This document shows, piece by piece, positions 1 to 64,000 of a stretch of DNA of 64,000 nucleotides. Both the position numbers and the translations under genes were made by a program. The stretch comes from Lactiplantibacillus pentosus (lineage in GTDB: Bacteria > Bacillota > Bacilli > Lactobacillales > Lactobacillaceae): NCBI RefSeq assembly GCF_003641185.1, contig NZ_CP032757.1, forward strand, positions 1 to 64,000. Direction: 5' to 3'. How positions within the stretch are numbered: position 1 is the first letter of the stretch; the number at the start of each line of letters is the position of its first letter. The notes under the pieces were generated by a model that worked only from the letters and a program-made list of their open reading frames with translations, was not told the origin of the DNA and did not search any database.

Positions 1-253
1 GTGTTATTTAGTTATCCACAGGACGTATTTCTTGTGTGCATAACCATTTTAAAGACTGCTAGATCAAGGCTAGTTTTAAACTCGTTTTTGTGGATAACTG
101 TTAATTTTACTCAAAACAGTTTATTTTTCGACAGCCTGTGGATTGTCAATCACCACCCTGTGAATTCTCTTAACTTTAACTTGTCCACCTGTGGAAAACT
201 CGATATGTTCATGCTAAAATAGAATTACGTTTTTTAAGAAAAGGGGTATCCAC
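1..253. other. oriC: oriC, upstream DnaA-box cluster
   Basis: AT-rich noncoding stretch before dnaA. Perfect DnaA boxes are visible at 12-20 (TTATCCACA) and 89-97 (TGTGGATAA). Near matches lie at 35-43, 137-145, 181-189, 190-198 and around 247-255. Together with the boxes after dnaA this forms the bipartite origin typical of Firmicutes. The reading frame that runs through 1-222 is low-complexity origin sequence and not a believable gene. Confidence 0.88.
192..220 (+). promoter_or_regulatory. dnaA promoter, overlapped by a DnaA box
   Basis: An extended -10 (TGCTAAAAT, 212-220) lies 17 bp after a weak -35 (TGGAAA, 192-197). A near-consensus DnaA box at 190-198 covers the -35 region, so DnaA could repress its own gene. 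The box and spacing are seen; the autoregulation is inferred from other bacteria. Confidence 0.5.
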
Positions 254-1621
254 GTGCTGGAACGTAATGACTTATGGAATCTCATTAAGTTCTCTATGGA
301 ACAAGATCTATCCAAGATCACGTTTCAAACGTTTGTCGAACCGGCGAAACCGCTCCAACTCGATAAGGCCCAAATGACGATCGAAGTCCCAACACAACTT
401 CATCGTGATTACTGGGAGAAAAACTTGGCCGCAAAGTTCACGGACATTGCGATGCAAGCGACTAACGAGCAGATCCGGCCGGTGATGATAACGGAAGAAG
501 AACGTCAGCAGCTGACGCGTGATAACGACGCGCAGGCGACTACCGGTAACGTTGCGGGACAACAACCAACAACCGCAACTACCCCCACATTTATGCGGGA
601 AACGAAACTCAACCCGAAATATACATTTGATACTTTCGTCATCGGCAAGGGGAACCAAATGGCCCATGCCGCAGCGTTAGTTGTGTCGGAAGAGCCCGGG
701 ACAATGTATAATCCGTTGTTTTTCTACGGGGGCGTTGGTCTGGGCAAAACCCACCTAATGCACGCTATCGGTAACAAATTGTTAGAAACCGATCCGACTA
801 GTAACATCAAATACGTCACTAGCGAATCCTTCACCAATGAATTGATCAATGCCATCCAAACGAAAAAACAGGAAGCGTTTCGGGAAGAATACCGCAACGT
901 CGACCTGTTATTAGTCGATGATATTCAATTCTTTGCCAATAAGGAAGCAACGCAAGAAGAGTTCTTCCATACATTTAATGCTTTATATGAAGATGATAAG
1001 CAAATCGTGCTGACTTCAGACCGGTTGCCAAACGAAATTCCGCAACTGCAAGATCGGTTAGTGTCGCGATTCAAATGGGGCTTATCCGTTGATATTACGC
1101 CTCCAGACCTCGAGACACGGATCGCCATTTTGCGGAATAAAGCTGATTTAGAAGGCATCGAGATTCCCGACGATACGCTCAGTTATATTGCCGGGCAAAT
1201 CGATTCTAATGTCCGTGAACTAGAAGGGGCACTGGCCCGCGTTCAAGCTTATTCGCGACTCAATAATTCGCCAATTACCACTAGTTTAGTGGCCGATGCG
1301 TTGAAGAGTTTGCACCTTAGCAGTAAACTATCAGAGGTCTCAATTCCCGTCATTCAGGAAAAGGTCGCCAAGTATTTCCACGTTTCAATGGCTGACCTTA
1401 AAGGGAAGAAACGCAACAAACAAATCGTGATTCCGCGCCAAATCGCCATGTATCTCTCACGCGAACTGACAGAAAGTTCACTCCCACGGATTGGGAACGA
1501 ATTTGGTGGCAAGGATCATACGACCGTCATTCACGCCCATGACAAAATAACGAAGGCCCTCAAAACCGACCCCGAGTTACAAAAAGCCGTGGGTGATCTG
1601 ACTGGTCAGCTTAAATCGTAG
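254..1621 (+). CDS. dnaA: Chromosomal replication initiator DnaA
   Basis: AAA+ initiator that binds DnaA boxes and melts the origin. The 455 residues show the usual four domains: N-terminal helicase-loading domain (about 1-80), a Gln/Thr-rich linker (about 85-115), the AAA+ core with Walker A GGVGLGKT at 159-166 and Walker B VDD at 221-223, and a C-terminal box-binding domain with the signature DHTTVIHA at 421-428. The start is GTG at 254, behind the purine-rich AAAAGGGG at 240-247. It lies between two DnaA-box clusters, the standard arrangement at oriC, and has the normal family length. Confidence 0.98.
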
Positions 1622-1796
1622 TGTGGATAAAAAAGAATAACTCAAAAAGTTTTCCACAACTTATGCACATGTGGAAAACTCAATAGCCGTTAGCTTTTAC
1701 TTAGTTTTCCACAGTACCCACTGCTCTACTATTACTACGAACTTTTATTACTAATCTATATCTAGTGCCCGTCGCTAGAAAGAGGGGATTTAACTT
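1622..1796. other. oriC: oriC, downstream DnaA boxes and unwinding element
   Basis: Between dnaA and dnaN. A perfect box (TGTGGATAA) is at 1622-1630, with variants at 1650-1658, 1661-1669, 1670-1678 and 1705-1713. A short GC-rich spacer follows the last box, then CTACTATTACTA at 1726-1737. Read on the other strand this is four DnaA-trios (3'-GAT-GAT-AAT-GAT), the arrangement described for the B. subtilis unwinding site. The AT-rich tract to about 1765 is the likely melting region. Confidence 0.85.
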
Positions 1797-2936
1797 ATGA
1801 AATTCACGATCAATCGATCAGCGTTCATCAAAGAATTAAATAATGTCCAACGTGCAATTTCTTCAAAGACGACGATTCCAATTTTGACTGGCTTAAAATT
1901 AGACGTTAGTACCGATGCCATTACCTTAACTGGTAGTGACGCCGATATTTCAATCGAAACGACGATTCCAGCCAGTGATGACAACAATACGTTAGTCGTT
2001 GAAGATGCTGGTTCCATCGTATTACCTGCACGGTTCTTCAGTGAAATCGTTAAGAAATTACCAGAAGATACCATGACCGTTAACGTTACGGATGGTTTCC
2101 AGACCCAGATCACTTCTGGTGCAGCTTCCTTTACCATCAATGGTTTGGACCCTGAAAATTATCCGCACTTACCTGAAATCGATACGACGAATACCATTAC
2201 GTTAGCCGGTGACGTGCTCAAAGAATTGATCGGACAGACCGTTATTGCCGTTTCTAATCAAGAAAGTCGGCCAATCTTGACCGGGGTTCATTTTATTTTG
2301 GCCAATGGTGAATTCTTAGCCGTCGCAACCGACTCACACCGGTTAAGTCAACGCCGCATCAAGTTACCGGAAGCCAATAATGCCAACTATGACGTGATCA
2401 TCCCTGGGAAGAGTCTCACGGAATTATCCCGGATGATCGGCGATGATAACCCAGATGTTCAAATGCGCTTATCTGAAAATCAAGTGCTCTTCGTGCTTGG
2501 TAACACGGCGTTTTATTCCCGGTTACTGGAAGGCAATTATCCAGACACGTCCCGCTTGATTCCTAAAGAATCCAATACGACGGTCGAAATTTCAGCACCC
2601 GCATTATCGGCAGCTATCGAACGGGCATCCTTGCTTTCACACGAAAGCCGCAATAACGTGGTTCGTTTCTCCGTTAACCCAACGGATAAGACCATCACGA
2701 TTTTTGGGAACTCACCAGATGTCGGTGAAGTAACGGAACAGTTGCAACCGACTGACTTAGCCGGGGATGAACTTGAAATTTCGTTCAACCCTGATTACAT
2801 GAAAGAAGCTTTACGTTCATTCGGCCAAGCGATGATCAAAATCTCATTCACGATGGCATTACGCCCATTCACGTTGGTTCCAACTGAAGAAGGCGAAAAC
2901 TTCATCCAACTGATCACGCCAGTTCGGACTTTCTAA
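1797..2936 (+). CDS. dnaN: DNA polymerase III sliding clamp (beta subunit)
   Basis: Ring-shaped processivity factor for the replicative polymerase and a docking platform for repair proteins. The 379 residues match the usual clamp length and three-fold domain build. The N-terminal MKFTINRSAFIKELNNVQRA and the C-terminal LITPVRTF are typical of lactobacillar DnaN. The start ATG at 1797 follows the ribosome site AGAGGGG (around 1780). It is followed by a strong terminator at 2965-3002, so dnaA-dnaN probably forms one unit separated from yaaA. Confidence 0.97.
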   Translation: MKFTINRSAFIKELNNVQRAISSKTTIPILTGLKLDVSTDAITLTGSDADISIETTIPASDDNNTLVVEDAGSIVLPARFFSEIVKKLPEDTMTVNVTDGFQTQITSGAASFTINGLDPENYPHLPEIDTTNTITLAGDVLKELIGQTVIAVSNQESRPILTGVHFILANGEFLAVATDSHRLSQRRIKLPEANNANYDVIIPGKSLTELSRMIGDDNPDVQMRLSENQVLFVLGNTAFYSRLLEGNYPDTSRLIPKESNTTVEISAPALSAAIERASLLSHESRNNVVRFSVNPTDKTITIFGNSPDVGEVTEQLQPTDLAGDELEISFNPDYMKEALRSFGQAMIKISFTMALRPFTLVPTEEGENFIQLITPVRTF

Positions 2937-2964
2937 TTAGCTGAATAAATATACAATTACAAGT

Positions 2965-3002
2965 AAAAGGCGCCCAATCGCATGCAGATTGGGCGCCTTT
3001 TT
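2965..3002 (+). terminator. Rho-independent terminator after dnaN
   Basis: A 14-bp perfect stem (AAAGGCGCCCAATC and its complement) with a 7-nt loop, running into a T tract. Confidence 0.93.
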
Positions 3003-3356
3003 AGCTACAGTTAAAACTGCCAGAATGCTGGTACAGCCGCTAGTTTGTTGTGGTGTAACTTTTGAAGTTCTAAATCGTGCATATTCAAAAATAAGTTGTG
3101 GTGCTCGCTGATGACCGACGTGTCGTTAAGGCCCATATCAAGTGCTGATTGAAGGGACTGACTGATCAATTTCGGACGATTGCTGACTAATCCGAGAATC
3201 AACAGTTGCGTTTTCAGCTAATTTGTGTGCGAAAAAACAAGATATTTTATGAATATCCGCCATTTTTGCGAATTTCAGCAAATTTACCCCGGGGTTAGTA
3301 TCCCGATATTTAAATGGCTTAAATCGGCTTAAAATGGCTCTGAGCGCGGTTATAAA
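3003..3356. other. Gap between dnaN and yaaA, no gene supported
   Basis: About 350 bp after the dnaN terminator. Short minus-strand frames exist (for example 3011-3202 and 3138-3410) but start at rare codons, lack ribosome sites and resemble no family I recognise. I see no repeat or RNA gene here. Confidence 0.5.
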
Positions 3357-3385
3357 TTGAATTTTCATTAAAAAACAAGTATAAT
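3357..3385 (+). promoter_or_regulatory. Sigma-A promoter for yaaA-recF-gyrB
   Basis: TTGAAT (3357-3362), 17-bp spacer, TATAAT (3380-3385). It is the only strong promoter between the dnaN terminator and the tightly linked yaaA-recF-gyrB block. Confidence 0.75.
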
Positions 3386-3459
3386 ATAACCTGTTAGGAG
3401 TGTGCGTCACACTTCAGACGATCGTTTAATAGCTTGTAATCAGATAGGCAGGTGACATT

Positions 3460-3693
3460 GTGAAACAGCCAATAGATATCAATACCCCATATATGACACT
3501 GGGGCAGCTCTTAAAAGAAACGGCCATCATTGGGTCAGGTGGTCAAGCTAAGTGGTTTTTAAAAGAAATGACCGTATTAGTGAATGGTGAACCAGATGAT
3601 CGGCGGGGTCGGAAACTTTATCCAGGCGATACGATTGAAGTTGAAGACAACGGGTCATTTTTTATTCGCTCAAATCAAGAAACGACTGATTAG
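3460..3693 (+). CDS. yaaA: S4-domain RNA-binding protein YaaA (RlbA family)
   Basis: Small 77-residue S4-like protein conserved between dnaN and recF in Firmicutes. The fold signature is the segment from LGQLLKETAIIGSGGQAKWF to the LVNGE..DRRGRKLYPGD loop (residues about 14-60). The exact role is unsettled; an RNA or ribosome-related function is inferred from the S4 fold. It starts with GTG at 3460 and its TAG stop directly abuts the recF ATG, so the two are probably translationally coupled. Confidence 0.88.
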   Translation: MKQPIDINTPYMTLGQLLKETAIIGSGGQAKWFLKEMTVLVNGEPDDRRGRKLYPGDTIEVEDNGSFFIRSNQETTD

Positions 3694-6761
<3,068 letters not shown>

Positions 6762-6933
6762 TGTGTCAGCTTAGTGGCTCAACACTGAGTGGCTGGGAGA
6801 CATTGGCATGGTTAGTTAATGACCTGGTCAATCCGTCAGTTCTGCTCAACCGATTAGGCGGTAGGACTGCCCAGTAGACATATTATTAAACGAGCTTTAA
6901 TCACGGCAAAATGGATGAAGGAGGACGAATATT

Positions 6934-9543
6934 TTGGCTGATTCAGATTTATCAAACAATCGCATTTCGGATGTGAACCTCTCCAAAACCATGCGGACGT
7001 CATTCTTAAGTTACGCCATGAGTGTTATCGTGGCGCGGGCGTTACCGGATGTGCGAGATGGATTAAAACCAGTGCACCGGCGGATCCTTTACGGTATGAG
7101 TGAACTGGGTGTGACGCCGGACAAACCTTATAAGAAATCGGCCCGGATCGTCGGGGACGTCATGGGGAAATATCATCCCCACGGTGACTCCGCAATTTAC
7201 GAGTCAATGGTGCGGATGGCCCAAGACTTTAGTTATCGCTACATGCTAGTCGATGGTCACGGGAACTTTGGCTCCGTCGATGGTGATGGTGCCGCTGCCA
7301 TGCGGTATACCGAAGCCCGGATGAGTAAAATCGCGGTTGAAATGCTGCGCGATATTAATAAAGACACGGTTGATTGGCAACCTAACTATGACGATACGGA
7401 ACGGGAACCAGCAGTTTTACCTGCCCGTTTCCCTAACTTATTAGTCAACGGGGCGACCGGGATTGCCGTTGGGATGACGACCAACATTCCACCACATAAC
7501 TTGGCTGAAGTTATTTCTGCCATTCACTTGTTGATGGATAATCCGGATGCAACGACTGCGGACTTGATGGAAGTCTTACCAGGACCAGATTTCCCAACTG
7601 GCGGGATCGTCATGGGTAAATCTGGTATTCGGAAAGCTTACCAGACCGGACGCGGTAACATTATCGTGCGGGCCAAGGTCGATATTCAAGACCAGAAGAA
7701 CGGCAAGCAACGGATCATCGTGACCGAATTACCATATATGGTCAATAAGGCCAAGTTGATTGAACGAATCGCGGGCCTGGCTCGGGACAAAGAAATCGAA
7801 GGCATTACCGACATCAATGATGAAAGTGACCGTGAAGGGATGCGGATCGTGATTGATGTTCGGCGGGATGCCAGTGCCTCCGTCATCTTGAATAATTTAT
7901 ACAAGATGACGTTGATGCAGACGAACTTTGGTTTCAACATGTTGGCCATCGTCAAGGGTGCGCCGAAAGTCTTAAGTCTCAAGCAGATCTTGATCTATTA
8001 CTTGGAACACCAAGAAGACGTTATTCGGCGGCGGACGGAATTCGACTTGAAGAAGGCCCAAGCACGGGCACACATTCTAGAAGGGTTACGAATTGCGCTT
8101 GACCATATCGACGAAATCATTCGGATCATTCGTCAGTCTGAAACGAGTGAAATCGCTAAGAACCAATTGATGGATAACTTCGGTTTGTCAGACAAACAGG
8201 CCCAAGCCATCTTGGATATGCGGTTAGTTCGCCTGACCGGTTTGGAACGTGAAAAGATTGAGAGCGAGTATCAAGACTTACTGAAGTCGATCGCGGACTA
8301 CAAAGAAATTCTAGGCAGCAAGGAACGCATCAACCAAATCATCTACGAAGAATTAATGGAAATTCAACGGAAATTTGGTGACAAGCGCCGGACTGAACTC
8401 ATGGTCGGTGAAGTCTTAAGTATCGAAGACGAAGACTTGATCGAAGAAGAAGAAGTTGCCGTGACCTTGACGCACAATGGCTACATCAAACGCTTGCCAA
8501 CGACTGAATTTAAGTCGCAACATCGTGGTGGCCGTGGGATTCAAGGGATGGACGTGCACGATGATGACTTTATCGAGCACCTCTTAACGACATCGACGCA
8601 CGACGTCTTACTCTTCTTTACGAATGCTGGTAAGGTCTATCGGATGAAGGCCTACGAAATTCCTGAATACGGCCGGACCGCTAAGGGGATTCCAGTCATC
8701 AACCTATTGGGCGTTAATTCCGGTGAGAAGATTCAGGCGGTCGTTAACGTTACGGGCGATGCCAGTGCGTCAGACAACTACCTGTTCTTCACCACGGTCA
8801 ACGGGGTCGTTAAACGGACACCGGTTCAAGAATTTGCCAATATCCGGAGTAACGGCTTAAAGGCGATTACGTTGAAGGATGACGACGAATTGATTGGCGT
8901 CACGATTACTGACGGTCACCAGAACGTGATCATCGGGACCCATGACGGTTATGCGGTCAGTTTCGATGAAACCACGGTACGTTCGATGGGTCGGACGGCC
9001 TCTGGGGTTCGTGGGATTCGTCTCCGCGACGATGACTTTGTGATTGGCTTTGACGTCTTGAAGCCTGACAGCAACGTCTTTATCATCACTGAAAAAGGCT
9101 ACGGGAAACAAACGCCAGCCGCTGATTACCCAATCAAGGGTCGTGGTGGTAAAGGAATCAAGACGGCGAACGTGACAGACAAGAACGGTCATTTAGCTGG
9201 CTTGACGACAGTTGACGGTCAAGAAGACATCATGGTCATGACCAACCAAGGTGTGATGATTCGTTTCAACATTGCGACGGTCTCACAAACTGGCCGGGCC
9301 ACGTTAGGTGTTCGCTTGATTCGTTTAGACGATGACGGCAAAGTCGCCACGATGGCCAAGGTCGATCCAGAGCCTGAAGGTGACGAACCAACGGATGCTA
9401 ATACAACTGAAGGCGCCACTGATGACACAGCTGCAAACGAGACTGCGTCAGTTGAAGAAACCCCAGCCGCTACGCCAAACGAAGGCACGACTGGTTCAGA
9501 CGGTTCAGATAGTACGGATAGTTCAGACGATTCAGCTGAATAG
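6934..9543 (+). CDS. gyrA: DNA gyrase subunit A
   Basis: Cleavage-religation subunit of gyrase. The 869 residues include [17 protein letters not shown] (35-51), the catalytic tyrosine at about 125 in [10 protein letters not shown], and six C-terminal beta-pinwheel blades. In the quinolone-determining region residues 86 and 90 are Ser and Glu ([10 protein letters not shown]), the drug-sensitive type. It starts with TTG at 6934 behind AAGGAGG. The last ~60 residues are an acidic Thr/Ser/Asp/Glu-rich tail beyond the pinwheel, longer than in B. subtilis. Confidence 0.97.
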
Positions 9544-9558
9544 TGAATTAATGATTTT

Positions 9559-9592
9559 AAAGCTTCGCGACAGTGTTCGCGAAGCTTTTTTT
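9559..9592 (+). terminator. Terminator after gyrA
   Basis: Perfect stem AAAGCTTCGCGA / TCGCGAAGCTTT with a 6-nt loop and a T tract. Confidence 0.93.
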
Positions 9593-9617
9593 GAACTTAA
9601 ATCGGGAAGGCCCCAAG

Positions 9618-10296
9618 GTCAAAAGCCGCCAGCTTAGAACCGCTGGAAAAAGGGGCGAGCTTTGCGAAGACCTGCTGTTGTAGGGACGTCCTACACTGGC
9701 TTCCAGGCATTTCTGACAACGCTGGAACGCGATGGACGCAGATTTAAGCCGAAAACCACGTCTTAAATACTGGTCTTCCACTAACCAAGCAAAAGCCGCT
9801 TGCTAAGTGGAATTTCATCGCTGAGCATTGTCAGAAACACCTTCCAGCCAGGGATGGCATTCGAAAGGCGGACATGTGCGGACTTAATTTGCATTGAAAT
9901 GGTTGTTGATTTCTAGCAGACATCAAGTTTGTCATCAAACTGTCAGACGAATCTTGATTAAAAAAGTCTGCATAAGTCTTAGACCGTCTTTTAGTATTAT
10001 CACGCCATGAGAGACTAAAATACTGGATTTTACCAGATATGCTTTCGGATTAGATGGACTAGGAATCAGCCATCGCTTTTTAGCAAATAGTGATTCTGTC
10101 ATTACCAACATCAAGGTCAACTGACTCATAATACGCTTCATAATACAGCACTGATACCGGTCCAAAGTATGTATAAAGGTCCGGTCTCCTAATATTCAGC
10201 GGACAATCACGCCTTATTTAGTGGCTGTTTATCTGCCATGCAAGCAAGCTTTAACATTGTCAGTCAGCCCTGTAAATCTGTGTAGGAGCACCTGTC
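9618..10296 (+). repeat. Large noncoding repeat, copy 1
   Basis: About 680 bp without a credible gene. It shares ordered blocks with 19720-20532 and 34188-34971: CCAGCTTAGAACCGCTGGAA, GGCTTCCAGGCATT, GACACAGATTTAAGC-type, CGTCTTAAATACTGGTCTT, ATTCGAAAGGCGGACAT and a late block near GTGGCTGTTTATC. Internal pairing is clear: a hairpin CCACTAACCAAGC / GCTTGCTAAGTGG, and TTTCTGACAACGC with the distant GCATTGTCAGAAA. All three copies lie in the same orientation behind the terminator of a plus-strand gene. Boundaries are approximate. A structured RNA or a non-autonomous mobile sequence are both possible. Confidence 0.75.
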
Positions 10297-10593
10297 ACTT
10301 GTTTCACAGCTAAATTTGCACTACTTTCAGCTGGCTGCCTTTTGACTATAGAAATCATCGCTAATGTTAAATAACAACTAGCTGACAATAACGAGGTTGA
10401 GCGAGTTCGGCAATCTATGCAATGTGTGGTGGTACATTCAACCCCGAGTTGGGACGTCATGTGCAAAATTGACCTGCACTTTCAGAAAATAAAAATATTT
10501 CCCGGGAAATAAAACGGAAATTACCCCACTTCTGCGTAACTAACTGATGTAACGGATTCAGGATCTTTTTGTAACAGTCGGCCGCTTCAACCC

Positions 10594-10622
10594 TTGCAAC
10601 AAACTGATTTAGATGATATACT
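10594..10622 (+). promoter_or_regulatory. Promoter of the rpsF-ssb-rpsR operon
   Basis: TTGCAA (10594-10599), 17-bp spacer, TATACT (10617-10622), about 90 bp before rpsF. Confidence 0.75.
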
Positions 10623-10636
10623 TTAAATTCGTGAGT

Positions 10637-10681
10637 ATCTGGCGTTCGCTAGATTACTTTCCTTGCTCTTCGCAGAGAAGG
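10637..10681 (+). promoter_or_regulatory. rpsF leader with two hairpins, possible S6:S18 control site
   Basis: Between promoter and ribosome site are two compact hairpins: ATCTGGCG-TT-CGCTAGAT at 10637-10654 and CCTTGCTCT-TCGC-AGAGAAGG at 10661-10681. Autoregulatory rpsF leaders bound by the S6:S18 complex are known in many bacteria. I could not match the published consensus by eye, so the role is inferred from position and structure. Confidence 0.35.
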
Positions 10682-10711
10682 GCCTGAAGTCCATAAGGAG
10701 GTGCAAATTTC

Positions 10712-11011
10712 ATGAGTGAATCAAAGAAATATGAAATTACTTACATCGTACGTCCCGACATCGACGATGCTGCTAAGACAGCTTTAGTTGATCGTTTTGA
10801 CAAAATCTTAACTGATAACGGTGCGCAAGTAATTGATTCAAAAGACTGGTCAAAGCGTCGTTTCGCATACGAAATCGGTGGCTTTAACGAAGGTACTTAC
10901 CATATCGTTAACTTAACAGCTACTGACGATGCTGCTTTGAACGAATTCGACCGTCTTTCAAAGATCAATGATGACATCTTACGTCACATGATCGTTAAAC
11001 GCGAAGACTAA
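10712..11011 (+). CDS. rpsF: 30S ribosomal protein S6
   Basis: Small-subunit platform protein that binds 16S rRNA together with S18. The 99 residues show the S6 pattern: [13 protein letters not shown] at the start, a central [11 protein letters not shown] strand and [10 protein letters not shown] at the end. ATG at 10712 follows AAGGAGG with a normal gap. It heads the conserved rpsF-ssb-rpsR operon; spacing to ssb is 36 bp. Confidence 0.97.
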
Positions 11012-11047
11012 TAGACAAAATTAATTTCAAGAGAGGAGCGCTTCTGC

Positions 11048-11641
11048 ATGATTAACCGTACAATTCTTGTTGGCCGACTAACAAGAGATCCGGAATTACG
11101 TTACACGAATGGTGGTGCCGCCGTCGCGACATTCACAATTGCCGTAAACCGTCAATTCACGAATCAAAATGGGGAACGTGAAGCAGATTTTATCAGCTGC
11201 GTCATCTGGCGTAAAGCTGCTGAAAACTTTGCTAACTTCACCCATAAAGGCTCGCTTGTTGGAATCGATGGCCGGATTCAAACCCGGAACTACGAAAACC
11301 AACAAGGGGTACGAGTTTACGTTACAGAAGTTGTCGTTGAAAACTTCTCACTACTAGAATCACGTGCAGAGTCTGAACGTCATCAGGCTGCTAATGGTGG
11401 TAGTAATAACAATTACAACAATGGTAATTCGAATTACAACAATAATAGTGGGTATAGTAATCAAGGCCAAAATGCGGCTCCTCAACAATCATCAGCGAAT
11501 AACAACAACCCATTTGGGAATGGTAACGCCGGTAATGCGAACAGTGCCGCACCATCAAGCAGTGCGAACAATAACCAAGCCGATCCATTTGCGAATAATG
11601 GCGATCAGATTGATATCTCGGATGATGATTTACCATTCTAG
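11048..11641 (+). CDS. ssb: Single-stranded DNA-binding protein
   Basis: Coats single-stranded DNA during replication and recruits partner proteins. Residues 1-105 form the OB fold ([18 protein letters not shown] at the start). A long Asn/Gln/Ser-rich disordered linker follows (about 120-185). The C-terminus is the acidic DDDLPF tip that binds partners. At 197 residues it is long for a bacterial SSB because of the expanded Asn-rich linker. It lies between rpsF and rpsR, as in most Firmicutes. Confidence 0.97.
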
Positions 11642-11679
11642 TCTAATTGCTTAGACAGACATCGAGGAGGGAACTATCA

Positions 11680-11916
11680 ATGGCACAACAAAGAAGAGGT
11701 GGCCGTCGTCGTCGTAAAGTCGACTTCATCGCCGCTAACCATATCGAATACATCGATTATAAAGATACTGACTTATTACGTCGTTTCATTTCAGAACGTG
11801 GAAAGATTTTGCCACGTCGTGTAACTGGGACTAGTGCTAAGAACCAACGTGCTTTAACGATCGCTATCAAGCGTGCACGGATCATGGGCTTATTAGCATT
11901 CGTATCCGAAGACTAA
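11680..11916 (+). CDS. rpsR: 30S ribosomal protein S18
   Basis: Partner of S6 on the 30S platform. The 78 residues begin [20 protein letters not shown] and contain the conserved [21 protein letters not shown] and [15 protein letters not shown] chose ATG at 11680 because GAGGAGGG lies 9-16 nt upstream and the length then matches the family. The in-frame extension to 11647 would add 11 unconserved residues. It is the last gene before the terminator at 11927-11957. Confidence 0.97.
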
Positions 11917-11926
11917 TCAGTCATTT

Positions 11927-11957
11927 AAAACCACAGACTTCAGTGCTGTGGTTTTTA
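11927..11957 (+). terminator. Terminator after rpsR
   Basis: Stem AAAACCACAG / CTGTGGTTTTT with a 9-nt loop and T tract. Confidence 0.9.
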
Positions 11958-12092
11958 TTTACCCTGAAAGTGATGAGGATAGGCTAGCCACGGCAAATGA
12001 AACGTTTACGTTGTTCAACATCAATCGCTGAAGCAAATGGTGGTTTGTGATAAAATATAGACATTACTGAGAAGGCTTGAGGGATTTTTAAA

Positions 12093-14105
12093 ATGAAAAA
12101 GATCTTTTCGCGCGAAAAAATTCCATTTTTCTTACAAAACCAACAGTTACGGCTCTTAGCGCTGGTTATTTTTGGCTTGTCGCTAATTATGCTCGTGACT
12201 GGTTATTTGATGAACTGGATTTTTGGGACAGTTGTCCTCATCTTAATTGTGATGGCAGGCGTGATGTCCTACAATACGCTAATTGAGCTGAGCTCGAGTG
12301 CTAACGAATATATTTCGGATTTGTCTTATCGTATCAAACGCGGTGAGCAGGAAGCCTTGATTCAGATGCCAATTGGTGTGATGATTTTTAACGCTGATCA
12401 GACCATCGAATGGGTCAATCCTTATCTGCAACGGTATTTTGGTGATAAGGACGTCTTAGGTTATCGCTTGGAAGATATCGATCCAGCCTTGGCAGAGACG
12501 CTGAGCGCGCATATGGACGAACCAGCCACGATTCGCTGGCAAGACTATCAATTTGATTTACGCGTCCAACAGAGCACCAATACCGTCTATATGATGGACG
12601 TCACCAAGTACGCTGAACTGACCGACCAGTTTGAAGACGAAAAGTTAGTGATTGGTCAGATTTTCCTCGATAACTACGATGAGATTACCCAGTCGATGAC
12701 TGATACGGACATTTCCAATCTGAATAATTACGTGACCAACGAATTGTCCAAGTGGACGCAGATGTTCGGCATGTACTTGAAGCGGCTCGATGATGACCAC
12801 TTTTTCTTACTCGGCTATGCAAGCAGTTTGCGCCGGGTCGAAGAAAATAAGTTCCGCATCTTGGACCGCATTCGAGAATCGACTTCGAAGCAAAACTTCC
12901 CATTAACGTTGAGTATTGGGATTGCTTACGGCGAACGGAACATGAATAATTTAGCCGACTTAGCGCAAAGTAACATGGACCTGGCGTTAGGGCGGGGTGG
13001 TGACCAAGTTGTCGTGAAGGCTGAAGATGAACCAGCACGCTTCTATGGTGGTAAGACCAACCCGATGGAAAAACGGACGCGGGTCCGGGCACGGATGATT
13101 AGTCAGACCCTACAGGAATTGATGAATCAGTCCGACCAGGTCTTTGTCCAAGGGCATCGCCAACCAGATATGGATGCGGTGGGGGCCTGCTTGGGTATTC
13201 GGCGGATCGCCAAAATGAATGACAAACAATGTTGGATCGTTTTGGATGAACAAAATGTCCATTCAGATATTCAACGGTTACTAGATCAATTGAAGTCTGA
13301 TGAAGATATCGAAGCTTCGATTATTTCACCAGAGGAGGCCCTCGAAAAGGCCACTGACCAAAGTTTATTGATTATGGCTGACCATTCTAAGCCAAGTATT
13401 TCGATGTCGCAGGCGCTTTATGAGCGGCTTGAAAATCGCGTCATGATTATTGACCACCATCGTCGGGGCGAAGAATTTCCAGAAAACCCAGTTTTGGTTT
13501 ATATTGAACCATATGCTTCATCGACGTGTGAGCTGATTACTGAAATGTTCGAATATCAGTCTCATGATGCGGAACCAATCAATAAGATCGAAGCCACCGC
13601 AATGTTGACGGGGATCGTAATTGATACCAAGTCGTTCTCATTGCGGTCTGGTTCACGGACCTTCGATGCGGCTAGTTACTTACGTTCAGCGGGTGCTGAT
13701 TCGCTGCTCGTACAACAGTTTATGAAGGAAAATGTCGATAGTTATCTCCAACGCAATCACCTCATTGAGACGGTTGAGTTTGTTAACCAGGATATGGCGC
13801 TCTGTGTGGGTGAAAACGACCAAGTATATGATCCGGTGACGGCGGCCCAAGCTGCGGATTCACTGTTGTCCATGTCAGGCGTCGACGCGTCATTTGTGAT
13901 TACGCGCCGTGAAGACGGTCGAGTCGGCATCTCCGCACGGTCGCTAGGCGAGATCAACGTCCAAGTTTATATGGAAAAACTGGGTGGTGGCGGTCACTTA
14001 TCTAACGCCGCAACTCAGATTGAAGGCCAGTCGGTTGATGAGGTCAAACAATCATTGATTGATTTGTTAACGGCCACTGATACGACCGATTCAGAATCTA
14101 ATTAG
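12093..14105 (+). CDS. gdpP: Cyclic-di-AMP phosphodiesterase GdpP
   Basis: Membrane-bound enzyme that hydrolyses cyclic-di-AMP, controlling potassium, osmotic balance and wall stress. The 670 residues hold two N-terminal membrane helices (about 17-60), a PAS-like domain (about 85-150), a degenerate GGDEF domain (about 175-310) and DHH/DHHA1 catalytic domains (about 340-655). Visible motifs are [27 protein letters not shown] and [12 protein letters not shown]. It is followed after 13 bp by rplI and then dnaB, the usual Firmicute order. The ribosome site before ATG 12093 (GAGGGA) is modest. Confidence 0.95.
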
Positions 14106-14118
14106 GAGTGAAGACAAG

Positions 14119-14571
14119 ATGCAAGTTATTTTTTTGAGTGATGTTCGTGGAAAAGGAAAACGTGGTCAAATCAAGAACGTGCCGGATGGGTACGCCACTA
14201 ACTTTTTAATCAAAAAAGGATTGGCGAAGGAAGCCACCAAAGCAGCCATCAATACGTTGAAGGCTGAACAGAAGTCCGAAGCAGCCCGGGCTGCCGAAGA
14301 GTTAGCGGAAGCTAAGCAAGTCAAAACGGTGCTTGAAGCTGACGAAACAGTCGTTGAATTGAAGGCTAAGGCTGGTACTGATGGCCGTTTGTTCGGCTCA
14401 ATTCCTAGCAAACAAATTGCCACGGCTTTAGCTGACCAATACCAAGTCAAGTTAGATAAACGTAAAATCGAATTGCCAGAACCAATTCGGGTATTAGGTT
14501 ACACCAACGTGCCCGTTAAGTTACACCCAGAAGTAACGGCGAAAATTCGCGTGCACGTTGTCGAAAAGTAA
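14119..14571 (+). CDS. rplI: 50S ribosomal protein L9
   Basis: Elongated large-subunit protein binding domain V of 23S rRNA. The 150 residues show the N-terminal signature [27 protein letters not shown] (written here only in part), the long Ala/Lys/Glu-rich connecting helix (about 40-75) and a C-terminal RNA-binding domain. It follows gdpP by 13 bp and precedes dnaB by 15 bp, and the three are probably one transcript. Confidence 0.96.
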
Positions 14572-14586
14572 AAGGACGGATCATAA

Positions 14587-16017
14587 ATGAACAACGATGT
14601 GCTGGATCAAACCCCACCACAAAATATTGAAGCTGAAAAAGCGGTCTTAGGGGCCATTTTCTTGAATAGTGACGCCCTCGTGGAAGCCATGGAGTTTGTC
14701 GAAGCGCAAGATTTCTATCGCCGCGCACATCAAATCATTTTTGCTAGCATGGTGACCTTGAACGACCGGGACGAAGCGATTGATGCGGTGACGGTCAGCG
14801 ATTTATTGACGGCCCAAAATCAATTGGAAGACGTCGGTGGGATGAGCTACATTGCTGAACTGGCTGGTTCAGTACCAACTGCCGCTAATGCGGGCTACTA
14901 TGCTAAAATCGTGTCGCAAAAAGCGACAGTGCGGCGGCTGATCAAGACTGCGACGGAAATCACGCAAAAAGCCTATACTGAAAATGACGACGTGACGACG
15001 TTGTTGGATGATGCCGAACGCGACATCATGAACGTGTCGGAACAGCGTAATCAGAGTGGGTTCAAGTCGATTTCGGATGTGTTGAATGCGTCCATCGAAG
15101 AAATCGACCGGTTATACCAAAATGACGATGATATTACCGGATTACCGACTGGCTTTGCCGAACTCGACAAGATGACGGCGGGACTGCAACCGGATAACTT
15201 GATTATCTTGGCAGCCCGGCCGGCCGTTGGTAAGACGGCCTTTGTCTTAAACATTGCGCAAAACGTGGCGACTAAAACCGATACGACAGTGGCAATTTTC
15301 AGTCTTGAAATGGGCGCCGAATCGTTAGTTAACCGGATGCTGTGTGCTGAAGGTAGTATCGATGCCGGCCACTTGCGAACGGGGCAGTTGAATGAAGAAG
15401 AGTGGGAACACTTGGTGGTCGCGATGGGGAGTCTCTCCAAGGCCAGCATCTTCATTGACGACACGCCTGGGATCAAGATGTCTGAAATTCGTGCCAAGAG
15501 TCGGCGGTTGGCGAAGGAACAAGGTAACCTTGGTCTGATCGTCGTCGATTACTTGCAGCTGATCGAAGGTAGTAATACCGAAAGCCGGCAACAAGAAGTT
15601 TCTGAAATTTCACGGCAAATGAAGAAGCTGGCAAAGGAACTCGGCGTGCCCGTCATTGCGCTATCTCAATTGTCACGTGGCGTTGAACAACGTCAAGATA
15701 AGCGCCCAGTGCTGTCTGATATTCGTGAATCTGGATCAATTGAACAAGATGCGGATATCGTTGCCTTCCTATACCGGGAAGATTATTACGAACGTGAAGG
15801 CGGCGACGATGAAGATGGCGGCGGTAACTTTGGCGGTGGTGGCGGCGACTTTAACGGTGGTGATCCTCGTGAGCAGGACGCTTCCGAAGACGTTGGTGAA
15901 GTGGAAGTCATCATTGAAAAGAACCGTGCCGGTGCGCGGGGAACAGTCAAATTATTATTCGTCAAACCATTCAATAAATTCTCGTCGGTATCCTATGCAC
16001 AGGATCCGCAAGCTTAA
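14587..16017 (+). CDS. dnaB: Replicative DNA helicase DnaB
   Basis: Hexameric 5'-3' helicase of the replication fork (called DnaC in B. subtilis). The 476 residues show the primase-interacting N-terminal domain (1-150), a linker, and the RecA-like domain with Walker A ARPAVGKTAF near 210-219 and VVDYLQLI near 318. Unusual is a run of about 30 Gly/Asp-rich residues (EGGDDEDGGGNFGGGGGDF and following, about 400-430) inserted before the conserved EVIIEKNRAGARGTV strand. Normal homologues have only a few residues there. A terminator follows at 16021-16054. Confidence 0.96.
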   Translation: MNNDVLDQTPPQNIEAEKAVLGAIFLNSDALVEAMEFVEAQDFYRRAHQIIFASMVTLNDRDEAIDAVTVSDLLTAQNQLEDVGGMSYIAELAGSVPTAANAGYYAKIVSQKATVRRLIKTATEITQKAYTENDDVTTLLDDAERDIMNVSEQRNQSGFKSISDVLNASIEEIDRLYQNDDDITGLPTGFAELDKMTAGLQPDNLIILAARPAVGKTAFVLNIAQNVATKTDTTVAIFSLEMGAESLVNRMLCAEGSIDAGHLRTGQLNEEEWEHLVVAMGSLSKASIFIDDTPGIKMSEIRAKSRRLAKEQGNLGLIVVDYLQLIEGSNTESRQQEVSEISRQMKKLAKELGVPVIALSQLSRGVEQRQDKRPVLSDIRESGSIEQDADIVAFLYREDYYEREGGDDEDGGGNFGGGGGDFNGGDPREQDASEDVGEVEVIIEKNRAGARGTVKLLFVKPFNKFSSVSYAQDPQA

Positions 16018-16020
16018 ACC

Positions 16021-16054
16021 AAGCCTCCTTAATTGTCCTTAAGGGGGCTTTTTT
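16021..16054 (+). terminator. Terminator after dnaB
   Basis: Stem AAGCCTCCTTAA / TTAAGGGGGCTT followed by T residues. Confidence 0.9.
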
Positions 16055-16247
16055 AGCTGGCTTTTTTGGGGGACCGGATGAGAGCCGGCAATCAAAATAT
16101 AAATGCCCCTGTTATTTTGAATAAATTTTGCTATGATGAAAAGTAGACGGATTAAAATCTCAAGTGAACGCTTTTCAATAAATCCTGGATGGCGTTCGCT
16201 CAAAGTAAGTATTAATCAATATTTAGGTAGAAGATGGTGGTGATGGT

Positions 16248-17471
16248 GTGGCACAAAAACAGTTAATTAAGACCCCCTGGCTGATTGCCGGGCAGTTCAT
16301 GAATAACATCGGTATGAGCTTTATTTGGCCGTTAACAACGATTTACATGCATAACGTCTTAGGAAAGTCGTTAACGGAGACGGGTGTGGTCTTAATGCTT
16401 AATTCGGTCGCCAACGTATTAGCAAGCACCATCGGCGGGCGGATCTTTGACCGCGGTAATCCGTACCACTTGTTATTAATGGGAATTGGTCTGAACGGAC
16501 TCGCTAACTTCGCGCTGATCTTCTTTCATGGTTGGCCGTGGTATCCGTTACTATTAGTAGTGACCGGATTTGCCAGCGGTTGGCTGAATACGATGTTTAA
16601 CGCGTTGGCGGCCAGTGTGCCCCGCGACAAAGTTCGGCGAACCTTTACGTTAATGTACTTAGCCGCCAATCTTGGCGTGGTCTTCGGCACAATGCTGGTA
16701 GGAATTGTCTACAGTATGGGCATGCAGCTATTGTTCTCACTGACGACCAGTTTATTCGTGATTTTCTTGATTATTGCGCTGTTTGAATACAACGTGGATT
16801 CATCGAATGTCACGGGCGTTGATCCGCGGCAGGGTCAAAATGTCCAATTGCCCCGTGCTAATTTCCATATCGTGTGGACCTTCTTTATTAGTTTATTTAT
16901 TATTTGGTTGCTCTATGAACAATGGGTCAGCAATCTCTCGGTCTACATGACCAACCTGGGAATGCCACTGCGCAACTACAGCTTTTTGTGGACGATCAAC
17001 GCGGGCTTGCTGGTGCTGATTCAAAGTATTTTGAGCTTGTTGGGTGACCGGATCAAGAACCTCTATTATCAATTCTTCTTTGGCATGTTATTTGTCGGGC
17101 TATCGTTTTTATCGTTAGTGATTGCTCACGACTACCCGCACTTTATCTTTGCGATGGTCCTCTTAACGATTGGCGAGGCGACTTGGTCACCGGCAATGCC
17201 AACGCTAGTCAGCCAGTTGTCGCCAATTAGTGCCAAGGGCCGCTACCAAGGATTAGTCCAGGCCTTTTGTGCGCTGGGACGTTCACTCGGGCCACTGTTC
17301 GGTGGGGTGATCATTGACAACTGGTCGTATAAAGCGCTGTTTCTCCTGGCGTTCGTGGTCCTACTAATCGTGTTAGCAGTCAATGTTGGGGTGGTCCACC
17401 TGAATCACCCACGCGCGGTTAATTATATGAAAACAGATTTAAAAACCAATGTTTCACGTGAAACAAAATAA
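16248..17471 (+). CDS. MFS transporter, drug-efflux type
   Basis: Proton-coupled permease of the major facilitator superfamily. The 407 residues contain about 12 hydrophobic helices. The loop after helix 2 (GGRIFDRGNPYHL) resembles the MFS motif-A region. The substrate cannot be read from sequence. The start is GTG at 16248 behind GATGGTGATG, a weak ribosome site. It ends 20 bp before proB and probably shares transcription with proBA. The last codons (VSRET) contain a perfect 16-bp parS site, listed separately. Confidence 0.85.
   Translation: MAQKQLIKTPWLIAGQFMNNIGMSFIWPLTTIYMHNVLGKSLTETGVVLMLNSVANVLASTIGGRIFDRGNPYHLLLMGIGLNGLANFALIFFHGWPWYPLLLVVTGFASGWLNTMFNALAASVPRDKVRRTFTLMYLAANLGVVFGTMLVGIVYSMGMQLLFSLTTSLFVIFLIIALFEYNVDSSNVTGVDPRQGQNVQLPRANFHIVWTFFISLFIIWLLYEQWVSNLSVYMTNLGMPLRNYSFLWTINAGLLVLIQSILSLLGDRIKNLYYQFFFGMLFVGLSFLSLVIAHDYPHFIFAMVLLTIGEATWSPAMPTLVSQLSPISAKGRYQGLVQAFCALGRSLGPLFGGVIIDNWSYKALFLLAFVVLLIVLAVNVGVVHLNHPRAVNYMKTDLKTNVSRETK
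17450..17465. promoter_or_regulatory. parS site (ParB/Spo0J binding)
   Basis: TGTTTCACGTGAAACA is a perfect 16-bp palindrome that fits the near-universal bacterial parS consensus TGTTNCACGTGAAACA. It lies 17 kb from dnaA, inside the last codons of the MFS gene. ParB nucleates here, spreads and loads SMC/condensin for origin segregation. Matching the full consensus by chance in 64 kb is very unlikely. Confidence 0.92.
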
Positions 17472-17491
17472 TCAGAAAAGATGGTGTCGTC

Positions 17492-18289
17492 ATGAAAGTG
17501 ATGCGAAAATTGCACGCCAAACGCGTCGTAATCAAGGTTGGGACGAGTACGTTGGTCTATCCCGATGGGTCGATCAATTTACGTGCAATCGATCAATTAG
17601 CCTTTGTGATTAGTGCAATGCGGCATCGGGGACGCGAGGTCGTACTCGTCTCCTCGGGGGCCATTGGTGTCGGTTTGAATTATATGGGCTTAAAGCAACG
17701 GCCCAAAGCGATTCCAGAACAACAGGCAATTGCAGCAATCGGTCAAACTGAATTGATTTCGATTTATAAAGAACGGTTTGCCATTTATGAGCAAAAAATC
17801 GGCCAGTTACTATTAACGCGCGATATTTTTGTTTACCCCAAGAGTCATCACAATGTGTTGAATACCTTTGAAGCGTTGCTCAAACAAAACGTGGTGCCAA
17901 TTGTGAATGAAAATGATACGGTCGCCGTGGATGAATTGGACCATGAGACTAAGTTTGGTGATAACGACCAACTCTCGGCCATCGTGGCGACCAATATTGG
18001 GGCGGATCTACTGATTATGCTATCCGATATCGATGGCTTTTATGATGGGAATCCGAATGCTGATGCGCAAGCGCAGTTACTGGCCCATATCGAGAAGGTC
18101 GACCAGCACACGTACGAACTCGCTGGTGGTAGTGGGAGTCGTTTCGGCACTGGTGGGATGGTCACGAAGCTCAAAGCCGCAGAACGGATGATTGACGCGC
18201 ACGGCCAGATGATTTTGGCGAATGGAGCGGACCCTAGCGTTATTTTTCAAATTTTAGCAGGTGAACCCGTCGGCACGCTCTTTGGTTAG
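17492..18289 (+). CDS. proB: Glutamate 5-kinase
   Basis: First step of proline synthesis from glutamate: ATP-dependent phosphorylation to gamma-glutamyl phosphate. The 265 residues cover the amino-acid kinase fold: VVIKVGTSTL near the N-terminus, VLVSSGAIGVG near 54, NENDTVAVDEL near 139 and GSRFGTGGMVTK near 210. The C-terminal PUA domain of the E. coli enzyme is absent, giving the short form common in lactic acid bacteria. It is followed after 23 bp by proA, so the pathway genes are co-transcribed. Confidence 0.96.
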   Translation: MKVMRKLHAKRVVIKVGTSTLVYPDGSINLRAIDQLAFVISAMRHRGREVVLVSSGAIGVGLNYMGLKQRPKAIPEQQAIAAIGQTELISIYKERFAIYEQKIGQLLLTRDIFVYPKSHHNVLNTFEALLKQNVVPIVNENDTVAVDELDHETKFGDNDQLSAIVATNIGADLLIMLSDIDGFYDGNPNADAQAQLLAHIEKVDQHTYELAGGSGSRFGTGGMVTKLKAAERMIDAHGQMILANGADPSVIFQILAGEPVGTLFG

Positions 18290-18312
18290 ACAAGAATAGG
18301 AGGACAAATCGC

Positions 18313-19551
18313 ATGGAAGACTTAGCACAATTAGGGCAGCGCGCACAGCAGGCCAGCTATTCGCTGGGATTACTGTCCACGATGCAAAAGAACCAAGTAT
18401 TGTTAGCGATGGCAACGGCCTTAACGACCCAGCAGGATGAAATTCTAGCAGCCAATGCGAAGGACTTAGAAAACCCACAAGTTCCTGAAAAATTCGTGGA
18501 CCGACTCAGATTGACTGCTGACCGGATCGAAGCGATGGCTACTGGTCTCAAACAAGTGGTCACTTTACCCGATCCAATCGGCAATGTCGACCGCGCTTGG
18601 CGCAATGAAGCCGGTCTGATGATCGCTAAGGAACGGGTGCCACTCGGAGTTATCGGAATGATTTTTGAAGCACGCCCGAACGTGACGGTCGACGCCTCCG
18701 CGCTCTGTTTTAAGACGGGCAACGCCGTCATTTTACGGGGTGGCAAGGAAGCAATTCACTCTAACCAAGCGTTAGTTCAAGTCCTCCGCGGCGCCTTACG
18801 TGCTAATGACGTGGATGAAAACGCGATCCAATTAATTACAGATACCTCGCACGCCACGGCCGAGAAGTTCATGCAACTGACGGACTACGTGGATGTCTTG
18901 ATTCCGCGGGGCAGTGCACGTTTGATTCAGACGGTCCTCGCCAAAGCCACAGTGCCCGTCATTGAAACGGGTGCCGGTAATTGCCACGTTTACGTTGATA
19001 AGGATGCGCAGTTGCAAATGGCCACAGACATTGTCATTAACGGCAAGGTTCAGCGGCCTTCCGTCTGCAACGCCACCGAAAAACTCTTGATCCATCAAGA
19101 CGTTGCGGCAGCGTACTTACCAAGCATGATTCAAGCGTTGCGTGACCAGGGTGTTGAAGTCCGTGGTGACCAAGCGACCCAAGCAATCGTACCGGACGTC
19201 GTACCAGCGACGGATGCTGACTGGGGTACCGAATACAATGATTTGATCATTGCGGTGAAAGTCGTGGATTCAGAAGCAGCGGCCATTGCACACATCAATC
19301 GCTACAATACGCAACATTCGGAAGCGATTGTGACGGATAACTACCAAGCAGGTAAGATCTTCCAGCAACGGGTCAATGCGGCTTGCGTTTATATCAACGC
19401 CTCAACTCGGTTTACCGACGGCTTTGAATTTGGCTTCGGGGCTGAAATCGGCATTTCAACGCAGAAGTTACATGCCCGTGGACCAATGGGCTTAGCCGAA
19501 CTCACCTCGTATAAGTATGTAATTGACGGTAACGGTCAAGTTCGCCATTAA
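18313..19551 (+). CDS. proA: Glutamate-5-semialdehyde dehydrogenase (gamma-glutamyl phosphate reductase)
   Basis: Second proline step: NADPH-dependent reduction of gamma-glutamyl phosphate to the semialdehyde. The 412 residues have the aldehyde-dehydrogenase fold, with GVIGMIFEARPNVTVDAS near 113-130 and the active-site cysteine in QRPSVCNATEKLL near 252. ATG at 18313 follows AGGAGGA. It closes the proBA operon, which ends at a long hairpin terminator. Confidence 0.96.
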   Translation: MEDLAQLGQRAQQASYSLGLLSTMQKNQVLLAMATALTTQQDEILAANAKDLENPQVPEKFVDRLRLTADRIEAMATGLKQVVTLPDPIGNVDRAWRNEAGLMIAKERVPLGVIGMIFEARPNVTVDASALCFKTGNAVILRGGKEAIHSNQALVQVLRGALRANDVDENAIQLITDTSHATAEKFMQLTDYVDVLIPRGSARLIQTVLAKATVPVIETGAGNCHVYVDKDAQLQMATDIVINGKVQRPSVCNATEKLLIHQDVAAAYLPSMIQALRDQGVEVRGDQATQAIVPDVVPATDADWGTEYNDLIIAVKVVDSEAAAIAHINRYNTQHSEAIVTDNYQAGKIFQQRVNAACVYINASTRFTDGFEFGFGAEIGISTQKLHARGPMGLAELTSYKYVIDGNGQVRH

Positions 19552-19575
19552 GCGGATGTTAACTTAAGCCAATAT

Positions 19576-19632
19576 AAGTGCCACAGTGCACAGTTAGTCC
19601 TGATGGATGACTGTGCACTGTGGCACTTTTTT
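19576..19632 (+). terminator. Terminator after proA
   Basis: A very long stem: AAGTGCCACAGTGCACAGT pairs with ACTGTGCACTGTGGCACTT, then T residues. Confidence 0.93.
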
Positions 19633-19694
19633 AGTATTTTAGTACTTTGGTACCTCAGTACTTTAATGTCTTAGTACTTCAGTATTTTAGTACT
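19631..19694 (+). repeat. Eight degenerate copies of an octamer (TTAGTACT)
   Basis: Directly after the proA terminator, 64 bp divide exactly into eight 8-nt units: ttagtatt, ttagtact, ttggtacc, tcagtact, ttaatgtc, ttagtact, tcagtatt, ttagtact. Each unit is a variant of the partly palindromic TTAGTACT. No coding potential. Function unknown; a slipped-strand expansion or a protein-binding array are possible. Confidence 0.8.
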
Positions 19695-19719
19695 AAAGAC
19701 GATTAAAAAACTAAGATTA

Positions 19720-20532
19720 AGTTCAAAGGCAGCCAGCTGAGAACCGCTGGAAACAAAGCAAGTTAGCGTAAACTTTCAGTTGTAGGTTCGTCCTAGGCCG
19801 GCTTCCAGGCATTCTGGGCAATGGCCGGAACGTGGTGGACACAGATTTAAGCCGACAACCCGCGTCTTAAATGCTGGTCTTTCACGTTGGCTGCAATATG
19901 GATGAAACGTGCTCGGGTCAGACTGGGACTTCCGGTTAGCTACGCCAGAACGTCAAGCGGAAATGCACCGCTTAACGCTCTAGCTAGGCTAATCCTCAGT
20001 CCCAACCCGCCTGAACCTCACACTCTGCAAAACACTTGGCCTTGCCCAGAATACCTTCCAGCCGGTATTGTATTCGAAAAGCGGACATGTGCGGACCCAA
20101 CTTTAAATGAACTGGTCGTTGACTCTTAGTAAACAGTCATTTTGGTAATAAACTGTAAGATAAGCTTCTGATAAAAGCAATCATACTCGTATTCTAATTA
20201 ATAGGAGTACGCAGCATCACTGAACATTGTCAGAAATTTCCCTAGGCACTTACAATGTAAAAGTCTTAAATTTTAAACGGATGGCAAATACGTCGTCTAA
20301 CTTGAAGGATAGTTTCCATTCAACAAGTTGCTCAATAATCTTCAGGCAATCATATTAGTATTTAAGCTCAATAAATCGTCATCGATGCTACTTAAAAGTT
20401 TGCATGAAGAACCAGTCACCTAATGTTCAACGTTCAATTATACCCAAATAGGTGGCCGTTCATCCGCCCTGTTCCAGCGTTGTCAGCCGGCCCCGGAAGT
20501 CGGACTAGGGCGCGTATCTGCTGACGAACAGT
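19720..20532 (+). repeat. Large noncoding repeat, copy 2
   Basis: Shares the block order of copy 1 (9618) and copy 3 (34188): CCAGCTGAGAACCGCTGGAA, GGCTTCCAGGCATT, GGACACAGATTTAAGC, GTCTTAAATGCTGGTCTTTC, ATTCGAAAAGCGGACATGTG, AGGTGGCCGTTCATCCGCC and TTGTCAGCCGGCCCCGGAAG. It differs in the middle: the first hairpin is replaced by a 124-bp palindromic element at 19904-20027. A frame of 80 residues at 19887-20129 lies within the repeat and is not a credible gene. Boundaries are approximate. Confidence 0.75.
19904..20027. repeat. 124-bp palindromic element, copy A
   Basis: Nearly identical (about five differences in 124 bp) to 20639-20762. The two halves are imperfectly complementary: TCAGACTGGGACTTCCGGTT near the left end faces ATCCTCAGTCCCAACCC near the right, with inner arms TAGCTACGC / GCTCTAGCTA and a small AAGCGG..CCGCTT hairpin. 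It would fold as one long hairpin. It has no coding potential and resembles a MITE or REP-type repeat; no transposase is in the window. Confidence 0.8.
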
Positions 20533-20638
20533 AAACCAATTGCTTAGCGCACCTTAGACACAGCTAATCATCTAGTACAGGGTCAACTCTCATTTACCAT
20601 GCTGACAAAAACAAGTTTGGCTCGTCAGCAATATTGTC

Positions 20639-20762
20639 GAAACGTGTTCGGGTCAGACTGGGACTTCCGGTTAGCTACGCTAGAACGCCAAGCGGAAATT
20701 CACCGCTTAACGCTCTAGCTAGGCTAATCCTCAGTCCCAACCCGTCTGAACCTCACACTCTG
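20639..20762. repeat. 124-bp palindromic element, copy B
   Basis: Second copy, same orientation and same length as 19904-20027, starting GAAACGTGTTCGGGTCAG and ending CCTCACACTCTG. It sits just downstream of noncoding repeat copy 2. Its close match to copy A, compared with the much more diverged large repeats around it, points to recent duplication or mobility. Confidence 0.8.
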
Positions 20763-20875
20763 AAACCCTTAATCAGCGACAGTTACACGCGCCTGTGAAA
20801 ACTTTTAGTTGACAGATGTAAACTCTAGCACTAATCTTATCTTAACTAGTTTTTAATTATTTGGGAGGAATCACG

Positions 20876-21001
20876 ATGACTAACTTAGGATCACAAAACG
20901 GTCAATTAGTTGTGAAGACCGGCAGTATGCGGCTCACGACGGATAATGGCGGCTTACCGTTGATGTGTTGTTGTTGCCAAGCAATTGACAGTCGGCAATA
21001 A
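20876..21001 (+). CDS. 41-residue peptide with a Cys-Cys-Cys-Cys run
   Basis: Small gene with an excellent ribosome site (GGGAGGAA, around 20862-20870) before ATG 20876. The peptide begins MTNLGSQNGQLVVKTG and ends MCCCCQAIDSRQ. Four consecutive Cys codons (TGT TGT TGT TGC) lie eight codons before the stop. It ends about 30 bp before an oligopeptide-binding lipoprotein gene, so co-transcription is likely. It could be a cysteine-sensing leader peptide that couples translation to the transporter gene, or a secreted or modified peptide. I recognise no family. Confidence 0.6.
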   Translation: MTNLGSQNGQLVVKTGSMRLTTDNGGLPLMCCCCQAIDSRQ

Positions 21002-21032
21002 CACAGGATTACTAGGTGAGGGGTTATGAGTG

Positions 21033-22649
21033 ATGAAAATTAAATTATGGGTCAGCGGTGTCAGTATTGCGTTACTAGGGTTAGTCTTAGCAGGGTGTGG
21101 CAGTCAGAAGTCTAGTCAGCAGAAGACTCTGAACGTCACTGCCAGCCAAGCGATGGCAACGGCCGACCCGGATAAAGCTGATGATATCGTCAGCCAGGCC
21201 GCCATTGCACAGTTCATGGAAGGGCTATACACCACCAACCAAAAGGGTAAAGTGGTACCCGCGATTGCCAAGAAGGTCGTCAAACCAACTAATGATGGGA
21301 AGACGTACACCTTCAATCTGCGGCACAATGCGAAGTGGTCGAATGGTAAAAAAGTCACGGCGGCCGACTTCGTTTATTCTTTACAACGTCAAGTTGATCC
21401 GAATACGAAGTCCCAAGAAGTTGGGCACGTGGCTGAAATCAAGAATGCTACGGCCATCACGGCGGGTAAAAAAGCTGTTAAGACGTTAGGCGTTAAGGCG
21501 CTGGGCAAGTACAAGTTGCAAATCACGCTGAAACAACGGGTGCCGTACTTCAATTACCGGCTGGCCACGGAAATTTATCCGTTGAATAAGACCTTTACGG
21601 AAAAATATGGCAATAAGTACGGCACTTCAGCCACGAAGACCTTGTCGAATGGCCCATACGTCCTCAAGGGCTGGACGGGAACTAATGACACGTGGAAATA
21701 CGTGAAGAACCCGTACTACTATGGGCACAAACAGGTCAAAATCAAGAACGTCAAGGTTCAGACGGTCAAGAATAATAGTACCGCTGAAAACTTATTCCAA
21801 AGCGATCAGGTTCAAGTGACCCAGATTACCGGGACTCAAGTCTCCGAGGCAGAACGCGGGTCGCTTAAGAGTCAGTTGAAGATTACGAAGCTAAACCAAC
21901 TCTACTTCATGCTCTGGAATCAGAAACGGTCTGCGCTACAGAACACCGATTTACGGCGGGCGGTTAGCTACGCGCTCAACCGGCAATCGCTGGTCAAGAA
22001 CATTCTGAAGGATGGTTCCGTTGCGGCGACGTCGTTAGTCCCATCAGGCAATACGACGAATCCAACGACCGGCAAGGACTTCAATACGGATACGGGTAAT
22101 TTGTATCCATACAGTCCCGCGAAGGCCAAGCAATACTGGAAGAAAGCCCAGGCTAGTCTTGGTAACCAGAAGTTGACGCTGCAATTACTAACGAATGACA
22201 ATGATATTAATAAATCTGTCGCTGAATACATTCAAGCAGCCATCCAGAAGAATCTCAAAGGGGTGACCGTCAACGTGAAGTCGGTCCCACTGACCAACGA
22301 AATTTCAACGCTCAGCAAGGGTGACTTTGACTTTGCGACCTTGTCCTGGTCCAGTGACTTCCAAGACCCGATTGATTTCTTGAACAAGGCGTCAATGACC
22401 AACTCCGTTAACTTCGGGAAGTTCAACAATGCCAAGTACGAGAAGCTGATTTCAACGATCACCGCTGATAAGCAGTCCACCAAGGCGCGTTACCAGACGA
22501 TGCAACAAGCTGCTAAGTTAGTTGCTCAAGAACAAGGGGTAACCCCAATCTATCAAACGTCGGCCGCACACCTGATCAGTAAAAAAGTCGGTGGCGTACA
22601 CTTCACCTTGTTGCGGGATACGCTTTATCGGTACGCTTATTGGAAATAG
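21033..22649 (+). CDS. Oligopeptide ABC transporter substrate-binding lipoprotein (OppA family)
   Basis: Extracytoplasmic peptide-binding protein of the SBP_bac_5 family. The 538 residues begin with a lipoprotein signal (lipobox LAGC, lipidated Cys at 22), then an OppA-like domain with LRHNAKWSNGKKVTAADFVYSL, VSYALNRQSLV and NLYPYSPAKAKQYW. I prefer ATG at 21033; GTG at 21030 is in frame immediately before. No permease or ATPase genes are adjacent, so it is an orphan binding protein that must share a transporter encoded elsewhere, or act as a peptide receptor. The upstream Cys-rich peptide may be its regulator or ligand (inference). Confidence 0.92.
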   Translation: MKIKLWVSGVSIALLGLVLAGCGSQKSSQQKTLNVTASQAMATADPDKADDIVSQAAIAQFMEGLYTTNQKGKVVPAIAKKVVKPTNDGKTYTFNLRHNAKWSNGKKVTAADFVYSLQRQVDPNTKSQEVGHVAEIKNATAITAGKKAVKTLGVKALGKYKLQITLKQRVPYFNYRLATEIYPLNKTFTEKYGNKYGTSATKTLSNGPYVLKGWTGTNDTWKYVKNPYYYGHKQVKIKNVKVQTVKNNSTAENLFQSDQVQVTQITGTQVSEAERGSLKSQLKITKLNQLYFMLWNQKRSALQNTDLRRAVSYALNRQSLVKNILKDGSVAATSLVPSGNTTNPTTGKDFNTDTGNLYPYSPAKAKQYWKKAQASLGNQKLTLQLLTNDNDINKSVAEYIQAAIQKNLKGVTVNVKSVPLTNEISTLSKGDFDFATLSWSSDFQDPIDFLNKASMTNSVNFGKFNNAKYEKLISTITADKQSTKARYQTMQQAAKLVAQEQGVTPIYQTSAAHLISKKVGGVHFTLLRDTLYRYAYWK

Positions 22650-22731
22650 TACTTTATGTGGGGCAAACACTACTTTAAGAAGTTTTAGAAGCTTCAAATC
22701 AGAAGCTTCTGAAGTGCCAACTCTCAACCAC

Positions 22732-22768
22732 AACGCCATTCAGGTCTACGCGCCTGAATGGCGTTTTT
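22732..22768 (+). terminator. Terminator after the peptide-binding protein gene
   Basis: Stem AACGCCATTCAGG / CCTGAATGGCGTT with T tract. A further simple inverted repeat, AGAAGCTTC / GAAGCTTCT, precedes it near 22687-22710. Confidence 0.88.
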
Positions 22769-22829
22769 AGGTCCAACCACCGCCAGGAATATTAATAATT
22801 TGATAGAAATGTAATTGAATAAATCAACT

Positions 22830-22863
22830 AAGCCGAAAAAACCACGTTTTTTCGGCTTTTTTT
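22830..22863 (+). terminator. Second terminator before the glycogen operon
   Basis: Stem AAGCCGAAAAAA / TTTTTTCGGCTT followed by T residues. It is near-symmetric and could also stop minus-strand transcripts. The remaining gap to glgB (22864-23105) shows only a weak promoter candidate (TTGACG at 22947, TATATT at 22972, 19-bp spacer). Confidence 0.85.
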
Positions 22864-23105
22864 GATCAATTGTGAGACTAGACAAGTTAACGTTAGTCAC
22901 CACGGGCTTCACTGCGAATAGTTGTCATGACTCAGTTTGCAGAGAATTGACGACCAACCAATAATAATCCTTATATTTTCGGCGTTTGTACCGGTTGAAG
23001 GGGTTATGTAAGGCCACCTTATCAAGGATAGGCAAACGACAATCAACTACTTATAATAAGATTAATTTTATGGAACTGCTCAGTTAATCACATAGGGGGT
23101 GTGAG

Positions 23106-25016
23106 GTGTTGGTCAAACAAGTTACTGAAATAAACGATGCAAGTTACTTATTTAATACCGGCACGGGTTTTAACAGTCAGGATTACCTCGGGTGCCACTT
23201 AGCAGCGACAGGTCGCGCGGTCTTTCGCGTCTGGGCGCCACATGCAAAAGCGGTCGCCGTTGTCGGTGATTTTAACGATTGGCAGCCGAATCGCCTGAAG
23301 TTATTAGGGGCGACCGGCATTTGGCAGGGACAACTCGCGGGCGTCCATGCGGGGGACTTATACAAGTTTCAAATTACGACCGCGACTGGTCAGGTGACGC
23401 TCAAAATTGATCCGTTTGCCCAACAGTTTGAACGTAAACCCGGCGATGCGAGCGTCGTCGTCGAACCCGTCTCAATGGTGTGGCACGACAGTTTATGGCT
23501 CGCACGGCGGAAAAAATCACACGCGGTCAACCGACCAATCAATATTTATGAAGTCCACTTAGGCTCGTGGCGCCGGCACGCGGATGATAGTTATGAGACC
23601 TATGCTGAGTTGGCGACGGAATTGATTCCCTACGTCAAACAATTGGGGTATACGCACATTGAACTGATGCCCGTGATGGAACATTTATTAGATGCTTCGT
23701 GGGGCTATCAGCAGCTCGGTTACTTTGCCCCGACGAGTCGGTTTGGCAGTCGCGATGACTTCCTGAATTTTGTCGACCAATGCCATCAAGCTAACATTGG
23801 GGTCCTAGTCGACTGGGTGCCCGGCCACTTCATCCGCAATTACGATGCCCTGTATCAGTACGACGGGACGCCGACCTTTGAATATGCGGATGCGAAACGA
23901 GCGGATAATCGGCGCTGGGGGGCTTGGAACTTTGATCTTGGTAAGACGCAGGTCCAAAGCTTTTTGATTTCAAGTGCGCTGTTCTGGCTCGATCAGTGCC
24001 ACCTCGATGGGCTTCGTGTTGACGCCGTTTCGAACATGCTGTACCTCGACTATGACGAAGGACGTGAGGGCCAGGTCAACCAGTATGGTGATAATCGCAA
24101 TCTCGAAGGTATCGCCTTTCTGCAAAAGCTCAATACGACGATTCTAGCGCGTCATCCAGATGTGTTGATGATTGCCGAAGAATCATCCGCTTACCCCCAA
24201 GTCACCGGGGCAGTCGCTGACGGTGGGCTGGGGTTTAACTATAAGTGGAATATGGGCTGGATGCACGATACGCTCGACTTCTTCATGATGGATCCACTCT
24301 ATCGCCACGACCACTTTAACCTGCTGACCTTTGCCTTTGTCTACATGTTCGATGAGCACTTCATTTTGCCGTTTTCTCACGATGAAGTCGTGCATGGCAA
24401 AAAGTCGTTAATGCATAAGATGCCGGGTGATCGCTACAATCAGTTCGCCAATCTACGCACGATGCTGACGTACATGCTGGCATTTCCAGGCAAGCAGCTG
24501 AATTTTATGGGGGCCGAATGGGGCCAGTTCCTGGAATGGCGGGATTGGAGTGCCTTGGAATGGGTCGACTTGAAGGACAAGTTAAATAAGCGGATGCAGC
24601 ACTTTACCGCGACCTTGAACCAAGTTTATCGGCAAAATCGGCCACTATGGGAACTCGACCATGCGCCTGAAGGGATTATTTATACCCATACCGATGATCC
24701 AGAAAGCTCGACGATGAGTTTTATTCGCCAAGCCAAACGCAAGTACAGCTTTGTCGTAGCGGCCTTTAACTTTGTGCCCGTCGAACGGCGAGAATACCGC
24801 ATCGGCGTCCCATATCGGGGTCATTACGAACTGTTACTCAATACAGAAGACCAAGCCTTTGGCGGCACGTGGACCAAGCTCGAAACGGACTTTACGGCCG
24901 ACGCGATTCCGTATCGCGGCCAACCAGCCAGCTTTACAGTAACGTTACCCGCGATGGGCGCGCTGTTAATTCGACCAGTCAAAATAATGCGAGGGGGAGT
25001 TAAGCATGCAAGATGA
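23106..25016 (+). CDS. glgB: 1,4-alpha-glucan branching enzyme
   Basis: Makes alpha-1,6 branches in glycogen. The 636 residues hold an N-terminal CBM48 domain ([21 protein letters not shown], partly shown, about 37-57) and a GH13_8 catalytic domain. Catalytic signatures are [13 protein letters not shown] (Asp nucleophile), IAEESS (acid/base) and [13 protein letters not shown]. It starts with GTG at 23106 behind AGGGGGTGTG. It heads glgB-C-D-A-P-apu; the end overlaps glgC by 11 nt. Confidence 0.96.
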
Positions 25017-26145
25017 CATGTTAGGAATCATTTTAGCGGGCGGTCAAGGGACCCGTCTAGGTAAGTTAACGAAGGATACGGCCAAACCAGCCGTGCCGTT
25101 TGGTGGCCGTTATCGGATTATTGATTTTACGCTCAGTAACTGTGCGAACTCCGGCGTGAACACGGTCGGCGTCATTACGCAGTATCAACCCTTAGAGTTG
25201 AATGCGCACATCGGCAGTGGCGCTAGTTGGGGCTTTGACAGCTTGAATGGTGGCGTGACTGTTCTGCAGCCGTATTCGTCAAGTGAAGGCGAGAAGTTCT
25301 TCCAAGGAACCGCGCACGCCATTTATCAAAATATCGAATATATCGACCAACAGGACCCGAAGTATTTGCTCGTTCTGTCTGGCGACCATATTTATAAAAT
25401 GGATTATGACGCGATGTTGAAATATCATCAGGAGAAGAAAGCGTCGCTGACGGTCGGCGTGATTCCGGTGTCTAAGGAAGAAGCGAAGCGCTTCGGCATG
25501 ATGAATACGGATGCCACTGACCGGATCATCGAGTTTGAAGAAAAACCCGAACATCCCAAGAGCGACAAAGCCTCGATGGGCATCTACATTTTTAACTGGC
25601 CGACGCTCCGGGACTACCTCGTCAAGAGTTATGCGACCGATAAGTCGTTGGAGGATTTCGGGAAGAACGTCATCCCATCTTACCTGGCCAATAATGAATC
25701 CGTTTACGCATACGCGTTTAAGGGTTATTGGCGCGATGTCGGGACCATCAAGAGTCTGTGGAAAGCCAACATGGAGTTCTTGTCGCCACATAATCGGTTG
25801 AATATCGGCGACCGCTACTGGCGCATCTATTCTAAAGCGGAGGTCCTACCACCGATGTTCTTGACTGAGACGAGTCAGGTCAATAACGCGATGGTCGTCG
25901 ATAGTTGTTACGTCGCGGGTGAGATCGACCATTCGATCTTGTCACAGCGGGTCTCCGTTGGGATGGGCAGTCGCATCGTCGACAGTATGGTCATGCCGGG
26001 CGCAACGATTGGCAAAAACGTGGTGATCGACCACGCACTAATTGGGGAAGATGCAGTGATTGGTGATGATGCCCAAATCATCGGAACGGATGATGAGATT
26101 GCAGTCGTTGGGTATCACGAAACGATGGGGGTGGAACAGCCATGA
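25006..26145 (+). CDS. glgC: Glucose-1-phosphate adenylyltransferase, catalytic subunit
   Basis: Forms ADP-glucose from glucose-1-phosphate and ATP, the committed step of glycogen synthesis. The 379 residues contain the nucleotide-binding [18 protein letters not shown] near 12-29, [11 protein letters not shown] near 124, [11 protein letters not shown] near 245, and a C-terminal left-handed beta-helix. It overlaps glgB upstream and glgD downstream by 4 nt. In Gram-positives GlgC works with the GlgD subunit encoded next. Confidence 0.96.
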
Positions 26146-27314
26146 GACGTGAACAAGTTAGTGCCATTATCAACCTACTAGAACCAAGTGATGAGTTACA
26201 GCCCTTAACGGCCGTGCGACCCGTCGGCATGCTACCATTTGGCGGGCGGTACCGCTTAGTCGATTTTCAACTTTCAAGCGTGATTAATGCCGGTATTCAA
26301 AATGTGATGGTGACGGTGCCCCGTTCTGGTCGCTCCGTTGCTGACCATCTCAGAAGCGGCCGTGATTGGAGCCTGAACACGATTCGCGGGGGACTGTTCC
26401 TATCGCCCTATAACGATTTGAAGCTAGTCGCCCCGGAGAAGAAAGCGGCGCTGTTGCATCACTACTACGATAATTCGATTCAGTTCCTCAAATGCAGTCA
26501 GAGCGAGTACTCGGTCGTCATGAGTACTCGCAACGTCGGTAACATTGATTTGAAGGCGCTATTACGCTACCACGAGGAACGCAATAGTCCCGTAACGGCC
26601 GTTTATAAACGAGTCGACCCAGCCAGTCTGATTCCTGAAAACACCATTTTACAATTGACTGCCAAGGGTGAAGCAACGGCGGTAGTGCCAATGAGTAAGG
26701 CGAAAATCGGGCCGCGGACTAAAAAAGTGGCCAAAAGTATGGCGATTTATCTGATGAGTACCGTCGACTTGATTGAACTATTACAGTCTGCAAACCAGCG
26801 CGGCGACATGATCAGTTTGGAAGAATTGATGCGCCAAGCCGTGATTCAGCACAATGCGAACGCCTTTGAATACACTGGATTTGAAGCCAATATTCATGAT
26901 ATAAAGAGTTATTTCGCCGCCAACATGGCCGTGCTGGATGAAGCCAACTTCCGGGCGCTGTTCTACAGTTCACGGCGCATCTATACCAAGGTCAAAAACG
27001 AGATTCCAACGTTCTTTGCGACGGGCTCGCTGTGTCGTGACAGCCTCTGCGGAACGGGTGGTTACATCGAGGGACAAATCACGCATTCTGTCATTTTCAG
27101 AGATGTTCTGGTCAATCGCGATACCCAAGTCAAGAATGCCATCATCATGCAAGGCGCTCGTATCGGAGCCGGCTGTAAGCTCGAAAATGTCATTATTGAT
27201 AAGGATGCCGTGATTGGGCCTAACCTGGTACTCAAAGGCACGCCAACGGCACCGTTAATTATCAGCAAGGGCCAGCGCGTCTTCCAGCAAGCGGAGGTGG
27301 CGGTCAATGACTAG
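26142..27314 (+). CDS. glgD: Glucose-1-phosphate adenylyltransferase, regulatory subunit GlgD
   Basis: Paralogue of GlgC that forms heteromers with it and raises its activity. The 390 residues share the [14 protein letters not shown] core, but the N-terminal GGxGTRL pyrophosphorylase loop is replaced by [18 protein letters not shown], so catalysis is expected to be lost. The C-terminal hexapeptide repeats ([19 protein letters not shown]) are intact. ATG at 26142 overlaps the glgC stop and the end overlaps glgA by 8 nt, indicating translational coupling. Confidence 0.95.
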
Positions 27315-28746
27315 GGTGTTATTTGCAGCGGCAGAATCAGCGCCCTTTTATAAAACGGGGGGACTGGGTGACGTCAGCATGGCCCTGCCGCGTGCGTTAC
27401 AAGCAGAAGGCGTCGAGACACGGGTCGTGATTCCCTACTATCCCCGGCAGATGCCAGCTGAGTATCAGCAGCAGTTAAAACCAGTGACGCACTTTACCGT
27501 TCAGGTGGGTGCCCGCGCGATGTATTGTGGCGTTAAGACGCTGACGGTGGCGCACGTTCAATATTATTTAATTGATAATTTAGACTACTTTGGACGCGAC
27601 GGCCTGTACGGTTACTGGGATGACGGCGAACGCTTCGCCTTTTTCCAGATGGCGATTTGTGAAATGATGGAGCGTATCGATTACATTCCAGACATTTTGC
27701 AACTCAACGACTGGCACACCGCGTTTATCCCGGTCTTACTTGCCGAGAAGTACTACTGGATCGAAGCCTATCGCGATATCAAGACGCTGCTGACGATTCA
27801 CAATTTACAATTTCAGGGCATTTATGACCCAATCATCTTAGATAGCCTCTTTCACATCGGGACCGAGACGTATACCAAGTCGGGGGTCGCCTTCTATGAC
27901 CGTGTGAACTGGCTGAAGGGTGGCATTAACTTTGCGGATGCCGTCAATACCGTCTCACCGACCTATGCGCAGGAGATTCAGACCCCGGCGTTTGGCGAGC
28001 ACCTGGACGGGGTCTTGCGGGCCAATCGGCATAAGCTGAGCGGCATCTTGAATGGCATCGACACCCAGGTCTATGATCCGGCGACTGACCCGGCATTAAA
28101 GGTCAACTATACGGTCAAGGATTTAAAGTCGAAGCGGTTGGACAAACGGGCGTTGCAACGGCGTCTCGGCTTACCTGAAAAAAATGTCCCACTATTGGCC
28201 GTCATCTCACGGCTAACACGGCAAAAGGGGATTGATCTGTTGCTCGATTCATTGGATCCCTTCTTGCAGCGCCAAGATGTGCAATTAGTCGTATTAGGAA
28301 CCGGTGAGCCGGCGCTCGAACAAGCCTGGCGGACCTATCAACAGGCGTACCCGCAAAAAGTGGTGGCCGCGATTCAGTTTGATACGCAGCTAGCCCAGCA
28401 AATCTACGCGGCTAGTGACCTCTTCTTGATGCCGTCAGCCTTCGAACCCTGTGGCTTATCGCAAATGATGGCGATGCATTATGGGAGTCTGCCAGTCGTG
28501 CACGCGGTCGGTGGGTTGCGCGATACGGTGCTGCCATATAATCAATATACCGGTCAGGGCACGGGGTTTAGCTTCGATGATTACCGACCAGAAGTGTTCC
28601 GCAAGATGCTGACGGTCGCCGTGAACTTATATCGGCACGACCCGCAAATCTGGCGACAGTTACAACATCAGGCGATGACCTGTGATTTTGGCTGGGAGCG
28701 GTCGGCGCAGCAGTACCGAACGACCTATTTGAAGTTAATGCGTTAG
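27307..28746 (+). CDS. glgA: Glycogen synthase
   Basis: GT5 enzyme that transfers glucose from ADP-glucose to the growing alpha-1,4 chain. The 479 residues begin [20 protein letters not shown], which holds the ADP-glucose-binding KTGGLGD, and carry the late motif PSAFEPCGLSQMMAMHYG near 375-392 with the conserved Glu. Length is typical. It is coupled to glgD upstream and lies 13 bp before glgP. Confidence 0.97.
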   Translation: MTRVLFAAAESAPFYKTGGLGDVSMALPRALQAEGVETRVVIPYYPRQMPAEYQQQLKPVTHFTVQVGARAMYCGVKTLTVAHVQYYLIDNLDYFGRDGLYGYWDDGERFAFFQMAICEMMERIDYIPDILQLNDWHTAFIPVLLAEKYYWIEAYRDIKTLLTIHNLQFQGIYDPIILDSLFHIGTETYTKSGVAFYDRVNWLKGGINFADAVNTVSPTYAQEIQTPAFGEHLDGVLRANRHKLSGILNGIDTQVYDPATDPALKVNYTVKDLKSKRLDKRALQRRLGLPEKNVPLLAVISRLTRQKGIDLLLDSLDPFLQRQDVQLVVLGTGEPALEQAWRTYQQAYPQKVVAAIQFDTQLAQQIYAASDLFLMPSAFEPCGLSQMMAMHYGSLPVVHAVGGLRDTVLPYNQYTGQGTGFSFDDYRPEVFRKMLTVAVNLYRHDPQIWRQLQHQAMTCDFGWERSAQQYRTTYLKLMR

Positions 28747-28759
28747 GTTTAGTGGGGGT

Positions 28760-31168
28760 GTGAGTTTGAAATTAACGTGCGCACAGTTTAAGAAAGATTT
28801 TTTAAGTGAAATTGAGACGCTGTATTCGACAGCGCTGAATGACACGTCAACGATTGGCCAGTTTATTGCGCTCGGGCAGTTAGTCCGGCGCTACAACAGT
28901 CAAAGCTGGACGCGGACGGCGAAACTGTATCGCGACCAGCATCAAAAACAAGTCTATTACTTCTCTATCGAATTTTTGCCAGGTCGACTCCTGGCTTCTA
29001 ACCTGCTGAACTTGAATTTACTGGATACGGTCAAAAAAGGGTTAAAAGAGTTGGGCTTAGATTTCGAGACCATCAGCCGAGCGGAACCCGACCCCGCACT
29101 GGGCAACGGCGGTTTAGGGCGATTAGCAGCCTGTTACATGGATGCGATGGCTAGTTTGAAAATCGCGGGTAATGGTAACGGCATCCGCTATCGCTATGGC
29201 TTATTCAAACAAGTCTTTATGGACGGCTACCAAGTCGAATTGCCCGATGATTGGTTACATCACGGTAATGTCTGGGAGACGCGCCGTGACAATAAGAGTT
29301 GCCTGGTCCAATTCGGCGGCAACGTCTGGCTCCAGCCGCAACCTGATGGCAGTTTGCAGCCGCAGTATGAAAATACGGATGATGTCTTGGCCGTTCCTTA
29401 CGATGTCGGCATCGTTGGCTACCATAATGACATCACGAACACCTTACGTTTATGGTCGGCAGAACTGCCACCTAGTGCGTCTGAAAGTTATTCGTCGCAG
29501 GAACAACGGGACCGCATCAGCGATATTACCAAAGTGCTCTATCCGGATGACTCCAATTCAGCCGGGCAACAGCTGCGACTGCGCCAAGAATACTTTTTCT
29601 CATCCGCTGGTGTGCAAAGTATCGTCCGAGACTTTTGTGCGAGTCATCATGGCTTACGCAATCTGGGTAAAAAGGTCGCGATTCACATCAACGATACCCA
29701 TCCAACGCTCGTCATTCCGGAGATGATGCGGCTACTCATGGACGAGCATCACTGCACCTGGGACGTGGCATGGACGTTGACGACCCAAGTGATGAGTTAT
29801 ACCAACCATACGATTTTACAGGAGGCTTTAGAGACGTGGCCAATCGACATGTTTAAGGGCCTGTTACCACGAATCTACCAGATTATCGTGGAAATCGACC
29901 GGCGTTATCGGGAACAACAGACGCCCATTTTTGGCAAGGCACTGGTCGATCAGACGGCGCCTTTGGGCAATGGTCAGGTGCGGATGGCCTACTTGGCAGT
30001 GATTGGTAGCCACAGCGTTAACGGGGTCGCGCCGTTGCATACCGAACTACTGAAGACGGACGTGTTACGGGGCTTGTATCAAGTTTATCCCGAACGTTTT
30101 AATAACAAGACGAACGGGATTGCGACTCGGCGCTGGGTCCAACTTGCCAACCAACCCTTAGCACACCTGATCGATCAGACGATCGGCACGGATTGGCGGC
30201 GACAGCCTGATTTGTTGCAGACGTTACTGCCGTATCAACAAGACGATCACTTTTTGCACCAATTAGGACAAGTCAAACAGATTAATAAACAGGCTTTGGC
30301 AGCATATGTACAGCGGAAGATGGGCATCAAAATCAGGACCGATGCCATCTATGACGTCCAAATCAAACGGCTGCACGCCTATAAACGGCAACTACTGCAC
30401 GTGTTTGAGATTCTCCGGGAGTACTTTGAACTCAAGGACCACCCGCAAGCACCGTTTGTCCCGCGGGTGCACGTTTTTGGCGCTAAGGCCGCCCCGAGTT
30501 ACCACTATGCCAAGGCAATTATCAAGCTGATCAACGTGGTGGCGGACTTGGTCAATCAGGATCCGGCTATCGGGGACCGGTTGAAAGTGGTCTTCATTCC
30601 GAATTATGGCGTGTCCATCGCTGAGTTGATTATTCCCGCTGCAGACGTGAGCGAGCAGATCTCGACCGCCTCTAAGGAAGCGTCAGGGACCAGCAATATG
30701 AAGTTGATGGCGAACGGCGCGCTGTCGCTGGCGACTTATGATGGTGCTAACATCGATATTATCCAAGCGGCCGGGGCGGAGAACGAGTACCCATTCGGTC
30801 TGAAAGTGGACGAGGTCTATGACTACTACCATCGTGGCAATTATCACGCAGCGGACTTTTACCAGGCTGATCCAGAATTAAAACGCATTTTGGATAGCTT
30901 AGTCGATGGGACGATTCCGGGGATTCCAACGGTCGGCCGCGAGATTTACGATTCGCTACTGCGTTACAACGATGAATTCTTTGTCTTGGCGGATTATCGC
31001 GCGTATGTCACGCAACAACAACAAATCAGTCGTGATTTTCAAGACCAGCCGACCTGGCAACAACGGTCACTAGCCAACATCGCGGCTTCCGGGCACTTTG
31101 CCGCTGATTTGGCCGTCGCCCGGTATGCGGACGATATTTGGCAAGTGCCGCACGAGCGGCTGAATTAA
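28760..31168 (+). CDS. glgP: Glycogen phosphorylase
   Basis: GT35 enzyme that releases glucose-1-phosphate from glycogen with a pyridoxal phosphate cofactor. The 802 residues include LGNGGLGRLAACYMDAMA near 113, the FIPNYGVSIAELIIPAAD segment and the PLP-lysine in EASGTSNMKLMANGA near 640-654. The start is GTG at 28760; TTG at 28766 is an alternative. It belongs to the glycogen operon and supplies the breakdown arm next to the synthesis genes. Confidence 0.96.
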   Translation: MSLKLTCAQFKKDFLSEIETLYSTALNDTSTIGQFIALGQLVRRYNSQSWTRTAKLYRDQHQKQVYYFSIEFLPGRLLASNLLNLNLLDTVKKGLKELGLDFETISRAEPDPALGNGGLGRLAACYMDAMASLKIAGNGNGIRYRYGLFKQVFMDGYQVELPDDWLHHGNVWETRRDNKSCLVQFGGNVWLQPQPDGSLQPQYENTDDVLAVPYDVGIVGYHNDITNTLRLWSAELPPSASESYSSQEQRDRISDITKVLYPDDSNSAGQQLRLRQEYFFSSAGVQSIVRDFCASHHGLRNLGKKVAIHINDTHPTLVIPEMMRLLMDEHHCTWDVAWTLTTQVMSYTNHTILQEALETWPIDMFKGLLPRIYQIIVEIDRRYREQQTPIFGKALVDQTAPLGNGQVRMAYLAVIGSHSVNGVAPLHTELLKTDVLRGLYQVYPERFNNKTNGIATRRWVQLANQPLAHLIDQTIGTDWRRQPDLLQTLLPYQQDDHFLHQLGQVKQINKQALAAYVQRKMGIKIRTDAIYDVQIKRLHAYKRQLLHVFEILREYFELKDHPQAPFVPRVHVFGAKAAPSYHYAKAIIKLINVVADLVNQDPAIGDRLKVVFIPNYGVSIAELIIPAADVSEQISTASKEASGTSNMKLMANGALSLATYDGANIDIIQAAGAENEYPFGLKVDEVYDYYHRGNYHAADFYQADPELKRILDSLVDGTIPGIPTVGREIYDSLLRYNDEFFVLADYRAYVTQQQQISRDFQDQPTWQQRSLANIAASGHFAADLAVARYADDIWQVPHERLN

Positions 31169-31184
31169 GAAAGGAAGGGTGACA

Positions 31185-33002
31185 ATGCAGGTCACGTATA
31201 ACTCGTTTTTACCGACATACAAGACACCCTTTGGCGCGGTCACCCAACAGACGCCCGTCCAATTCACCATCGGCATTCAAAGTGTCACGCCAGTCAAACA
31301 GGTCGACTTGTGTGTGGCGCATGATGGCCAGTGGGATGACGAGGCCACGCTACCGCTGCGACCCGTGAGTCCAACGACCTACACGACGACGTTTATCCCA
31401 ACTCAGGTAGGGCTCTACTTCTATTACTTTCGCATCGAAACGGCCACCACGACGGTGTTCTACGGCTGTGTCGATGGCGGCTATGGCGGTCCCGGCGTGC
31501 AATACGTTTTGCGAGAACACGTTCAGATGTACCAATTGACGATTTTAAAGGCAATCGAGACCTTGCCCCAGTGGTACCGAGAGGGCGTCGCTTATCAGAT
31601 TTTTGTGGACCGCTTTAATAATGGCAATGCGGATGGACACGTCAATGCACCGAAAGCGAATAGCTTTATCTATGGTCGTTTGACCGACCGGCCGCTGTAC
31701 GTTCGTGATGAACACCGGGCGATTTTGCGCTGGGACTTTTATGGGGGCAATCTGCGGGGCATCCGCGCGAAGATTCCTTATTTACAACAGCTCGGCGTGA
31801 CGATCGTTTACCTGACGCCAATTTTTGAAGCCAGTAGCAATCACCGCTACGATACGGGTGATTTTCTGAAAATCGATCCGGTCTTGGGCACGCTAGCGGA
31901 CTTCGATGACCTGGTCACCGCGCTACACCAAGCCGGGATGCGTTTGATTTTAGACGGCGTCTTCAACCACGTGGGCGTGGATTCTAAGTATTTTAATCAG
32001 GCTGAAAAATACCCCACCGTGGGGGCGACGCAGTCCAAGGATAGCCCCTACTATCGGTGGTTTACCTTCATTCACTATCCGCAAGACTATGACAGTTGGT
32101 GGGGGATTCGGGACTTGCCGACGGTCGACAAGGAAGACCCGACCTACCGGGATTTTATCTTTGGCAAACCCGATTCGGTGATCGACTATTGGACGCAGCG
32201 GGGCGTTGACGGCTGGCGATTGGATGTGGCGGATGAACTGCCAGATGATTTTATTGCGGGGATTCGGCGGACTTTGGACCGCTATCCAGACAAAGTTCTG
32301 ATTGGCGAAGTCTGGGAAGATGCCTCGCACAAGCTTGCGTACGGATTACGACGGCACTATCTGGAAGGCGGCGGACTGCATGCCGTGATGAATTACCCAC
32401 TCCGGCGCTTGATCATTCACGTGCTGAACGGCATACTCAGCCCCGCAGAATGGTGGCGGGAGCTGATGACGTTGAAGGAAAACTATCCGGCGACGACCTT
32501 TCAGTATAATTTTAATAATATTGGGACGCACGATACGCCGAGAATCCTGACGATGCTAGAAGAGAACCAGCAACGGCTGCGTTTAGCAGTCCAGTTACTA
32601 TTGACGCTTCCGGGAGTGCCGTGCCTCTACTACGGCGATGAAGCCCTGATGCTTGGCGGCAAGGATCCGGACAATCGGGCCTTTTATCCGTGGGCTGACG
32701 CTGATCAAGCGCAGGTGCAGTTTGTGACCGAGTGGCTGCACTGGCGCCGGCAACATCCTTGGTTGAATGCGGCCCACTTTGCGCCGTTTTACTTAGCGGA
32801 CTACGGAATCGGCTACAGTTACTGGCAAGGCGACCAAACTGTCTTAGTCGTGATTAATGTGACGACTGAGCCGCGGACGGTCACCAGCCATGACTTGAAG
32901 TTAAGCGGCTTGCCGCTGGACTTAGCACGGGCGATTCAACATTGCTTGGTGACCCGGACGATTGGTGGCGAACAGTGTCGTGTTATTGAAAACTTTACTT
33001 GA
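31185..33002 (+). CDS. apu: GH13 neopullulanase / amylopullulanase-type glucan hydrolase
   Basis: Hydrolyses alpha-glucan chains and branches; in this operon it probably trims glycogen side chains. The 605 residues have an N-terminal beta-sandwich (about 1-125) like those of cyclodextrinases, then a GH13_20-type barrel: GVAYQIFVDRFNNGN, LTPIFEASSNHRYDT, GWRLDVADE (nucleophile), LIGEVWED (acid/base) and IGTHDTPR. No signal peptide is seen, so it acts in the cytoplasm. I chose ATG 31185 because AAGGAAGGG sits at proper distance; GTG 31179 is too close to it. Confidence 0.92.
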   Translation: MQVTYNSFLPTYKTPFGAVTQQTPVQFTIGIQSVTPVKQVDLCVAHDGQWDDEATLPLRPVSPTTYTTTFIPTQVGLYFYYFRIETATTTVFYGCVDGGYGGPGVQYVLREHVQMYQLTILKAIETLPQWYREGVAYQIFVDRFNNGNADGHVNAPKANSFIYGRLTDRPLYVRDEHRAILRWDFYGGNLRGIRAKIPYLQQLGVTIVYLTPIFEASSNHRYDTGDFLKIDPVLGTLADFDDLVTALHQAGMRLILDGVFNHVGVDSKYFNQAEKYPTVGATQSKDSPYYRWFTFIHYPQDYDSWWGIRDLPTVDKEDPTYRDFIFGKPDSVIDYWTQRGVDGWRLDVADELPDDFIAGIRRTLDRYPDKVLIGEVWEDASHKLAYGLRRHYLEGGGLHAVMNYPLRRLIIHVLNGILSPAEWWRELMTLKENYPATTFQYNFNNIGTHDTPRILTMLEENQQRLRLAVQLLLTLPGVPCLYYGDEALMLGGKDPDNRAFYPWADADQAQVQFVTEWLHWRRQHPWLNAAHFAPFYLADYGIGYSYWQGDQTVLVVINVTTEPRTVTSHDLKLSGLPLDLARAIQHCLVTRTIGGEQCRVIENFT

Positions 33003-33040
33003 ACTTTACAGAAAATTGATAGTTGAATAACTTAGTCTGC

Positions 33041-33063
33041 AGTACATTAAGGATGTACTTTTT
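33041..33063 (+). terminator. Short terminator after apu
   Basis: Stem AGTACAT / ATGTACT with loop taagg and five T residues. Confidence 0.65.
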
Positions 33064-33142
33064 AATAGCACCCCGCTAATAACATGGAGACCAGACATGT
33101 TAAAAAGTATCCTAGCAATCCTTGCGTTGCGGTATTAGATTG

Positions 33143-33174
33143 CACGCAGCTTTTCTTGAAAAGCTGCGTGTTTT
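33143..33174 (+). terminator. Strong terminator after the glycogen operon
   Basis: Perfect 13-bp stem CACGCAGCTTTTC / GAAAAGCTGCGTG with a 2-nt loop, then TTTT. Confidence 0.88.
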
Positions 33175-33339
33175 GTTATGCCTTGATAATTGCCCAAGTG
33201 GGACGTGTGCATGGCCAGCTGGAATGAAAGTTCAAGCACAATTCCAGCTCAATTTGCACGACCCGCCTATAATAGACCTGTACACAGCTTCGTGTGAGCT
33301 GAGATTGTCACACGTTGAATTATTATAGGGGGTAATTGT

Positions 33340-34107
33340 GTGTATCAAGCAGTTGTATTTTTTGATTTGGATGGCACCCTGATGCGCGACGACAAGACGG
33401 TGGCGCCAAGTAGCATTCAGGCCATTCGACAATTAAAAGCCAATCACATCTTGCCAGTCATTGCGACGGGCCGCAACGTCTTTGAAGTGCGCGACATCAT
33501 GCAACAGACTGGGATTGATTCGATCGTGAGCGCCAACGGTAGTTATGTGGCTTATCAGGGCCACTTTTTGAGCGCGCACGAACTCGATAAGGATCTCTTG
33601 GCGGATGTGACCCACTTCGCCAATCGTCAGCAGCATGCCTTGGCTTACTATAATAACGCCGGTTTTGCGTTGAGCCATCGGGATGCCCTCACCGTCGATA
33701 ATTATCAAACGCTCCATCAGACGGCAACGGTCGACCCGCAGTTCTACCAACACCGCCACATTAATTTCTTACTGACTTTTGACCCACTGAATGCTTCTCA
33801 GTATGCACGTCGCTACCGCGGTCGGCTCCATTTCGTCCGCAATAATCCGCGGGCCTTAGACACGATGCAGTGGGGTGTTTCTAAAGCAGTCGGCATCCGC
33901 GATATTTTGACCAAAGCGCACCTGACGACCGTCCCGACCTACGCATTCGGCGACCAATTAAACGACATTGAGATGTTCCGCATGGTCCAGACCCCAATCG
34001 CAATGGGCAACGGTCATCCACGCGTCAAACGGCTCGCTGCCTACGTTACCGCCGACAACATGCACGATGGGATCGCACAGGGGCTAAAGCACTTTGACTT
34101 GATTTGA
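33340..34107 (+). CDS. Cof-type HAD-superfamily phosphatase
   Basis: Cytosolic phosphatase of haloacid dehalogenase subfamily IIB. The 255 residues show motif I FFDLDGTL (Asp 9 nucleophile, Asp 11), motif II IATGRN near 42, and motif III/IV AFGDQLNDIEMF near 207. The substrate is unknown; sugar phosphates or flavin/pyridoxal phosphates are usual for the family. It starts with GTG at 33340 behind AGGGGGTAA. It stands alone, with its own terminator at 34139-34176. Confidence 0.92.
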   Translation: MYQAVVFFDLDGTLMRDDKTVAPSSIQAIRQLKANHILPVIATGRNVFEVRDIMQQTGIDSIVSANGSYVAYQGHFLSAHELDKDLLADVTHFANRQQHALAYYNNAGFALSHRDALTVDNYQTLHQTATVDPQFYQHRHINFLLTFDPLNASQYARRYRGRLHFVRNNPRALDTMQWGVSKAVGIRDILTKAHLTTVPTYAFGDQLNDIEMFRMVQTPIAMGNGHPRVKRLAAYVTADNMHDGIAQGLKHFDLI

Positions 34108-34138
34108 AGCATTGGGACAAAATTTGTTTGAATTCAAT

Positions 34139-34176
34139 AGCGGCAAGGCGTCATGATTAGACGGCTTGTCGCTTTT
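34139..34176 (+). terminator. Terminator after the HAD phosphatase gene
   Basis: Imperfect stem AGCGGCAAGGCGTC / GACGGCTTGTCGCT (one mismatch, one wobble) then TTTT. Confidence 0.75.
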
Positions 34177-34187
34177 GGTTTAGGACA

Positions 34188-34971
34188 TAAAGTCAAGACT
34201 GCCAGCTTAGAACCGCTGGAAATAGGGCGAGTTATCGTAAACATGCATTGGTAGATGCGTCCTAAGACGGCTTACAGGTGTTTCTGACAATTGCCGGAAC
34301 GCAATGGACACAGATTTAAGCTGAAAACCACGTCTTAAATACTGGTCTTCCACTAACCAAGCACAAAACGCTTGCTAAGTGGAATTTCATTGCTGGGCAT
34401 TGTCAGAAACGCCTTCCAGCCTGGACAGTATTCGAAAGGCAGGCATTTGCGGACTCAACTTTTTGTTGGATTAGTCGTTGGTTCTTAGTCCAAGATCATT
34501 TTGAAGTGCTACTGTCAGACTGATTTTTAATGATGACTAGACTTCCTAACCCATGCTTTAACTTTTCGTATCAGCAGCTTTACTGAATTTGTCAGAACTC
34601 TCGCTCGGCGCCTGAGATAGCAAAGTTTTGAATTCTAAACAAAGGCAATTTTATCGACTAGGTTCAAGACTATTTGTCACTGAAACTATTGGTATTGAAA
34701 TTAGTCAATAATATTCAGATCATCTTTTCAGTACTCGAATGCCATAAAGCATACTCAATACTGATTCAATGTTTGCCTGAAGGATCATCCACCTAATATT
34801 CAATGGTCAATTGCACCCAGATAGGTGGCCGTTCATCCGCCATTCGAGCGGGTTCCCGACTGGAGGGGCTGGCTGACAATGCTCAGTAGCCAAATCGATG
34901 TCGGCTTACGTTCCAGCAATTGTCAGCCGGCCCCGGAAGTCGGAATCGGGCGCGCATCGGCTGACGAACAG
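34188..34971 (+). repeat. Large noncoding repeat, copy 3
   Basis: The best-preserved partner of copy 1. Shared blocks are CCAGCTTAGAACCGCTGGAA, ACACAGATTTAAGCTGAAAA, CGTCTTAAATACTGGTCTTC, the hairpin CCACTAACCAAGC / GCTTGCTAAGTGG, and TTTCTGACAATT facing GCATTGTCAGAAAC. The last part shares AGGTGGCCGTTCATCCGCC and TGTCAGCCGGCCCCGGAAG with copy 2. Near the end an extra long hairpin (34856-34943) is formed: CCGACT, GGGGC and GGCTGACAAT pair in order with ATTGTCAGCC, GCCCC and AGTCGG. No gene is credible inside. Confidence 0.75.
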
Positions 34972-35022
34972 GAATCCTACTAATCACTAAGTCAGATACC
35001 AAAATCCGGCTAATGTGCTCAA

Positions 35023-35062
35023 TAAAAAAACGCCCGCATCAAGCTACTTTGATGCGAACGTT
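35023..35062 (-). terminator. Terminator after pgmB
   Basis: On the minus strand, AACGTTCGCATCAAAG pairs with CTTGATGCGGGCGTT, followed by T residues. Confidence 0.88.
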
Positions 35063-35100
35063 GAAAACAGAGACTAATTAAATTGGCATTCAGGCAGTAA

Positions 35101-35778
35101 TCAGGCCGTAACCAGTTGTGACTGAATGTTGGCTAAGGTCAATTGGGTGGTGTCGGTGAAGTTGATGTCAGCGGCAGCTAACACGGTGGGGTCGCCGATG
35201 CCAATCGATGTTTCACCGGCGCCGTTGATGGATTGGACGCCGGCAGCCGCATCTTCGACCCCGATACATTCAGCGGGGCTCAGATTCAAAATTTCAGCGC
35301 CGCGCCGGAAGATTTCTGGATCTGGTTTACCATGCGTTAGCGTGGCGGGATCAACGGCCTTAGTGAAGTAGTGCCCCAGGCCTAATTTGCTCAACACTAG
35401 TGGCGCATTCTTAGAGGCTGAAGCCAGCGACATGGCATAACCATGGGCTTGCAATTCTGCTAAGAAATCAGTGATGCCTGGCAAAATGTTAGCGGGCGTC
35501 ATTTGATTGACCAGTGCGAGATAATTAGTGTTCTTTTCGGCAGCTAATGCGGCTTTTTGGTCAGGGGTGAAGTCATTTTCTCGATGCCCACGGGCTAAAA
35601 TCAAGTTCAGTGAATCCATCCGGCTGATACCTTTGAGCGCGTCGGCCAACTGGTCATCCCAACTCACGCCGACCTTGTCTGCAATTTGATGCCAAGCCTG
35701 ACTATGAAAGACCGACGTATCCGTGATGACGCCATCGAGATCGAAGACAAATCCTTTGATTGCTGCAAATTCAACCAT
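35101..35778 (-). CDS. pgmB: Beta-phosphoglucomutase
   Basis: Converts beta-glucose-1-phosphate, the product of maltose phosphorylase, to glucose-6-phosphate. The 225 residues have HAD motif I GFVFDLDGVITDT (Asp 13 nucleophile, Asp 15 acid/base), the cap residues GISRMDSLN, the segment LASASKNAP near 117-125, and GVEDAAAGVQSI near 171. It lies 17 bp downstream of maltose phosphorylase on the same strand, giving a complete intracellular maltose route. Confidence 0.95.
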   Translation of the reverse strand: MVEFAAIKGFVFDLDGVITDTSVFHSQAWHQIADKVGVSWDDQLADALKGISRMDSLNLILARGHRENDFTPDQKAALAAEKNTNYLALVNQMTPANILPGITDFLAELQAHGYAMSLASASKNAPLVLSKLGLGHYFTKAVDPATLTHGKPDPEIFRRGAEILNLSPAECIGVEDAAAGVQSINGAGETSIGIGDPTVLAAADINFTDTTQLTLANIQSQLVTA

Positions 35779-35795
35779 CGTTTTTTCCTCCTAAT

Positions 35796-38516
35796 TTAAC
35801 TGGCATAAGTGACTGACAGTGGTTTCTTAGCTTGTAATTGGTACGATTGCTTGCCGATAATGATCGTGCTTGGTTGATCAGCGGTGACGGTGACGCGCTG
35901 ATGGTCAATGACGAAGACGTAGTGGATACCCCGGAACAGATGCTTGAATTTCAAAGTCTGCCAGTGGTCTGGCAACTGCGGATTGACTTGCAGGTGCTCA
36001 CCGAGGGGACTGACACCACCAAAATTGCGGGTGGTCAGATTTAAAGTGGCACACATCACGCCTAAGTGAATGCCCTCTGCCGTGGTCCCGCCTTGAATAT
36101 CGTAGTAATCGGAGGCGAGGGCTTCTGAGAACAGCTTCCAAGCGTCATCATCGTTGTCATCCAGCTGATTCAAGACCGCGTAAACGATGCGTGATAAGGT
36201 CGAACCATGGGTCGTGCGGGCCAGGTAGTACTGAATGTTGTGGGTCAAATACTCTTTAGGGAGTTGATACCCCATCTGTTCAATCAGACCCTGGACCGTT
36301 GGCACGTCAAAGTTGTAAAAGGCCATCAGGGCGTCCGCTTGTTTGGCGACTTGGTAGGCATCCGGCGTCTTATCTTCCGCCTTCAAGATGCGGTCCATCC
36401 GGGCAATATCGCCGTATTTTTGATGATAAGCCTGAAAATCAAGCTTCGGCAGATTGAAGTACCCTTCAAATTGGGCAATGACCCCGCGACGGTTGATTTC
36501 TAAGGCCAAATGATGACTAATATCCGTCAACTTTTGACTAGTGGCCGTATCGAAACTGGCCGCTTCAGCCGCTTGTTGGAAGGCCGACTGTGGCATTTGT
36601 GCTTTGAACTTCGTAATGATATCGAAGAGCCAGGCGACCATGATATTGGTATAGGCGTTATTCTTCAATCCCGGCTTAGTACTGTTCGGGTAATTTTCGT
36701 GGAATTCGTCGGGACCCATCACGCCACTAATATCGTATCGTCCAGTTTCTTCATTATAGGTCGCTTTACTGATCCAAAATGCGGCAATTGAGAGCAATAA
36801 TTCCATCCCGTAACGATTGAGAAAGTCGCGGTCTTGCGTGACGTGGTAGTAGAACCAGACGTTGTAGGCAATATCTAACGAGACGTGGCGTTGTAGGCGG
36901 CTGTTGTCTGGATCCCAGGTCTTCGTGATGGGATTCAGATGGGTGAATTGCGACTGCTCGTCACCCTTTGAAGCGGATTGCCACGGGAACATAGCGCCGC
37001 GATAGCCTTCCGCCTGGGCATTTTTACGTGCAGCTGGTAATCGCCGGTAACGGTAGTACAGAAGTTGTTTGGCTAATTCTGGTCGGTGCAAGGTGTAGAA
37101 CGGCAAAATGAACATTTCGTCCCAGAAGACGTGACCACGGTAAGCCTCGCCGTGTAATCCACGGGCCCCCACGGAAGCGTCTAGTTGGCCACTTTCAATG
37201 GCGGCAGCGGAAACGAAACTGTGGTAGATGTTCACCCGCAACAGGCGCTGACTAGTAATGTCGCCGCGAACTTTGATATCGGTCGTCCGCCAAGTTGCGT
37301 CCCAATAGTCCTTGCTGGCACTTGCCGTTTTGTCAAAACTGGACTGGTCGAGTTCGGCTTGGACCTGGGTCAACTGAGCGTCATCGGCGACGTTGCTCGT
37401 CGTGATCACGACGTCTTTATCAAACGTATAAGTCTTACCAGCTTCAACGGCTAGCGAGACGGTTTGTTGAACGCCCTGGGATTGTTGCGTGCTGTGGAAA
37501 TTCTTGATGGCAGGTACGTCGGGACTGGTCAGTTGGGCACCAATCGTATAGTTGATGTGCGATGATTTAGTTTGTCCCGAGAGAAAAACGGTATTGGCCG
37601 CAGTCTCGATGCCCATCGTCTGTAAGTGATGCTGGTCAAAAACGTTGTAACGACTGACATTACTGTTGACGACGCTGCCATCGATTTCGGAATAAATCTG
37701 TAAGCTCCCGGCAAAGTTGAGCGGTGTCACTTGATAGCGGATGCTGTAACGGTGCCAGTCCTGCATGTTAGCGACCTTTTGTGAGCGAATCTTGAGCTGA
37801 TGGCCGGAAGCCAGCTGAATGAGTTTGGTCGTTGTCAGAATCCCGGTTTTTAGATCGAGGCTGCGATAAACGTCTTGTAAGTCGTGTTCATTGAGTTGAA
37901 ATGGCGTTTGGTGATCGATGCCAAACGTGATGAATTGTGCGTTCGGTAGATTGACTAAGTCTTCGTTGGTGACTTGGTGGTCATTGATGGTCGTCGTTTC
38001 TTGGTCGAAGACGCCGGCAACGTAGGTTCCTGGATAATTATCCTTGTCCGCGTGACTTTCCAAAAAGGCGCCACGTAGCCCGAAGTAGCCGTTACCAATC
38101 GTCAGCATGGCTTCTTGACCGTTATTACGGACGCCGTGGTACTGGCCGTAGTAATCGAGATGCCACTTTAAGTAGGCGCTCTTGGCTTTGACGGCCGCTG
38201 CCAGTCCGAGTTGCTCAACGGCGGCTTGACTAACGACCGGAATGTTCAGCAAGTTCGTTAACGCCAAGCCAACATCGATGCGGTCGTAGTTCACGCCGAC
38301 GATCGTATCAGAGAAGGGGTACGATAAGCCGTTCTCAAGAATTGCCGCGTCAAATTTCAATCCTGCTAGGCGAACCTTGATGTTTTCCAGGTTTTCACCG
38401 ATTGATTGGTCAGGATTATAAGCAATTAGGTAATGGACGGTCGCTTCTTGTCCCGATACCGGGTGATAGGCGATGTCCATCGCATCATTTTCAATTCGCA
38501 ATCTAATAAGTTTCAT
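35796..38516 (-). CDS. map: Maltose phosphorylase (GH65)
   Basis: Splits maltose with phosphate into glucose and beta-glucose-1-phosphate. The 906 residues have an N-terminal extension of about 130 residues, then the GH65 build: RGAFLESHADKDNYPGTYVAG, GARGLHGEAYRGHVFWDEMF and the catalytic Glu in GVMGPDEFHENYPNS. The extension (residues 1-130) resembles the mutase-side region seen in some fused GH65 proteins. I chose ATG 38516 because TAAGGAGTG lies just upstream; the frame continues 14 codons further without support. No transporter is adjacent. Confidence 0.94.
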   Translation of the reverse strand: MKLIRLRIENDAMDIAYHPVSGQEATVHYLIAYNPDQSIGENLENIKVRLAGLKFDAAILENGLSYPFSDTIVGVNYDRIDVGLALTNLLNIPVVSQAAVEQLGLAAAVKAKSAYLKWHLDYYGQYHGVRNNGQEAMLTIGNGYFGLRGAFLESHADKDNYPGTYVAGVFDQETTTINDHQVTNEDLVNLPNAQFITFGIDHQTPFQLNEHDLQDVYRSLDLKTGILTTTKLIQLASGHQLKIRSQKVANMQDWHRYSIRYQVTPLNFAGSLQIYSEIDGSVVNSNVSRYNVFDQHHLQTMGIETAANTVFLSGQTKSSHINYTIGAQLTSPDVPAIKNFHSTQQSQGVQQTVSLAVEAGKTYTFDKDVVITTSNVADDAQLTQVQAELDQSSFDKTASASKDYWDATWRTTDIKVRGDITSQRLLRVNIYHSFVSAAAIESGQLDASVGARGLHGEAYRGHVFWDEMFILPFYTLHRPELAKQLLYYRYRRLPAARKNAQAEGYRGAMFPWQSASKGDEQSQFTHLNPITKTWDPDNSRLQRHVSLDIAYNVWFYYHVTQDRDFLNRYGMELLLSIAAFWISKATYNEETGRYDISGVMGPDEFHENYPNSTKPGLKNNAYTNIMVAWLFDIITKFKAQMPQSAFQQAAEAASFDTATSQKLTDISHHLALEINRRGVIAQFEGYFNLPKLDFQAYHQKYGDIARMDRILKAEDKTPDAYQVAKQADALMAFYNFDVPTVQGLIEQMGYQLPKEYLTHNIQYYLARTTHGSTLSRIVYAVLNQLDDNDDDAWKLFSEALASDYYDIQGGTTAEGIHLGVMCATLNLTTRNFGGVSPLGEHLQVNPQLPDHWQTLKFKHLFRGIHYVFVIDHQRVTVTADQPSTIIIGKQSYQLQAKKPLSVTYAS

Positions 38517-38617
38517 TAGTTCACACTCCTTAGTTCGGTCATTAAAAATTGCATTCATTTAATTATAACTATGAAAATATTAGGTACACTTATAGCCTAG
38601 TCTCTTTTTAGCGGCCT

Positions 38618-38630
38618 CGCAAATATTGCG
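38618..38630. promoter_or_regulatory. Candidate operator upstream of map
   Basis: Inverted repeat CGCAA-ATA-TTGCG about 100 bp before the map start. LacI/GalR-type maltose regulators bind CGCAAnCGTTTGCG-like palindromes, but the centre here is not CG. A regulator site is only inferred. The rest of 38517-38775 shows no gene. Confidence 0.3.
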
Positions 38631-38775
38631 GCTGAAAGCACGTCGTTACGGGGATGAAAGCGGCATTACTTATGAAGGTGAATGAACGAATCAAGGGGGG
38701 CTTGTGGCCTTGTCGGGGCGAACTTGGTGCACGGTCAAGTTAGAGGCCAGTGCTAATTCGAGGATGATTTTACAT

Positions 38776-38813
38776 AAAAAACCGCCATTAAACGACGGTC
38801 TAATGACGGCTTT
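38776..38813 (-). terminator. Terminator after the flavin-oxidase-like gene
   Basis: On the minus strand, AAAGCCGTCATTAG pairs with TTTAATGGCGGTTT (few mismatches), then T residues. Confidence 0.8.
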
Positions 38814-38899
38814 CAGAATATAATAATGGCAATATCTTGAGGTGCGCACACGCGGCCGGACGCCCGAAACGACGCTGTACATGCGCGCGCGGGTCAGAT

Positions 38900-39343
38900 T
38901 TAATGCGGTCGCTCATCAGTGGGTGGATCGATGAGTTCCAGGTGGTCGATCGTCATCATCTGACGAATTTTGATCGAATTGGTCTGAAAATGCAGAATGA
39001 CCGGGTCCTTGTAGTCCAGTTGTTGCTGAAAGTCGGTCAGCGCCGTGCGCCAATCCTGGTCAAACGCGTTGTTGCCGACCAGGGTCAATTTACCGCGTAA
39101 CATAATGGATGAATAGTCTGAGAGTTGATAGTAAAATAGGCTGGCCTGCCGACAGTTCTGAATATTTTGCGTGGTTGATGTTTGGCGGCTGGTATAGAAG
39201 TAGAGTTCTTCCAGTCGCCGTTTGATTGGTAAAGGACTCAGCGCTACCATGGTCGGATAGCCATCCGCATCAACGGTTGCTAATGTGAAGACGGGGGCTG
39301 TCTGAATCATCTGGAGCGCTGCTTGTCGAGTGGTATGTTGCAT
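38900..39343 (-). CDS. Pyridoxamine 5'-phosphate oxidase family protein
   Basis: Split-barrel flavin-binding fold related to general stress protein 26. The 147 residues show the typical start AALQMIQTAPVFTLATVDADGYPTMVAL (shown in part), then LYFYTSRQTSTTQNIQNCRQASLFYY and a strand-rich C-terminal half. The cofactor (FMN or F420-like) and substrate cannot be told from sequence. ATG at 39343 follows GGGGGAAGC. It is alone on the minus strand with its own terminator. Confidence 0.82.
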   Translation of the reverse strand: MQHTTRQAALQMIQTAPVFTLATVDADGYPTMVALSPLPIKRRLEELYFYTSRQTSTTQNIQNCRQASLFYYQLSDYSSIMLRGKLTLVGNNAFDQDWRTALTDFQQQLDYKDPVILHFQTNSIKIRQMMTIDHLELIDPPTDERPH

Positions 39344-39418
39344 GATTAGCTTCCCCCTTTGTTACTAATTAGTATGCCTGAACTGCGGGGGAAAGTCATC
39401 CGTTATGCATGGCGTTAT

Positions 39419-39449
39419 TTGCCCTTAATTCGGCGAGGTATGATATACT
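39419..39449 (+). promoter_or_regulatory. Promoter of the cold-shock gene
   Basis: Extended -10 TGATATACT (TATACT at 39444-39449) with TTGCCC at 39419-39424, spacer 19. The leader of about 85 nt before the start codon is long, as in many cold-shock genes whose mRNA leader is temperature-responsive. Confidence 0.6.
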
Positions 39450-39542
39450 TGAAGCACTTAGCGCGCGGGGCACTCCAGCGATGGGGCGTCCTAAGGGTTA
39501 ACGTTGTCGCCACTTCAGTCAGTTCTGAGAGGACTTATATTA

Positions 39543-39743
39543 ATGAAAAATGGTACGGTAAAATGGTTCAACGCGGATAAGGGATTTGGTTTTATTACGG
39601 GTGAAGACGGTACCGATGTCTTCGTTCATTTCTCAGCGATCCAAACGGATGGTTTCAAGACCTTAGATGAAGGTCAAAAAGTAACCTATGATGAAGAACA
39701 AGGTGATCGTGGTCCGCAAGCGACGAACGTTCGACCTCAATAG
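39543..39743 (+). CDS. cspA: Cold-shock protein (CspA family)
   Basis: Small nucleic-acid chaperone that melts RNA structure. The 66 residues show RNP1 KGFGFIT and RNP2 VFVHFSAI in the [17 protein letters not shown] frame. ATG at 39543 follows GAGAGGAC; upstream in-frame codons are not conserved. A long leader precedes it and a strong terminator follows at 39755-39785. Which of the several lactobacillar Csp paralogues this is cannot be fixed here. Confidence 0.95.
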
Positions 39744-39754
39744 TTAGCAGTGTG

Positions 39755-39785
39755 CCGAACCGTTGATGTTAACGGTTCGGTTTTT
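39755..39785 (+). terminator. Terminator after cspA
   Basis: Perfect stem CCGAACCGTT / AACGGTTCGG, loop GATGTT, then TTTTT. Confidence 0.92.
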
Positions 39786-39831
39786 CAGTTGGTGATGTCC
39801 GTCAGACAAACAAGAAAGCTAAGTGGTCAGG

Positions 39832-40053
39832 ATGGATTTTGTAGATGTTTATGGTATTAAGCATGAGAATTGTACGTTGGTCACGCCTGCGCGTGAGTAT
39901 CAGCGGGTCGTGATTTTTATGGATGCCGTGGGGCGGCGCTTTGTCGCGATGGACCCCGATGCGCAACCGACCAAGTACGGAAGCAGTAACCAACATTGGC
40001 ACCAGGCTAAGCCGAGCGAGGCACCTGAAGGCTATTTTCATATTGAAAAGTAA
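39832..40053 (+). CDS. Small hypothetical protein
   Basis: 73 residues starting MDFVDVYGIKHENCTLVTP and ending EGYFHIEK; soluble, no membrane segment or motif I recognise. ATG 39832 is chosen over GTG 39823; the ribosome site is weak in both cases. It lies just outside the island's left end and is followed by a good terminator at 40087-40133, which supports a real transcript. Confidence 0.6.
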   Translation: MDFVDVYGIKHENCTLVTPAREYQRVVIFMDAVGRRFVAMDPDAQPTKYGSSNQHWHQAKPSEAPEGYFHIEK

Positions 40054-40086
40054 ACCCAGCATTGGCGGATTGATGCTGATGTCAAA

Positions 40087-40133
40087 AAAGGACTGGCGCG
40101 GCTGTACGGCTGCGGTCAGTCCTTTCACTTTTT
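40087..40133 (+). terminator. Terminator after the small hypothetical gene
   Basis: Stem AAAGGACTG / CAGTCCTTT enclosing an inner GCGGC..GCTGC hairpin, then a T-rich run. Confidence 0.85.
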
Positions 40134-40141
40134 GGGCGTAT

Positions 40142-40188
40142 AAAAAAATCAGCTTTCACGGTGGATTATCACAGCGTGAAAACTGATT
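40142..40188 (-). terminator. Original tRNA-Lys terminator, displaced by the island
   Basis: On the minus strand, AATCAGTTTTCACG pairs with CGTGAAAGCTGATT, then T residues. It stands next to attL and matches in type the hairpin at 54288-54337 next to the intact tRNA gene. Before insertion it would have lain directly behind the tRNA. Confidence 0.8.
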
Positions 40189-40198
40189 AGTGTGGTTA

Positions 40199-40217
40199 TA
40201 TGATGGGCAGTCAGGGG
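40199..40217. repeat. attL of the island
   Basis: 19-bp core TATGATGGGCAGTCAGGGG, identical to 54345-54363. Homology continues for 9 more bases (to GAACCC) with two differences. It corresponds to the 3' end of tRNA-Lys. Confidence 0.9.
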
Positions 40218-40265
40218 TTTGAACCCAACTGAAACATAAACGCTATTAAACCAGTGCTTATGCGG

Positions 40266-40281
40266 TGTTTCACGTGAGACT
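40266..40281. promoter_or_regulatory. parS-like palindrome near the island's left end
   Basis: TGTTTCACGTGAGACT matches 14 of 16 positions of the perfect parS at 17450. A second parS-like site (15 of 16) lies near the right end at 53216. Binding by ParB is plausible but unproven. Confidence 0.4.
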
Positions 40282-40290
40282 TTTTACCTT

Positions 40291-40315
40291 TGGCTTACCA
40301 ATTGGCTTACTTTTA
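40291..40315. repeat. Left integrase arm-type repeat
   Basis: A 25-bp sequence with two GGCTTAC units 12 bp apart, repeated with one difference at 54218-54242 near the right end and in the same orientation. Paired short direct repeats at both flanks, about 75-100 bp inside the cores, are what integrase arm sites look like. Confidence 0.65.
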
Positions 40316-40351
40316 CTATGAAGTGTTAAAATAACCCAGTTTCCTGCTAGA

Positions 40352-40473
40352 ACTGGAAATGTTTGTTTTAACGTGGTCCACGTGGTCCGGTGGTCCAAAC
40401 GTTGATATATCAACGTTTTAAAGACCCCTTGACGTGGTCCATATGGTGGTCCAACGTGGTCCACTTGGTAAAA
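40352..40473. repeat. Iteron array, left copy (origin-like), inverted relative to 45421-45541
   Basis: Six TGGTCC-containing iterons, three on each side of a perfect 22-bp AT-rich palindrome at 40397-40418 (core GTTGATATATCAAC). The whole ~120-bp unit is the reverse complement of 45421-45541 with about four central differences. It sits just after the integrase gene. SaPI-type satellites replicate from iterons flanking an AT-rich centre, bound by their own helicase. Confidence 0.8.
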
Positions 40474-40493
40474 AGTGCCTGAATATGCCAAGT

Positions 40494-41648
40494 TTAAAAG
40501 CCTAAATAATTAGCTAACTTATTGGCCGCCTGCTGATTTTGGCCCTTAGTGACGTGTGTGTAAACATTTAGGGTTGTTGCAACGTCCTCATGGCCTAATC
40601 GGGTTTGTACTTCTTTAATGGTGGCACCAGCGGCAAACAAAGCGGAGGCGTGACTGTGTCGAAAACCATGTACGGTAATACTAGGGGTTAGGTGGTAATC
40701 AGTGATGATCCGCTTTAACCACTTACCCGGAGTATTAAGCGATTTAAAACCGTTCTTAGTGTTAGCAAAAACTAACTGATCCGGCTGTAACGTATTAAAA
40801 CCTAAAAACAAATAATACTCACGTTGCTGTTTATGCCAGCGTTGTAATATTTCTACCGTCGTATTGTCTAAGCTGACAGTGCGGCGGCCCTTTTTTGTCT
40901 TAGGGGCTTGAATAATCTGCTTGCCGCGTTTCCCTTGGGTAAGTGTTTTATTAACCCGCAAGGTCTTATGGACAAAGTCAATATCTTGCCATGTCAGGGC
41001 TAAACACTCGCCACGTCGCACGCCTGCAAACGCTAGTACCCGGAAGAGACAATACTTTTCGGGTTCTTTTTGCTGGTCAATGCACTTGAAGAACGTCTTT
41101 AGTTGATCGCGATCCCAGAAGTTATCGGGCTTATCACCCCAACTATCAGGCTTGACCGGCATTGTAATCATTCTAGCTGGATTATGTGTGATATAGCCGT
41201 GTTTTAAGCCGTATTCAAAGACTGATACCAGATAATTGTACCAACGCTTGTAATTGTACGTGACTTCTTTAAACCATAGATTAACAGCACGCTGGCACTG
41301 GTTGACGGTGATGGTTCGTAACCGCTTGTTACCAAACAACGGCAAGATGTGATTATCGAACATACCAGCAGTCCTTGCCCAAGTGCTTTCACGAACGGTA
41401 TTAATATACTGGTCGTACCATTCATGATAGACGTCAACGAAGAGAATATTGTTATCAACTGGTAAAACCGGTTCTTGCTGTAACTCTACTTCAATTCTGG
41501 ATAAAGCAATACGAGCAGCGCTTTTTGATTTAAAGCCCCGACGCCGGGTTGACTTCTTTTTACCAGTTTGAGGATCAACACCTAAATAAACTTGAAACTG
41601 ATAACGGGTATTCCCGTCCTTGTCCTGATACTTCTTGATTGTTGCCAT
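40494..41648 (-). CDS. int: Tyrosine-recombinase integrase of the island
   Basis: Site-specific recombinase that inserts and excises the island at tRNA-Lys. The 384 residues show an AP2-like arm-binding N-terminus (QFQVYLGVDPQTGKKKSTRR), a core-binding SAM-like domain (about 65-170) and the catalytic domain: Arg in GVRRGECLALTW, HGFRHSHAS near 325-333 and the Tyr nucleophile at about 363 in LNVYTHV. ATG at 41648 follows GGAGGAAA. It is transcribed toward attL, as usual for PICI integrases. Confidence 0.96.
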   Translation of the reverse strand: MATIKKYQDKDGNTRYQFQVYLGVDPQTGKKKSTRRRGFKSKSAARIALSRIEVELQQEPVLPVDNNILFVDVYHEWYDQYINTVRESTWARTAGMFDNHILPLFGNKRLRTITVNQCQRAVNLWFKEVTYNYKRWYNYLVSVFEYGLKHGYITHNPARMITMPVKPDSWGDKPDNFWDRDQLKTFFKCIDQQKEPEKYCLFRVLAFAGVRRGECLALTWQDIDFVHKTLRVNKTLTQGKRGKQIIQAPKTKKGRRTVSLDNTTVEILQRWHKQQREYYLFLGFNTLQPDQLVFANTKNGFKSLNTPGKWLKRIITDYHLTPSITVHGFRHSHASALFAAGATIKEVQTRLGHEDVATTLNVYTHVTKGQNQQAANKLANYLGF

Positions 41649-41669
41649 TTATAATTTCCTCCATAACGT

Positions 41670-41684
41670 ACCGTGCGGGGGCAG
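41670..41684. repeat. 15-bp direct repeat, copy 1
   Basis: ACCGTGCGGGGGCAG, identical to 42711-42725. The pair brackets the repressor / AlpA-like control region. This copy lies 22 bp ahead of the integrase start codon on its upstream side. Function unknown. Confidence 0.6.
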
Positions 41685-41705
41685 TGTTATGTAGAGAAAA
41701 AAGTT

Positions 41706-42392
41706 CTAGAAGAAGGGCTTTTTGTTCATTTCATTATTAATATTAGATTTTATTCTTATTGCTTTAGTATCCCCCTCTTGAGCGTCTAAAATAACTTTGA
41801 ATAATTTTTGTAACAAATAGATGTTGTCTGAATATTGCATTTCATCTAACACTGAAATGTTCTTCTTTTGTTGGCTTTTTAATAGTTTCACACACAGTTT
41901 GTTAACTTTATCAATGTATTCATTATTTGTGTGTGAAAAAAAATTCGGGCTAAAAAGAATTTTTGCTAAATTTGAATAAGCAAGTAAATCATCATAGCTA
42001 ACATAGCGATCTGATTCAACATTTAGCTGAGTTTGCTCTTTTAATAAAGCTTTTTCTAGTTCTTGTAGTTCAGTATCATTTCTATAATTATCAGTGCCAA
42101 GCTGTTCTTGAACGAAATGCATTAGATTTAAACGATAATTGTTATCTTGTTGATTTTCGTAAACTTCTTTTTTGGTTTTATACGGTGATATTCCTTGTAT
42201 ATAAAGAATACTGACATTATAAAAATCTGCTAATTTTTGCCAGACTACTAGTTTTGGCTCACGTACACCGCGTTCGTATTTTGCTAATGTATCAGGCGAG
42301 ATTGATAGACCAGTTTTTTTACTAAGCTCTTTTACAGCTGTACGTAATGTAAGGTCTTTTTCGCTTCTAAGTTCTCTAAGCTTGTTAACCAT
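41706..42392 (-). CDS. CI/Stl-type repressor of the island
   Basis: Master repressor that keeps the satellite silent. The 228 residues begin with an XRE-type helix-turn-helix (about 1-70; LRTAVKELSKKTGLSISPDTLAKYERGVREPK, shown for position only in part: KKTGLSISPDTLAKYERG). The remaining 150 residues match no peptidase domain, so SOS-type self-cleavage is unlikely. PICI repressors of this kind are usually inactivated by binding a helper-phage protein. It faces the AlpA-like gene across three identical-type operators (42442-42506). AT-rich compared with the packaging genes. Confidence 0.85.
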   Translation of the reverse strand: MVNKLRELRSEKDLTLRTAVKELSKKTGLSISPDTLAKYERGVREPKLVVWQKLADFYNVSILYIQGISPYKTKKEVYENQQDNNYRLNLMHFVQEQLGTDNYRNDTELQELEKALLKEQTQLNVESDRYVSYDDLLAYSNLAKILFSPNFFSHTNNEYIDKVNKLCVKLLKSQQKKNISVLDEMQYSDNIYLLQKLFKVILDAQEGDTKAIRIKSNINNEMNKKPFF

Positions 42393-42441
42393 ATGAACCC
42401 CCCTCCTTATTAATTGATATTAACATAAAATGATTAAAAAT

Positions 42442-42506
42442 AATACAATATGTATTGAAATACAATTTGTATTCTGATATGATGTTTTTGAAATACAATT
42501 TGTATT
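42442..42506. promoter_or_regulatory. Three repressor operators in the genetic switch
   Basis: Three 15-bp palindromes of the form AATACAA-T-TTGTATT: 42442-42456 (one arm imperfect), 42459-42473 and 42492-42506 (both perfect). The rightward promoter TTGAAA (42455-42460), 17 bp, TATGAT (42478-42483) contains the middle operator in its spacer, so the bound repressor would block it. This is the divergent switch between the repressor and the early genes. Confidence 0.8.
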
Positions 42507-42523
42507 TTAGGGAGGAAACAAAT

Positions 42524-42706
42524 ATGAAAGAAAGTTTACCTAGATATATGTCTATTAAGCAAACGCTAGTTTACTTCAACATAAAATCTCGTAACACATT
42601 GAAAAAAAACTACATTGCTAAGGGTTTACCAGTTGTAATTATCAATGGTACTAAACGCATTGATCAAGTGGACGCAGACAAGTTCATGGAAGCACATAAA
42701 GTTTAA
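42524..42706 (+). CDS. AlpA/Xis-like DNA-binding protein
   Basis: First gene of the rightward early transcript. 60 residues with a winged-helix / MerR-like head: MSIKQTLVYFNIKSRNTLKKNY then GLPVVIINGTKRIDQVDADKFM, the pattern of excisionase-family (helix-turn-helix 17) proteins. Likely an excisionase or activator of excision. I chose ATG 42524 because GGGAGGAAA lies just upstream; the longer frame from 42455 would run through the operators and promoter. Confidence 0.75.
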   Translation: MKESLPRYMSIKQTLVYFNIKSRNTLKKNYIAKGLPVVIINGTKRIDQVDADKFMEAHKV

Positions 42707-42710
42707 TTGC

Positions 42711-42725
42711 ACCGTGCGGGGGCAG
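42711..42725. repeat. 15-bp direct repeat, copy 2
   Basis: ACCGTGCGGGGGCAG, identical to 41670-41684, just after the AlpA-like gene. Confidence 0.6.
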
Positions 42726-42748
42726 AATAAATTTAAGGAGGTGATTTC

Positions 42749-42856
42749 ATGATAGCAACAGCAGTTTTATGGGCAATCAAGTTTGTGATTGTGTCGTTTG
42801 TTGGCAACGTGGTAGTTAAGTTAATCAAGAACCCGCGTCGGTATTTTGGAATGTGA
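42749..42856 (+). CDS. 35-residue membrane peptide
   Basis: Small gene behind a perfect ribosome site (AAGGAGGTG). One hydrophobic segment (ATAVLWAIKFVIVSFVGNVV) is followed by a basic tail (KLIKNPRRYFGM). No family recognised. Position in the early operon between the AlpA-like gene and the replication genes. Its strong ribosome site supports translation; it could be a helper-interference or membrane-active peptide, which is guesswork. Confidence 0.6.
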   Translation: MIATAVLWAIKFVIVSFVGNVVVKLIKNPRRYFGM

Positions 42857-42868
42857 GGTCAGTCGCAT

Positions 42869-42944
42869 GGGAAAGCATACAAAAAAGGCCTACTTTGCTT
42901 TGGACGGCAGTAGGTCGAAGAGATAATCAAAAATATGCTTTCCC
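42869..42944 (+). ncRNA. Nested hairpin in the early region
   Basis: GGGAAAGCATA (42869-42879) pairs perfectly with TATGCTTTCCC (42934-42944). Inside, GGCCTACT (42887-42894) pairs with AGTAGGTC (42909-42916). A T-rich stretch follows (TTATTTTAA), so it could act as an attenuator between early genes. A 19-codon frame starting at 42867 runs through it but has no good ribosome site. Confidence 0.4.
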
Positions 42945-42974
42945 TTATTTTAACACGAATAAGGAGAATGGAAA

Positions 42975-43205
42975 ATGACAAATAGTGAATTAATGGAACA
43001 AGCTAAGAATTTATCAGCGGCACGTGACAATCTGAAAATGGCGATTGACTACTTAGATATGGTGTCTGCTTCAGTTAATCAAGGAAATGTATGGGCAGGA
43101 CGATTATTTTTCGCAGACCACCGCGCTGAAAACGTTGTTGAAAACATGCAAAATGTTGCTGATTCGATTATGGCAGTTAGCAATGCCATTTGTCCCGAAG
43201 ATTAG
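42975..43205 (+). CDS. Hypothetical protein of the island
   Basis: 76 residues, MTNSELMEQAKNLSAARDNL to SNAICPED, predicted helical and soluble with a weak coiled-coil pattern. No family recognised. A good ribosome site (AAGGAGAATGG) precedes ATG 42975, and the primase-polymerase gene starts 13 bp after its stop, so it belongs to the replication operon. Confidence 0.7.
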   Translation: MTNSELMEQAKNLSAARDNLKMAIDYLDMVSASVNQGNVWAGRLFFADHRAENVVENMQNVADSIMAVSNAICPED

Positions 43206-43218
43206 GCGGTGTTGAAAA

Positions 43219-44019
43219 ATGAACGAGTTCGCAACACTTGATAAAGCCATTGAGCTGGCACAACAAGGCTATTCAGTTTACCCGTTAATTGAGAATATGA
43301 AGAAACCGCCCAAAGGAGTGTCAGGCTATAAAGACGCAACTATTGATCAAGGAACCATCTTTGCATGGTTTGAAAATCACCCGGCTTATAACTTAGGCTT
43401 GCGGCTAGATTTATCGGATTTATTGGTTGTTGACATTGATATGCACGATCCAACTAAAAACGGCCGGACTAGCTTGGCACAACTATTTAAGCAAGGGCTG
43501 ACGTTGCCGAATGATACCTACATTGAACGGACGGCTAACAACGGCGTACATTACTTTTTTAAATACGCGGGTGCTAAGGTTCGCAAAATTGACGTTTGGC
43601 CCGGAATTGACTTGCTAAGTGACTTCACGGTGATCGCACCAAGCGAGATTAACGGCAAACCGTATGCCCCCTTAGATGGCCGAACCTTGGCTGATATTAA
43701 GCCGGTTCCTCAATGGCTAGTTGACAAGTTGGCGGGGCAAAAAGTGAACTGGCCGTCAGAACGCGCCTATACCACACGCCAAAAGAAGTATACCGGTCGC
43801 TTGTTAGATGAAATGGTAACTGGGACAACCCAAGGTAATCGCAACGCTTGGTTAACTAAAATTGCTGGTCGTATGTTTGGCGTCGGCGCTTCTCCCAAGA
43901 CAGTCTATAACATGCTGTCAGTGATCAATGATTCGTTCGTTGATCCGGCACTACCAAGCAAGGAAGTTAATGTGATTTTTCAATCCATTTTAAAACGAGA
44001 GAGTAAGGGGGTTCATTAA
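43219..44019 (+). CDS. Bifunctional DNA primase/polymerase
   Basis: Prim-pol enzyme that makes primers for satellite replication. The 266 residues show the AEP core: YSVYPLIENMKKPPKG at the start, the catalytic VVDIDMHD (Asp 72, Asp 74), ERTANNGVHYFFKY, and GIDLLSDFTVIAPSEI. A C-terminal helical PriCT-1-like domain (about 190-262, TTQGNRNAWLTKIAGRMFG) follows. Its stop overlaps the helicase gene start by one base, so the two are coupled. This pair is the replication engine of PICIs. Confidence 0.92.
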   Translation: MNEFATLDKAIELAQQGYSVYPLIENMKKPPKGVSGYKDATIDQGTIFAWFENHPAYNLGLRLDLSDLLVVDIDMHDPTKNGRTSLAQLFKQGLTLPNDTYIERTANNGVHYFFKYAGAKVRKIDVWPGIDLLSDFTVIAPSEINGKPYAPLDGRTLADIKPVPQWLVDKLAGQKVNWPSERAYTTRQKKYTGRLLDEMVTGTTQGNRNAWLTKIAGRMFGVGASPKTVYNMLSVINDSFVDPALPSKEVNVIFQSILKRESKGVH

Positions 44020-45413
44020 TGGGCAAAGCAATGGATTTACCAGCAGAGACCCGAGAAGCGGCCAATAATGTTATCAAAATGCAACGTGACGCTGATTGGC
44101 AGAATGATTTCAAAAAAAATTCGGACGATGGGATCAAAACACAGTCTCTTTACAATATCCGTTTAATTATGGAACATGACGAAATGTTGAAAGGACTAGT
44201 TGTCTTTGACGAGTTCTCGGAACAAATTGTCAAAACACCACAAGCAGACAATTCACTGTTCAAAAAAGGTTTTTGGAATGATAGTGATGACACGTTATTG
44301 AGAAGTTATATTGAAGATCATTACAACTTGTTATTCAGCAAGGAAAATATTACCGACGCGGTAGTTACAGAAGCACGCCGCAAGACAATCAATCCGGTTA
44401 AGGCTCGTATTGAAGCGGTAGAATGGGACGGCCAGCCACGTGCTGAACGTTATTTCATTGATTACTTAGGTGCCGAAGATAATCACTACACCCGCACCAT
44501 CACTAAGAAATGGCTAACTGGTCTTATTGCCCGGGCCTATGTTCCCGGAGTTAAGTTTGAAATTGTACCTATCTTAGAGGGAAGCCAAGGACTTGGCAAG
44601 AGTACGGCTGGTAAGAATCTATACCCGGATAAATTCAATGATTCGCTGAAAGGAATGGGTAAGCAGAAAGACGATTATCAACAGTTACAAGGTAGTTGGA
44701 TTATTGAAGTTGCCGAGCTTTCCGCCATGAAAAAAACGGACGTTGAGGGAATTAAAAATTTTATTAGTGCACAATCCGACACATATCGGAATAGTTACGG
44801 CCGCTATGCGTTGCCACACCCGCGTAAATGCGTATTTATTGGCACGACTAACCAAACCGACTATTTAAAGGACGCGACCGGTGAACGGCGCTTCTATCCA
44901 ATTAAATGTGGGGTCAACAAGGCCAAATTAGATGTATGGCACCCGGACGAGAATTATATACTTCAAGTATTGGCGGAGGCCGCGTATTGGTTTAGGAATG
45001 GCGAACTGCTATATCTGGATCAGGCCACCTTGAAAGAGGCTAAGGCGTATCAGATGGCTGCGGAAGCTGTTGACCCTATGCGAGATGCCATTGAAGAATT
45101 TTTAGCAATGGAAGTTCCCACAGATTGGGGAAAAATGAGTACCAGCTTAAAACAAAGCTATGTCAGTGACTACGGTCAGCAATCTAAGTGGCTACAAGAT
45201 CAAGTTAGCAATGAACGGAAACTGCTCAATCAAACAACAACTCGGGAAATTATGGAAGTTGTCTTCCATAAAACAGTTGATCGTTATTTAACCGGGCGAA
45301 CAAACTCGGAAGCTAAGCGAATTAAGTTGTTAATGGACAATATGGACGGGTGGAAAAGTCAACGAATTAGAATGAATGGCCAACGTCTACATGGGTATAT
45401 GCGCGAAGTTTAA
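44019..45413 (+). CDS. VapE-type superfamily 3-like replication helicase
   Basis: Virulence-associated E family ATPase, the likely replication initiator and helicase. The 464 residues have Walker A EGSQGLGKST at 187-196, Walker B WIIEVAEL near 227-234, and the arginine/sensor region IGTTNQTDYLKDATGERRFYPI near 275-296. The name is historical and does not imply virulence. It is coupled to the primase-polymerase gene and ends 7 bp before an iteron array, the order seen in SaPI rep-ori modules. Confidence 0.92.
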   Translation: MGKAMDLPAETREAANNVIKMQRDADWQNDFKKNSDDGIKTQSLYNIRLIMEHDEMLKGLVVFDEFSEQIVKTPQADNSLFKKGFWNDSDDTLLRSYIEDHYNLLFSKENITDAVVTEARRKTINPVKARIEAVEWDGQPRAERYFIDYLGAEDNHYTRTITKKWLTGLIARAYVPGVKFEIVPILEGSQGLGKSTAGKNLYPDKFNDSLKGMGKQKDDYQQLQGSWIIEVAELSAMKKTDVEGIKNFISAQSDTYRNSYGRYALPHPRKCVFIGTTNQTDYLKDATGERRFYPIKCGVNKAKLDVWHPDENYILQVLAEAAYWFRNGELLYLDQATLKEAKAYQMAAEAVDPMRDAIEEFLAMEVPTDWGKMSTSLKQSYVSDYGQQSKWLQDQVSNERKLLNQTTTREIMEVVFHKTVDRYLTGRTNSEAKRIKLLMDNMDGWKSQRIRMNGQRLHGYMREV

Positions 45414-45420
45414 TCAGAAA

Positions 45421-45541
45421 TTTACCAAGTGGACCACGTTGGACCACCATATGGACCACGTCAAGGGGTCTTTGAAGTGCTGATATATCAACGTTTGGAC
45501 CACCGGACCACGTGGACCACGTTAAAACAAACATTTCCAGT
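45421..45541. repeat. Iteron array, right copy (likely replication origin)
   Basis: Six GGACCA iterons, three on each side of an AT-rich centre (GATATATCAACG), immediately downstream of the helicase gene. It is an inverted near-copy of 40352-40473. The outer parts are essentially identical; differences concentrate at one arm of the central palindrome. Location right behind rep is where SaPI origins lie. Confidence 0.82.
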
Positions 45542-45559
45542 ACAGGAGGAAAATGAAAA

Positions 45560-45979
45560 ATGAAAGTAATTTATCCAAGTTTAGTTGAGCAAGCTTTTGA
45601 CATTTACGTTAAACAATATGGGCCAATTGTCTCAAATAGAGTTAATGAATTAAAATCGTGTATTTACAGAGCCTTGATTAAAGAAGGTGCTTTAGATCAA
45701 AATGGTGAGCCAACTCAAAAAGCAAAAGATAAAGGATTGGTTGGTAACTTTGCCCCAAATGAAGATGGAGAATATGAGCCAGAAACTGTAAGAGACTTAA
45801 AACTCATGTACCCCATATATGCACAATTTAGTGACGATCACTTTAAGAAATCAAGTCAAGGTTGGTTAGCTGACGCCTACGTTATCCGAAACGTTTCAAG
45901 CCAAGTTTTGAATAATCCTTTAAGCGATGAAGAACAACGCAAAAATGCGTACAAGATGTTGGAACAATTAGATGATTAA
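45560..45979 (+). CDS. Hypothetical protein downstream of the iterons
   Basis: 139 residues, soluble, rich in Asn/Gln/Lys, beginning MKVIYPSLVEQAFDIYV and ending KMLEQLDD. No motif recognised. AGGAGGAAA is correctly placed for ATG 45560; an ATG at 45553 is out of frame. It starts the block between replication and packaging, where satellites often carry helper-interference or anti-phage genes. That role is only positional. Confidence 0.7.
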   Translation: MKVIYPSLVEQAFDIYVKQYGPIVSNRVNELKSCIYRALIKEGALDQNGEPTQKAKDKGLVGNFAPNEDGEYEPETVRDLKLMYPIYAQFSDDHFKKSSQGWLADAYVIRNVSSQVLNNPLSDEEQRKNAYKMLEQLDD

Positions 45980-46002
45980 TATATAGAAAGGATCTAACTA
46001 TA

Positions 46003-46305
46003 ATGAAAATTAGAATGATTGACTGTGACAATAAGATGGGGCAATGTGAGTTATTCGTTACTCGGGAACCTAACCAACATGAACATTTATATTTACGAAA
46101 TGGGAGTGAAGTGGTAGTTCTTAATATTTATCAATTTGTGCGAAATACAAAAGACAATTTTGCCGAAGAACCCGACTTCGTGGCAATTGTTCAGTATCAA
46201 GAAAATGGTAATCCGGCATTAACAGACTTTCGCAACGAGTTTGAACGACAACGGGCACTAGATATATTACGGCAAGTAGGTGAAGTAGAAAAGGAGGATA
46301 ACTAA
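46003..46305 (+). CDS. Hypothetical protein
   Basis: 100 residues starting MKIRMIDCDNKMGQCELFV, mixed alpha/beta in appearance, with an acidic C-terminus (EVEKEDN). No family recognised. It follows 45560-45979 by 23 bp behind GAAAGGATC, and its last base is the first base of the head-closure gene, so it is coupled to the morphogenesis genes. Confidence 0.7.
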   Translation: MKIRMIDCDNKMGQCELFVTREPNQHEHLYLRNGSEVVVLNIYQFVRNTKDNFAEEPDFVAIVQYQENGNPALTDFRNEFERQRALDILRQVGEVEKEDN

Positions 46306-46643
46306 TGAAAAATTATAGCTTGAATCGCCTAAATAAGCGAGTACAGTTTGGCACCGTCAAGTCTGTTCAGAACCCAATAAACGGCACAACCAAGCAACAA
46401 TTCGTGCCACTGTTCACTGTCTGGTGTGGTGAGTATACGTTGACCATCAGTAACACTATTAGCCTTACTGGTACGACTGCGACAACTAACCAGCTAATTG
46501 CGGTGCGCCATGATGAACGCATTACCACAGCACTACTAGCGTTGCTAGATGGTGTTGAGTATAAGGTTGCTGGCGTTAGTTCTGATAGCGATATGAATGC
46601 TTATGACGTGGTCACACTAACCAAGGTCAACGGTCATGGCTAA
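46305..46643 (+). CDS. Phage head closure / head-tail adaptor protein
   Basis: Small protein that seals the portal and offers a surface for tail joining. The 112 residues begin LNKRVQFGTVKSVQNPINGTT and show the strand pattern of the SPP1 gp16 / head-tail joining family (LFTVWCGEYTL, VRHDERITTALLALLDGVEYKVAGV). GAAAAGGAGGATAACT precedes ATG 46305. It lies upstream of the HNH gene instead of after the capsid gene, and overlaps HNH by 8 nt. Tail assembly genes that would follow in a phage are missing. Confidence 0.8.
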   Translation: MKNYSLNRLNKRVQFGTVKSVQNPINGTTKQQFVPLFTVWCGEYTLTISNTISLTGTTATTNQLIAVRHDERITTALLALLDGVEYKVAGVSSDSDMNAYDVVTLTKVNGHG

Positions 46644-47034
46644 GCCAATGAAGCAATGTGAACACCCGGGTTGTCGGACGTTGGTTGCCTATGACACACG
46701 CTACTGTGAGAAGCACCGCAAGGCAACTAACAAGTGGCGGTATCACAAACGAATGTACGACTCAGACGAAAGTAAGTACCAGCAGTTTTACAAGGCAGCG
46801 GCATGGCGTCGTCTATCACGTCGGTTCTTAGAACTTAACCCAGTATGTATTAAGTGCTATGAAGATGGTGTGATCCGTAAAGCCGATGTGGTCGATCACG
46901 TTATCGAAATCAAAGACGATTGGTCACGTCGCTTAGATGAAAGTAACCTACAACCATTGTGCTACCGACACCATAACCGAAAAACGGGATTGGTTAGAGA
47001 ACAACGAAAACAACGAAAACAACAAACTAAATAA
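46636..47034 (+). CDS. HNH endonuclease of the packaging module
   Basis: Nuclease that in cos phages stimulates terminase cutting of concatemers. The 132 residues have zinc-ribbon cysteines (CEHPGC near 8, CEKH near 23, CIKC near 72) and an HNH core: VVDHVIEIKDDWSRRLDESN LQPLCYRHHNRKT (about 85-118). HNH next to terS and terL is the hallmark of HK97-like cos packaging. Here it is separated from terS by an 820-bp noncoding stretch. Confidence 0.9.
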   Translation: MAKPMKQCEHPGCRTLVAYDTRYCEKHRKATNKWRYHKRMYDSDESKYQQFYKAAAWRRLSRRFLELNPVCIKCYEDGVIRKADVVDHVIEIKDDWSRRLDESNLQPLCYRHHNRKTGLVREQRKQRKQQTK

Positions 47035-47040
47035 TCAATG

Positions 47041-47070
47041 AGTGTCGTGCTGAAAGGTGCGGCGCTTTTT
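47041..47070 (+). terminator. Terminator after the HNH gene
   Basis: Stem AGTGTCGTGC / GTGCGGCGCT with several wobble pairs, then TTTTT. Confidence 0.6.
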
Positions 47071-47186
47071 AGTATCTGCGGTCGCAAGTTACGACCTTAG
47101 ATAACGTACTAACTTGGTGCACTAGCTGACTCGCTAAGATGACGTGACAGGTTGCTTGTGCTACCTAAGCTTAACTTAGATAGGTA

Positions 47187-47244
47187 AACAAAAGGCCGCC
47201 CGTTAAGGCGACCGATGACATCTATGATAATTAACCTGACAGTT
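47187..47244 (-). ncRNA. Candidate small RNA in the packaging region
   Basis: On the minus strand: TTGTTT (47273-47278), 16 bp, extended -10 TGATATAAT (TATAAT at 47251-47256), then about 57 nt ending at a terminator hairpin GGTCGCC / GGCGGCC (47194-47213) with TTTTGTTT. The RNA would hold two hairpins. No reading frame fits. Signals are good but unproven. Confidence 0.4.
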
Positions 47245-47728
47245 AAGTTAATTATATCACGTGAAAGCGAGAAAACAATTTGTAGGTCTAAATTTTATAC
47301 CCACAATTCAAGATTAATATTGAAAGGTGTTTCCACAGTAGTAGATCTGCGCAATACTGCGCTGAACTTTCAGCCGAGATACTAAGCGGAGTTTTCCGCT
47401 GACCTAACCAACCCGCATTTTGCGTCTACGTTGCCAAAATTGGCAATGGACTGCGCCAAGTTTTCGGCCGAGTGAACAATTCAAGTTGGCGGCTCAATTT
47501 TGCGCCACGAAAATAATTCAAAACAGCATGACAGCCCAGAAACGTTGATATGGGGGGCTATGGTCGACCAAAAAGGAGCGGACAGCATACTTTTGTGTTT
47601 ATAAAAGTCCCTTTTTAACTTTGATTTTTTGCTGATTTTGCTGGATTGTGAAATATCCCTACTAATAATGCGAAATTTAAACAAATAGTCAGTCAGGGGG
47701 TAACGTGTAAATATATACATGTTATTAA

Positions 47729-47757
47729 TTGCACTTTTTAGAGATATGTGCGATAAT
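47729..47757 (+). promoter_or_regulatory. Promoter of the packaging operon
   Basis: TTGCAC (47729-47734), 17-bp spacer, GATAAT (47752-47757), about 105 bp before terS. Confidence 0.65.
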
Positions 47758-47796
47758 ATAGATATAATAAACGAATTCTGGATATATGTATCAATC

Positions 47797-47829
47797 AGCC
47801 GCTATGGGTCTAACCCATGGGGGCTTTTT
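47797..47829 (+). terminator. Leader terminator between promoter and terS
   Basis: AGCC..ATGGGT pairs with ACCCAT..GGCT (loop CTA), followed by TTTTT. It lies after the promoter at 47729 and before the terS ribosome site. Transcription from that promoter would have to read through it, so it could be an attenuator or the end of an upstream transcript. Confidence 0.7.
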
Positions 47830-47862
47830 GGCACGTAAATTTAAACGAAAGGAGTGCTCCGA

Positions 47863-48336
47863 ATGAGCCGAAAAGTAAAAGCCTTAGCTAGTATGAAAAA
47901 ACATTTAACCAATGATGAGCGTGACCAACGTAAGGACACAGAGAAAGCGTTATTTGATTACCCGTCACTCGATTTAACGCCCCCTGATTGGTTACATGAT
48001 CGGGCCTTGACTGAATGGCAACGGGTAGCGCCTTATTTAAAGGCCAATACCCCAATTAGTGAACTTGACCGGGCCATGTTAGCCAGTTATTGCCGCGCTT
48101 ATGCCACCGTACAGACATGCGAGAATGATATTCGTAAGAACGGGCTGGTACAAACTAATCAAGAGACTGGCGTACGTAAGCCGAACCCTTACGTGGCCTT
48201 GCAGTCACAAGCGATGAAAGATTTAAAAGCCTTAGCCAATGATTTAGGCATGTCGCTATCGAGCCGGGCCCGCATGGAATTAAACAAGCAGAAAGATGAG
48301 ACACCCGAAGATACTTTCGAGGCGATGTTGTCATGA
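47863..48336 (+). CDS. terS: Terminase small subunit, P27 family
   Basis: Recognises the packaging site and hands DNA to TerL. 157 residues with the P27-family core: PPDWLHDRALTEWQRVAPYL, YCRAYATVQTCENDI, and the C-terminal FEAMLS. I chose ATG 47863 because AAAGGAG sits 9 bp upstream; the GTG at 47854 overlaps that site. It overlaps terL by 4 nt. Carrying its own terS redirects packaging to satellite DNA. Confidence 0.92.
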   Translation: MSRKVKALASMKKHLTNDERDQRKDTEKALFDYPSLDLTPPDWLHDRALTEWQRVAPYLKANTPISELDRAMLASYCRAYATVQTCENDIRKNGLVQTNQETGVRKPNPYVALQSQAMKDLKALANDLGMSLSSRARMELNKQKDETPEDTFEAMLS

Positions 48337-50036
48337 TTGAATATGTTGACCAAGTTTTATCGGGCCAAGTGTTGGCTGGTCAAAAGATTAAATGGGCGTG
48401 TGAGCGATTTAAACGCGATTTAAGCCGTTCTAAAGAAGACAGCTTCCCGTTCTACTATGACGAAGACAAAGCGGCACAGGCGGTTAAATTTATCGAATTA
48501 ATGCCGAAGACTGATGGTAGCCAACTCACCATGCAACCCTTTCAAAAATGGATTATCAGTGAGTTATATGGCTGGCGTGAAAAAACTACTGGTAACCGCC
48601 GTTATGATCGGGCGTTTATTAGTATGGCCCGAAAGAACGGTAAAACCTATCTGGCTTCTGGCATGGCCGCTAATGGCCTTTTAAGAGAACGACAGCCCGC
48701 CCGCAACCGACAAGTATTATTCGTAAGCAACGCCCTCAAACAAGCTAAATTGGGCTATGACATGCTTTCAAGTGGGTTACGGCAAGTCCGCAAGCAATCG
48801 AAGTATATGCGGCAACGCATTAAGGTACAGAAGCAAGCCATTACCGACCTAGAAACTAATTCGCAAGTCCTAGCCCTTGCCAGTGATACCAGTACGCTTG
48901 ATGGTTATGCCGGGACTACTGTTATTTTAGATGAATGGCACGAAGCTAAAGACCGCAAGGTGTACAACGTTTTAAAGTCTGGTCAAGCACAAGAAGATAA
49001 CTCCCTGCTGGCGGTGATTTCCACCTCGGGCCTTAACCTTAATGTCCCAATGCACGCCGAATATGACATGCTGACGGACGTTTTAAAGGGCAAAACCGAA
49101 GCTGACCGTTATTTTGTGGCAATCTGGGAACTGGACGACCGCGAAGAAGTTTACGATCAAGCCAACTGGATCAAGGCTAACCCGTTATTCAGTGAACCAC
49201 ACGTTAAACAACGCATGACGGAAAAGATCCAGGCCGATGTTGACCTTGCAATTAAGCAAAATAACCTTATTCCGGTACTGGTTAAGAACTTCAATATGTG
49301 GTTGCAAGCCAGCGAGGACAGTTATATTTCAGCAGACGATTGGTCCGCTGGTAAATTGGCAAAGGTGCCCGACTTACATAATCGCGACGCCTATATTGGC
49401 ATTGATTTATCAAAAAGTAATGACTTGACCGCGGTTAGTTGGTTGATACCAATTGGCAACGGTCAGTTTTATTGTGATAGTCATTCGTTTGTGGGCACTA
49501 AGTACGGCCTGGATTCTAAGATTAAACGTGATGGGATTGATTACCGGTCAATGGAGCGCGCTGGTGAGTGTAGTATTACTCGCCTTGATAGTGGTGTGAT
49601 TGATTATGACGAGCTATTTGATTTTGTACAAAAACTAGTCGGAAAATACAACTGGAAAGTGAAAGCCGTCGCTTATGACCCGTATAACGCGCAAACGTTA
49701 ATTACAAAATTCGAGAAATTAAGCTACCCACTGTTTGAAGTGCGACAAGGCACCAAGACTTTGAATATTCCCACCCGTAACTTTCGTGACCAGCTTTACG
49801 ATGGCAAGATTAAACATAACGGTAACAAGATTCTCGCTTATGCGGTCAATAACGCCATCTTGAAAGTGCTAAACAATGGCTGGCAACTGGATAAGGCACG
49901 CAATAGCAACCGGATTGACCCGGTAGCAGCCTTAATTAATTCTTACGTTGCCGGTATGGACTATTACCAAGAAAGTGAGGATCAACAACATGCAGAAGAT
50001 TACTACAAAACAGCGACTGCGGCAGATTTGTTCTGA
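48333..50036 (+). CDS. terL: Terminase large subunit
   Basis: Packaging ATPase and nuclease of the HK97 (terminase_1) type. The 567 residues show the Walker A variant ARKNGKT at 99-105, Walker B VILDE at 197-201, and a C-terminal RNase-H-like nuclease with IGIDLSKSNDLTAVSW (about 350-366) and AYDPYNAQTLITKFEKL. Full length, no frameshift. SaPIs that only carry terS use the helper's TerL; this element has both. Confidence 0.96.
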   Translation: MIEYVDQVLSGQVLAGQKIKWACERFKRDLSRSKEDSFPFYYDEDKAAQAVKFIELMPKTDGSQLTMQPFQKWIISELYGWREKTTGNRRYDRAFISMARKNGKTYLASGMAANGLLRERQPARNRQVLFVSNALKQAKLGYDMLSSGLRQVRKQSKYMRQRIKVQKQAITDLETNSQVLALASDTSTLDGYAGTTVILDEWHEAKDRKVYNVLKSGQAQEDNSLLAVISTSGLNLNVPMHAEYDMLTDVLKGKTEADRYFVAIWELDDREEVYDQANWIKANPLFSEPHVKQRMTEKIQADVDLAIKQNNLIPVLVKNFNMWLQASEDSYISADDWSAGKLAKVPDLHNRDAYIGIDLSKSNDLTAVSWLIPIGNGQFYCDSHSFVGTKYGLDSKIKRDGIDYRSMERAGECSITRLDSGVIDYDELFDFVQKLVGKYNWKVKAVAYDPYNAQTLITKFEKLSYPLFEVRQGTKTLNIPTRNFRDQLYDGKIKHNGNKILAYAVNNAILKVLNNGWQLDKARNSNRIDPVAALINSYVAGMDYYQESEDQQHAEDYYKTATAADLF

Positions 50037-50190
50037 TTATGTACAAACGATCCTGTTGGTGATTGGCTTAATCTGCTTAGTGATTGGTTTTGGTTGCTGG
50101 ATCAGCTGGCAAGCGGGGTTAATATTGGCTGGTATAGCCATGATTCTGCTGGCCTTACTAATTAATTATGAAAAGCAAAGAGGTGATTAA
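49990..50190 (+). CDS. Small membrane protein, DUF1056-like
   Basis: 66 residues with two hydrophobic helices (TILLVIGLICLVIGFGCWI and AGLILAGIAMILLALLI) between terL and portal, where lactobacillar phages carry DUF1056 proteins. It overlaps the end of terL by 47 nt in another frame and abuts the portal start. I chose ATG 49990 because AAGTGAGGA precedes it. Role unknown. Confidence 0.75.
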   Translation: MQKITTKQRLRQICSDYVQTILLVIGLICLVIGFGCWISWQAGLILAGIAMILLALLINYEKQRGD

Positions 50191-51291
50191 ATGAGTTTTT
50201 TCGTTAAAAGCAGTACCACCAGCGGCACGCATGATCCGGTAGCTGACGCCTTGGTTAGTTTATCAAGCAATGACCCCTATACGTTTGTAAGTGCGTCGGT
50301 ACTGCGCAATAGTGACATTTACGCGGCAATTAACATTATTGCGAGCGATATTGCCAGCAATCCGATTGTTTGCGATACGGCCATTTTTAACACGATGATT
50401 AATCAGACCCCCAATAGCCAAATGGACGGCTACCATTTCAAATATGCGTTGGCGGCTAACCTGTTACTCAATGGCAATAGTTTTGCCGAGATTTTGCCTA
50501 ATCACACACTTAAATTTGTGCAAAATAACCAAATGACAGTTGAACAAGATGACGTCAGTGGGGCGTTGACCTACACCTATACCCCAATTGGCGGTAATAG
50601 TCGTCAGATTGCGCCTAACAACATTTTACATTTTAAATATTTCACCAAAGACGGCGTATCGGGAATTAGTCCTCTATATGCCCTCAAAGATGAGCGCCAG
50701 ATTCAGTCGGCCGGCAATAAATTGCTAACCGGCTTTTTTACTGCTGGTGTGCACGGCACCACGATTATTAAAGTCCATCAATCTGATTTAGGGCCGGAAG
50801 CTAAGGGCAATATTCGCAACCAGTTTGATGAAGCCAATACGGGTGACAACGCGATCAACACGATTGTGACCGATGACACGATGGATATTAGTAACTTATC
50901 CTTAAATACCGATGTGTTAAAACTGGTCAACTCGAATGACTGGACGACCCGACAAATTGCTAAAGCCTTTGGCTTACCACCGGAGCGCTTAGGGGTTGAG
51001 AACGATCATTCTAACCAAGAGCAAAGTGGCGTGCAGTATCTACAAGGGACGTTGCAACATTACTTTGATAGCTTTACCAGCGAGCTGTCATTCAAGTTTG
51101 GCCATGACTTCACGTTTAATACGGACAAGCTATTGAGCCTTGATCCGCAAACGCAACAAGCCCAAGCGGTGGCTGGTTTCACTGGCGGCGTTATGAGCCG
51201 TAACGAAGCGCGGGCCAAGATTGGCTTGCCACCAACTGACGATGGCAATATTTTCTTAAACTTACAAAAGAATGGAGTGACTAATTCATGA
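50191..51291 (+). CDS. Phage portal protein
   Basis: Twelve-fold ring at the head vertex through which DNA enters. The 366 residues match the HK97-type portal: VLRNSDIYAAINIIASDIASNP near 38, NILHFKYFTKDGVSGISPL near 147, and RQIAKAFGLPPERLGVENDHSNQEQS (about 252-277, shown only for location). AAAGAGGTG precedes ATG 50191. The length is slightly short but complete. It overlaps the protease-capsid gene by 4 nt. Confidence 0.95.
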   Translation: MSFFVKSSTTSGTHDPVADALVSLSSNDPYTFVSASVLRNSDIYAAINIIASDIASNPIVCDTAIFNTMINQTPNSQMDGYHFKYALAANLLLNGNSFAEILPNHTLKFVQNNQMTVEQDDVSGALTYTYTPIGGNSRQIAPNNILHFKYFTKDGVSGISPLYALKDERQIQSAGNKLLTGFFTAGVHGTTIIKVHQSDLGPEAKGNIRNQFDEANTGDNAINTIVTDDTMDISNLSLNTDVLKLVNSNDWTTRQIAKAFGLPPERLGVENDHSNQEQSGVQYLQGTLQHYFDSFTSELSFKFGHDFTFNTDKLLSLDPQTQQAQAVAGFTGGVMSRNEARAKIGLPPTDDGNIFLNLQKNGVTNS

Positions 51292-52817
51292 AACAAGACC
51301 GACGGTTAACGATTGACGCCGAATTGCGAGCACAAACGCCGCAACCAGAAACACCCGAAGACGGGCCAGCTGAAAATTCAGCAGACCCGCAACCTAAAGA
51401 TTCCCAAACAAGCAAGGGCAAAACAATTAGTGGTTATGCAATTGTATGGAACTCGCCAAGTAAAGACTTAGGCGGCTTCACTGAGGTTGTTACCCCTAAG
51501 GCCCTTGATGGTGTCGATTTATCAAATGTTCTTATGCTTAATAACCACGACTATACTCAAGTGCTAGCCAGTGTTAAGGCGGGCACGTTAACGCTAGAAA
51601 CGGACGACAAGGGGCTACATTTCACCGCACAGTTGCCGAATACGTCGTTTGCTAATGACGTCTATGAAGAAGTTCAAAGTGGGAACGTTGATTCTTGTTC
51701 ATTTGGCTTTGATAGTGACGACGACACCGATGAATGGGCTAAAGATGATGATGGCAATATCACCCGAACCATTAATCAAGTTAAGAGCTTGTTCGATGTG
51801 TCAGTGGTAGCCGTTCCCGCTTATGACGATACCAATGTACAAGTTGATACCCGTAGCTATGAAAAATTTATTAACCAAGAAAAGGAGCCTGACAACATGG
51901 CAAAACAAACAATTATTGATCCTAACAGCAATGAAAACAAAACTGGCATTCCCGCCTTTGAGCAATATGTACGGACACACGGGGAAACACGAGACGGCTT
52001 AAAGACGGACGGTGCCAGTGCCGTTATTCCTAAGGAACTGATTACCCCTGTTTTCCAATTAAAGCAATCTAAGTACAACCTTGCCCAATATGCAACGGTT
52101 AAGCAAGTTTCTAGCGGTTCCGGGACTTATCCAATTGCCACTAGTCAACAATCTGCGGTACTGGCTACTAAGGACGAACTAGCGGACATTGCCGATGTTG
52201 ACGCGAACATGTTTACGGAAGTGCCGTTTGATGTGAAGACCCGGGCGGGTAAGATTGCCTTATCTAATGAAGTGGTCGAAGACGCCGAAGTTGATATTGT
52301 CAGCGAAGTTAAAACCCAATTACAACAATTGGTTGATAACACGGACAACACGCAGATCATGGGCCTGTTAACGGGTAGCAATTTCACTAAGGCAACTGCC
52401 ACCAGTATTGATGATCTTAAAAAGATTTTCAACGTGACGTTAGATCCCGCCTTGAGCAAAATGTGGTTAGTGAACCAATCCGGGTTCAATTACCTTGATA
52501 CACTCAAGGACACCGAGGGCCGTTACTTATTACAGCCTAATCCAACAGCACCCAGTGGTTTCACCTTATTAGGGGCACCAGTCGTCATGATCAGTGATAA
52601 ATTACTGGCTAACAACGCGGACGGGACGTTCCCAATGATTGCGGGGGACTTATCACAAGCCGTGGCGGTTTTCCGGCGTAACCAAGTAACTGCCCAATGG
52701 GACAAGTTCGACCAGTTCAGTCAAGGACTTTCCGTCATTGTGCGGAATGATTATGAAGTGATTGATAAGACCGCTGTAATCAACGTGGCGTTAGGAACTG
52801 CGACTGCTGGTAAGTAA
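51288..52817 (+). CDS. Prohead protease fused to HK97-type major capsid protein
   Basis: One 509-residue polyprotein. Residues about 40-190 are an HK97-family prohead protease (SGYAIVWNSPSKDLGGFTEV, catalytic His in LNNHDYTQVLAS, Ser in VDSCSFGF). From residue 204 it is a major capsid protein (GIPAFEQYVRTHGETRDGL onward). An internal ATG at 51897 (Met 204) is preceded by AAAGGAG with a 9-bp gap, so free capsid protein could also be translated. Self-cleavage would otherwise separate the two parts. Fusions of this kind are known in phages but are uncommon. Confidence 0.93.
   Translation: MKQDRRLTIDAELRAQTPQPETPEDGPAENSADPQPKDSQTSKGKTISGYAIVWNSPSKDLGGFTEVVTPKALDGVDLSNVLMLNNHDYTQVLASVKAGTLTLETDDKGLHFTAQLPNTSFANDVYEEVQSGNVDSCSFGFDSDDDTDEWAKDDDGNITRTINQVKSLFDVSVVAVPAYDDTNVQVDTRSYEKFINQEKEPDNMAKQTIIDPNSNENKTGIPAFEQYVRTHGETRDGLKTDGASAVIPKELITPVFQLKQSKYNLAQYATVKQVSSGSGTYPIATSQQSAVLATKDELADIADVDANMFTEVPFDVKTRAGKIALSNEVVEDAEVDIVSEVKTQLQQLVDNTDNTQIMGLLTGSNFTKATATSIDDLKKIFNVTLDPALSKMWLVNQSGFNYLDTLKDTEGRYLLQPNPTAPSGFTLLGAPVVMISDKLLANNADGTFPMIAGDLSQAVAVFRRNQVTAQWDKFDQFSQGLSVIVRNDYEVIDKTAVINVALGTATAGK
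51881..51899 (+). promoter_or_regulatory. Internal ribosome site and start for free capsid protein
   Basis: AAAGGAG (51881-51887), 9-bp gap, ATG (51897-51899) in frame with the fusion gene, exactly at the protease/capsid junction. Confidence 0.65.
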
Positions 52818-52930
52818 TCGTACCCACTTTTGGGGACGGCTATACAAAGGGGTCGTGATTTGCGACTCCCTATACATAAATTAAAACTAAGGGGGCACGA
52901 TTCGTTACCCCCCTAAAAAGGAGTGATTAC

Positions 52931-53200
52931 ATGGCTGTAACCGTTGATGATATTAAACTAAGCCTAAGGATTGATGTAACCGAAGATGATCCAATGATTC
53001 AAAGCTATTTAGACGCCGCCAAGGACTACGTGCAGACGGCCGTTAGCAAGAATGAAGATCTGACTGTCTATAAACAGTATGACTTTGCTGTATCGTTGCT
53101 GACACAATTCTGGTATCAAAATCGAGTAACCGATATGACAAAGACACCGTATCAAGTTGTCAGCATGATCCAGCAATTGCGCGGATTAGTAACCGGATAA
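52931..53200 (+). CDS. Head-tail connector protein (gp6-like)
   Basis: Ring protein that joins portal to the tail or head-completion complex. 89 residues: TVDDIKLSLRIDVTEDDPMIQSYLDAAKDYV, shown here by its parts LRIDVTEDDPMIQ and YLDAAKDYVQ, is the gp6/phage_connect family N-terminus; FAVSLLTQFWYQNR follows. AAAAAGGAGTG precedes ATG 52931. The 113-bp gap before it holds two hairpins (GGGGTCG / CGACTCCC and AGGGGG / CCCCCT). No tail genes follow. Confidence 0.85.
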   Translation: MAVTVDDIKLSLRIDVTEDDPMIQSYLDAAKDYVQTAVSKNEDLTVYKQYDFAVSLLTQFWYQNRVTDMTKTPYQVVSMIQQLRGLVTG

Positions 53201-53215
53201 GTTTTAAAGTGAACG

Positions 53216-53231
53216 TGTTTCATGTGAAACA
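53216..53231. promoter_or_regulatory. parS-like palindrome near the island's right end
   Basis: TGTTTCATGTGAAACA differs from the perfect parS at 17450 by a single central base. It mirrors the weaker site at 40266 near the left end. Confidence 0.5.
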
Positions 53232-53306
53232 ATTATAAGTGAAAATATTTGTTTTAAGTGTTATAATATAATTATCCAAGTATTAATAGTATTGATATTA
53301 GCCAAG

Positions 53307-53331
53307 ACGGGGTGTAATAGCCCCGTTTTTT
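53307..53331 (+). terminator. Terminator after the connector gene
   Basis: Stem ACGGGG / CCCCGT, loop of 8, then six T residues. Confidence 0.85.
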
Positions 53332-53365
53332 ATACATATATCTGGAATCAGAAAGTGTGATTCCA

Positions 53366-53737
53366 ATGCGCCAAGATGTTAAGAAAATTCGTAATTTATT
53401 AAAGAAATATGCCAAACTAAAACGTGACTTGACGGCTTTTAATCAAGTTTCTAGCCCATCATTCGATGGATTATCAAGCCATAGCAGCCGAAACGGCGCT
53501 GAAAGCCGCCTGATAAACCATGTTGACCTGTCTTACCAGCTAAAAGAAGTCGAAGACGCCCTAAATGCAATTGATGATCCACAATATCAATTTATTTTAC
53601 ATGATTACGTTATTGAGAAGCATTTCACCCGCGATGAAGCTTGTAACCAATTATCGGTTAGTGTTAGCAAGTTTAATTATATGAAGAATGAAGCATTACA
53701 CGCTTTTGCAAAATTTTACAGTGATCTAACGGTTTGA
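53366..53737 (+). CDS. ArpU/RinA-like late transcription regulator
   Basis: Likely activator of packaging-gene expression. 123 residues; the C-terminal half (YVIEKHFTRDEACNQLSVSVSKFNYMKNEALHAFAKFY, cited by its parts FTRDEACNQLSVS and NYMKNEALHAFA) has the sigma-like helix-turn-helix of ArpU-family phage regulators. ATG 53366 is chosen; GTG 53357 is in frame upstream. It lies at the end of the island, after the morphogenesis genes, where phages usually have it ahead of terS. Identification is moderate. Confidence 0.6.
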   Translation: MRQDVKKIRNLLKKYAKLKRDLTAFNQVSSPSFDGLSSHSSRNGAESRLINHVDLSYQLKEVEDALNAIDDPQYQFILHDYVIEKHFTRDEACNQLSVSVSKFNYMKNEALHAFAKFYSDLTV

Positions 53738-53819
53738 ATGCCTACTATAGCCAAACTTCAACAATTTTACTGTATAATTAATAATGTGCAGTTAAATATT
53801 CACTGGAGTGTCCTTGTAA

Positions 53820-54125
53820 ATGAGTTCTTTTATAAAAAAATGGTTGTTTGAAGTTACTTTAAATATTACATTGTTAGTTGTTCCGGCTTATTTGATAGTT
53901 TCTAGCATATTTCAAGATGGCCACATAGTTTTATGCCTATGTACGCCGGTACCTGTTTTTGGAATGAATTTATTAACGTTTAATTTTATGGTTTTGTCAG
54001 TGCTTGATTTTTTGCATTGGCCGTCTGATTATTATGAACCTAAAACTATAAGAAAGGTTATTTTTGTGATACACATTACTATCGCAGTCGTTGCCTTGAT
54101 AATAAGCGTTAGACTAATGGCTTAA
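53820..54125 (+). CDS. Three-helix membrane protein, island cargo
   Basis: 101 residues with three hydrophobic segments (about 9-30, 33-62 interrupted, 79-100) and a short polar loop HWPSDYYEPKTIRK. It is AT-rich, outside the packaging operon, and near attR, the usual cargo slot. A -10-like TATAAT lies at 53772. No family recognised. Superinfection exclusion or another defence function is possible on position alone. Confidence 0.65.
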   Translation: MSSFIKKWLFEVTLNITLLVVPAYLIVSSIFQDGHIVLCLCTPVPVFGMNLLTFNFMVLSVLDFLHWPSDYYEPKTIRKVIFVIHITIAVVALIISVRLMA

Positions 54126-54127
54126 CA

Positions 54128-54161
54128 ATAAAAAAACTGTTAACCAAAGTTGGCTAACAGT
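54128..54161 (-). terminator. Minus-strand terminator inside the right end
   Basis: On the minus strand, ACTGTTAGCC pairs with GGTTAACAGT, then seven T residues. It may back up the tRNA terminator. Confidence 0.7.
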
Positions 54162-54182
54162 CACTGCCCCGCGCAAGTATTA

Positions 54183-54207
54183 AGTCACTGGAAACAGTGG
54201 CTTTTTT
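54183..54207 (+). terminator. Terminator after the membrane protein gene
   Basis: AGTCACTG-GAAA-CAGTGGCT followed by TTTTTT. Confidence 0.82.
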
Positions 54208-54217
54208 GTTATATTTC

Positions 54218-54242
54218 TGGCTTACTAATTGGCTTACTTTTA
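54218..54242. repeat. Right integrase arm-type repeat
   Basis: 25 bp with two GGCTTAC units, one difference from 40291-40315, same orientation, about 100 bp inside the right core. Confidence 0.65.
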
Positions 54243-54287
54243 TTGAAAAAAGATGACAACTGATGATAACGGTGCTTGCATTTAAAA

Positions 54288-54337
54288 CACAAAAAAACCA
54301 GTAATCACGGTGTTTTGACACTGCATGAAAACTGGTT
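54288..54337 (-). terminator. Island-borne terminator for tRNA-Lys
   Basis: On the minus strand, GCATGAAAACTGGTT-type arms pair across a small internal loop with AACCAGT, then T residues. It lies directly behind the tRNA and substitutes for the displaced native hairpin at 40142-40188, to which it is clearly similar. Confidence 0.75.
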
Positions 54338-54344
54338 AATGGTT

Positions 54345-54363
54345 TATGATGGGCAGTCAGGGG
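54345..54363. repeat. attR of the island, in the tRNA 3' end
   Basis: 19-bp core identical to 40199-40217; the last 14 bases are the end of tRNA-Lys. Confidence 0.9.
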
Positions 54364-54422
54364 ATCGAACCCTGGACCCACGGATTAAGAGTCCGTTGCT
54401 CTGCCAGCTGAGCTAACTGCCC
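54350..54422 (-). tRNA. tRNA-Lys (anticodon CTT)
   Basis: 73 nt fold as a standard cloverleaf: acceptor GGGCAGT / ACTGCCC, D arm GCTCAGCTGGCAGAGC, anticodon loop CTCTTAA (anticodon CTT, reads AAG), T arm with GGTTCGATCC. Discriminator A; CCA is not encoded. Its 3' end is regenerated by the inserted island. Confidence 0.96.
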
Positions 54423-54439
54423 ATAACTCAACAAAAAAT

Positions 54440-54468
54440 ATAATATCATGAATTCTGAGTTCTGACAA
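54440..54468 (-). promoter_or_regulatory. Promoter of tRNA-Lys
   Basis: On the minus strand TTGTCA (54463-54468), 17 bp, TATTAT (54440-54445), about 18 bp before the tRNA. Confidence 0.72.
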
Positions 54469-54608
54469 CACTATTTTGTGTTTTTTTTCAAAAAAACGCA
54501 AATTTTTGCTGAATTACCTATGAAAACGGTTACCGTAATTATCAGATTATTTTCCGGGAAATACTACGGCCACGCGGATTGGCAATCAAAGAAAGCCAAC
54601 CCTATTTG

Positions 54609-54617
54609 TGATATACT
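54609..54617 (+). promoter_or_regulatory. walR promoter (-10)
   Basis: Extended -10 TGATATACT (TATACT at 54612-54617), about 130 bp before walR. No clear -35 is visible, as allowed for extended -10 promoters. Confidence 0.5.
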
Positions 54618-54743
54618 AAAAACAGTGTTGAATTTTATTTCAACCGACCTGACGCGAGAAAAGTGACCTTTTCTCGTAATTAATCGTGAACCACCTTAAA
54701 ATTGAAATGTAAACCTGTTTTCCCCTAAGGAGGAAGAATCGTT

Positions 54744-55451
54744 ATGAAAAAAATCTTAGTTGTTGATGATGAAAAACCAATCTCCGATATTATGAAGTTT
54801 AATTTGACTAAAGAAGGCTATGAAGTTCACGTCGCCGCTGACGGTGAGGAAGCCTTGCAAAAAGTCGATGAAGTCCATCCTGATTTGATCCTCTTAGACT
54901 TAATGTTGCCGAAGATGGACGGCCTGGAAGTCGCCCGGCAAGTCCGGAAGAATTATGACATGCCAATCATCATGGTCACGGCCAAGGATTCTGAATTGGA
55001 TAAAGTCCTAGGACTCGAACTCGGTGCCGATGATTATGTGACTAAGCCGTTCTCAAACCGCGAGTTAGTGGCTCGGGTCAAGGCAAACTTACGGCGGCAA
55101 GGTGCGCCAAGTGCGCAGCCGGCCGAAGTCGAAGAGAATTCAGATATCGAAATCGGTGATTTGGTCATCCATCCTGAGGCTTACATGGTCTCCAAACGTG
55201 GTGAAAACATTGAATTGACGCATCGTGAATTTGAATTACTACATTACTTAGCCCAACACATTGGTCAAGTGATGACGCGTGAACACTTGTTGCAGACGGT
55301 CTGGGGCTACGATTACTTTGGTGATGTCCGGACCGTTGATGTGACCGTACGACGTTTGCGTGAAAAAGTTGAAGATAATCCGAGTCACCCGAAATGGCTG
55401 GTGACACGGCGGGGTGTGGGTTACTACCTCCGCAATCCAGAAAACGAGTAG
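54744..55451 (+). CDS. walR: Response regulator WalR (YycF/VicR)
   Basis: Essential OmpR-family regulator of cell-wall hydrolases in low-GC Gram-positives. The 235 residues have a receiver domain with acidic pair Asp 8-9, phospho-Asp 52 in LLDLMLP and Lys in TKPF near 102, then a winged-helix domain (about 135-232) with [12 protein letters not shown] and [18 protein letters not shown] precedes ATG 54744. It heads the wal operon. Confidence 0.97.
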
Positions 55452-55464
55452 AGGTTGCTAAACC

Positions 55465-57339
55465 GTGTTGAGATTTAAACGGAAAAATTTTTTTAAAACG
55501 ATTAATTTTAAAATCGCGCTAGTCTTTGCCTTACTATTACTAATTACGTTGGAAATCGTTGGGGCGATTTTTGTGAAACAGCTGGAATCGCGTAACATTC
55601 AAGATTTCAAACAGTCTGTTCAAATTCCAACCTATATTGACAACTCGTTAGCGGAACAATTGACCGTTAATAATACGAGTAAAGCCAATGGTCAGATTAA
55701 GACGATTCTTTCCAACTATAATAATACGAATGTTGACGAGATTCGGGTCGTTGACAGCAAGGGGACGATTCGCGGGACTAGTGACGTTAATGATCAATCG
55801 ATCGTCGGTCAAAAAACAACGGACCGGAACGTGAAGAACGCAATTTATAACAATCGAACTTACACCAAGAGTACCTATGATACGCAGAATAATGGTCGTT
55901 ACTATATTTCAATCGTGCCACTGTATAGCTCCAACTCGACTGGGAACAGTAGCCAGTTAGTCGGGGTCTTGTATGTCCGTGCGAATATGAAGTCGGTCTA
56001 TAGTACGATCAACAACATCATGGGGATCTTTGTGATTGCCTCGTTAGTCGCGATGCTGTTAGGACTAGGGATTGCCATCATTATTGCCCGGGCAATAACG
56101 CGACCGATTGAAGAAATGAAGCAACAAACCCAGCGAATCGCGCGTGGCGACTATGCGGGCCAAGTGCGTGTTTATAGTGATGACGAATTGGGCCAATTGG
56201 CGAAAGCCATCAATAACTTATCGATTCGAGTCGAGGAATCGCAAGAATCGACTGAAGCGGAACGGCGGCGTTTGGACAGTGTGCTCTCCCACATGAGTGA
56301 TGGCGTTATTGCGACTGACCGCCGCGGTAACATTACGATCATTAATGAAACGGCCTCGGATTTTATGGATGTGACCGCAGAAAAGGCGATTGGGAGTTCG
56401 ATTTTAGACGTCCTCAAGATTCGTGACGACTATTCGTTACGTGACTTGATTGAGAATCAGGACGAATTAATGTTAGACCTCTCATCTAATGAGCGTGATT
56501 TGATTCTGAATGCTTACTTCTCACTGATTCAGCGGGAATCTGGCTTCATTAGTGGGTTAGTCTGCGTGCTCCACGACGTCACAGAACAACAGAAGATCGA
56601 TAATGACCGCAAACAGTTCGTTTCCAACGTCTCACATGAATTGCGGACGCCGCTGACGAGTTTGCGGAGTTATATTGAAGCATTGAGTGACGGGGCATGG
56701 AAGGATCCAGAAGTCGCCCCGGGCTTTTTGAAGGTGACACAAGAAGAGACGGACCGGATGATTCGCATGATCAATGAACTCCTGAGCCTGTCACGGATGG
56801 ACTCCGGAACGACCCGTGTTGACATGGAGCTGGTTAATATCAACGAGATGTTCAACTATGTTCTGGACCGATTCGATATGATTTTGAAGAAGGATGACAA
56901 TCCGGCGAAGTATTACACGATCAAACGAGAATTTACCAAACGAGACTTGTGGGTCGAAATCGATACCGATAAGTTCACCCAAGTCCTCGACAACATTATG
57001 AACAATGCCATCAAGTATTCACCAGATGGTGGCGTCGTCACTTGCCGCTTGTTGGAGACGCATAACCAGGTCATCATTAGTATTTCTGACCAAGGCCTGG
57101 GGATTCCACGAGCAGACCTCAACCACGTCTTTGACCGTTTCTTCCGCGTGGATAAAGCGCGGTCGCGTGCTCAAGGTGGGACTGGGCTTGGTTTGGCGAT
57201 TTCGAAGGAAGTTGTCCAGATGCTAGGCGGTCGCATTTGGGTCGATAGTGTTGAAGGTAAGGGGTCGACGTTCTACATTTCCTTGCCGTACGAACCTTAT
57301 GAGGAGGAGGACCTTTGGGATGACGACTCACAAGATTAG
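55465..57339 (+). CDS. walK: Sensor histidine kinase WalK (YycG/VicK)
   Basis: Membrane kinase that phosphorylates WalR. The 624 residues have TM1 (about 14-37), an extracellular Cache/PDC-like sensor (38-183), TM2 (184-209), HAMP (210-262), PAS (about 265-375), HisKA with His 391 in SNVSHELRTPLTSL, and HATPase with NAIKYSPDGG and DQGLGIPR. Two TMs with a large outer domain is the staphylococcal/bacillus form, unlike the single-TM streptococcal form. GTG-less start: TTG at 55465 (gtgTTGaga). Confidence 0.96.
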   Translation: MLRFKRKNFFKTINFKIALVFALLLLITLEIVGAIFVKQLESRNIQDFKQSVQIPTYIDNSLAEQLTVNNTSKANGQIKTILSNYNNTNVDEIRVVDSKGTIRGTSDVNDQSIVGQKTTDRNVKNAIYNNRTYTKSTYDTQNNGRYYISIVPLYSSNSTGNSSQLVGVLYVRANMKSVYSTINNIMGIFVIASLVAMLLGLGIAIIIARAITRPIEEMKQQTQRIARGDYAGQVRVYSDDELGQLAKAINNLSIRVEESQESTEAERRRLDSVLSHMSDGVIATDRRGNITIINETASDFMDVTAEKAIGSSILDVLKIRDDYSLRDLIENQDELMLDLSSNERDLILNAYFSLIQRESGFISGLVCVLHDVTEQQKIDNDRKQFVSNVSHELRTPLTSLRSYIEALSDGAWKDPEVAPGFLKVTQEETDRMIRMINELLSLSRMDSGTTRVDMELVNINEMFNYVLDRFDMILKKDDNPAKYYTIKREFTKRDLWVEIDTDKFTQVLDNIMNNAIKYSPDGGVVTCRLLETHNQVIISISDQGLGIPRADLNHVFDRFFRVDKARSRAQGGTGLGLAISKEVVQMLGGRIWVDSVEGKGSTFYISLPYEPYEEEDLWDDDSQD

Positions 57340-58645
57340 ACGATTTATCTTACCCGTACTATTGACGCTTTTGATTCTATTAAGCGTGGTCTTATCCATG
57401 TACATCTGGCTAAATCCCTCGCGTTATGAACACGAAAGCAAGGTCAGTACGGCTTCATCGAACTCCTCGTTAACCACCCGGACGATCGATGATATTTATT
57501 TACCGACCCAGTTGATTTACACGAATAGTCAGGGCAAGCAGTCCCTGTTGATCAATAAAAATGTTAGTTTAGTGAGCCAGTTTAGTGAGCAGTTGCGGAA
57601 GTGGGATGCGCGGAGTATCTCCAAGGTACGAATCTCGTCAGCCAAGAGCTATCAAGCGCTACTGAATGGCGAAGATTCATACGTCTTGAATTTCCCGGAT
57701 AGCATCACAGTCAGCCTGTTTAATACGGTTTTTAAGCAAAATTTGAATAGTTTTCGGTCTTCAGAATTCAGTCGAATCGTGATTCCGGTCAATGATACCA
57801 ATCACATCTACTTTCTGAATGATGATCATCACGAAATCTACAGTGTGCGCTTGAAGCATAAGTCGCTGAAGTCTTTAAAACGAGTTTTGTCGACGGATAA
57901 GGTCAAGCAGATCGCGGTCAAGATGTCTTACGGCAATGGCGAAGCGCATATCGACTATCCGAAGCAAGTGACGATGCAACACTATAGCTACTTGATGAGT
58001 AAGGCGGCGGCTAGTGAAATCGCCAACCGGTTGTTAGATGCGGATGGGAACTCGACCGTTTCGGTGCATAATCGAAATGGCAAACAAGAGTACACCACCG
58101 GTAGTTACAAGCGGATGACGGTCGATTCCAAGCTCGGCACGGTTTACTTTGAGGACTATAGTGATTCGGGCACGACCCGGAACTTATCACTGACGAGTCA
58201 GTTAAAGAAGAGTTTTAATTTGTTGGCTAGTCTCGGCGTGGCGATGGACAATATCCGCTATTATGGCTTTGACGCCACGAGTAATAGCGTCATCTATCGA
58301 AGTTACGTTGAAGGGTTCCCAATCTTTAATCAGACTGAGAATGGTGACGTGCGGATTCAGCTGACGTCTAACGGCTTGGACCGTTACTACTTCTCCTTGT
58401 ACAGCTTACAAGTGCCAGTTCCAACGACGGGCAAGAAGCAGGCGGTGACCTTACCAAGTTCGACGAGCGTCTTGAAACAGTTGAAGGCCGCGGGCTACAA
58501 AGATAGTAAAATCGGTAGCATCGAATTGGGGTATGAATGGACGCAAAACAAGTCATCCAAACTCGTGATCGATTTGACGCCGACGTATTATGTCTACTAT
58601 AACGGCAGTTGGCGGACTTATACGTCGATGTTGAGTGGATCTTAG
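57320..58645 (+). CDS. yycH: WalK regulator YycH
   Basis: Membrane-anchored extracytoplasmic protein that with YycI modulates WalK. 441 residues: one N-terminal TM (about 7-29, FILPVLLTLLILLSVVLSMY), then a large outside domain rich in beta-strands. I chose ATG 57320 because GAGGAGGAGG lies just upstream; it overlaps the end of walK by 20 nt. Sequence is typically diverged in lactobacilli, and the call rests on position, topology and size. Confidence 0.9.
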   Translation: MTTHKIRRFILPVLLTLLILLSVVLSMYIWLNPSRYEHESKVSTASSNSSLTTRTIDDIYLPTQLIYTNSQGKQSLLINKNVSLVSQFSEQLRKWDARSISKVRISSAKSYQALLNGEDSYVLNFPDSITVSLFNTVFKQNLNSFRSSEFSRIVIPVNDTNHIYFLNDDHHEIYSVRLKHKSLKSLKRVLSTDKVKQIAVKMSYGNGEAHIDYPKQVTMQHYSYLMSKAAASEIANRLLDADGNSTVSVHNRNGKQEYTTGSYKRMTVDSKLGTVYFEDYSDSGTTRNLSLTSQLKKSFNLLASLGVAMDNIRYYGFDATSNSVIYRSYVEGFPIFNQTENGDVRIQLTSNGLDRYYFSLYSLQVPVPTTGKKQAVTLPSSTSVLKQLKAAGYKDSKIGSIELGYEWTQNKSSKLVIDLTPTYYVYYNGSWRTYTSMLSGS

Positions 58646-58656
58646 GAGGTGGCCGC

Positions 58657-59508
58657 ATGAATTTTCGGAGAATTGAGTGGATCTTCTTACTCGCATTCGT
58701 CGTCCTCGATATCTTTCTAGGTTACATGTTCGTTCAGACGAGTTCCAAGTCAACGAAAACGACCGGTGATACCGCGACCACGGTGATTCGTGAGATGCGC
58801 TCTGATAATATTAGTTTCAAAGATCCAGACACGCACGAAGGGACCGGCTACTACATTGCGGGCAGTAATGAGAGCGGCCTCAAACAATCGTTGAGTCAGT
58901 TAACTGAACAGTCTGCGCGGGTTCAAAGTAGCGGCAAACTAACCAGCACGCTGCGGGCAACGACCACCATCGATACGAGTAAACCCAAGTCAGATTTGAC
59001 GACTTTCATGAAGCAACGTACCAACGTGATTCATGGGTCGGAATACGTGTATGATGCGGACTTATCGTCCAATGGTGACTATGTGTTTGTCCAAAAGGTC
59101 GCGGATGGTGAGATCTTAACGGCTGCCGGGCAAGTGCACCTGTTTGTCAACAAAGAAAAACAGCTGACCGGCTATACGCAGACCTACGTGGCGAATGTCA
59201 AAACGTTGCGTGAAAAAGCGGTCACCATTAGTGAGAAAAAGGCGTTGGTGGCGCTGTATCAGTATAACCAAGTCTCAAGTAGTTCACGGATCGTGTGGGC
59301 CAAGCTTGGGTATTCACGCCTGCTGAAGCTAAAAGACAGCAGTGTCTACGTGCCGACGTGGATTTTCGCCGTTCGAAGTAAGAACAGCTCCAATGTGAGC
59401 TTGCACCGCATCAATGCCTTTACAGGTTCGTCGATGAAAAACAGTAATTCCGCCACGACCAGCAGTCTGGATACGACCGCTGGGATGGTCTGGAATATCG
59501 TAGAATAA
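58657..59508 (+). CDS. yycI: WalK regulator YycI
   Basis: Partner of YycH with the same topology: a TM near the N-terminus (IEWIFLLAFVVLDIFLGYMF, about 5-24) and an outside domain of about 255 residues. 283 residues in all. ATG 58657 follows TAGGAGGTGG; the frame upstream is inside yycH. It ends near a gap of 380 bp before walJ. Confidence 0.9.
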   Translation: MNFRRIEWIFLLAFVVLDIFLGYMFVQTSSKSTKTTGDTATTVIREMRSDNISFKDPDTHEGTGYYIAGSNESGLKQSLSQLTEQSARVQSSGKLTSTLRATTTIDTSKPKSDLTTFMKQRTNVIHGSEYVYDADLSSNGDYVFVQKVADGEILTAAGQVHLFVNKEKQLTGYTQTYVANVKTLREKAVTISEKKALVALYQYNQVSSSSRIVWAKLGYSRLLKLKDSSVYVPTWIFAVRSKNSSNVSLHRINAFTGSSMKNSNSATTSSLDTTAGMVWNIVE

Positions 59509-59815
59509 ACGCACAGTCAAGCAGGTCTTACGCGTGATTGTGTCATAAAGAAGGGGTCCCGCAATCTATGGGATTCGTTGCGCCGGACAAACGGTAATCA
59601 GATATAGCTGGTTACTGAGGTGTTGCGGCTGGTGGCGAATCTCAGGTTGGTGGGGCTTTTTTGTTTAGAAGCGGCTAGCTATTTGTTTTGAGCAGACCGC
59701 GACTATTCGGAGACGGGCGTTTTAATGCAATCAGCGGGCCAGCCGGTCCAATGCTAGTCCGGAGCCTTGACGCGCGCGTTTGACCCGGTAGCCAGCGTCG
59801 CAACAGGTCGTTCAC
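59509..59815. other. Gap between yycI and walJ
   Basis: About 300 bp without a gene. Hairpins are visible (GTAATCAG / CTGGTTAC near 59592-59614, CGCAA..TTGCG near 59562-59584) but no clear terminator. The gap is unusual because walJ normally follows yycI directly. Confidence 0.5.
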
Positions 59816-59844
59816 TTTTCAAGCCTGCTAAAAGCGTGTATCAT
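59816..59844 (+). promoter_or_regulatory. Possible walJ promoter
   Basis: TTTTCA (59816-59821), 17 bp, TATCAT (59839-59844), about 45 bp before walJ. Confidence 0.45.
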
Positions 59845-59887
59845 GTAAAGATAGTAATGGATTTCAGAGATAGGAAGAGCCTAAATA

Positions 59888-60703
59888 ATGGTATTAAAAT
59901 TAGCAACGGATGATATGAAAGTAAGTATTCTGGCATCGGGCAGTACCGGCAATGTGACTTACATTGAAACGCCAGAACATAAAGTGTTGGTCGATGCGGG
60001 GCTAAGCGGCAAAAAAATCGCGAATTTGATGGCGTCGATTGGCCGCGATATTAATGAAGTCGATAGTCTCTTCATTAGTCATGAGCATACCGACCACTGT
60101 CACTCAGCGGGAATTCTCGCCCGGAAGTACGGGTTAGATATTTATGCCAACCAGGGGACGTGGGATGCCATGGCTCACAAAATTGGCAAGGTCCCCGCTG
60201 AGCTATGCCACGTTTTTGACCCCGATACGACTTTGGACCTCGGGGATCTCGACGTGGAATCCTTTAGTGTCTCGCATGATGCGGCCGAACCACAGTTTTA
60301 TGAACTGCACCATGCTGGGAAGTCGTTTGTCATTATTACCGATACCGGCTATGTTTCAGAGCATGTCGAAGGGGTCATTCGTGACGCGGACGGCTACTTA
60401 TTCGAATGCAATCATGACTTGGAGATGTTGCGGATGGGCCGCTACCCATGGCCGCTGAAGCAGCGAATCATCGGTGATGAGGGCCATTTGTCCAATGAAG
60501 ATGGCGCTAACGCCTTGATGGACGTGATCGGTCATCGGACCAAACGAATTTACTTAGGACATCGGAGTCAGGATAACAACCTGAAATCATTGGCTCATTT
60601 GACAGTGGCTTCAATGATGACTGAGCACGATTTTGGCGTGGAACATGATTTTCAGTTATACGATACTGACCCAGAAAAAGCGACGAAGTTAATCACGCTA
60701 TAG
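59888..60703 (+). CDS. walJ: Metallo-beta-lactamase-fold hydrolase WalJ (VicX/YycJ)
   Basis: MBL-fold exonuclease-like protein encoded with WalRK; YycJ is linked to DNA repair and wall control. 271 residues: SILASGSTGNVTYIET near 13, metal site FISHEHTDHCHSAG near 61-74, ITDTGYVSEH near 149 and ECNHDLEML near 176. ATG 59888 follows AGGAAG at some distance; ATG 59915 (before KVSILASG) matches many homologues and is an alternative. Confidence 0.93.
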   Translation: MVLKLATDDMKVSILASGSTGNVTYIETPEHKVLVDAGLSGKKIANLMASIGRDINEVDSLFISHEHTDHCHSAGILARKYGLDIYANQGTWDAMAHKIGKVPAELCHVFDPDTTLDLGDLDVESFSVSHDAAEPQFYELHHAGKSFVIITDTGYVSEHVEGVIRDADGYLFECNHDLEMLRMGRYPWPLKQRIIGDEGHLSNEDGANALMDVIGHRTKRIYLGHRSQDNNLKSLAHLTVASMMTEHDFGVEHDFQLYDTDPEKATKLITL

Positions 60704-60784
60704 GCTAGCTTTAATGTTTCGCAACGCTTCGATCATAAAAAAATCACACTTTTTCGCTAAAATAGACTTAAAATCAGCATTAGT

Positions 60785-60816
60785 AGGGAGGGATCGCGTT
60801 TCGACGCGCAATTATG
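60785..60816 (+). promoter_or_regulatory. htrA ribosome site bridged by a UUCG hairpin
   Basis: The Shine-Dalgarno AGGGAGGG (60785-60792) lies 22 nt before ATG 60814, too far for normal initiation. Between them CGCGT-TTCG-ACGCG (60795-60808) forms a perfect 5-bp stem with a TTCG tetraloop. With the hairpin folded the effective gap is about 8 nt. Confidence 0.65.
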
Positions 60817-62076
60817 GCTAACAAATCATTAATTAAAGTCGCAGTAACGGCACTAGTCGCTGGGCTCATCGGTGGTGGTGTTGCATATGGGGGTATCACT
60901 TATTTCCAAAACAACAATATTGCGACCTCATCAACTAGCGTACCAACTGGCTCGAACAAATCAGGGTCAACTTCAACCACGAACGTGAAGGTCAACGTCA
61001 GCTCACAGGCAACCAAGGTGTTCCAGAACAACAAGGCGGCCGTGGTCTCAGTGATCAACTTGCAAAAGCAAAGTTCAACGAGTGGCTGGAGCGGCATTCT
61101 TGGTGGCGATGATTCATCAGGCAGCGACAGTTCTTCGAGTTCAGATTCGAGTTCTAGCAAACTGGAAGAATACAGTGAAGGCTCTGGTCTGATTTACAAG
61201 AAGAGCGGTAGCGCAGCCTACATCGTCACGAATAACCACGTTGTTAGCGGCTCAAACGCGATTCGGGTTATTTTGAGTAACGGAACCAAGCTGACGGCTA
61301 AAATCGTCGGAACCGACTCTGTAACCGACTTAGCGGTGCTGAAGATTAATTCTTCAAAGGTCACGAAGACGGCTAGCTTCGGTAATTCCGACAATATCAA
61401 GGTTGGTGAAACGGCCTTGGCAATCGGGTCACCGATGGGGTCTAATTACGCCACGACCTTGACGGAAGGGATTATTTCCGCGAAGAAACGGACCGTGGCG
61501 ACGACGAACACGTCTGGACAGACGACTGGTTACGCAACGGTTATTCAAACGGATGCTGCCATCAACTCTGGGAACTCAGGTGGGCCGCTGTTCAACATTG
61601 CGGGCCAAGTCATCGGGATCAACTCGATGAAATTAGCTTCGGATAATTCCGGTACGAGCGTTGAAGGGATGGGCTTTGCCATTCCAAGTAACGAAGTCGT
61701 GAAAATCATCAACGAGTTAGTGAAGAATGGTGAAGTCGTTCGGCCAGCCTTAGGGGTTGCAACCTACAACGTGGCCAATATCTCCGCTAGCGACCGCTCA
61801 TCCGTCCTGAAGTTGCCATCAAGCGTGAAGAAGGGTGTCGTTATCATGAAGACGTACTCAGGCTCACCGGCTAAGACGGCTGGTTTGACCAAGTACGACG
61901 TGATTACGGAACTCGGTGGTAAGAAGGTCACGAACCTCGCCACATTACGGAGTGCTTTATACGCACATTCCGTCAACGATACGGTAACGGTCAAGTATTA
62001 TCATGACGGTAAGCTGAAGACGACGTCGATGAAGCTAACAGAAACTACCAAAACGTTAAATAAACAAAGTAACTAG
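60814..62076 (+). CDS. htrA: Surface serine protease/chaperone HtrA (DegP family)
   Basis: Membrane-anchored protease that degrades misfolded exported proteins. 420 residues: one N-terminal TM (about 7-30), a Ser/Asp-rich linker (about 85-118), a trypsin-like domain with His 142 (NNHVVSG), Asp 172 (TDLAVLKI) and Ser 255 (NSGNSGGPL), and one PDZ domain (about 315-405). It follows walJ, as in other lactobacilli. A terminator follows at 62093-62133. Confidence 0.96.
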   Translation: MANKSLIKVAVTALVAGLIGGGVAYGGITYFQNNNIATSSTSVPTGSNKSGSTSTTNVKVNVSSQATKVFQNNKAAVVSVINLQKQSSTSGWSGILGGDDSSGSDSSSSSDSSSSKLEEYSEGSGLIYKKSGSAAYIVTNNHVVSGSNAIRVILSNGTKLTAKIVGTDSVTDLAVLKINSSKVTKTASFGNSDNIKVGETALAIGSPMGSNYATTLTEGIISAKKRTVATTNTSGQTTGYATVIQTDAAINSGNSGGPLFNIAGQVIGINSMKLASDNSGTSVEGMGFAIPSNEVVKIINELVKNGEVVRPALGVATYNVANISASDRSSVLKLPSSVKKGVVIMKTYSGSPAKTAGLTKYDVITELGGKKVTNLATLRSALYAHSVNDTVTVKYYHDGKLKTTSMKLTETTKTLNKQSN

Positions 62077-62092
62077 TAAATGAGATTTTCAT

Positions 62093-62133
62093 AAACGTCC
62101 TCGATTGTGAGTTGCAATTGAGGACGTTTTTTT
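62093..62133 (+). terminator. Terminator after htrA
   Basis: Stem AAACGTCCTC / GAGGACGTTT with an inner AATTGC..GCAATT-type loop region, then T residues. Confidence 0.9.
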
Positions 62134-62284
62134 GGGCTTTTGGCGGATAATGCTGAAAAAGCGAAGGTTCGTTTTTCAAAAATCAGGAAAATTTGTGAAT
62201 GGAGGCCCCAGTTACGTAAAAAGCCGAACAAACTGGCCGAAAGCCGTCAAAGCATTTATCGGGAAAACGGCGGGTGTGCAAAAC

Positions 62285-62598
62285 TGTGGACAACTTTGGT
62301 GATAATTTGAGCCGGCAAAAATTGAAATTTATTAACAGGCGCAACGACGGGATTAAGCCTTGTTTAAAAGTTATCCACAAGCGCCGACTTACCCTGTGGA
62401 TTGAATTTAAAAAAGTTATTTTAATGACGGGGGATTCTTGATATAATGGGATTTGTAACCGGAATCCACGAACAGATGTTGCTGTGCAAAACTGTGGATA
62501 AGTCGGAAGGGTCTTGACAAAATCGGACTAAATAAATATTGTGGCGAACTAGTGTTCAACACAATATGTTGATTATTGAGTTATGCACCTGTGGATAA
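62285..62598. other. Second DnaA-box cluster, upstream of rlmH
   Basis: Three perfect boxes: 62371-62379 (TTATCCACA), 62493-62501 and 62590-62598 (TGTGGATAA). Near matches at 62285-62293 (TGTGGACAA) and 62395-62403. They lie in AT-rich sequence about 60 kb from dnaA and far outside oriC proper. Possible roles are DnaA titration or reactivation, or DnaA control of rlmH. Confidence 0.75.
62514..62542 (+). promoter_or_regulatory. rlmH promoter
   Basis: TTGACA (62514-62519), 17 bp, TATTGT (62537-62542), flanked by DnaA boxes. A TATAAT at about 62435-62442 with poor -35 is a second candidate. Confidence 0.65.
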
Positions 62599-62631
62599 CT
62601 ATGTTAATAACTTGTGTAAAGGCGGTCAATT

Positions 62632-63111
62632 ATGAACATCAAAATTATCTGTGTTGGTAAATTAAAGGAGAAATACTTCAAACAGGGGATTGCGGAATAT
62701 GCGAAAAGAATGAGTAAATTTGCAAAATTCCAGATTGTTGAGGTTCCCGATGAAAAAGCACCAGAATCATTAAGTAACGCAGAGATGGAAAATGTGAAGC
62801 AAAAAGAAGGTCAGCGCATCCTGGAAAAAATCAAGGATCGCGATTACGTCTATGCGCTGGCAATTTTAGGCAAGGAACGCTCCAGCGAAGAATTCGCGGC
62901 CGAAATCGACAAGCTGACGACTTATGGTCACAGCGATATCGATTTTGTGATTGGCGGATCGCTGGGCTTGTCGCCAGAAGTACTGAAACGCGCGGATACT
63001 CAGATTTCGTTTGGACGTTTTACATTACCTCACCAGCTGATGCGGTTGGTGCTGTCGGAGCAGGTTTATCGAGCGTTTATGATTAATGCGGGGTCGCCGT
63101 ATCATAAGTGA
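62632..63111 (+). CDS. rlmH: 23S rRNA pseudouridine-1915 N3-methyltransferase RlmH
   Basis: SPOUT-class methyltransferase modifying helix 69 of 23S rRNA. The 159 residues show [20 protein letters not shown] at the start, the SAM-binding trefoil knot [14 protein letters not shown] near 104-117, [23 protein letters not shown] (by parts) and the invariant end GSPYHK. In staphylococci this gene (orfX) is the SCCmec target. Its 3' end is repeated at 63213-63225, see findings. Confidence 0.97.
63099..63111. repeat. SCC-att-like repeat, copy in rlmH
   Basis: GTATCATAAGTGA, encoding the final Tyr-His-Lys and stop of rlmH. Confidence 0.7.
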
Positions 63112-63212
63112 AGAGAAAAGTGTTTGAATTCCTTGGTAGACATGGGCTCCCGGCACACGGAAAAACAAGTTATTCCTGGTGGAAATAGCTAGTGGAAACG
63201 TTAGGGAAGTCT

Positions 63213-63225
63213 GTATCATAAGTGA
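63213..63225. repeat. SCC-att-like repeat, downstream copy
   Basis: GTATCATAAGTGA again, followed by TGC, 114 bp after the copy in rlmH and noncoding here. TATCATAA(A/G)TGATGC is the core of staphylococcal SCC attachment sites. Confidence 0.65.
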
Positions 63226-63249
63226 TGCTAAAACATCATGATCAGTAAG

Positions 63250-63291
63250 AACATCAATCAGCTTTAGGGCTAGATTGATGTTTTTTTTTTT
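63250..63291 (+). terminator. Terminator after rlmH
   Basis: AACATCAATC pairs with GATTGATGTT across a 13-nt loop, then a long T run. The rest of 63292-63464 shows no gene. Confidence 0.92.
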
Positions 63292-63464
63292 GCGTGGTCT
63301 CAATTTTTAAATATATATTATTTTATCGGTTTGAAGGGAGTGATCTTAGAGATTGTAGACAGACGTCTAAAACGGAATAGCGCAGTAGTAGTTCAGCTGA
63401 CTATGACCGTATCAGCTCAGCTAGTGAACTGGTAAAATTTATTTTGTTAAAGGGGTTATTTAGG

Positions 63465-63719
63465 ATGGGAAAAGAAGGCATCAATCTTGAGGCACTAAAT
63501 CCAATTTACAAGCAGCTGTATGAATTGGTTGGTGAAGAACACATGTTGTCCATATACGCAGATTTACGTGGCATTCAGGTTACGTTTCCCGCACATTTGT
63601 ATGATGGACAGGCGGTCAAGAAGATGATTATTAAAAGTGACGAGCCAACCGCAGTTTTAGCCAAGGAATTCGGATATTCACAGAAGTGGGTCAGGTCAGT
63701 TATTAAGAAGTATAAATAG
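63465..63719 (+). CDS. Mor-family transcription activator-like protein
   Basis: 84 residues with the Mor/C-type DNA-binding pattern: IYKQLYELVGEEHMLSIYADLRG, cited by parts, then IQVTFPAHLYD and the C-terminal helix-turn-helix GYSQKWVRSVIKKYK. Mu-like Mor proteins activate middle genes; small stand-alone relatives are common in lactobacilli. I chose ATG 63465 because of AAAGGGG upstream; TTG 63444 would add seven residues. It lies 13 bp before a membrane-protein gene, likely an operon. Confidence 0.75.
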   Translation: MGKEGINLEALNPIYKQLYELVGEEHMLSIYADLRGIQVTFPAHLYDGQAVKKMIIKSDEPTAVLAKEFGYSQKWVRSVIKKYK

Positions 63720-63732
63720 GGAGTGGGATCGT

Positions 63733-64000
63733 ATGTTAAAATTAATTTTTATCATCGTGTTAATTGGTGGTATTTGGTTCGTTCACAGTAAATTAGGGGT
63801 AAAGTGGTCCAGTATTTTTATGGGCTTAGGTGCGGCGGTTGTTGCGTTAGTTTCATGGTCTAGTAAATCGAATAGTAGTAGCCGGAAAGCAGGACATGAT
63901 TTGGTAAATCGGTTGAGTAGCTTGACGAACTATGAATTAAAGAACTTTATTAACGATTATAATAATGACCCTATGGAACGACAGACAGCACATAATATTT
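63733..64000 (+). CDS. Membrane protein, cut by the window end
   Basis: First 89 codons only. It begins MLKLIFIIVLIGGIWFVHSK (one TM), then a second hydrophobic segment (IFMGLGAAVVALVSW), a Ser-rich stretch and a polar helical part (LVNRLSSLTNYELKNFINDY). ATG 63733 follows GGGAGTGGG. No family recognised from the visible part. Confidence 0.7.
   Translation, partial: MLKLIFIIVLIGGIWFVHSKLGVKWSSIFMGLGAAVVALVSWSSKSNSSSRKAGHDLVNRLSSLTNYELKNFINDYNNDPMERQTAHNI

Follow-up and report, generated by a model that had tools for sequence, protein, structure and literature searches.

Two inverted iteron units in a Lactiplantibacillus pentosus satellite suggest a replication origin split in two

A phage satellite of Lactiplantibacillus pentosus carries two opposed copies of an iteron-bearing unit, here called A and B, one beside the integrase gene and the other directly after the gene for a VapE-type helicase. 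The pair is real and unusual, and has the look of a replication origin divided between two sites. We lean toward the reading that A and B are the two units of one bipartite origin, read by VapE and laid out like ori and crr of P4; their joint use we infer from sequence comparison. Both units, their conservation, and their match to the C-terminal tail of VapE can be taken from the sequences directly.

The island and its two units

The DNA analyzed (hereafter the window) comprises positions 1–64,000 of the forward strand of contig NZ_CP032757.1 (assembly GCF_003641185.1). Capsid-forming PICIs (cf-PICIs) combine int, a divergent repressor, and a primase-rep module with their own terminase, portal, protease-capsid, and connector genes and lack tails; they integrate at att sites, are induced by helper phages, and use helper tails. 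By its predicted gene content the island is such a satellite (Table 1). Pfam matches and gene orientations give the int, divergent repressor, and primase-rep module; a terminase, portal, protease-capsid, and head connector are all encoded by the island itself; and a 19-bp att repeat with a tRNA-Lys marks att-site integration. No tail genes were found in the island in a search that left aside small ORFs between 53737 and attR, and the tRNA was the only match in an Rfam search.

Table 1. Features of the island, with coordinates in the window
Feature	Position	Strand	Basis
attL core TATGATGGGCAGTCAGGGG	40199..40217	+	19-bp direct repeat with 54345
Unit A, origin unit beside int, with three TGGTCC iterons on each side of an AT-rich centre	40352..40473	+	Repeat search; present in relatives
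Perfect 22-bp palindrome AAACGTTGATATATCAACGTTT, centre of A	40397..40418		Read from sequence
Tyrosine integrase (int)	40494..41648	-	Pfam PF00589, E 3.5e-28
HTH repressor	41706..42392	-	Pfam PF01381; role inferred from position
Two copies of TTGAAATACAATTTGTATT, putative repressor operators, between divergent genes	42455..42506		Repeat search; role from position
Small HTH protein, probably an excisionase or a regulator	42524..42706	+	PHROG 668, E 1.5e-07; role inferred
Prim-Pol primase	43219..44019	+	Pfam PF09250 and PF08708
VapE-type initiator helicase (Rep)	44019..45413	+	Pfam PF05272, E 1.4e-72; PDB 7pds, E 5.5e-101
VapE residues 446–464, proposed iteron-reading tail	45354..45410	+	Columns best tracking iteron class: 447–464 (B), 446–464 (A)
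Unit B, origin unit just past vapE, opposed to A	45421..45541	-	Repeat search; position as in PICI origins
Terminase small subunit	47854..48336	+	Pfam PF05119
Terminase large subunit (TerL)	48333..50036	+	Pfam PF20441 and PF03354
Portal protein	50191..51291	+	Pfam PF04860
Prohead protease-major capsid fusion	51288..52817	+	Pfam PF04586 and PF05065
Head-tail connector	52931..53200	+	Pfam PF05135
attR core	54345..54363	+	Overlaps 3' end of tRNA-Lys(CTT), 54348–54423(-)

The sequence-only reading of this DNA had described two reverse-complement copies of about 120 bp with some four differences, and a repeat search of an 8-kb region agrees: the arms are 121 nt long, 97% complementary, and 4948 nt apart, with four mismatches clustered at the centre. 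The runner-up inverted repeat listed for the same region has 38 nt at 71%. The claim of six TGGTCC/GGACCA iterons per copy around an AT-rich centre is likewise correct, with starts at 40374, 40383, 40391, 40435, 40447, and 40457 in A and at 45431, 45441, 45453, 45497, 45505, and 45514 in B, and with an AT content of 76% at 40397–40421 (vs. 54% for the window). The window holds 30 such hexamers, and A and B account for all eight of the densest 115-bp stretches listed. The perfect 22-bp palindrome reported for the left copy is there, and is absent from B. As had also been noted, the right copy sits in an origin-like position directly after the helicase gene: B begins 8 nt past the vapE stop (45413), which is the site of PICI origins, and ~20 nt separate the end of A from the int stop codon (40494). 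Length, identity, and iteron density rule out a chance repeat, and the pair is also conserved in relatives.

Conservation in close relatives

B was found in 78 of 79 loci whose VapE is at least 80% identical, and A in all 33 loci with at least 140 bp beyond int; both counts include the window and are not deduplicated (they retain repeats such as L043/L061 and L044/L062). The check proposed earlier, one copy or two in relatives, thus comes out as a second copy in each of these 33. Loci with VapE below 80% were dropped from the 79-locus set, as were L133–L135 (re-fetched copies), and L129–L131 are not included; L048/L259, L049/L261, and L055/L262 are the same islands present twice. The AT-rich centre, sought with a permissive pattern, is present in 30 of 31 A copies and 31 of 31 B copies (L069, in which both units lack it, and L098 are not in the A/B alignment). 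By the motif used, the inner spacing is 41–45 bp in 17 of 32 A copies; a 43-bp spacing is not universal among units. In L132, A and its int occur in an island where a D5-type helicase and other repeats replace VapE, leaving an orphan A; int and A can stay together.

A third copy, C, occurs in 22 loci, with a mean identity to B of 62% and with B's iteron class in four of the 21 loci that have a class; on these grounds it was set aside as a part of the system. DNA searches with unit A gave no match in a phage collection and one partial match in a plasmid collection.

The iterons track the VapE tail

In 29 of 30 islands the iteron class of A agrees with the C-terminal ~19 residues of VapE (the tail), which are encoded some 5 kb from it. 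For the class of B, every VapE column with an accuracy of at least 0.93 lies at residues 447–464 (68 distinct proteins, a few truncated), and no Prim-Pol column reaches 0.93. The class of A (TCC or other) follows the tail in 12 of 12 and 17 of 18 islands (Fisher p 1.5e-7 with islands taken as independent, which is too small because the islands are related). The best accuracy for A is 0.968 in the tail, against 0.903 at VapE residue 409, 0.875 in Prim-Pol, 0.71 in int, and a base of 0.58–0.59. L061, a repeat of L043, is counted in this test, and L047 and L110 are without a full VapE tail.

In a set of 18 islands whose int belongs to one family, A diverges by 24.7% between classes and 5.0% within them, whereas the flanks diverge between classes by only 2.9–3.1% (compared without L106, whose flank is short); the 16 bp adjoining the A unit differ by 16.4 and 13.8%. 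Because the class of A matches the tail of a distant VapE, while the adjacent int and flanks do not track it, VapE very probably binds both A and B. The same pattern led us to reject A as merely part of the int/att module. One island, L082, is mismatched, with A of the TCC class and with B and the VapE tail of the AAC/CAC class. L128 retains a remnant VapE tail with an iteron pair of its own behind it, which indicates that the tail travels together with the origin. The tail residues point to a simple rule of iteron specificity, and a similar case is given in the accessible part of PMC7581432, where the SaPI Rep recognizes its origin through its C-terminal domain.

We also considered, and rejected, the idea that A and B are alike through recent gene conversion alone. 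Over all islands, A and B of the same island are 88.5% identical, vs. a permutation mean of 78.3%; in same-class permutations the values are 88.9% and 87.0%, and 18 of 10,000 permutations are as high. Because the excess shrinks within class, most of it is class matching. In the 13 islands with A–B identity below 90% (L082 excluded), centre and outside positions differ between A and B by 19.6% and 22.0%, close to the 21.5% and 23.6% between islands, whereas class letters differ by 10.9% vs. 39.7% between islands, a benchmark that is not restricted to the same class. L061 was removed from all of these identity, permutation, and 13-island comparisons.

Distant relatives and a second split

In distant relatives (VapE at most 63% identical), two opposed units usually lie together just after vapE. 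Among 59 such loci, two of them uninformative (L270, L279), clusters of the main repeat occur only after vapE in 56 of 57, and most of 17 distinct loci inspected by eye have two opposed sets there. The satellites of Lacticaseibacillus rhamnosus JB1P3 (PV668529, L137) and G068 (L136) resemble the island in carrying int, Prim-Pol, VapE, terminase, and capsid genes, with TerL and capsid 54–55% identical to those in the window and, in L136, the same TGGTCC iteron; they differ in that the paired units stand right after vapE and no int-side cluster was found.

One relative, G229 (L263), has a split of its own, with units at 11252–11341(+) and 19227–19327(-), ~8 kb apart, and which the tree places in another supported clade. 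A scan of viral contigs for relatives of its VapE found none, and a genus search returned, apart from the protein itself, only matches at 46% and 50%. In the tree labels, L113, L119, and L133 are marked as split with only B visible; the int side of L141, L148, L153, and L165 is too short to show a unit; and L166 and L167 (VapE matches of 31–33%) were left out. Both units resemble the distal unit of contiguous origins, A in 15 and B in 14 of 19 comparisons, so A may have arisen by copying of B instead of by displacement of a second unit, which counts against the bipartite reading.

Comparison with known origins

P4 is usually regarded as a separate satellite lineage, and its replication requires both ori and crr in cis, with looping. 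In its record (NC_001609), crr is annotated next to alpha, and ori, which carries the same repeats, ~4.7 kb away; the inner spacing is 43 bp in crr1, crr2, and ori. As in the window, P4 has two regions that lie apart and share one kind of repeat (type 1 in P4), one of them directly 3' of the helicase gene, and the 120-bp repeats of crr have the ~43-bp inner spacing of the units in the window. The differences are that the P4 initiator is a primase-helicase fusion, whereas Prim-Pol and VapE are separate genes here; that P4 crr is doubled and lies between attP and alpha; and that P4 ori lies beyond regulatory genes. The likeness is one of layout. A P4-type origin has two separated regions bound by one initiator; in the window the separation is 4948 nt, and covariation suggests that VapE would bind both.

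As described in the available text of PMC6092414, the PICI origin is one block 3' of rep, in which both iteron sets flank an AT-rich region. B, immediately 3' of vapE, corresponds to this in position, and the two-set logic and VapE-family Rep are shared as well (also with the SaPI-type circle NZ_CP095113). The proposed tail of VapE would likewise parallel the C-terminal origin reading outlined for SaPI Rep (PMC7581432). Both iteron sets of these described origins are in one place, whereas the second unit in the window is ~5 kb off, unless a single unit represents both sets; to this extent the earlier remark that the arrangement is unlike a standard PICI was right. None of the papers listed in literature searches showed a split PICI origin.

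A proposed bipartite origin and its alternatives

We prefer the bipartite origin because the origin of the relatives consists of two such units together. Each unit comprises three iterons, an AT-rich centre, and three iterons, and would be read by the C-terminal tail of VapE, which is predicted to bind both. On the excised circle, VapE would act on A and B, and would probably join them across the 5-kb int-repressor-primase module; centres of the GTTGATATATCAAC type might then be melted by VapE, its hexamers loaded, and primers supplied by Prim-Pol. This clade keeps a second unit beside int; relatives usually keep both opposed units after vapE. Two islands speak against the second site being strictly needed, L082 with its mismatched sites and L132, whose orphan A persists after Rep was replaced; the centre-less L069, the proximity that SaPI origins reportedly need, and the chance that each unit is a full origin also count against the bipartite reading. 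A broader scheme, which we hold tentatively and with less than even confidence, is an elastic bipartite PICI origin: a rigid ~120-bp unit with ~43-bp inner spacing, in opposed pairs from tens of bases to 5–8 kb apart, with the split arisen at least twice in the VapE family, P4 ori/crr as the same design, VapE joining units over kilobases, and selection keeping the second unit matched to the tail.

A clade of lactobacillus satellites departs from the one-block PICI origin (as given in the accessible part of PMC6092414), and its departure lines up with the P4 layout. Natural A/B pairs, together with the mismatch in L082, the orphan in L132, the missing centres in L069, and the code in the VapE tail, allow a direct test of whether two units are required by a self-loading helicase and of the distance that may separate them.

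The sequence-only reading was sound on origin-type iteron units, on the position of B, and on the retention of both in relatives; its further proposal, that A/B recombination would invert the int, repressor, and replication genes, is not supported. A 121-bp inverted repeat at 97% would suit a crossover switch, yet all 79 loci encode TerL downstream of VapE and on its strand, with none inverted. Both orientations would be expected of a switch, so it was rejected and we consider it extremely improbable, with the proviso that a minority form within a culture is invisible in assemblies. Two autonomous origins, from which the excised circle would start replication at two places, are unlikely. Each unit has an AT-rich centre of its own in nearly all copies (30 of 31 for A, 31 of 31 for B), and the spacer between paired units is short in the lactobacillus origins inspected, so melting may lie inside the unit; yet relatives retain two units even when these are adjacent, and dissection of the SaPIbov1 origin reportedly showed that both sides are needed, close together.

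In iteron plasmids, extra iteron arrays limit copy number by titration or pairing, and such arrays require iterons only. A control locus of this kind, with B as the origin and A as a VapE-binding limiter, is less probable still. Like P1 incA, A is a second initiator-site array away from the origin, far from the rep gene yet matched to VapE, and it persists as an orphan in L132; against this, A keeps its AT-rich centre and full unit architecture in 30 of 31 copies, and the 41–45-bp spacing in 17 of 32 (by the motif used). A might instead be a passive duplicate without function, resembling B only through sequence exchange, and this we regard as very improbable. In its favor, the same centre is missing from both copies in L069, and own-island identity slightly exceeds the same-class expectation (88.9% vs. 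87.0%, 18 of 10,000 as high). A is nevertheless kept in 33 of 33 loci, the C copies share B's class in only four of 21, and class letters stay matched where the rest of the unit has drifted to between-island levels.

The island and its two iteron units

The capsid-forming satellite is about 14 kb long and is bounded by att repeats (see table). Its integrase and HTH repressor genes run leftward, and the rightward genes include those for a small HTH protein, the primase Prim-Pol, the VapE helicase, an HNH protein, both terminase subunits (TerS and TerL), portal, protease-capsid and connector. The inverted pair of iteron units proposed in the sequence-only reading was borne out: the int-side unit A and unit B, after vapE, are inverted 121-bp copies, 97% alike, with four differences, all at the centre. 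PMC6092414 puts the origin of Gram-positive PICIs immediately 3′ of rep. A split PICI origin like A/B was not found in the literature searched. The arrangement is an unusual, conserved PICI origin variant with a P4-like layout.

Features of the satellite island (positions in the window)
Feature	Position	Remarks
Left att repeat	40199	
Direct repeat, 16 bp, AATTGGCTTACTTTTA	40300-40315; 54227-54242	Near both island ends; possibly integrase arm sites
Unit A	40352-40473	About 20 nt past the int stop
Direct repeat, 15 bp, ACCGTGCGGGGGCAG	41670-41684; 42711-42725	Brackets the repressor region
Unit B	45421-45541	Begins 8 nt beyond the vapE stop
Region lacking a convincing gene	47035-47853	About 820 bp directly before TerS; plausible packaging-site region
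Right att repeat	54345	Overlaps a tRNA-Lys gene

Conservation among relatives

Relatives were gathered by VapE and by unit DNA (the latter 397 genomes). The close set comprises the window and 78 fetched loci, 79 in all, with VapE at least 80% identical; certain islands are represented more than once. B is present in 78 of them, and the remaining locus, L098, retains a fragment. The integrase is within range in 48, with 15 contigs stopping at the int stop; A is present, and opposed to B, in all 33 loci with sequence beyond int, which span two integrase groups (∼97%–100% and ∼42%–48% identical to the window's integrase). Retention of just one copy, which would have counted against the sequence-only reading, was not seen in these 33. 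Its further suggestion, that recombination between the units would invert the int-replication segment, was not upheld: TerL lies downstream from VapE on the same strand in 79/79 loci, none of which shows a stably inverted segment. Some loci speak against A and B serving as one origin: in L069 the centre is missing from both units, and in L132 (G020, 9538-14823) a near-identical int and A are joined to a D5-type helicase in VapE's place, followed by different repeats.

The distant set (59 loci, VapE 34%–63%, three islands fetched twice) was scored for clusters of whichever 8-mer recurs most after vapE. These lie exclusively downstream from vapE in 56 of 57 loci (two more were uninformative, and in at least four the contig ends too soon on the int side). 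Most of the 17 distinct loci inspected as sequence have two opposed sets within ∼220 bp, among them a SaPI-type circle (L278) and L. rhamnosus group satellites that are capsid-forming; one of these one-place origins, in the L. rhamnosus group satellite L136, uses the TGGTCC iteron. The exception is L263 (genome G229), where 8 kb separates a unit just 5′ of int from its opposed partner after vapE. A tree of 48 VapE proteins, drawn with a midpoint root, places all 10 rows labelled split in one group (support 100/99), although for three of them (L113, L119, L133) only B was visible; L263 falls in a separate supported group of eight (100/99), beside seven one-place relatives.

Iteron class follows the VapE tail

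Three classes of iteron occur: GGTCC, GGTAC, and GGAAC/GGCAC. Among 68 distinct VapE proteins, columns tracking B class at an accuracy of at least 0.93 are confined to residues 447-464, in the tail, and no Prim-Pol column reaches 0.93. For B, which adjoins the tail-coding end of vapE, this match could be due to linkage. A lies ∼5 kb from that end of vapE, beside int, and its class tracks the tail in 29/30 islands (one island a repeat): A is TCC with all 12 QRL tails and lacks TCC with 17 of 18 others. In L082, A class is mismatched, which counts against A and B serving as one origin. The best int column predicts A class at 0.71 (base 0.58), VapE residue 409 at 0.903, and the best Prim-Pol column at 0.875. 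Across 18 islands of one int family, A differs by 24.7% between classes versus 5.0% within, and its flanks differ by ∼3%; outside the unit, just the 16 bp beside it are likewise variable. In islands whose A and B otherwise differ as much as units from separate islands do, the class letters still mostly agree (10.9% mismatch, versus 39.7% between islands, a benchmark taken across classes). We read this pattern, with caution since the islands are related, as selection for recognition and not as passive copying.

The genome that carries the window has a second satellite, L128 (G000:C1:594000-612000), in which TerL and capsid matches were not found. It carries two iteron pairs in a row: the current tail with its GTGTAA pair is followed downstream by a remnant tail, LITDNTEGWEHKRVHIGERYLRMYVRC, still trailed by its own GGTTCA pair. 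Tail and origin thus shift together as one cassette. Plasmid record NZ_CP035144 (L138) has the same unit pattern.

Origin of A and extra copies

Two further results count against a split origin. A–B likeness beyond class is small, and the distal unit of contiguous origins is more often the best likeness for both (A 15/19, B 14/19); A may thus have arisen as a copy, not by displacement of one half of such an origin. An additional copy with an A-like flank, in the gap that follows the capsid gene in L087 (12894-12988), suggests that units can be duplicated into other sites. A third unit, C, absent from the window, occurs in 22 loci (e.g., L108:12966-13077), oriented as A and ∼1.0–1.8 kb after B, in the HNH gene–TerS gap (L108, L067) or upstream of the HNH gene (L042); its class equals that of B in 4/21.

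How the origin may work

VapE probably binds A and B, and would act on them jointly in the excised circle, melting the unit centres and then loading. The nearest parallel is P4, whose record has crr annotated beside the alpha gene and ori ∼4.7 kb away. Joint use of A and B is inferred and moderately favoured; two autonomous origins seem less probable, and copy control by A less probable again.

In P4, inner spacing is 43 bp in crr1, crr2, and ori. With our motif, spacings of 41–45 bp were found in 17/32 A, 53/77 B, and 15/21 C copies. The next commonest, 51 (11 A, 21 B copies), probably reflects a degenerate inner iteron missed by the motif; five A and B copies have 32. At least one gap of 41–45 occurs in 10 of 13 contiguous origins tested (none in L136, L137, or L148), and the G229 units have inner spacings of 43 and 55.
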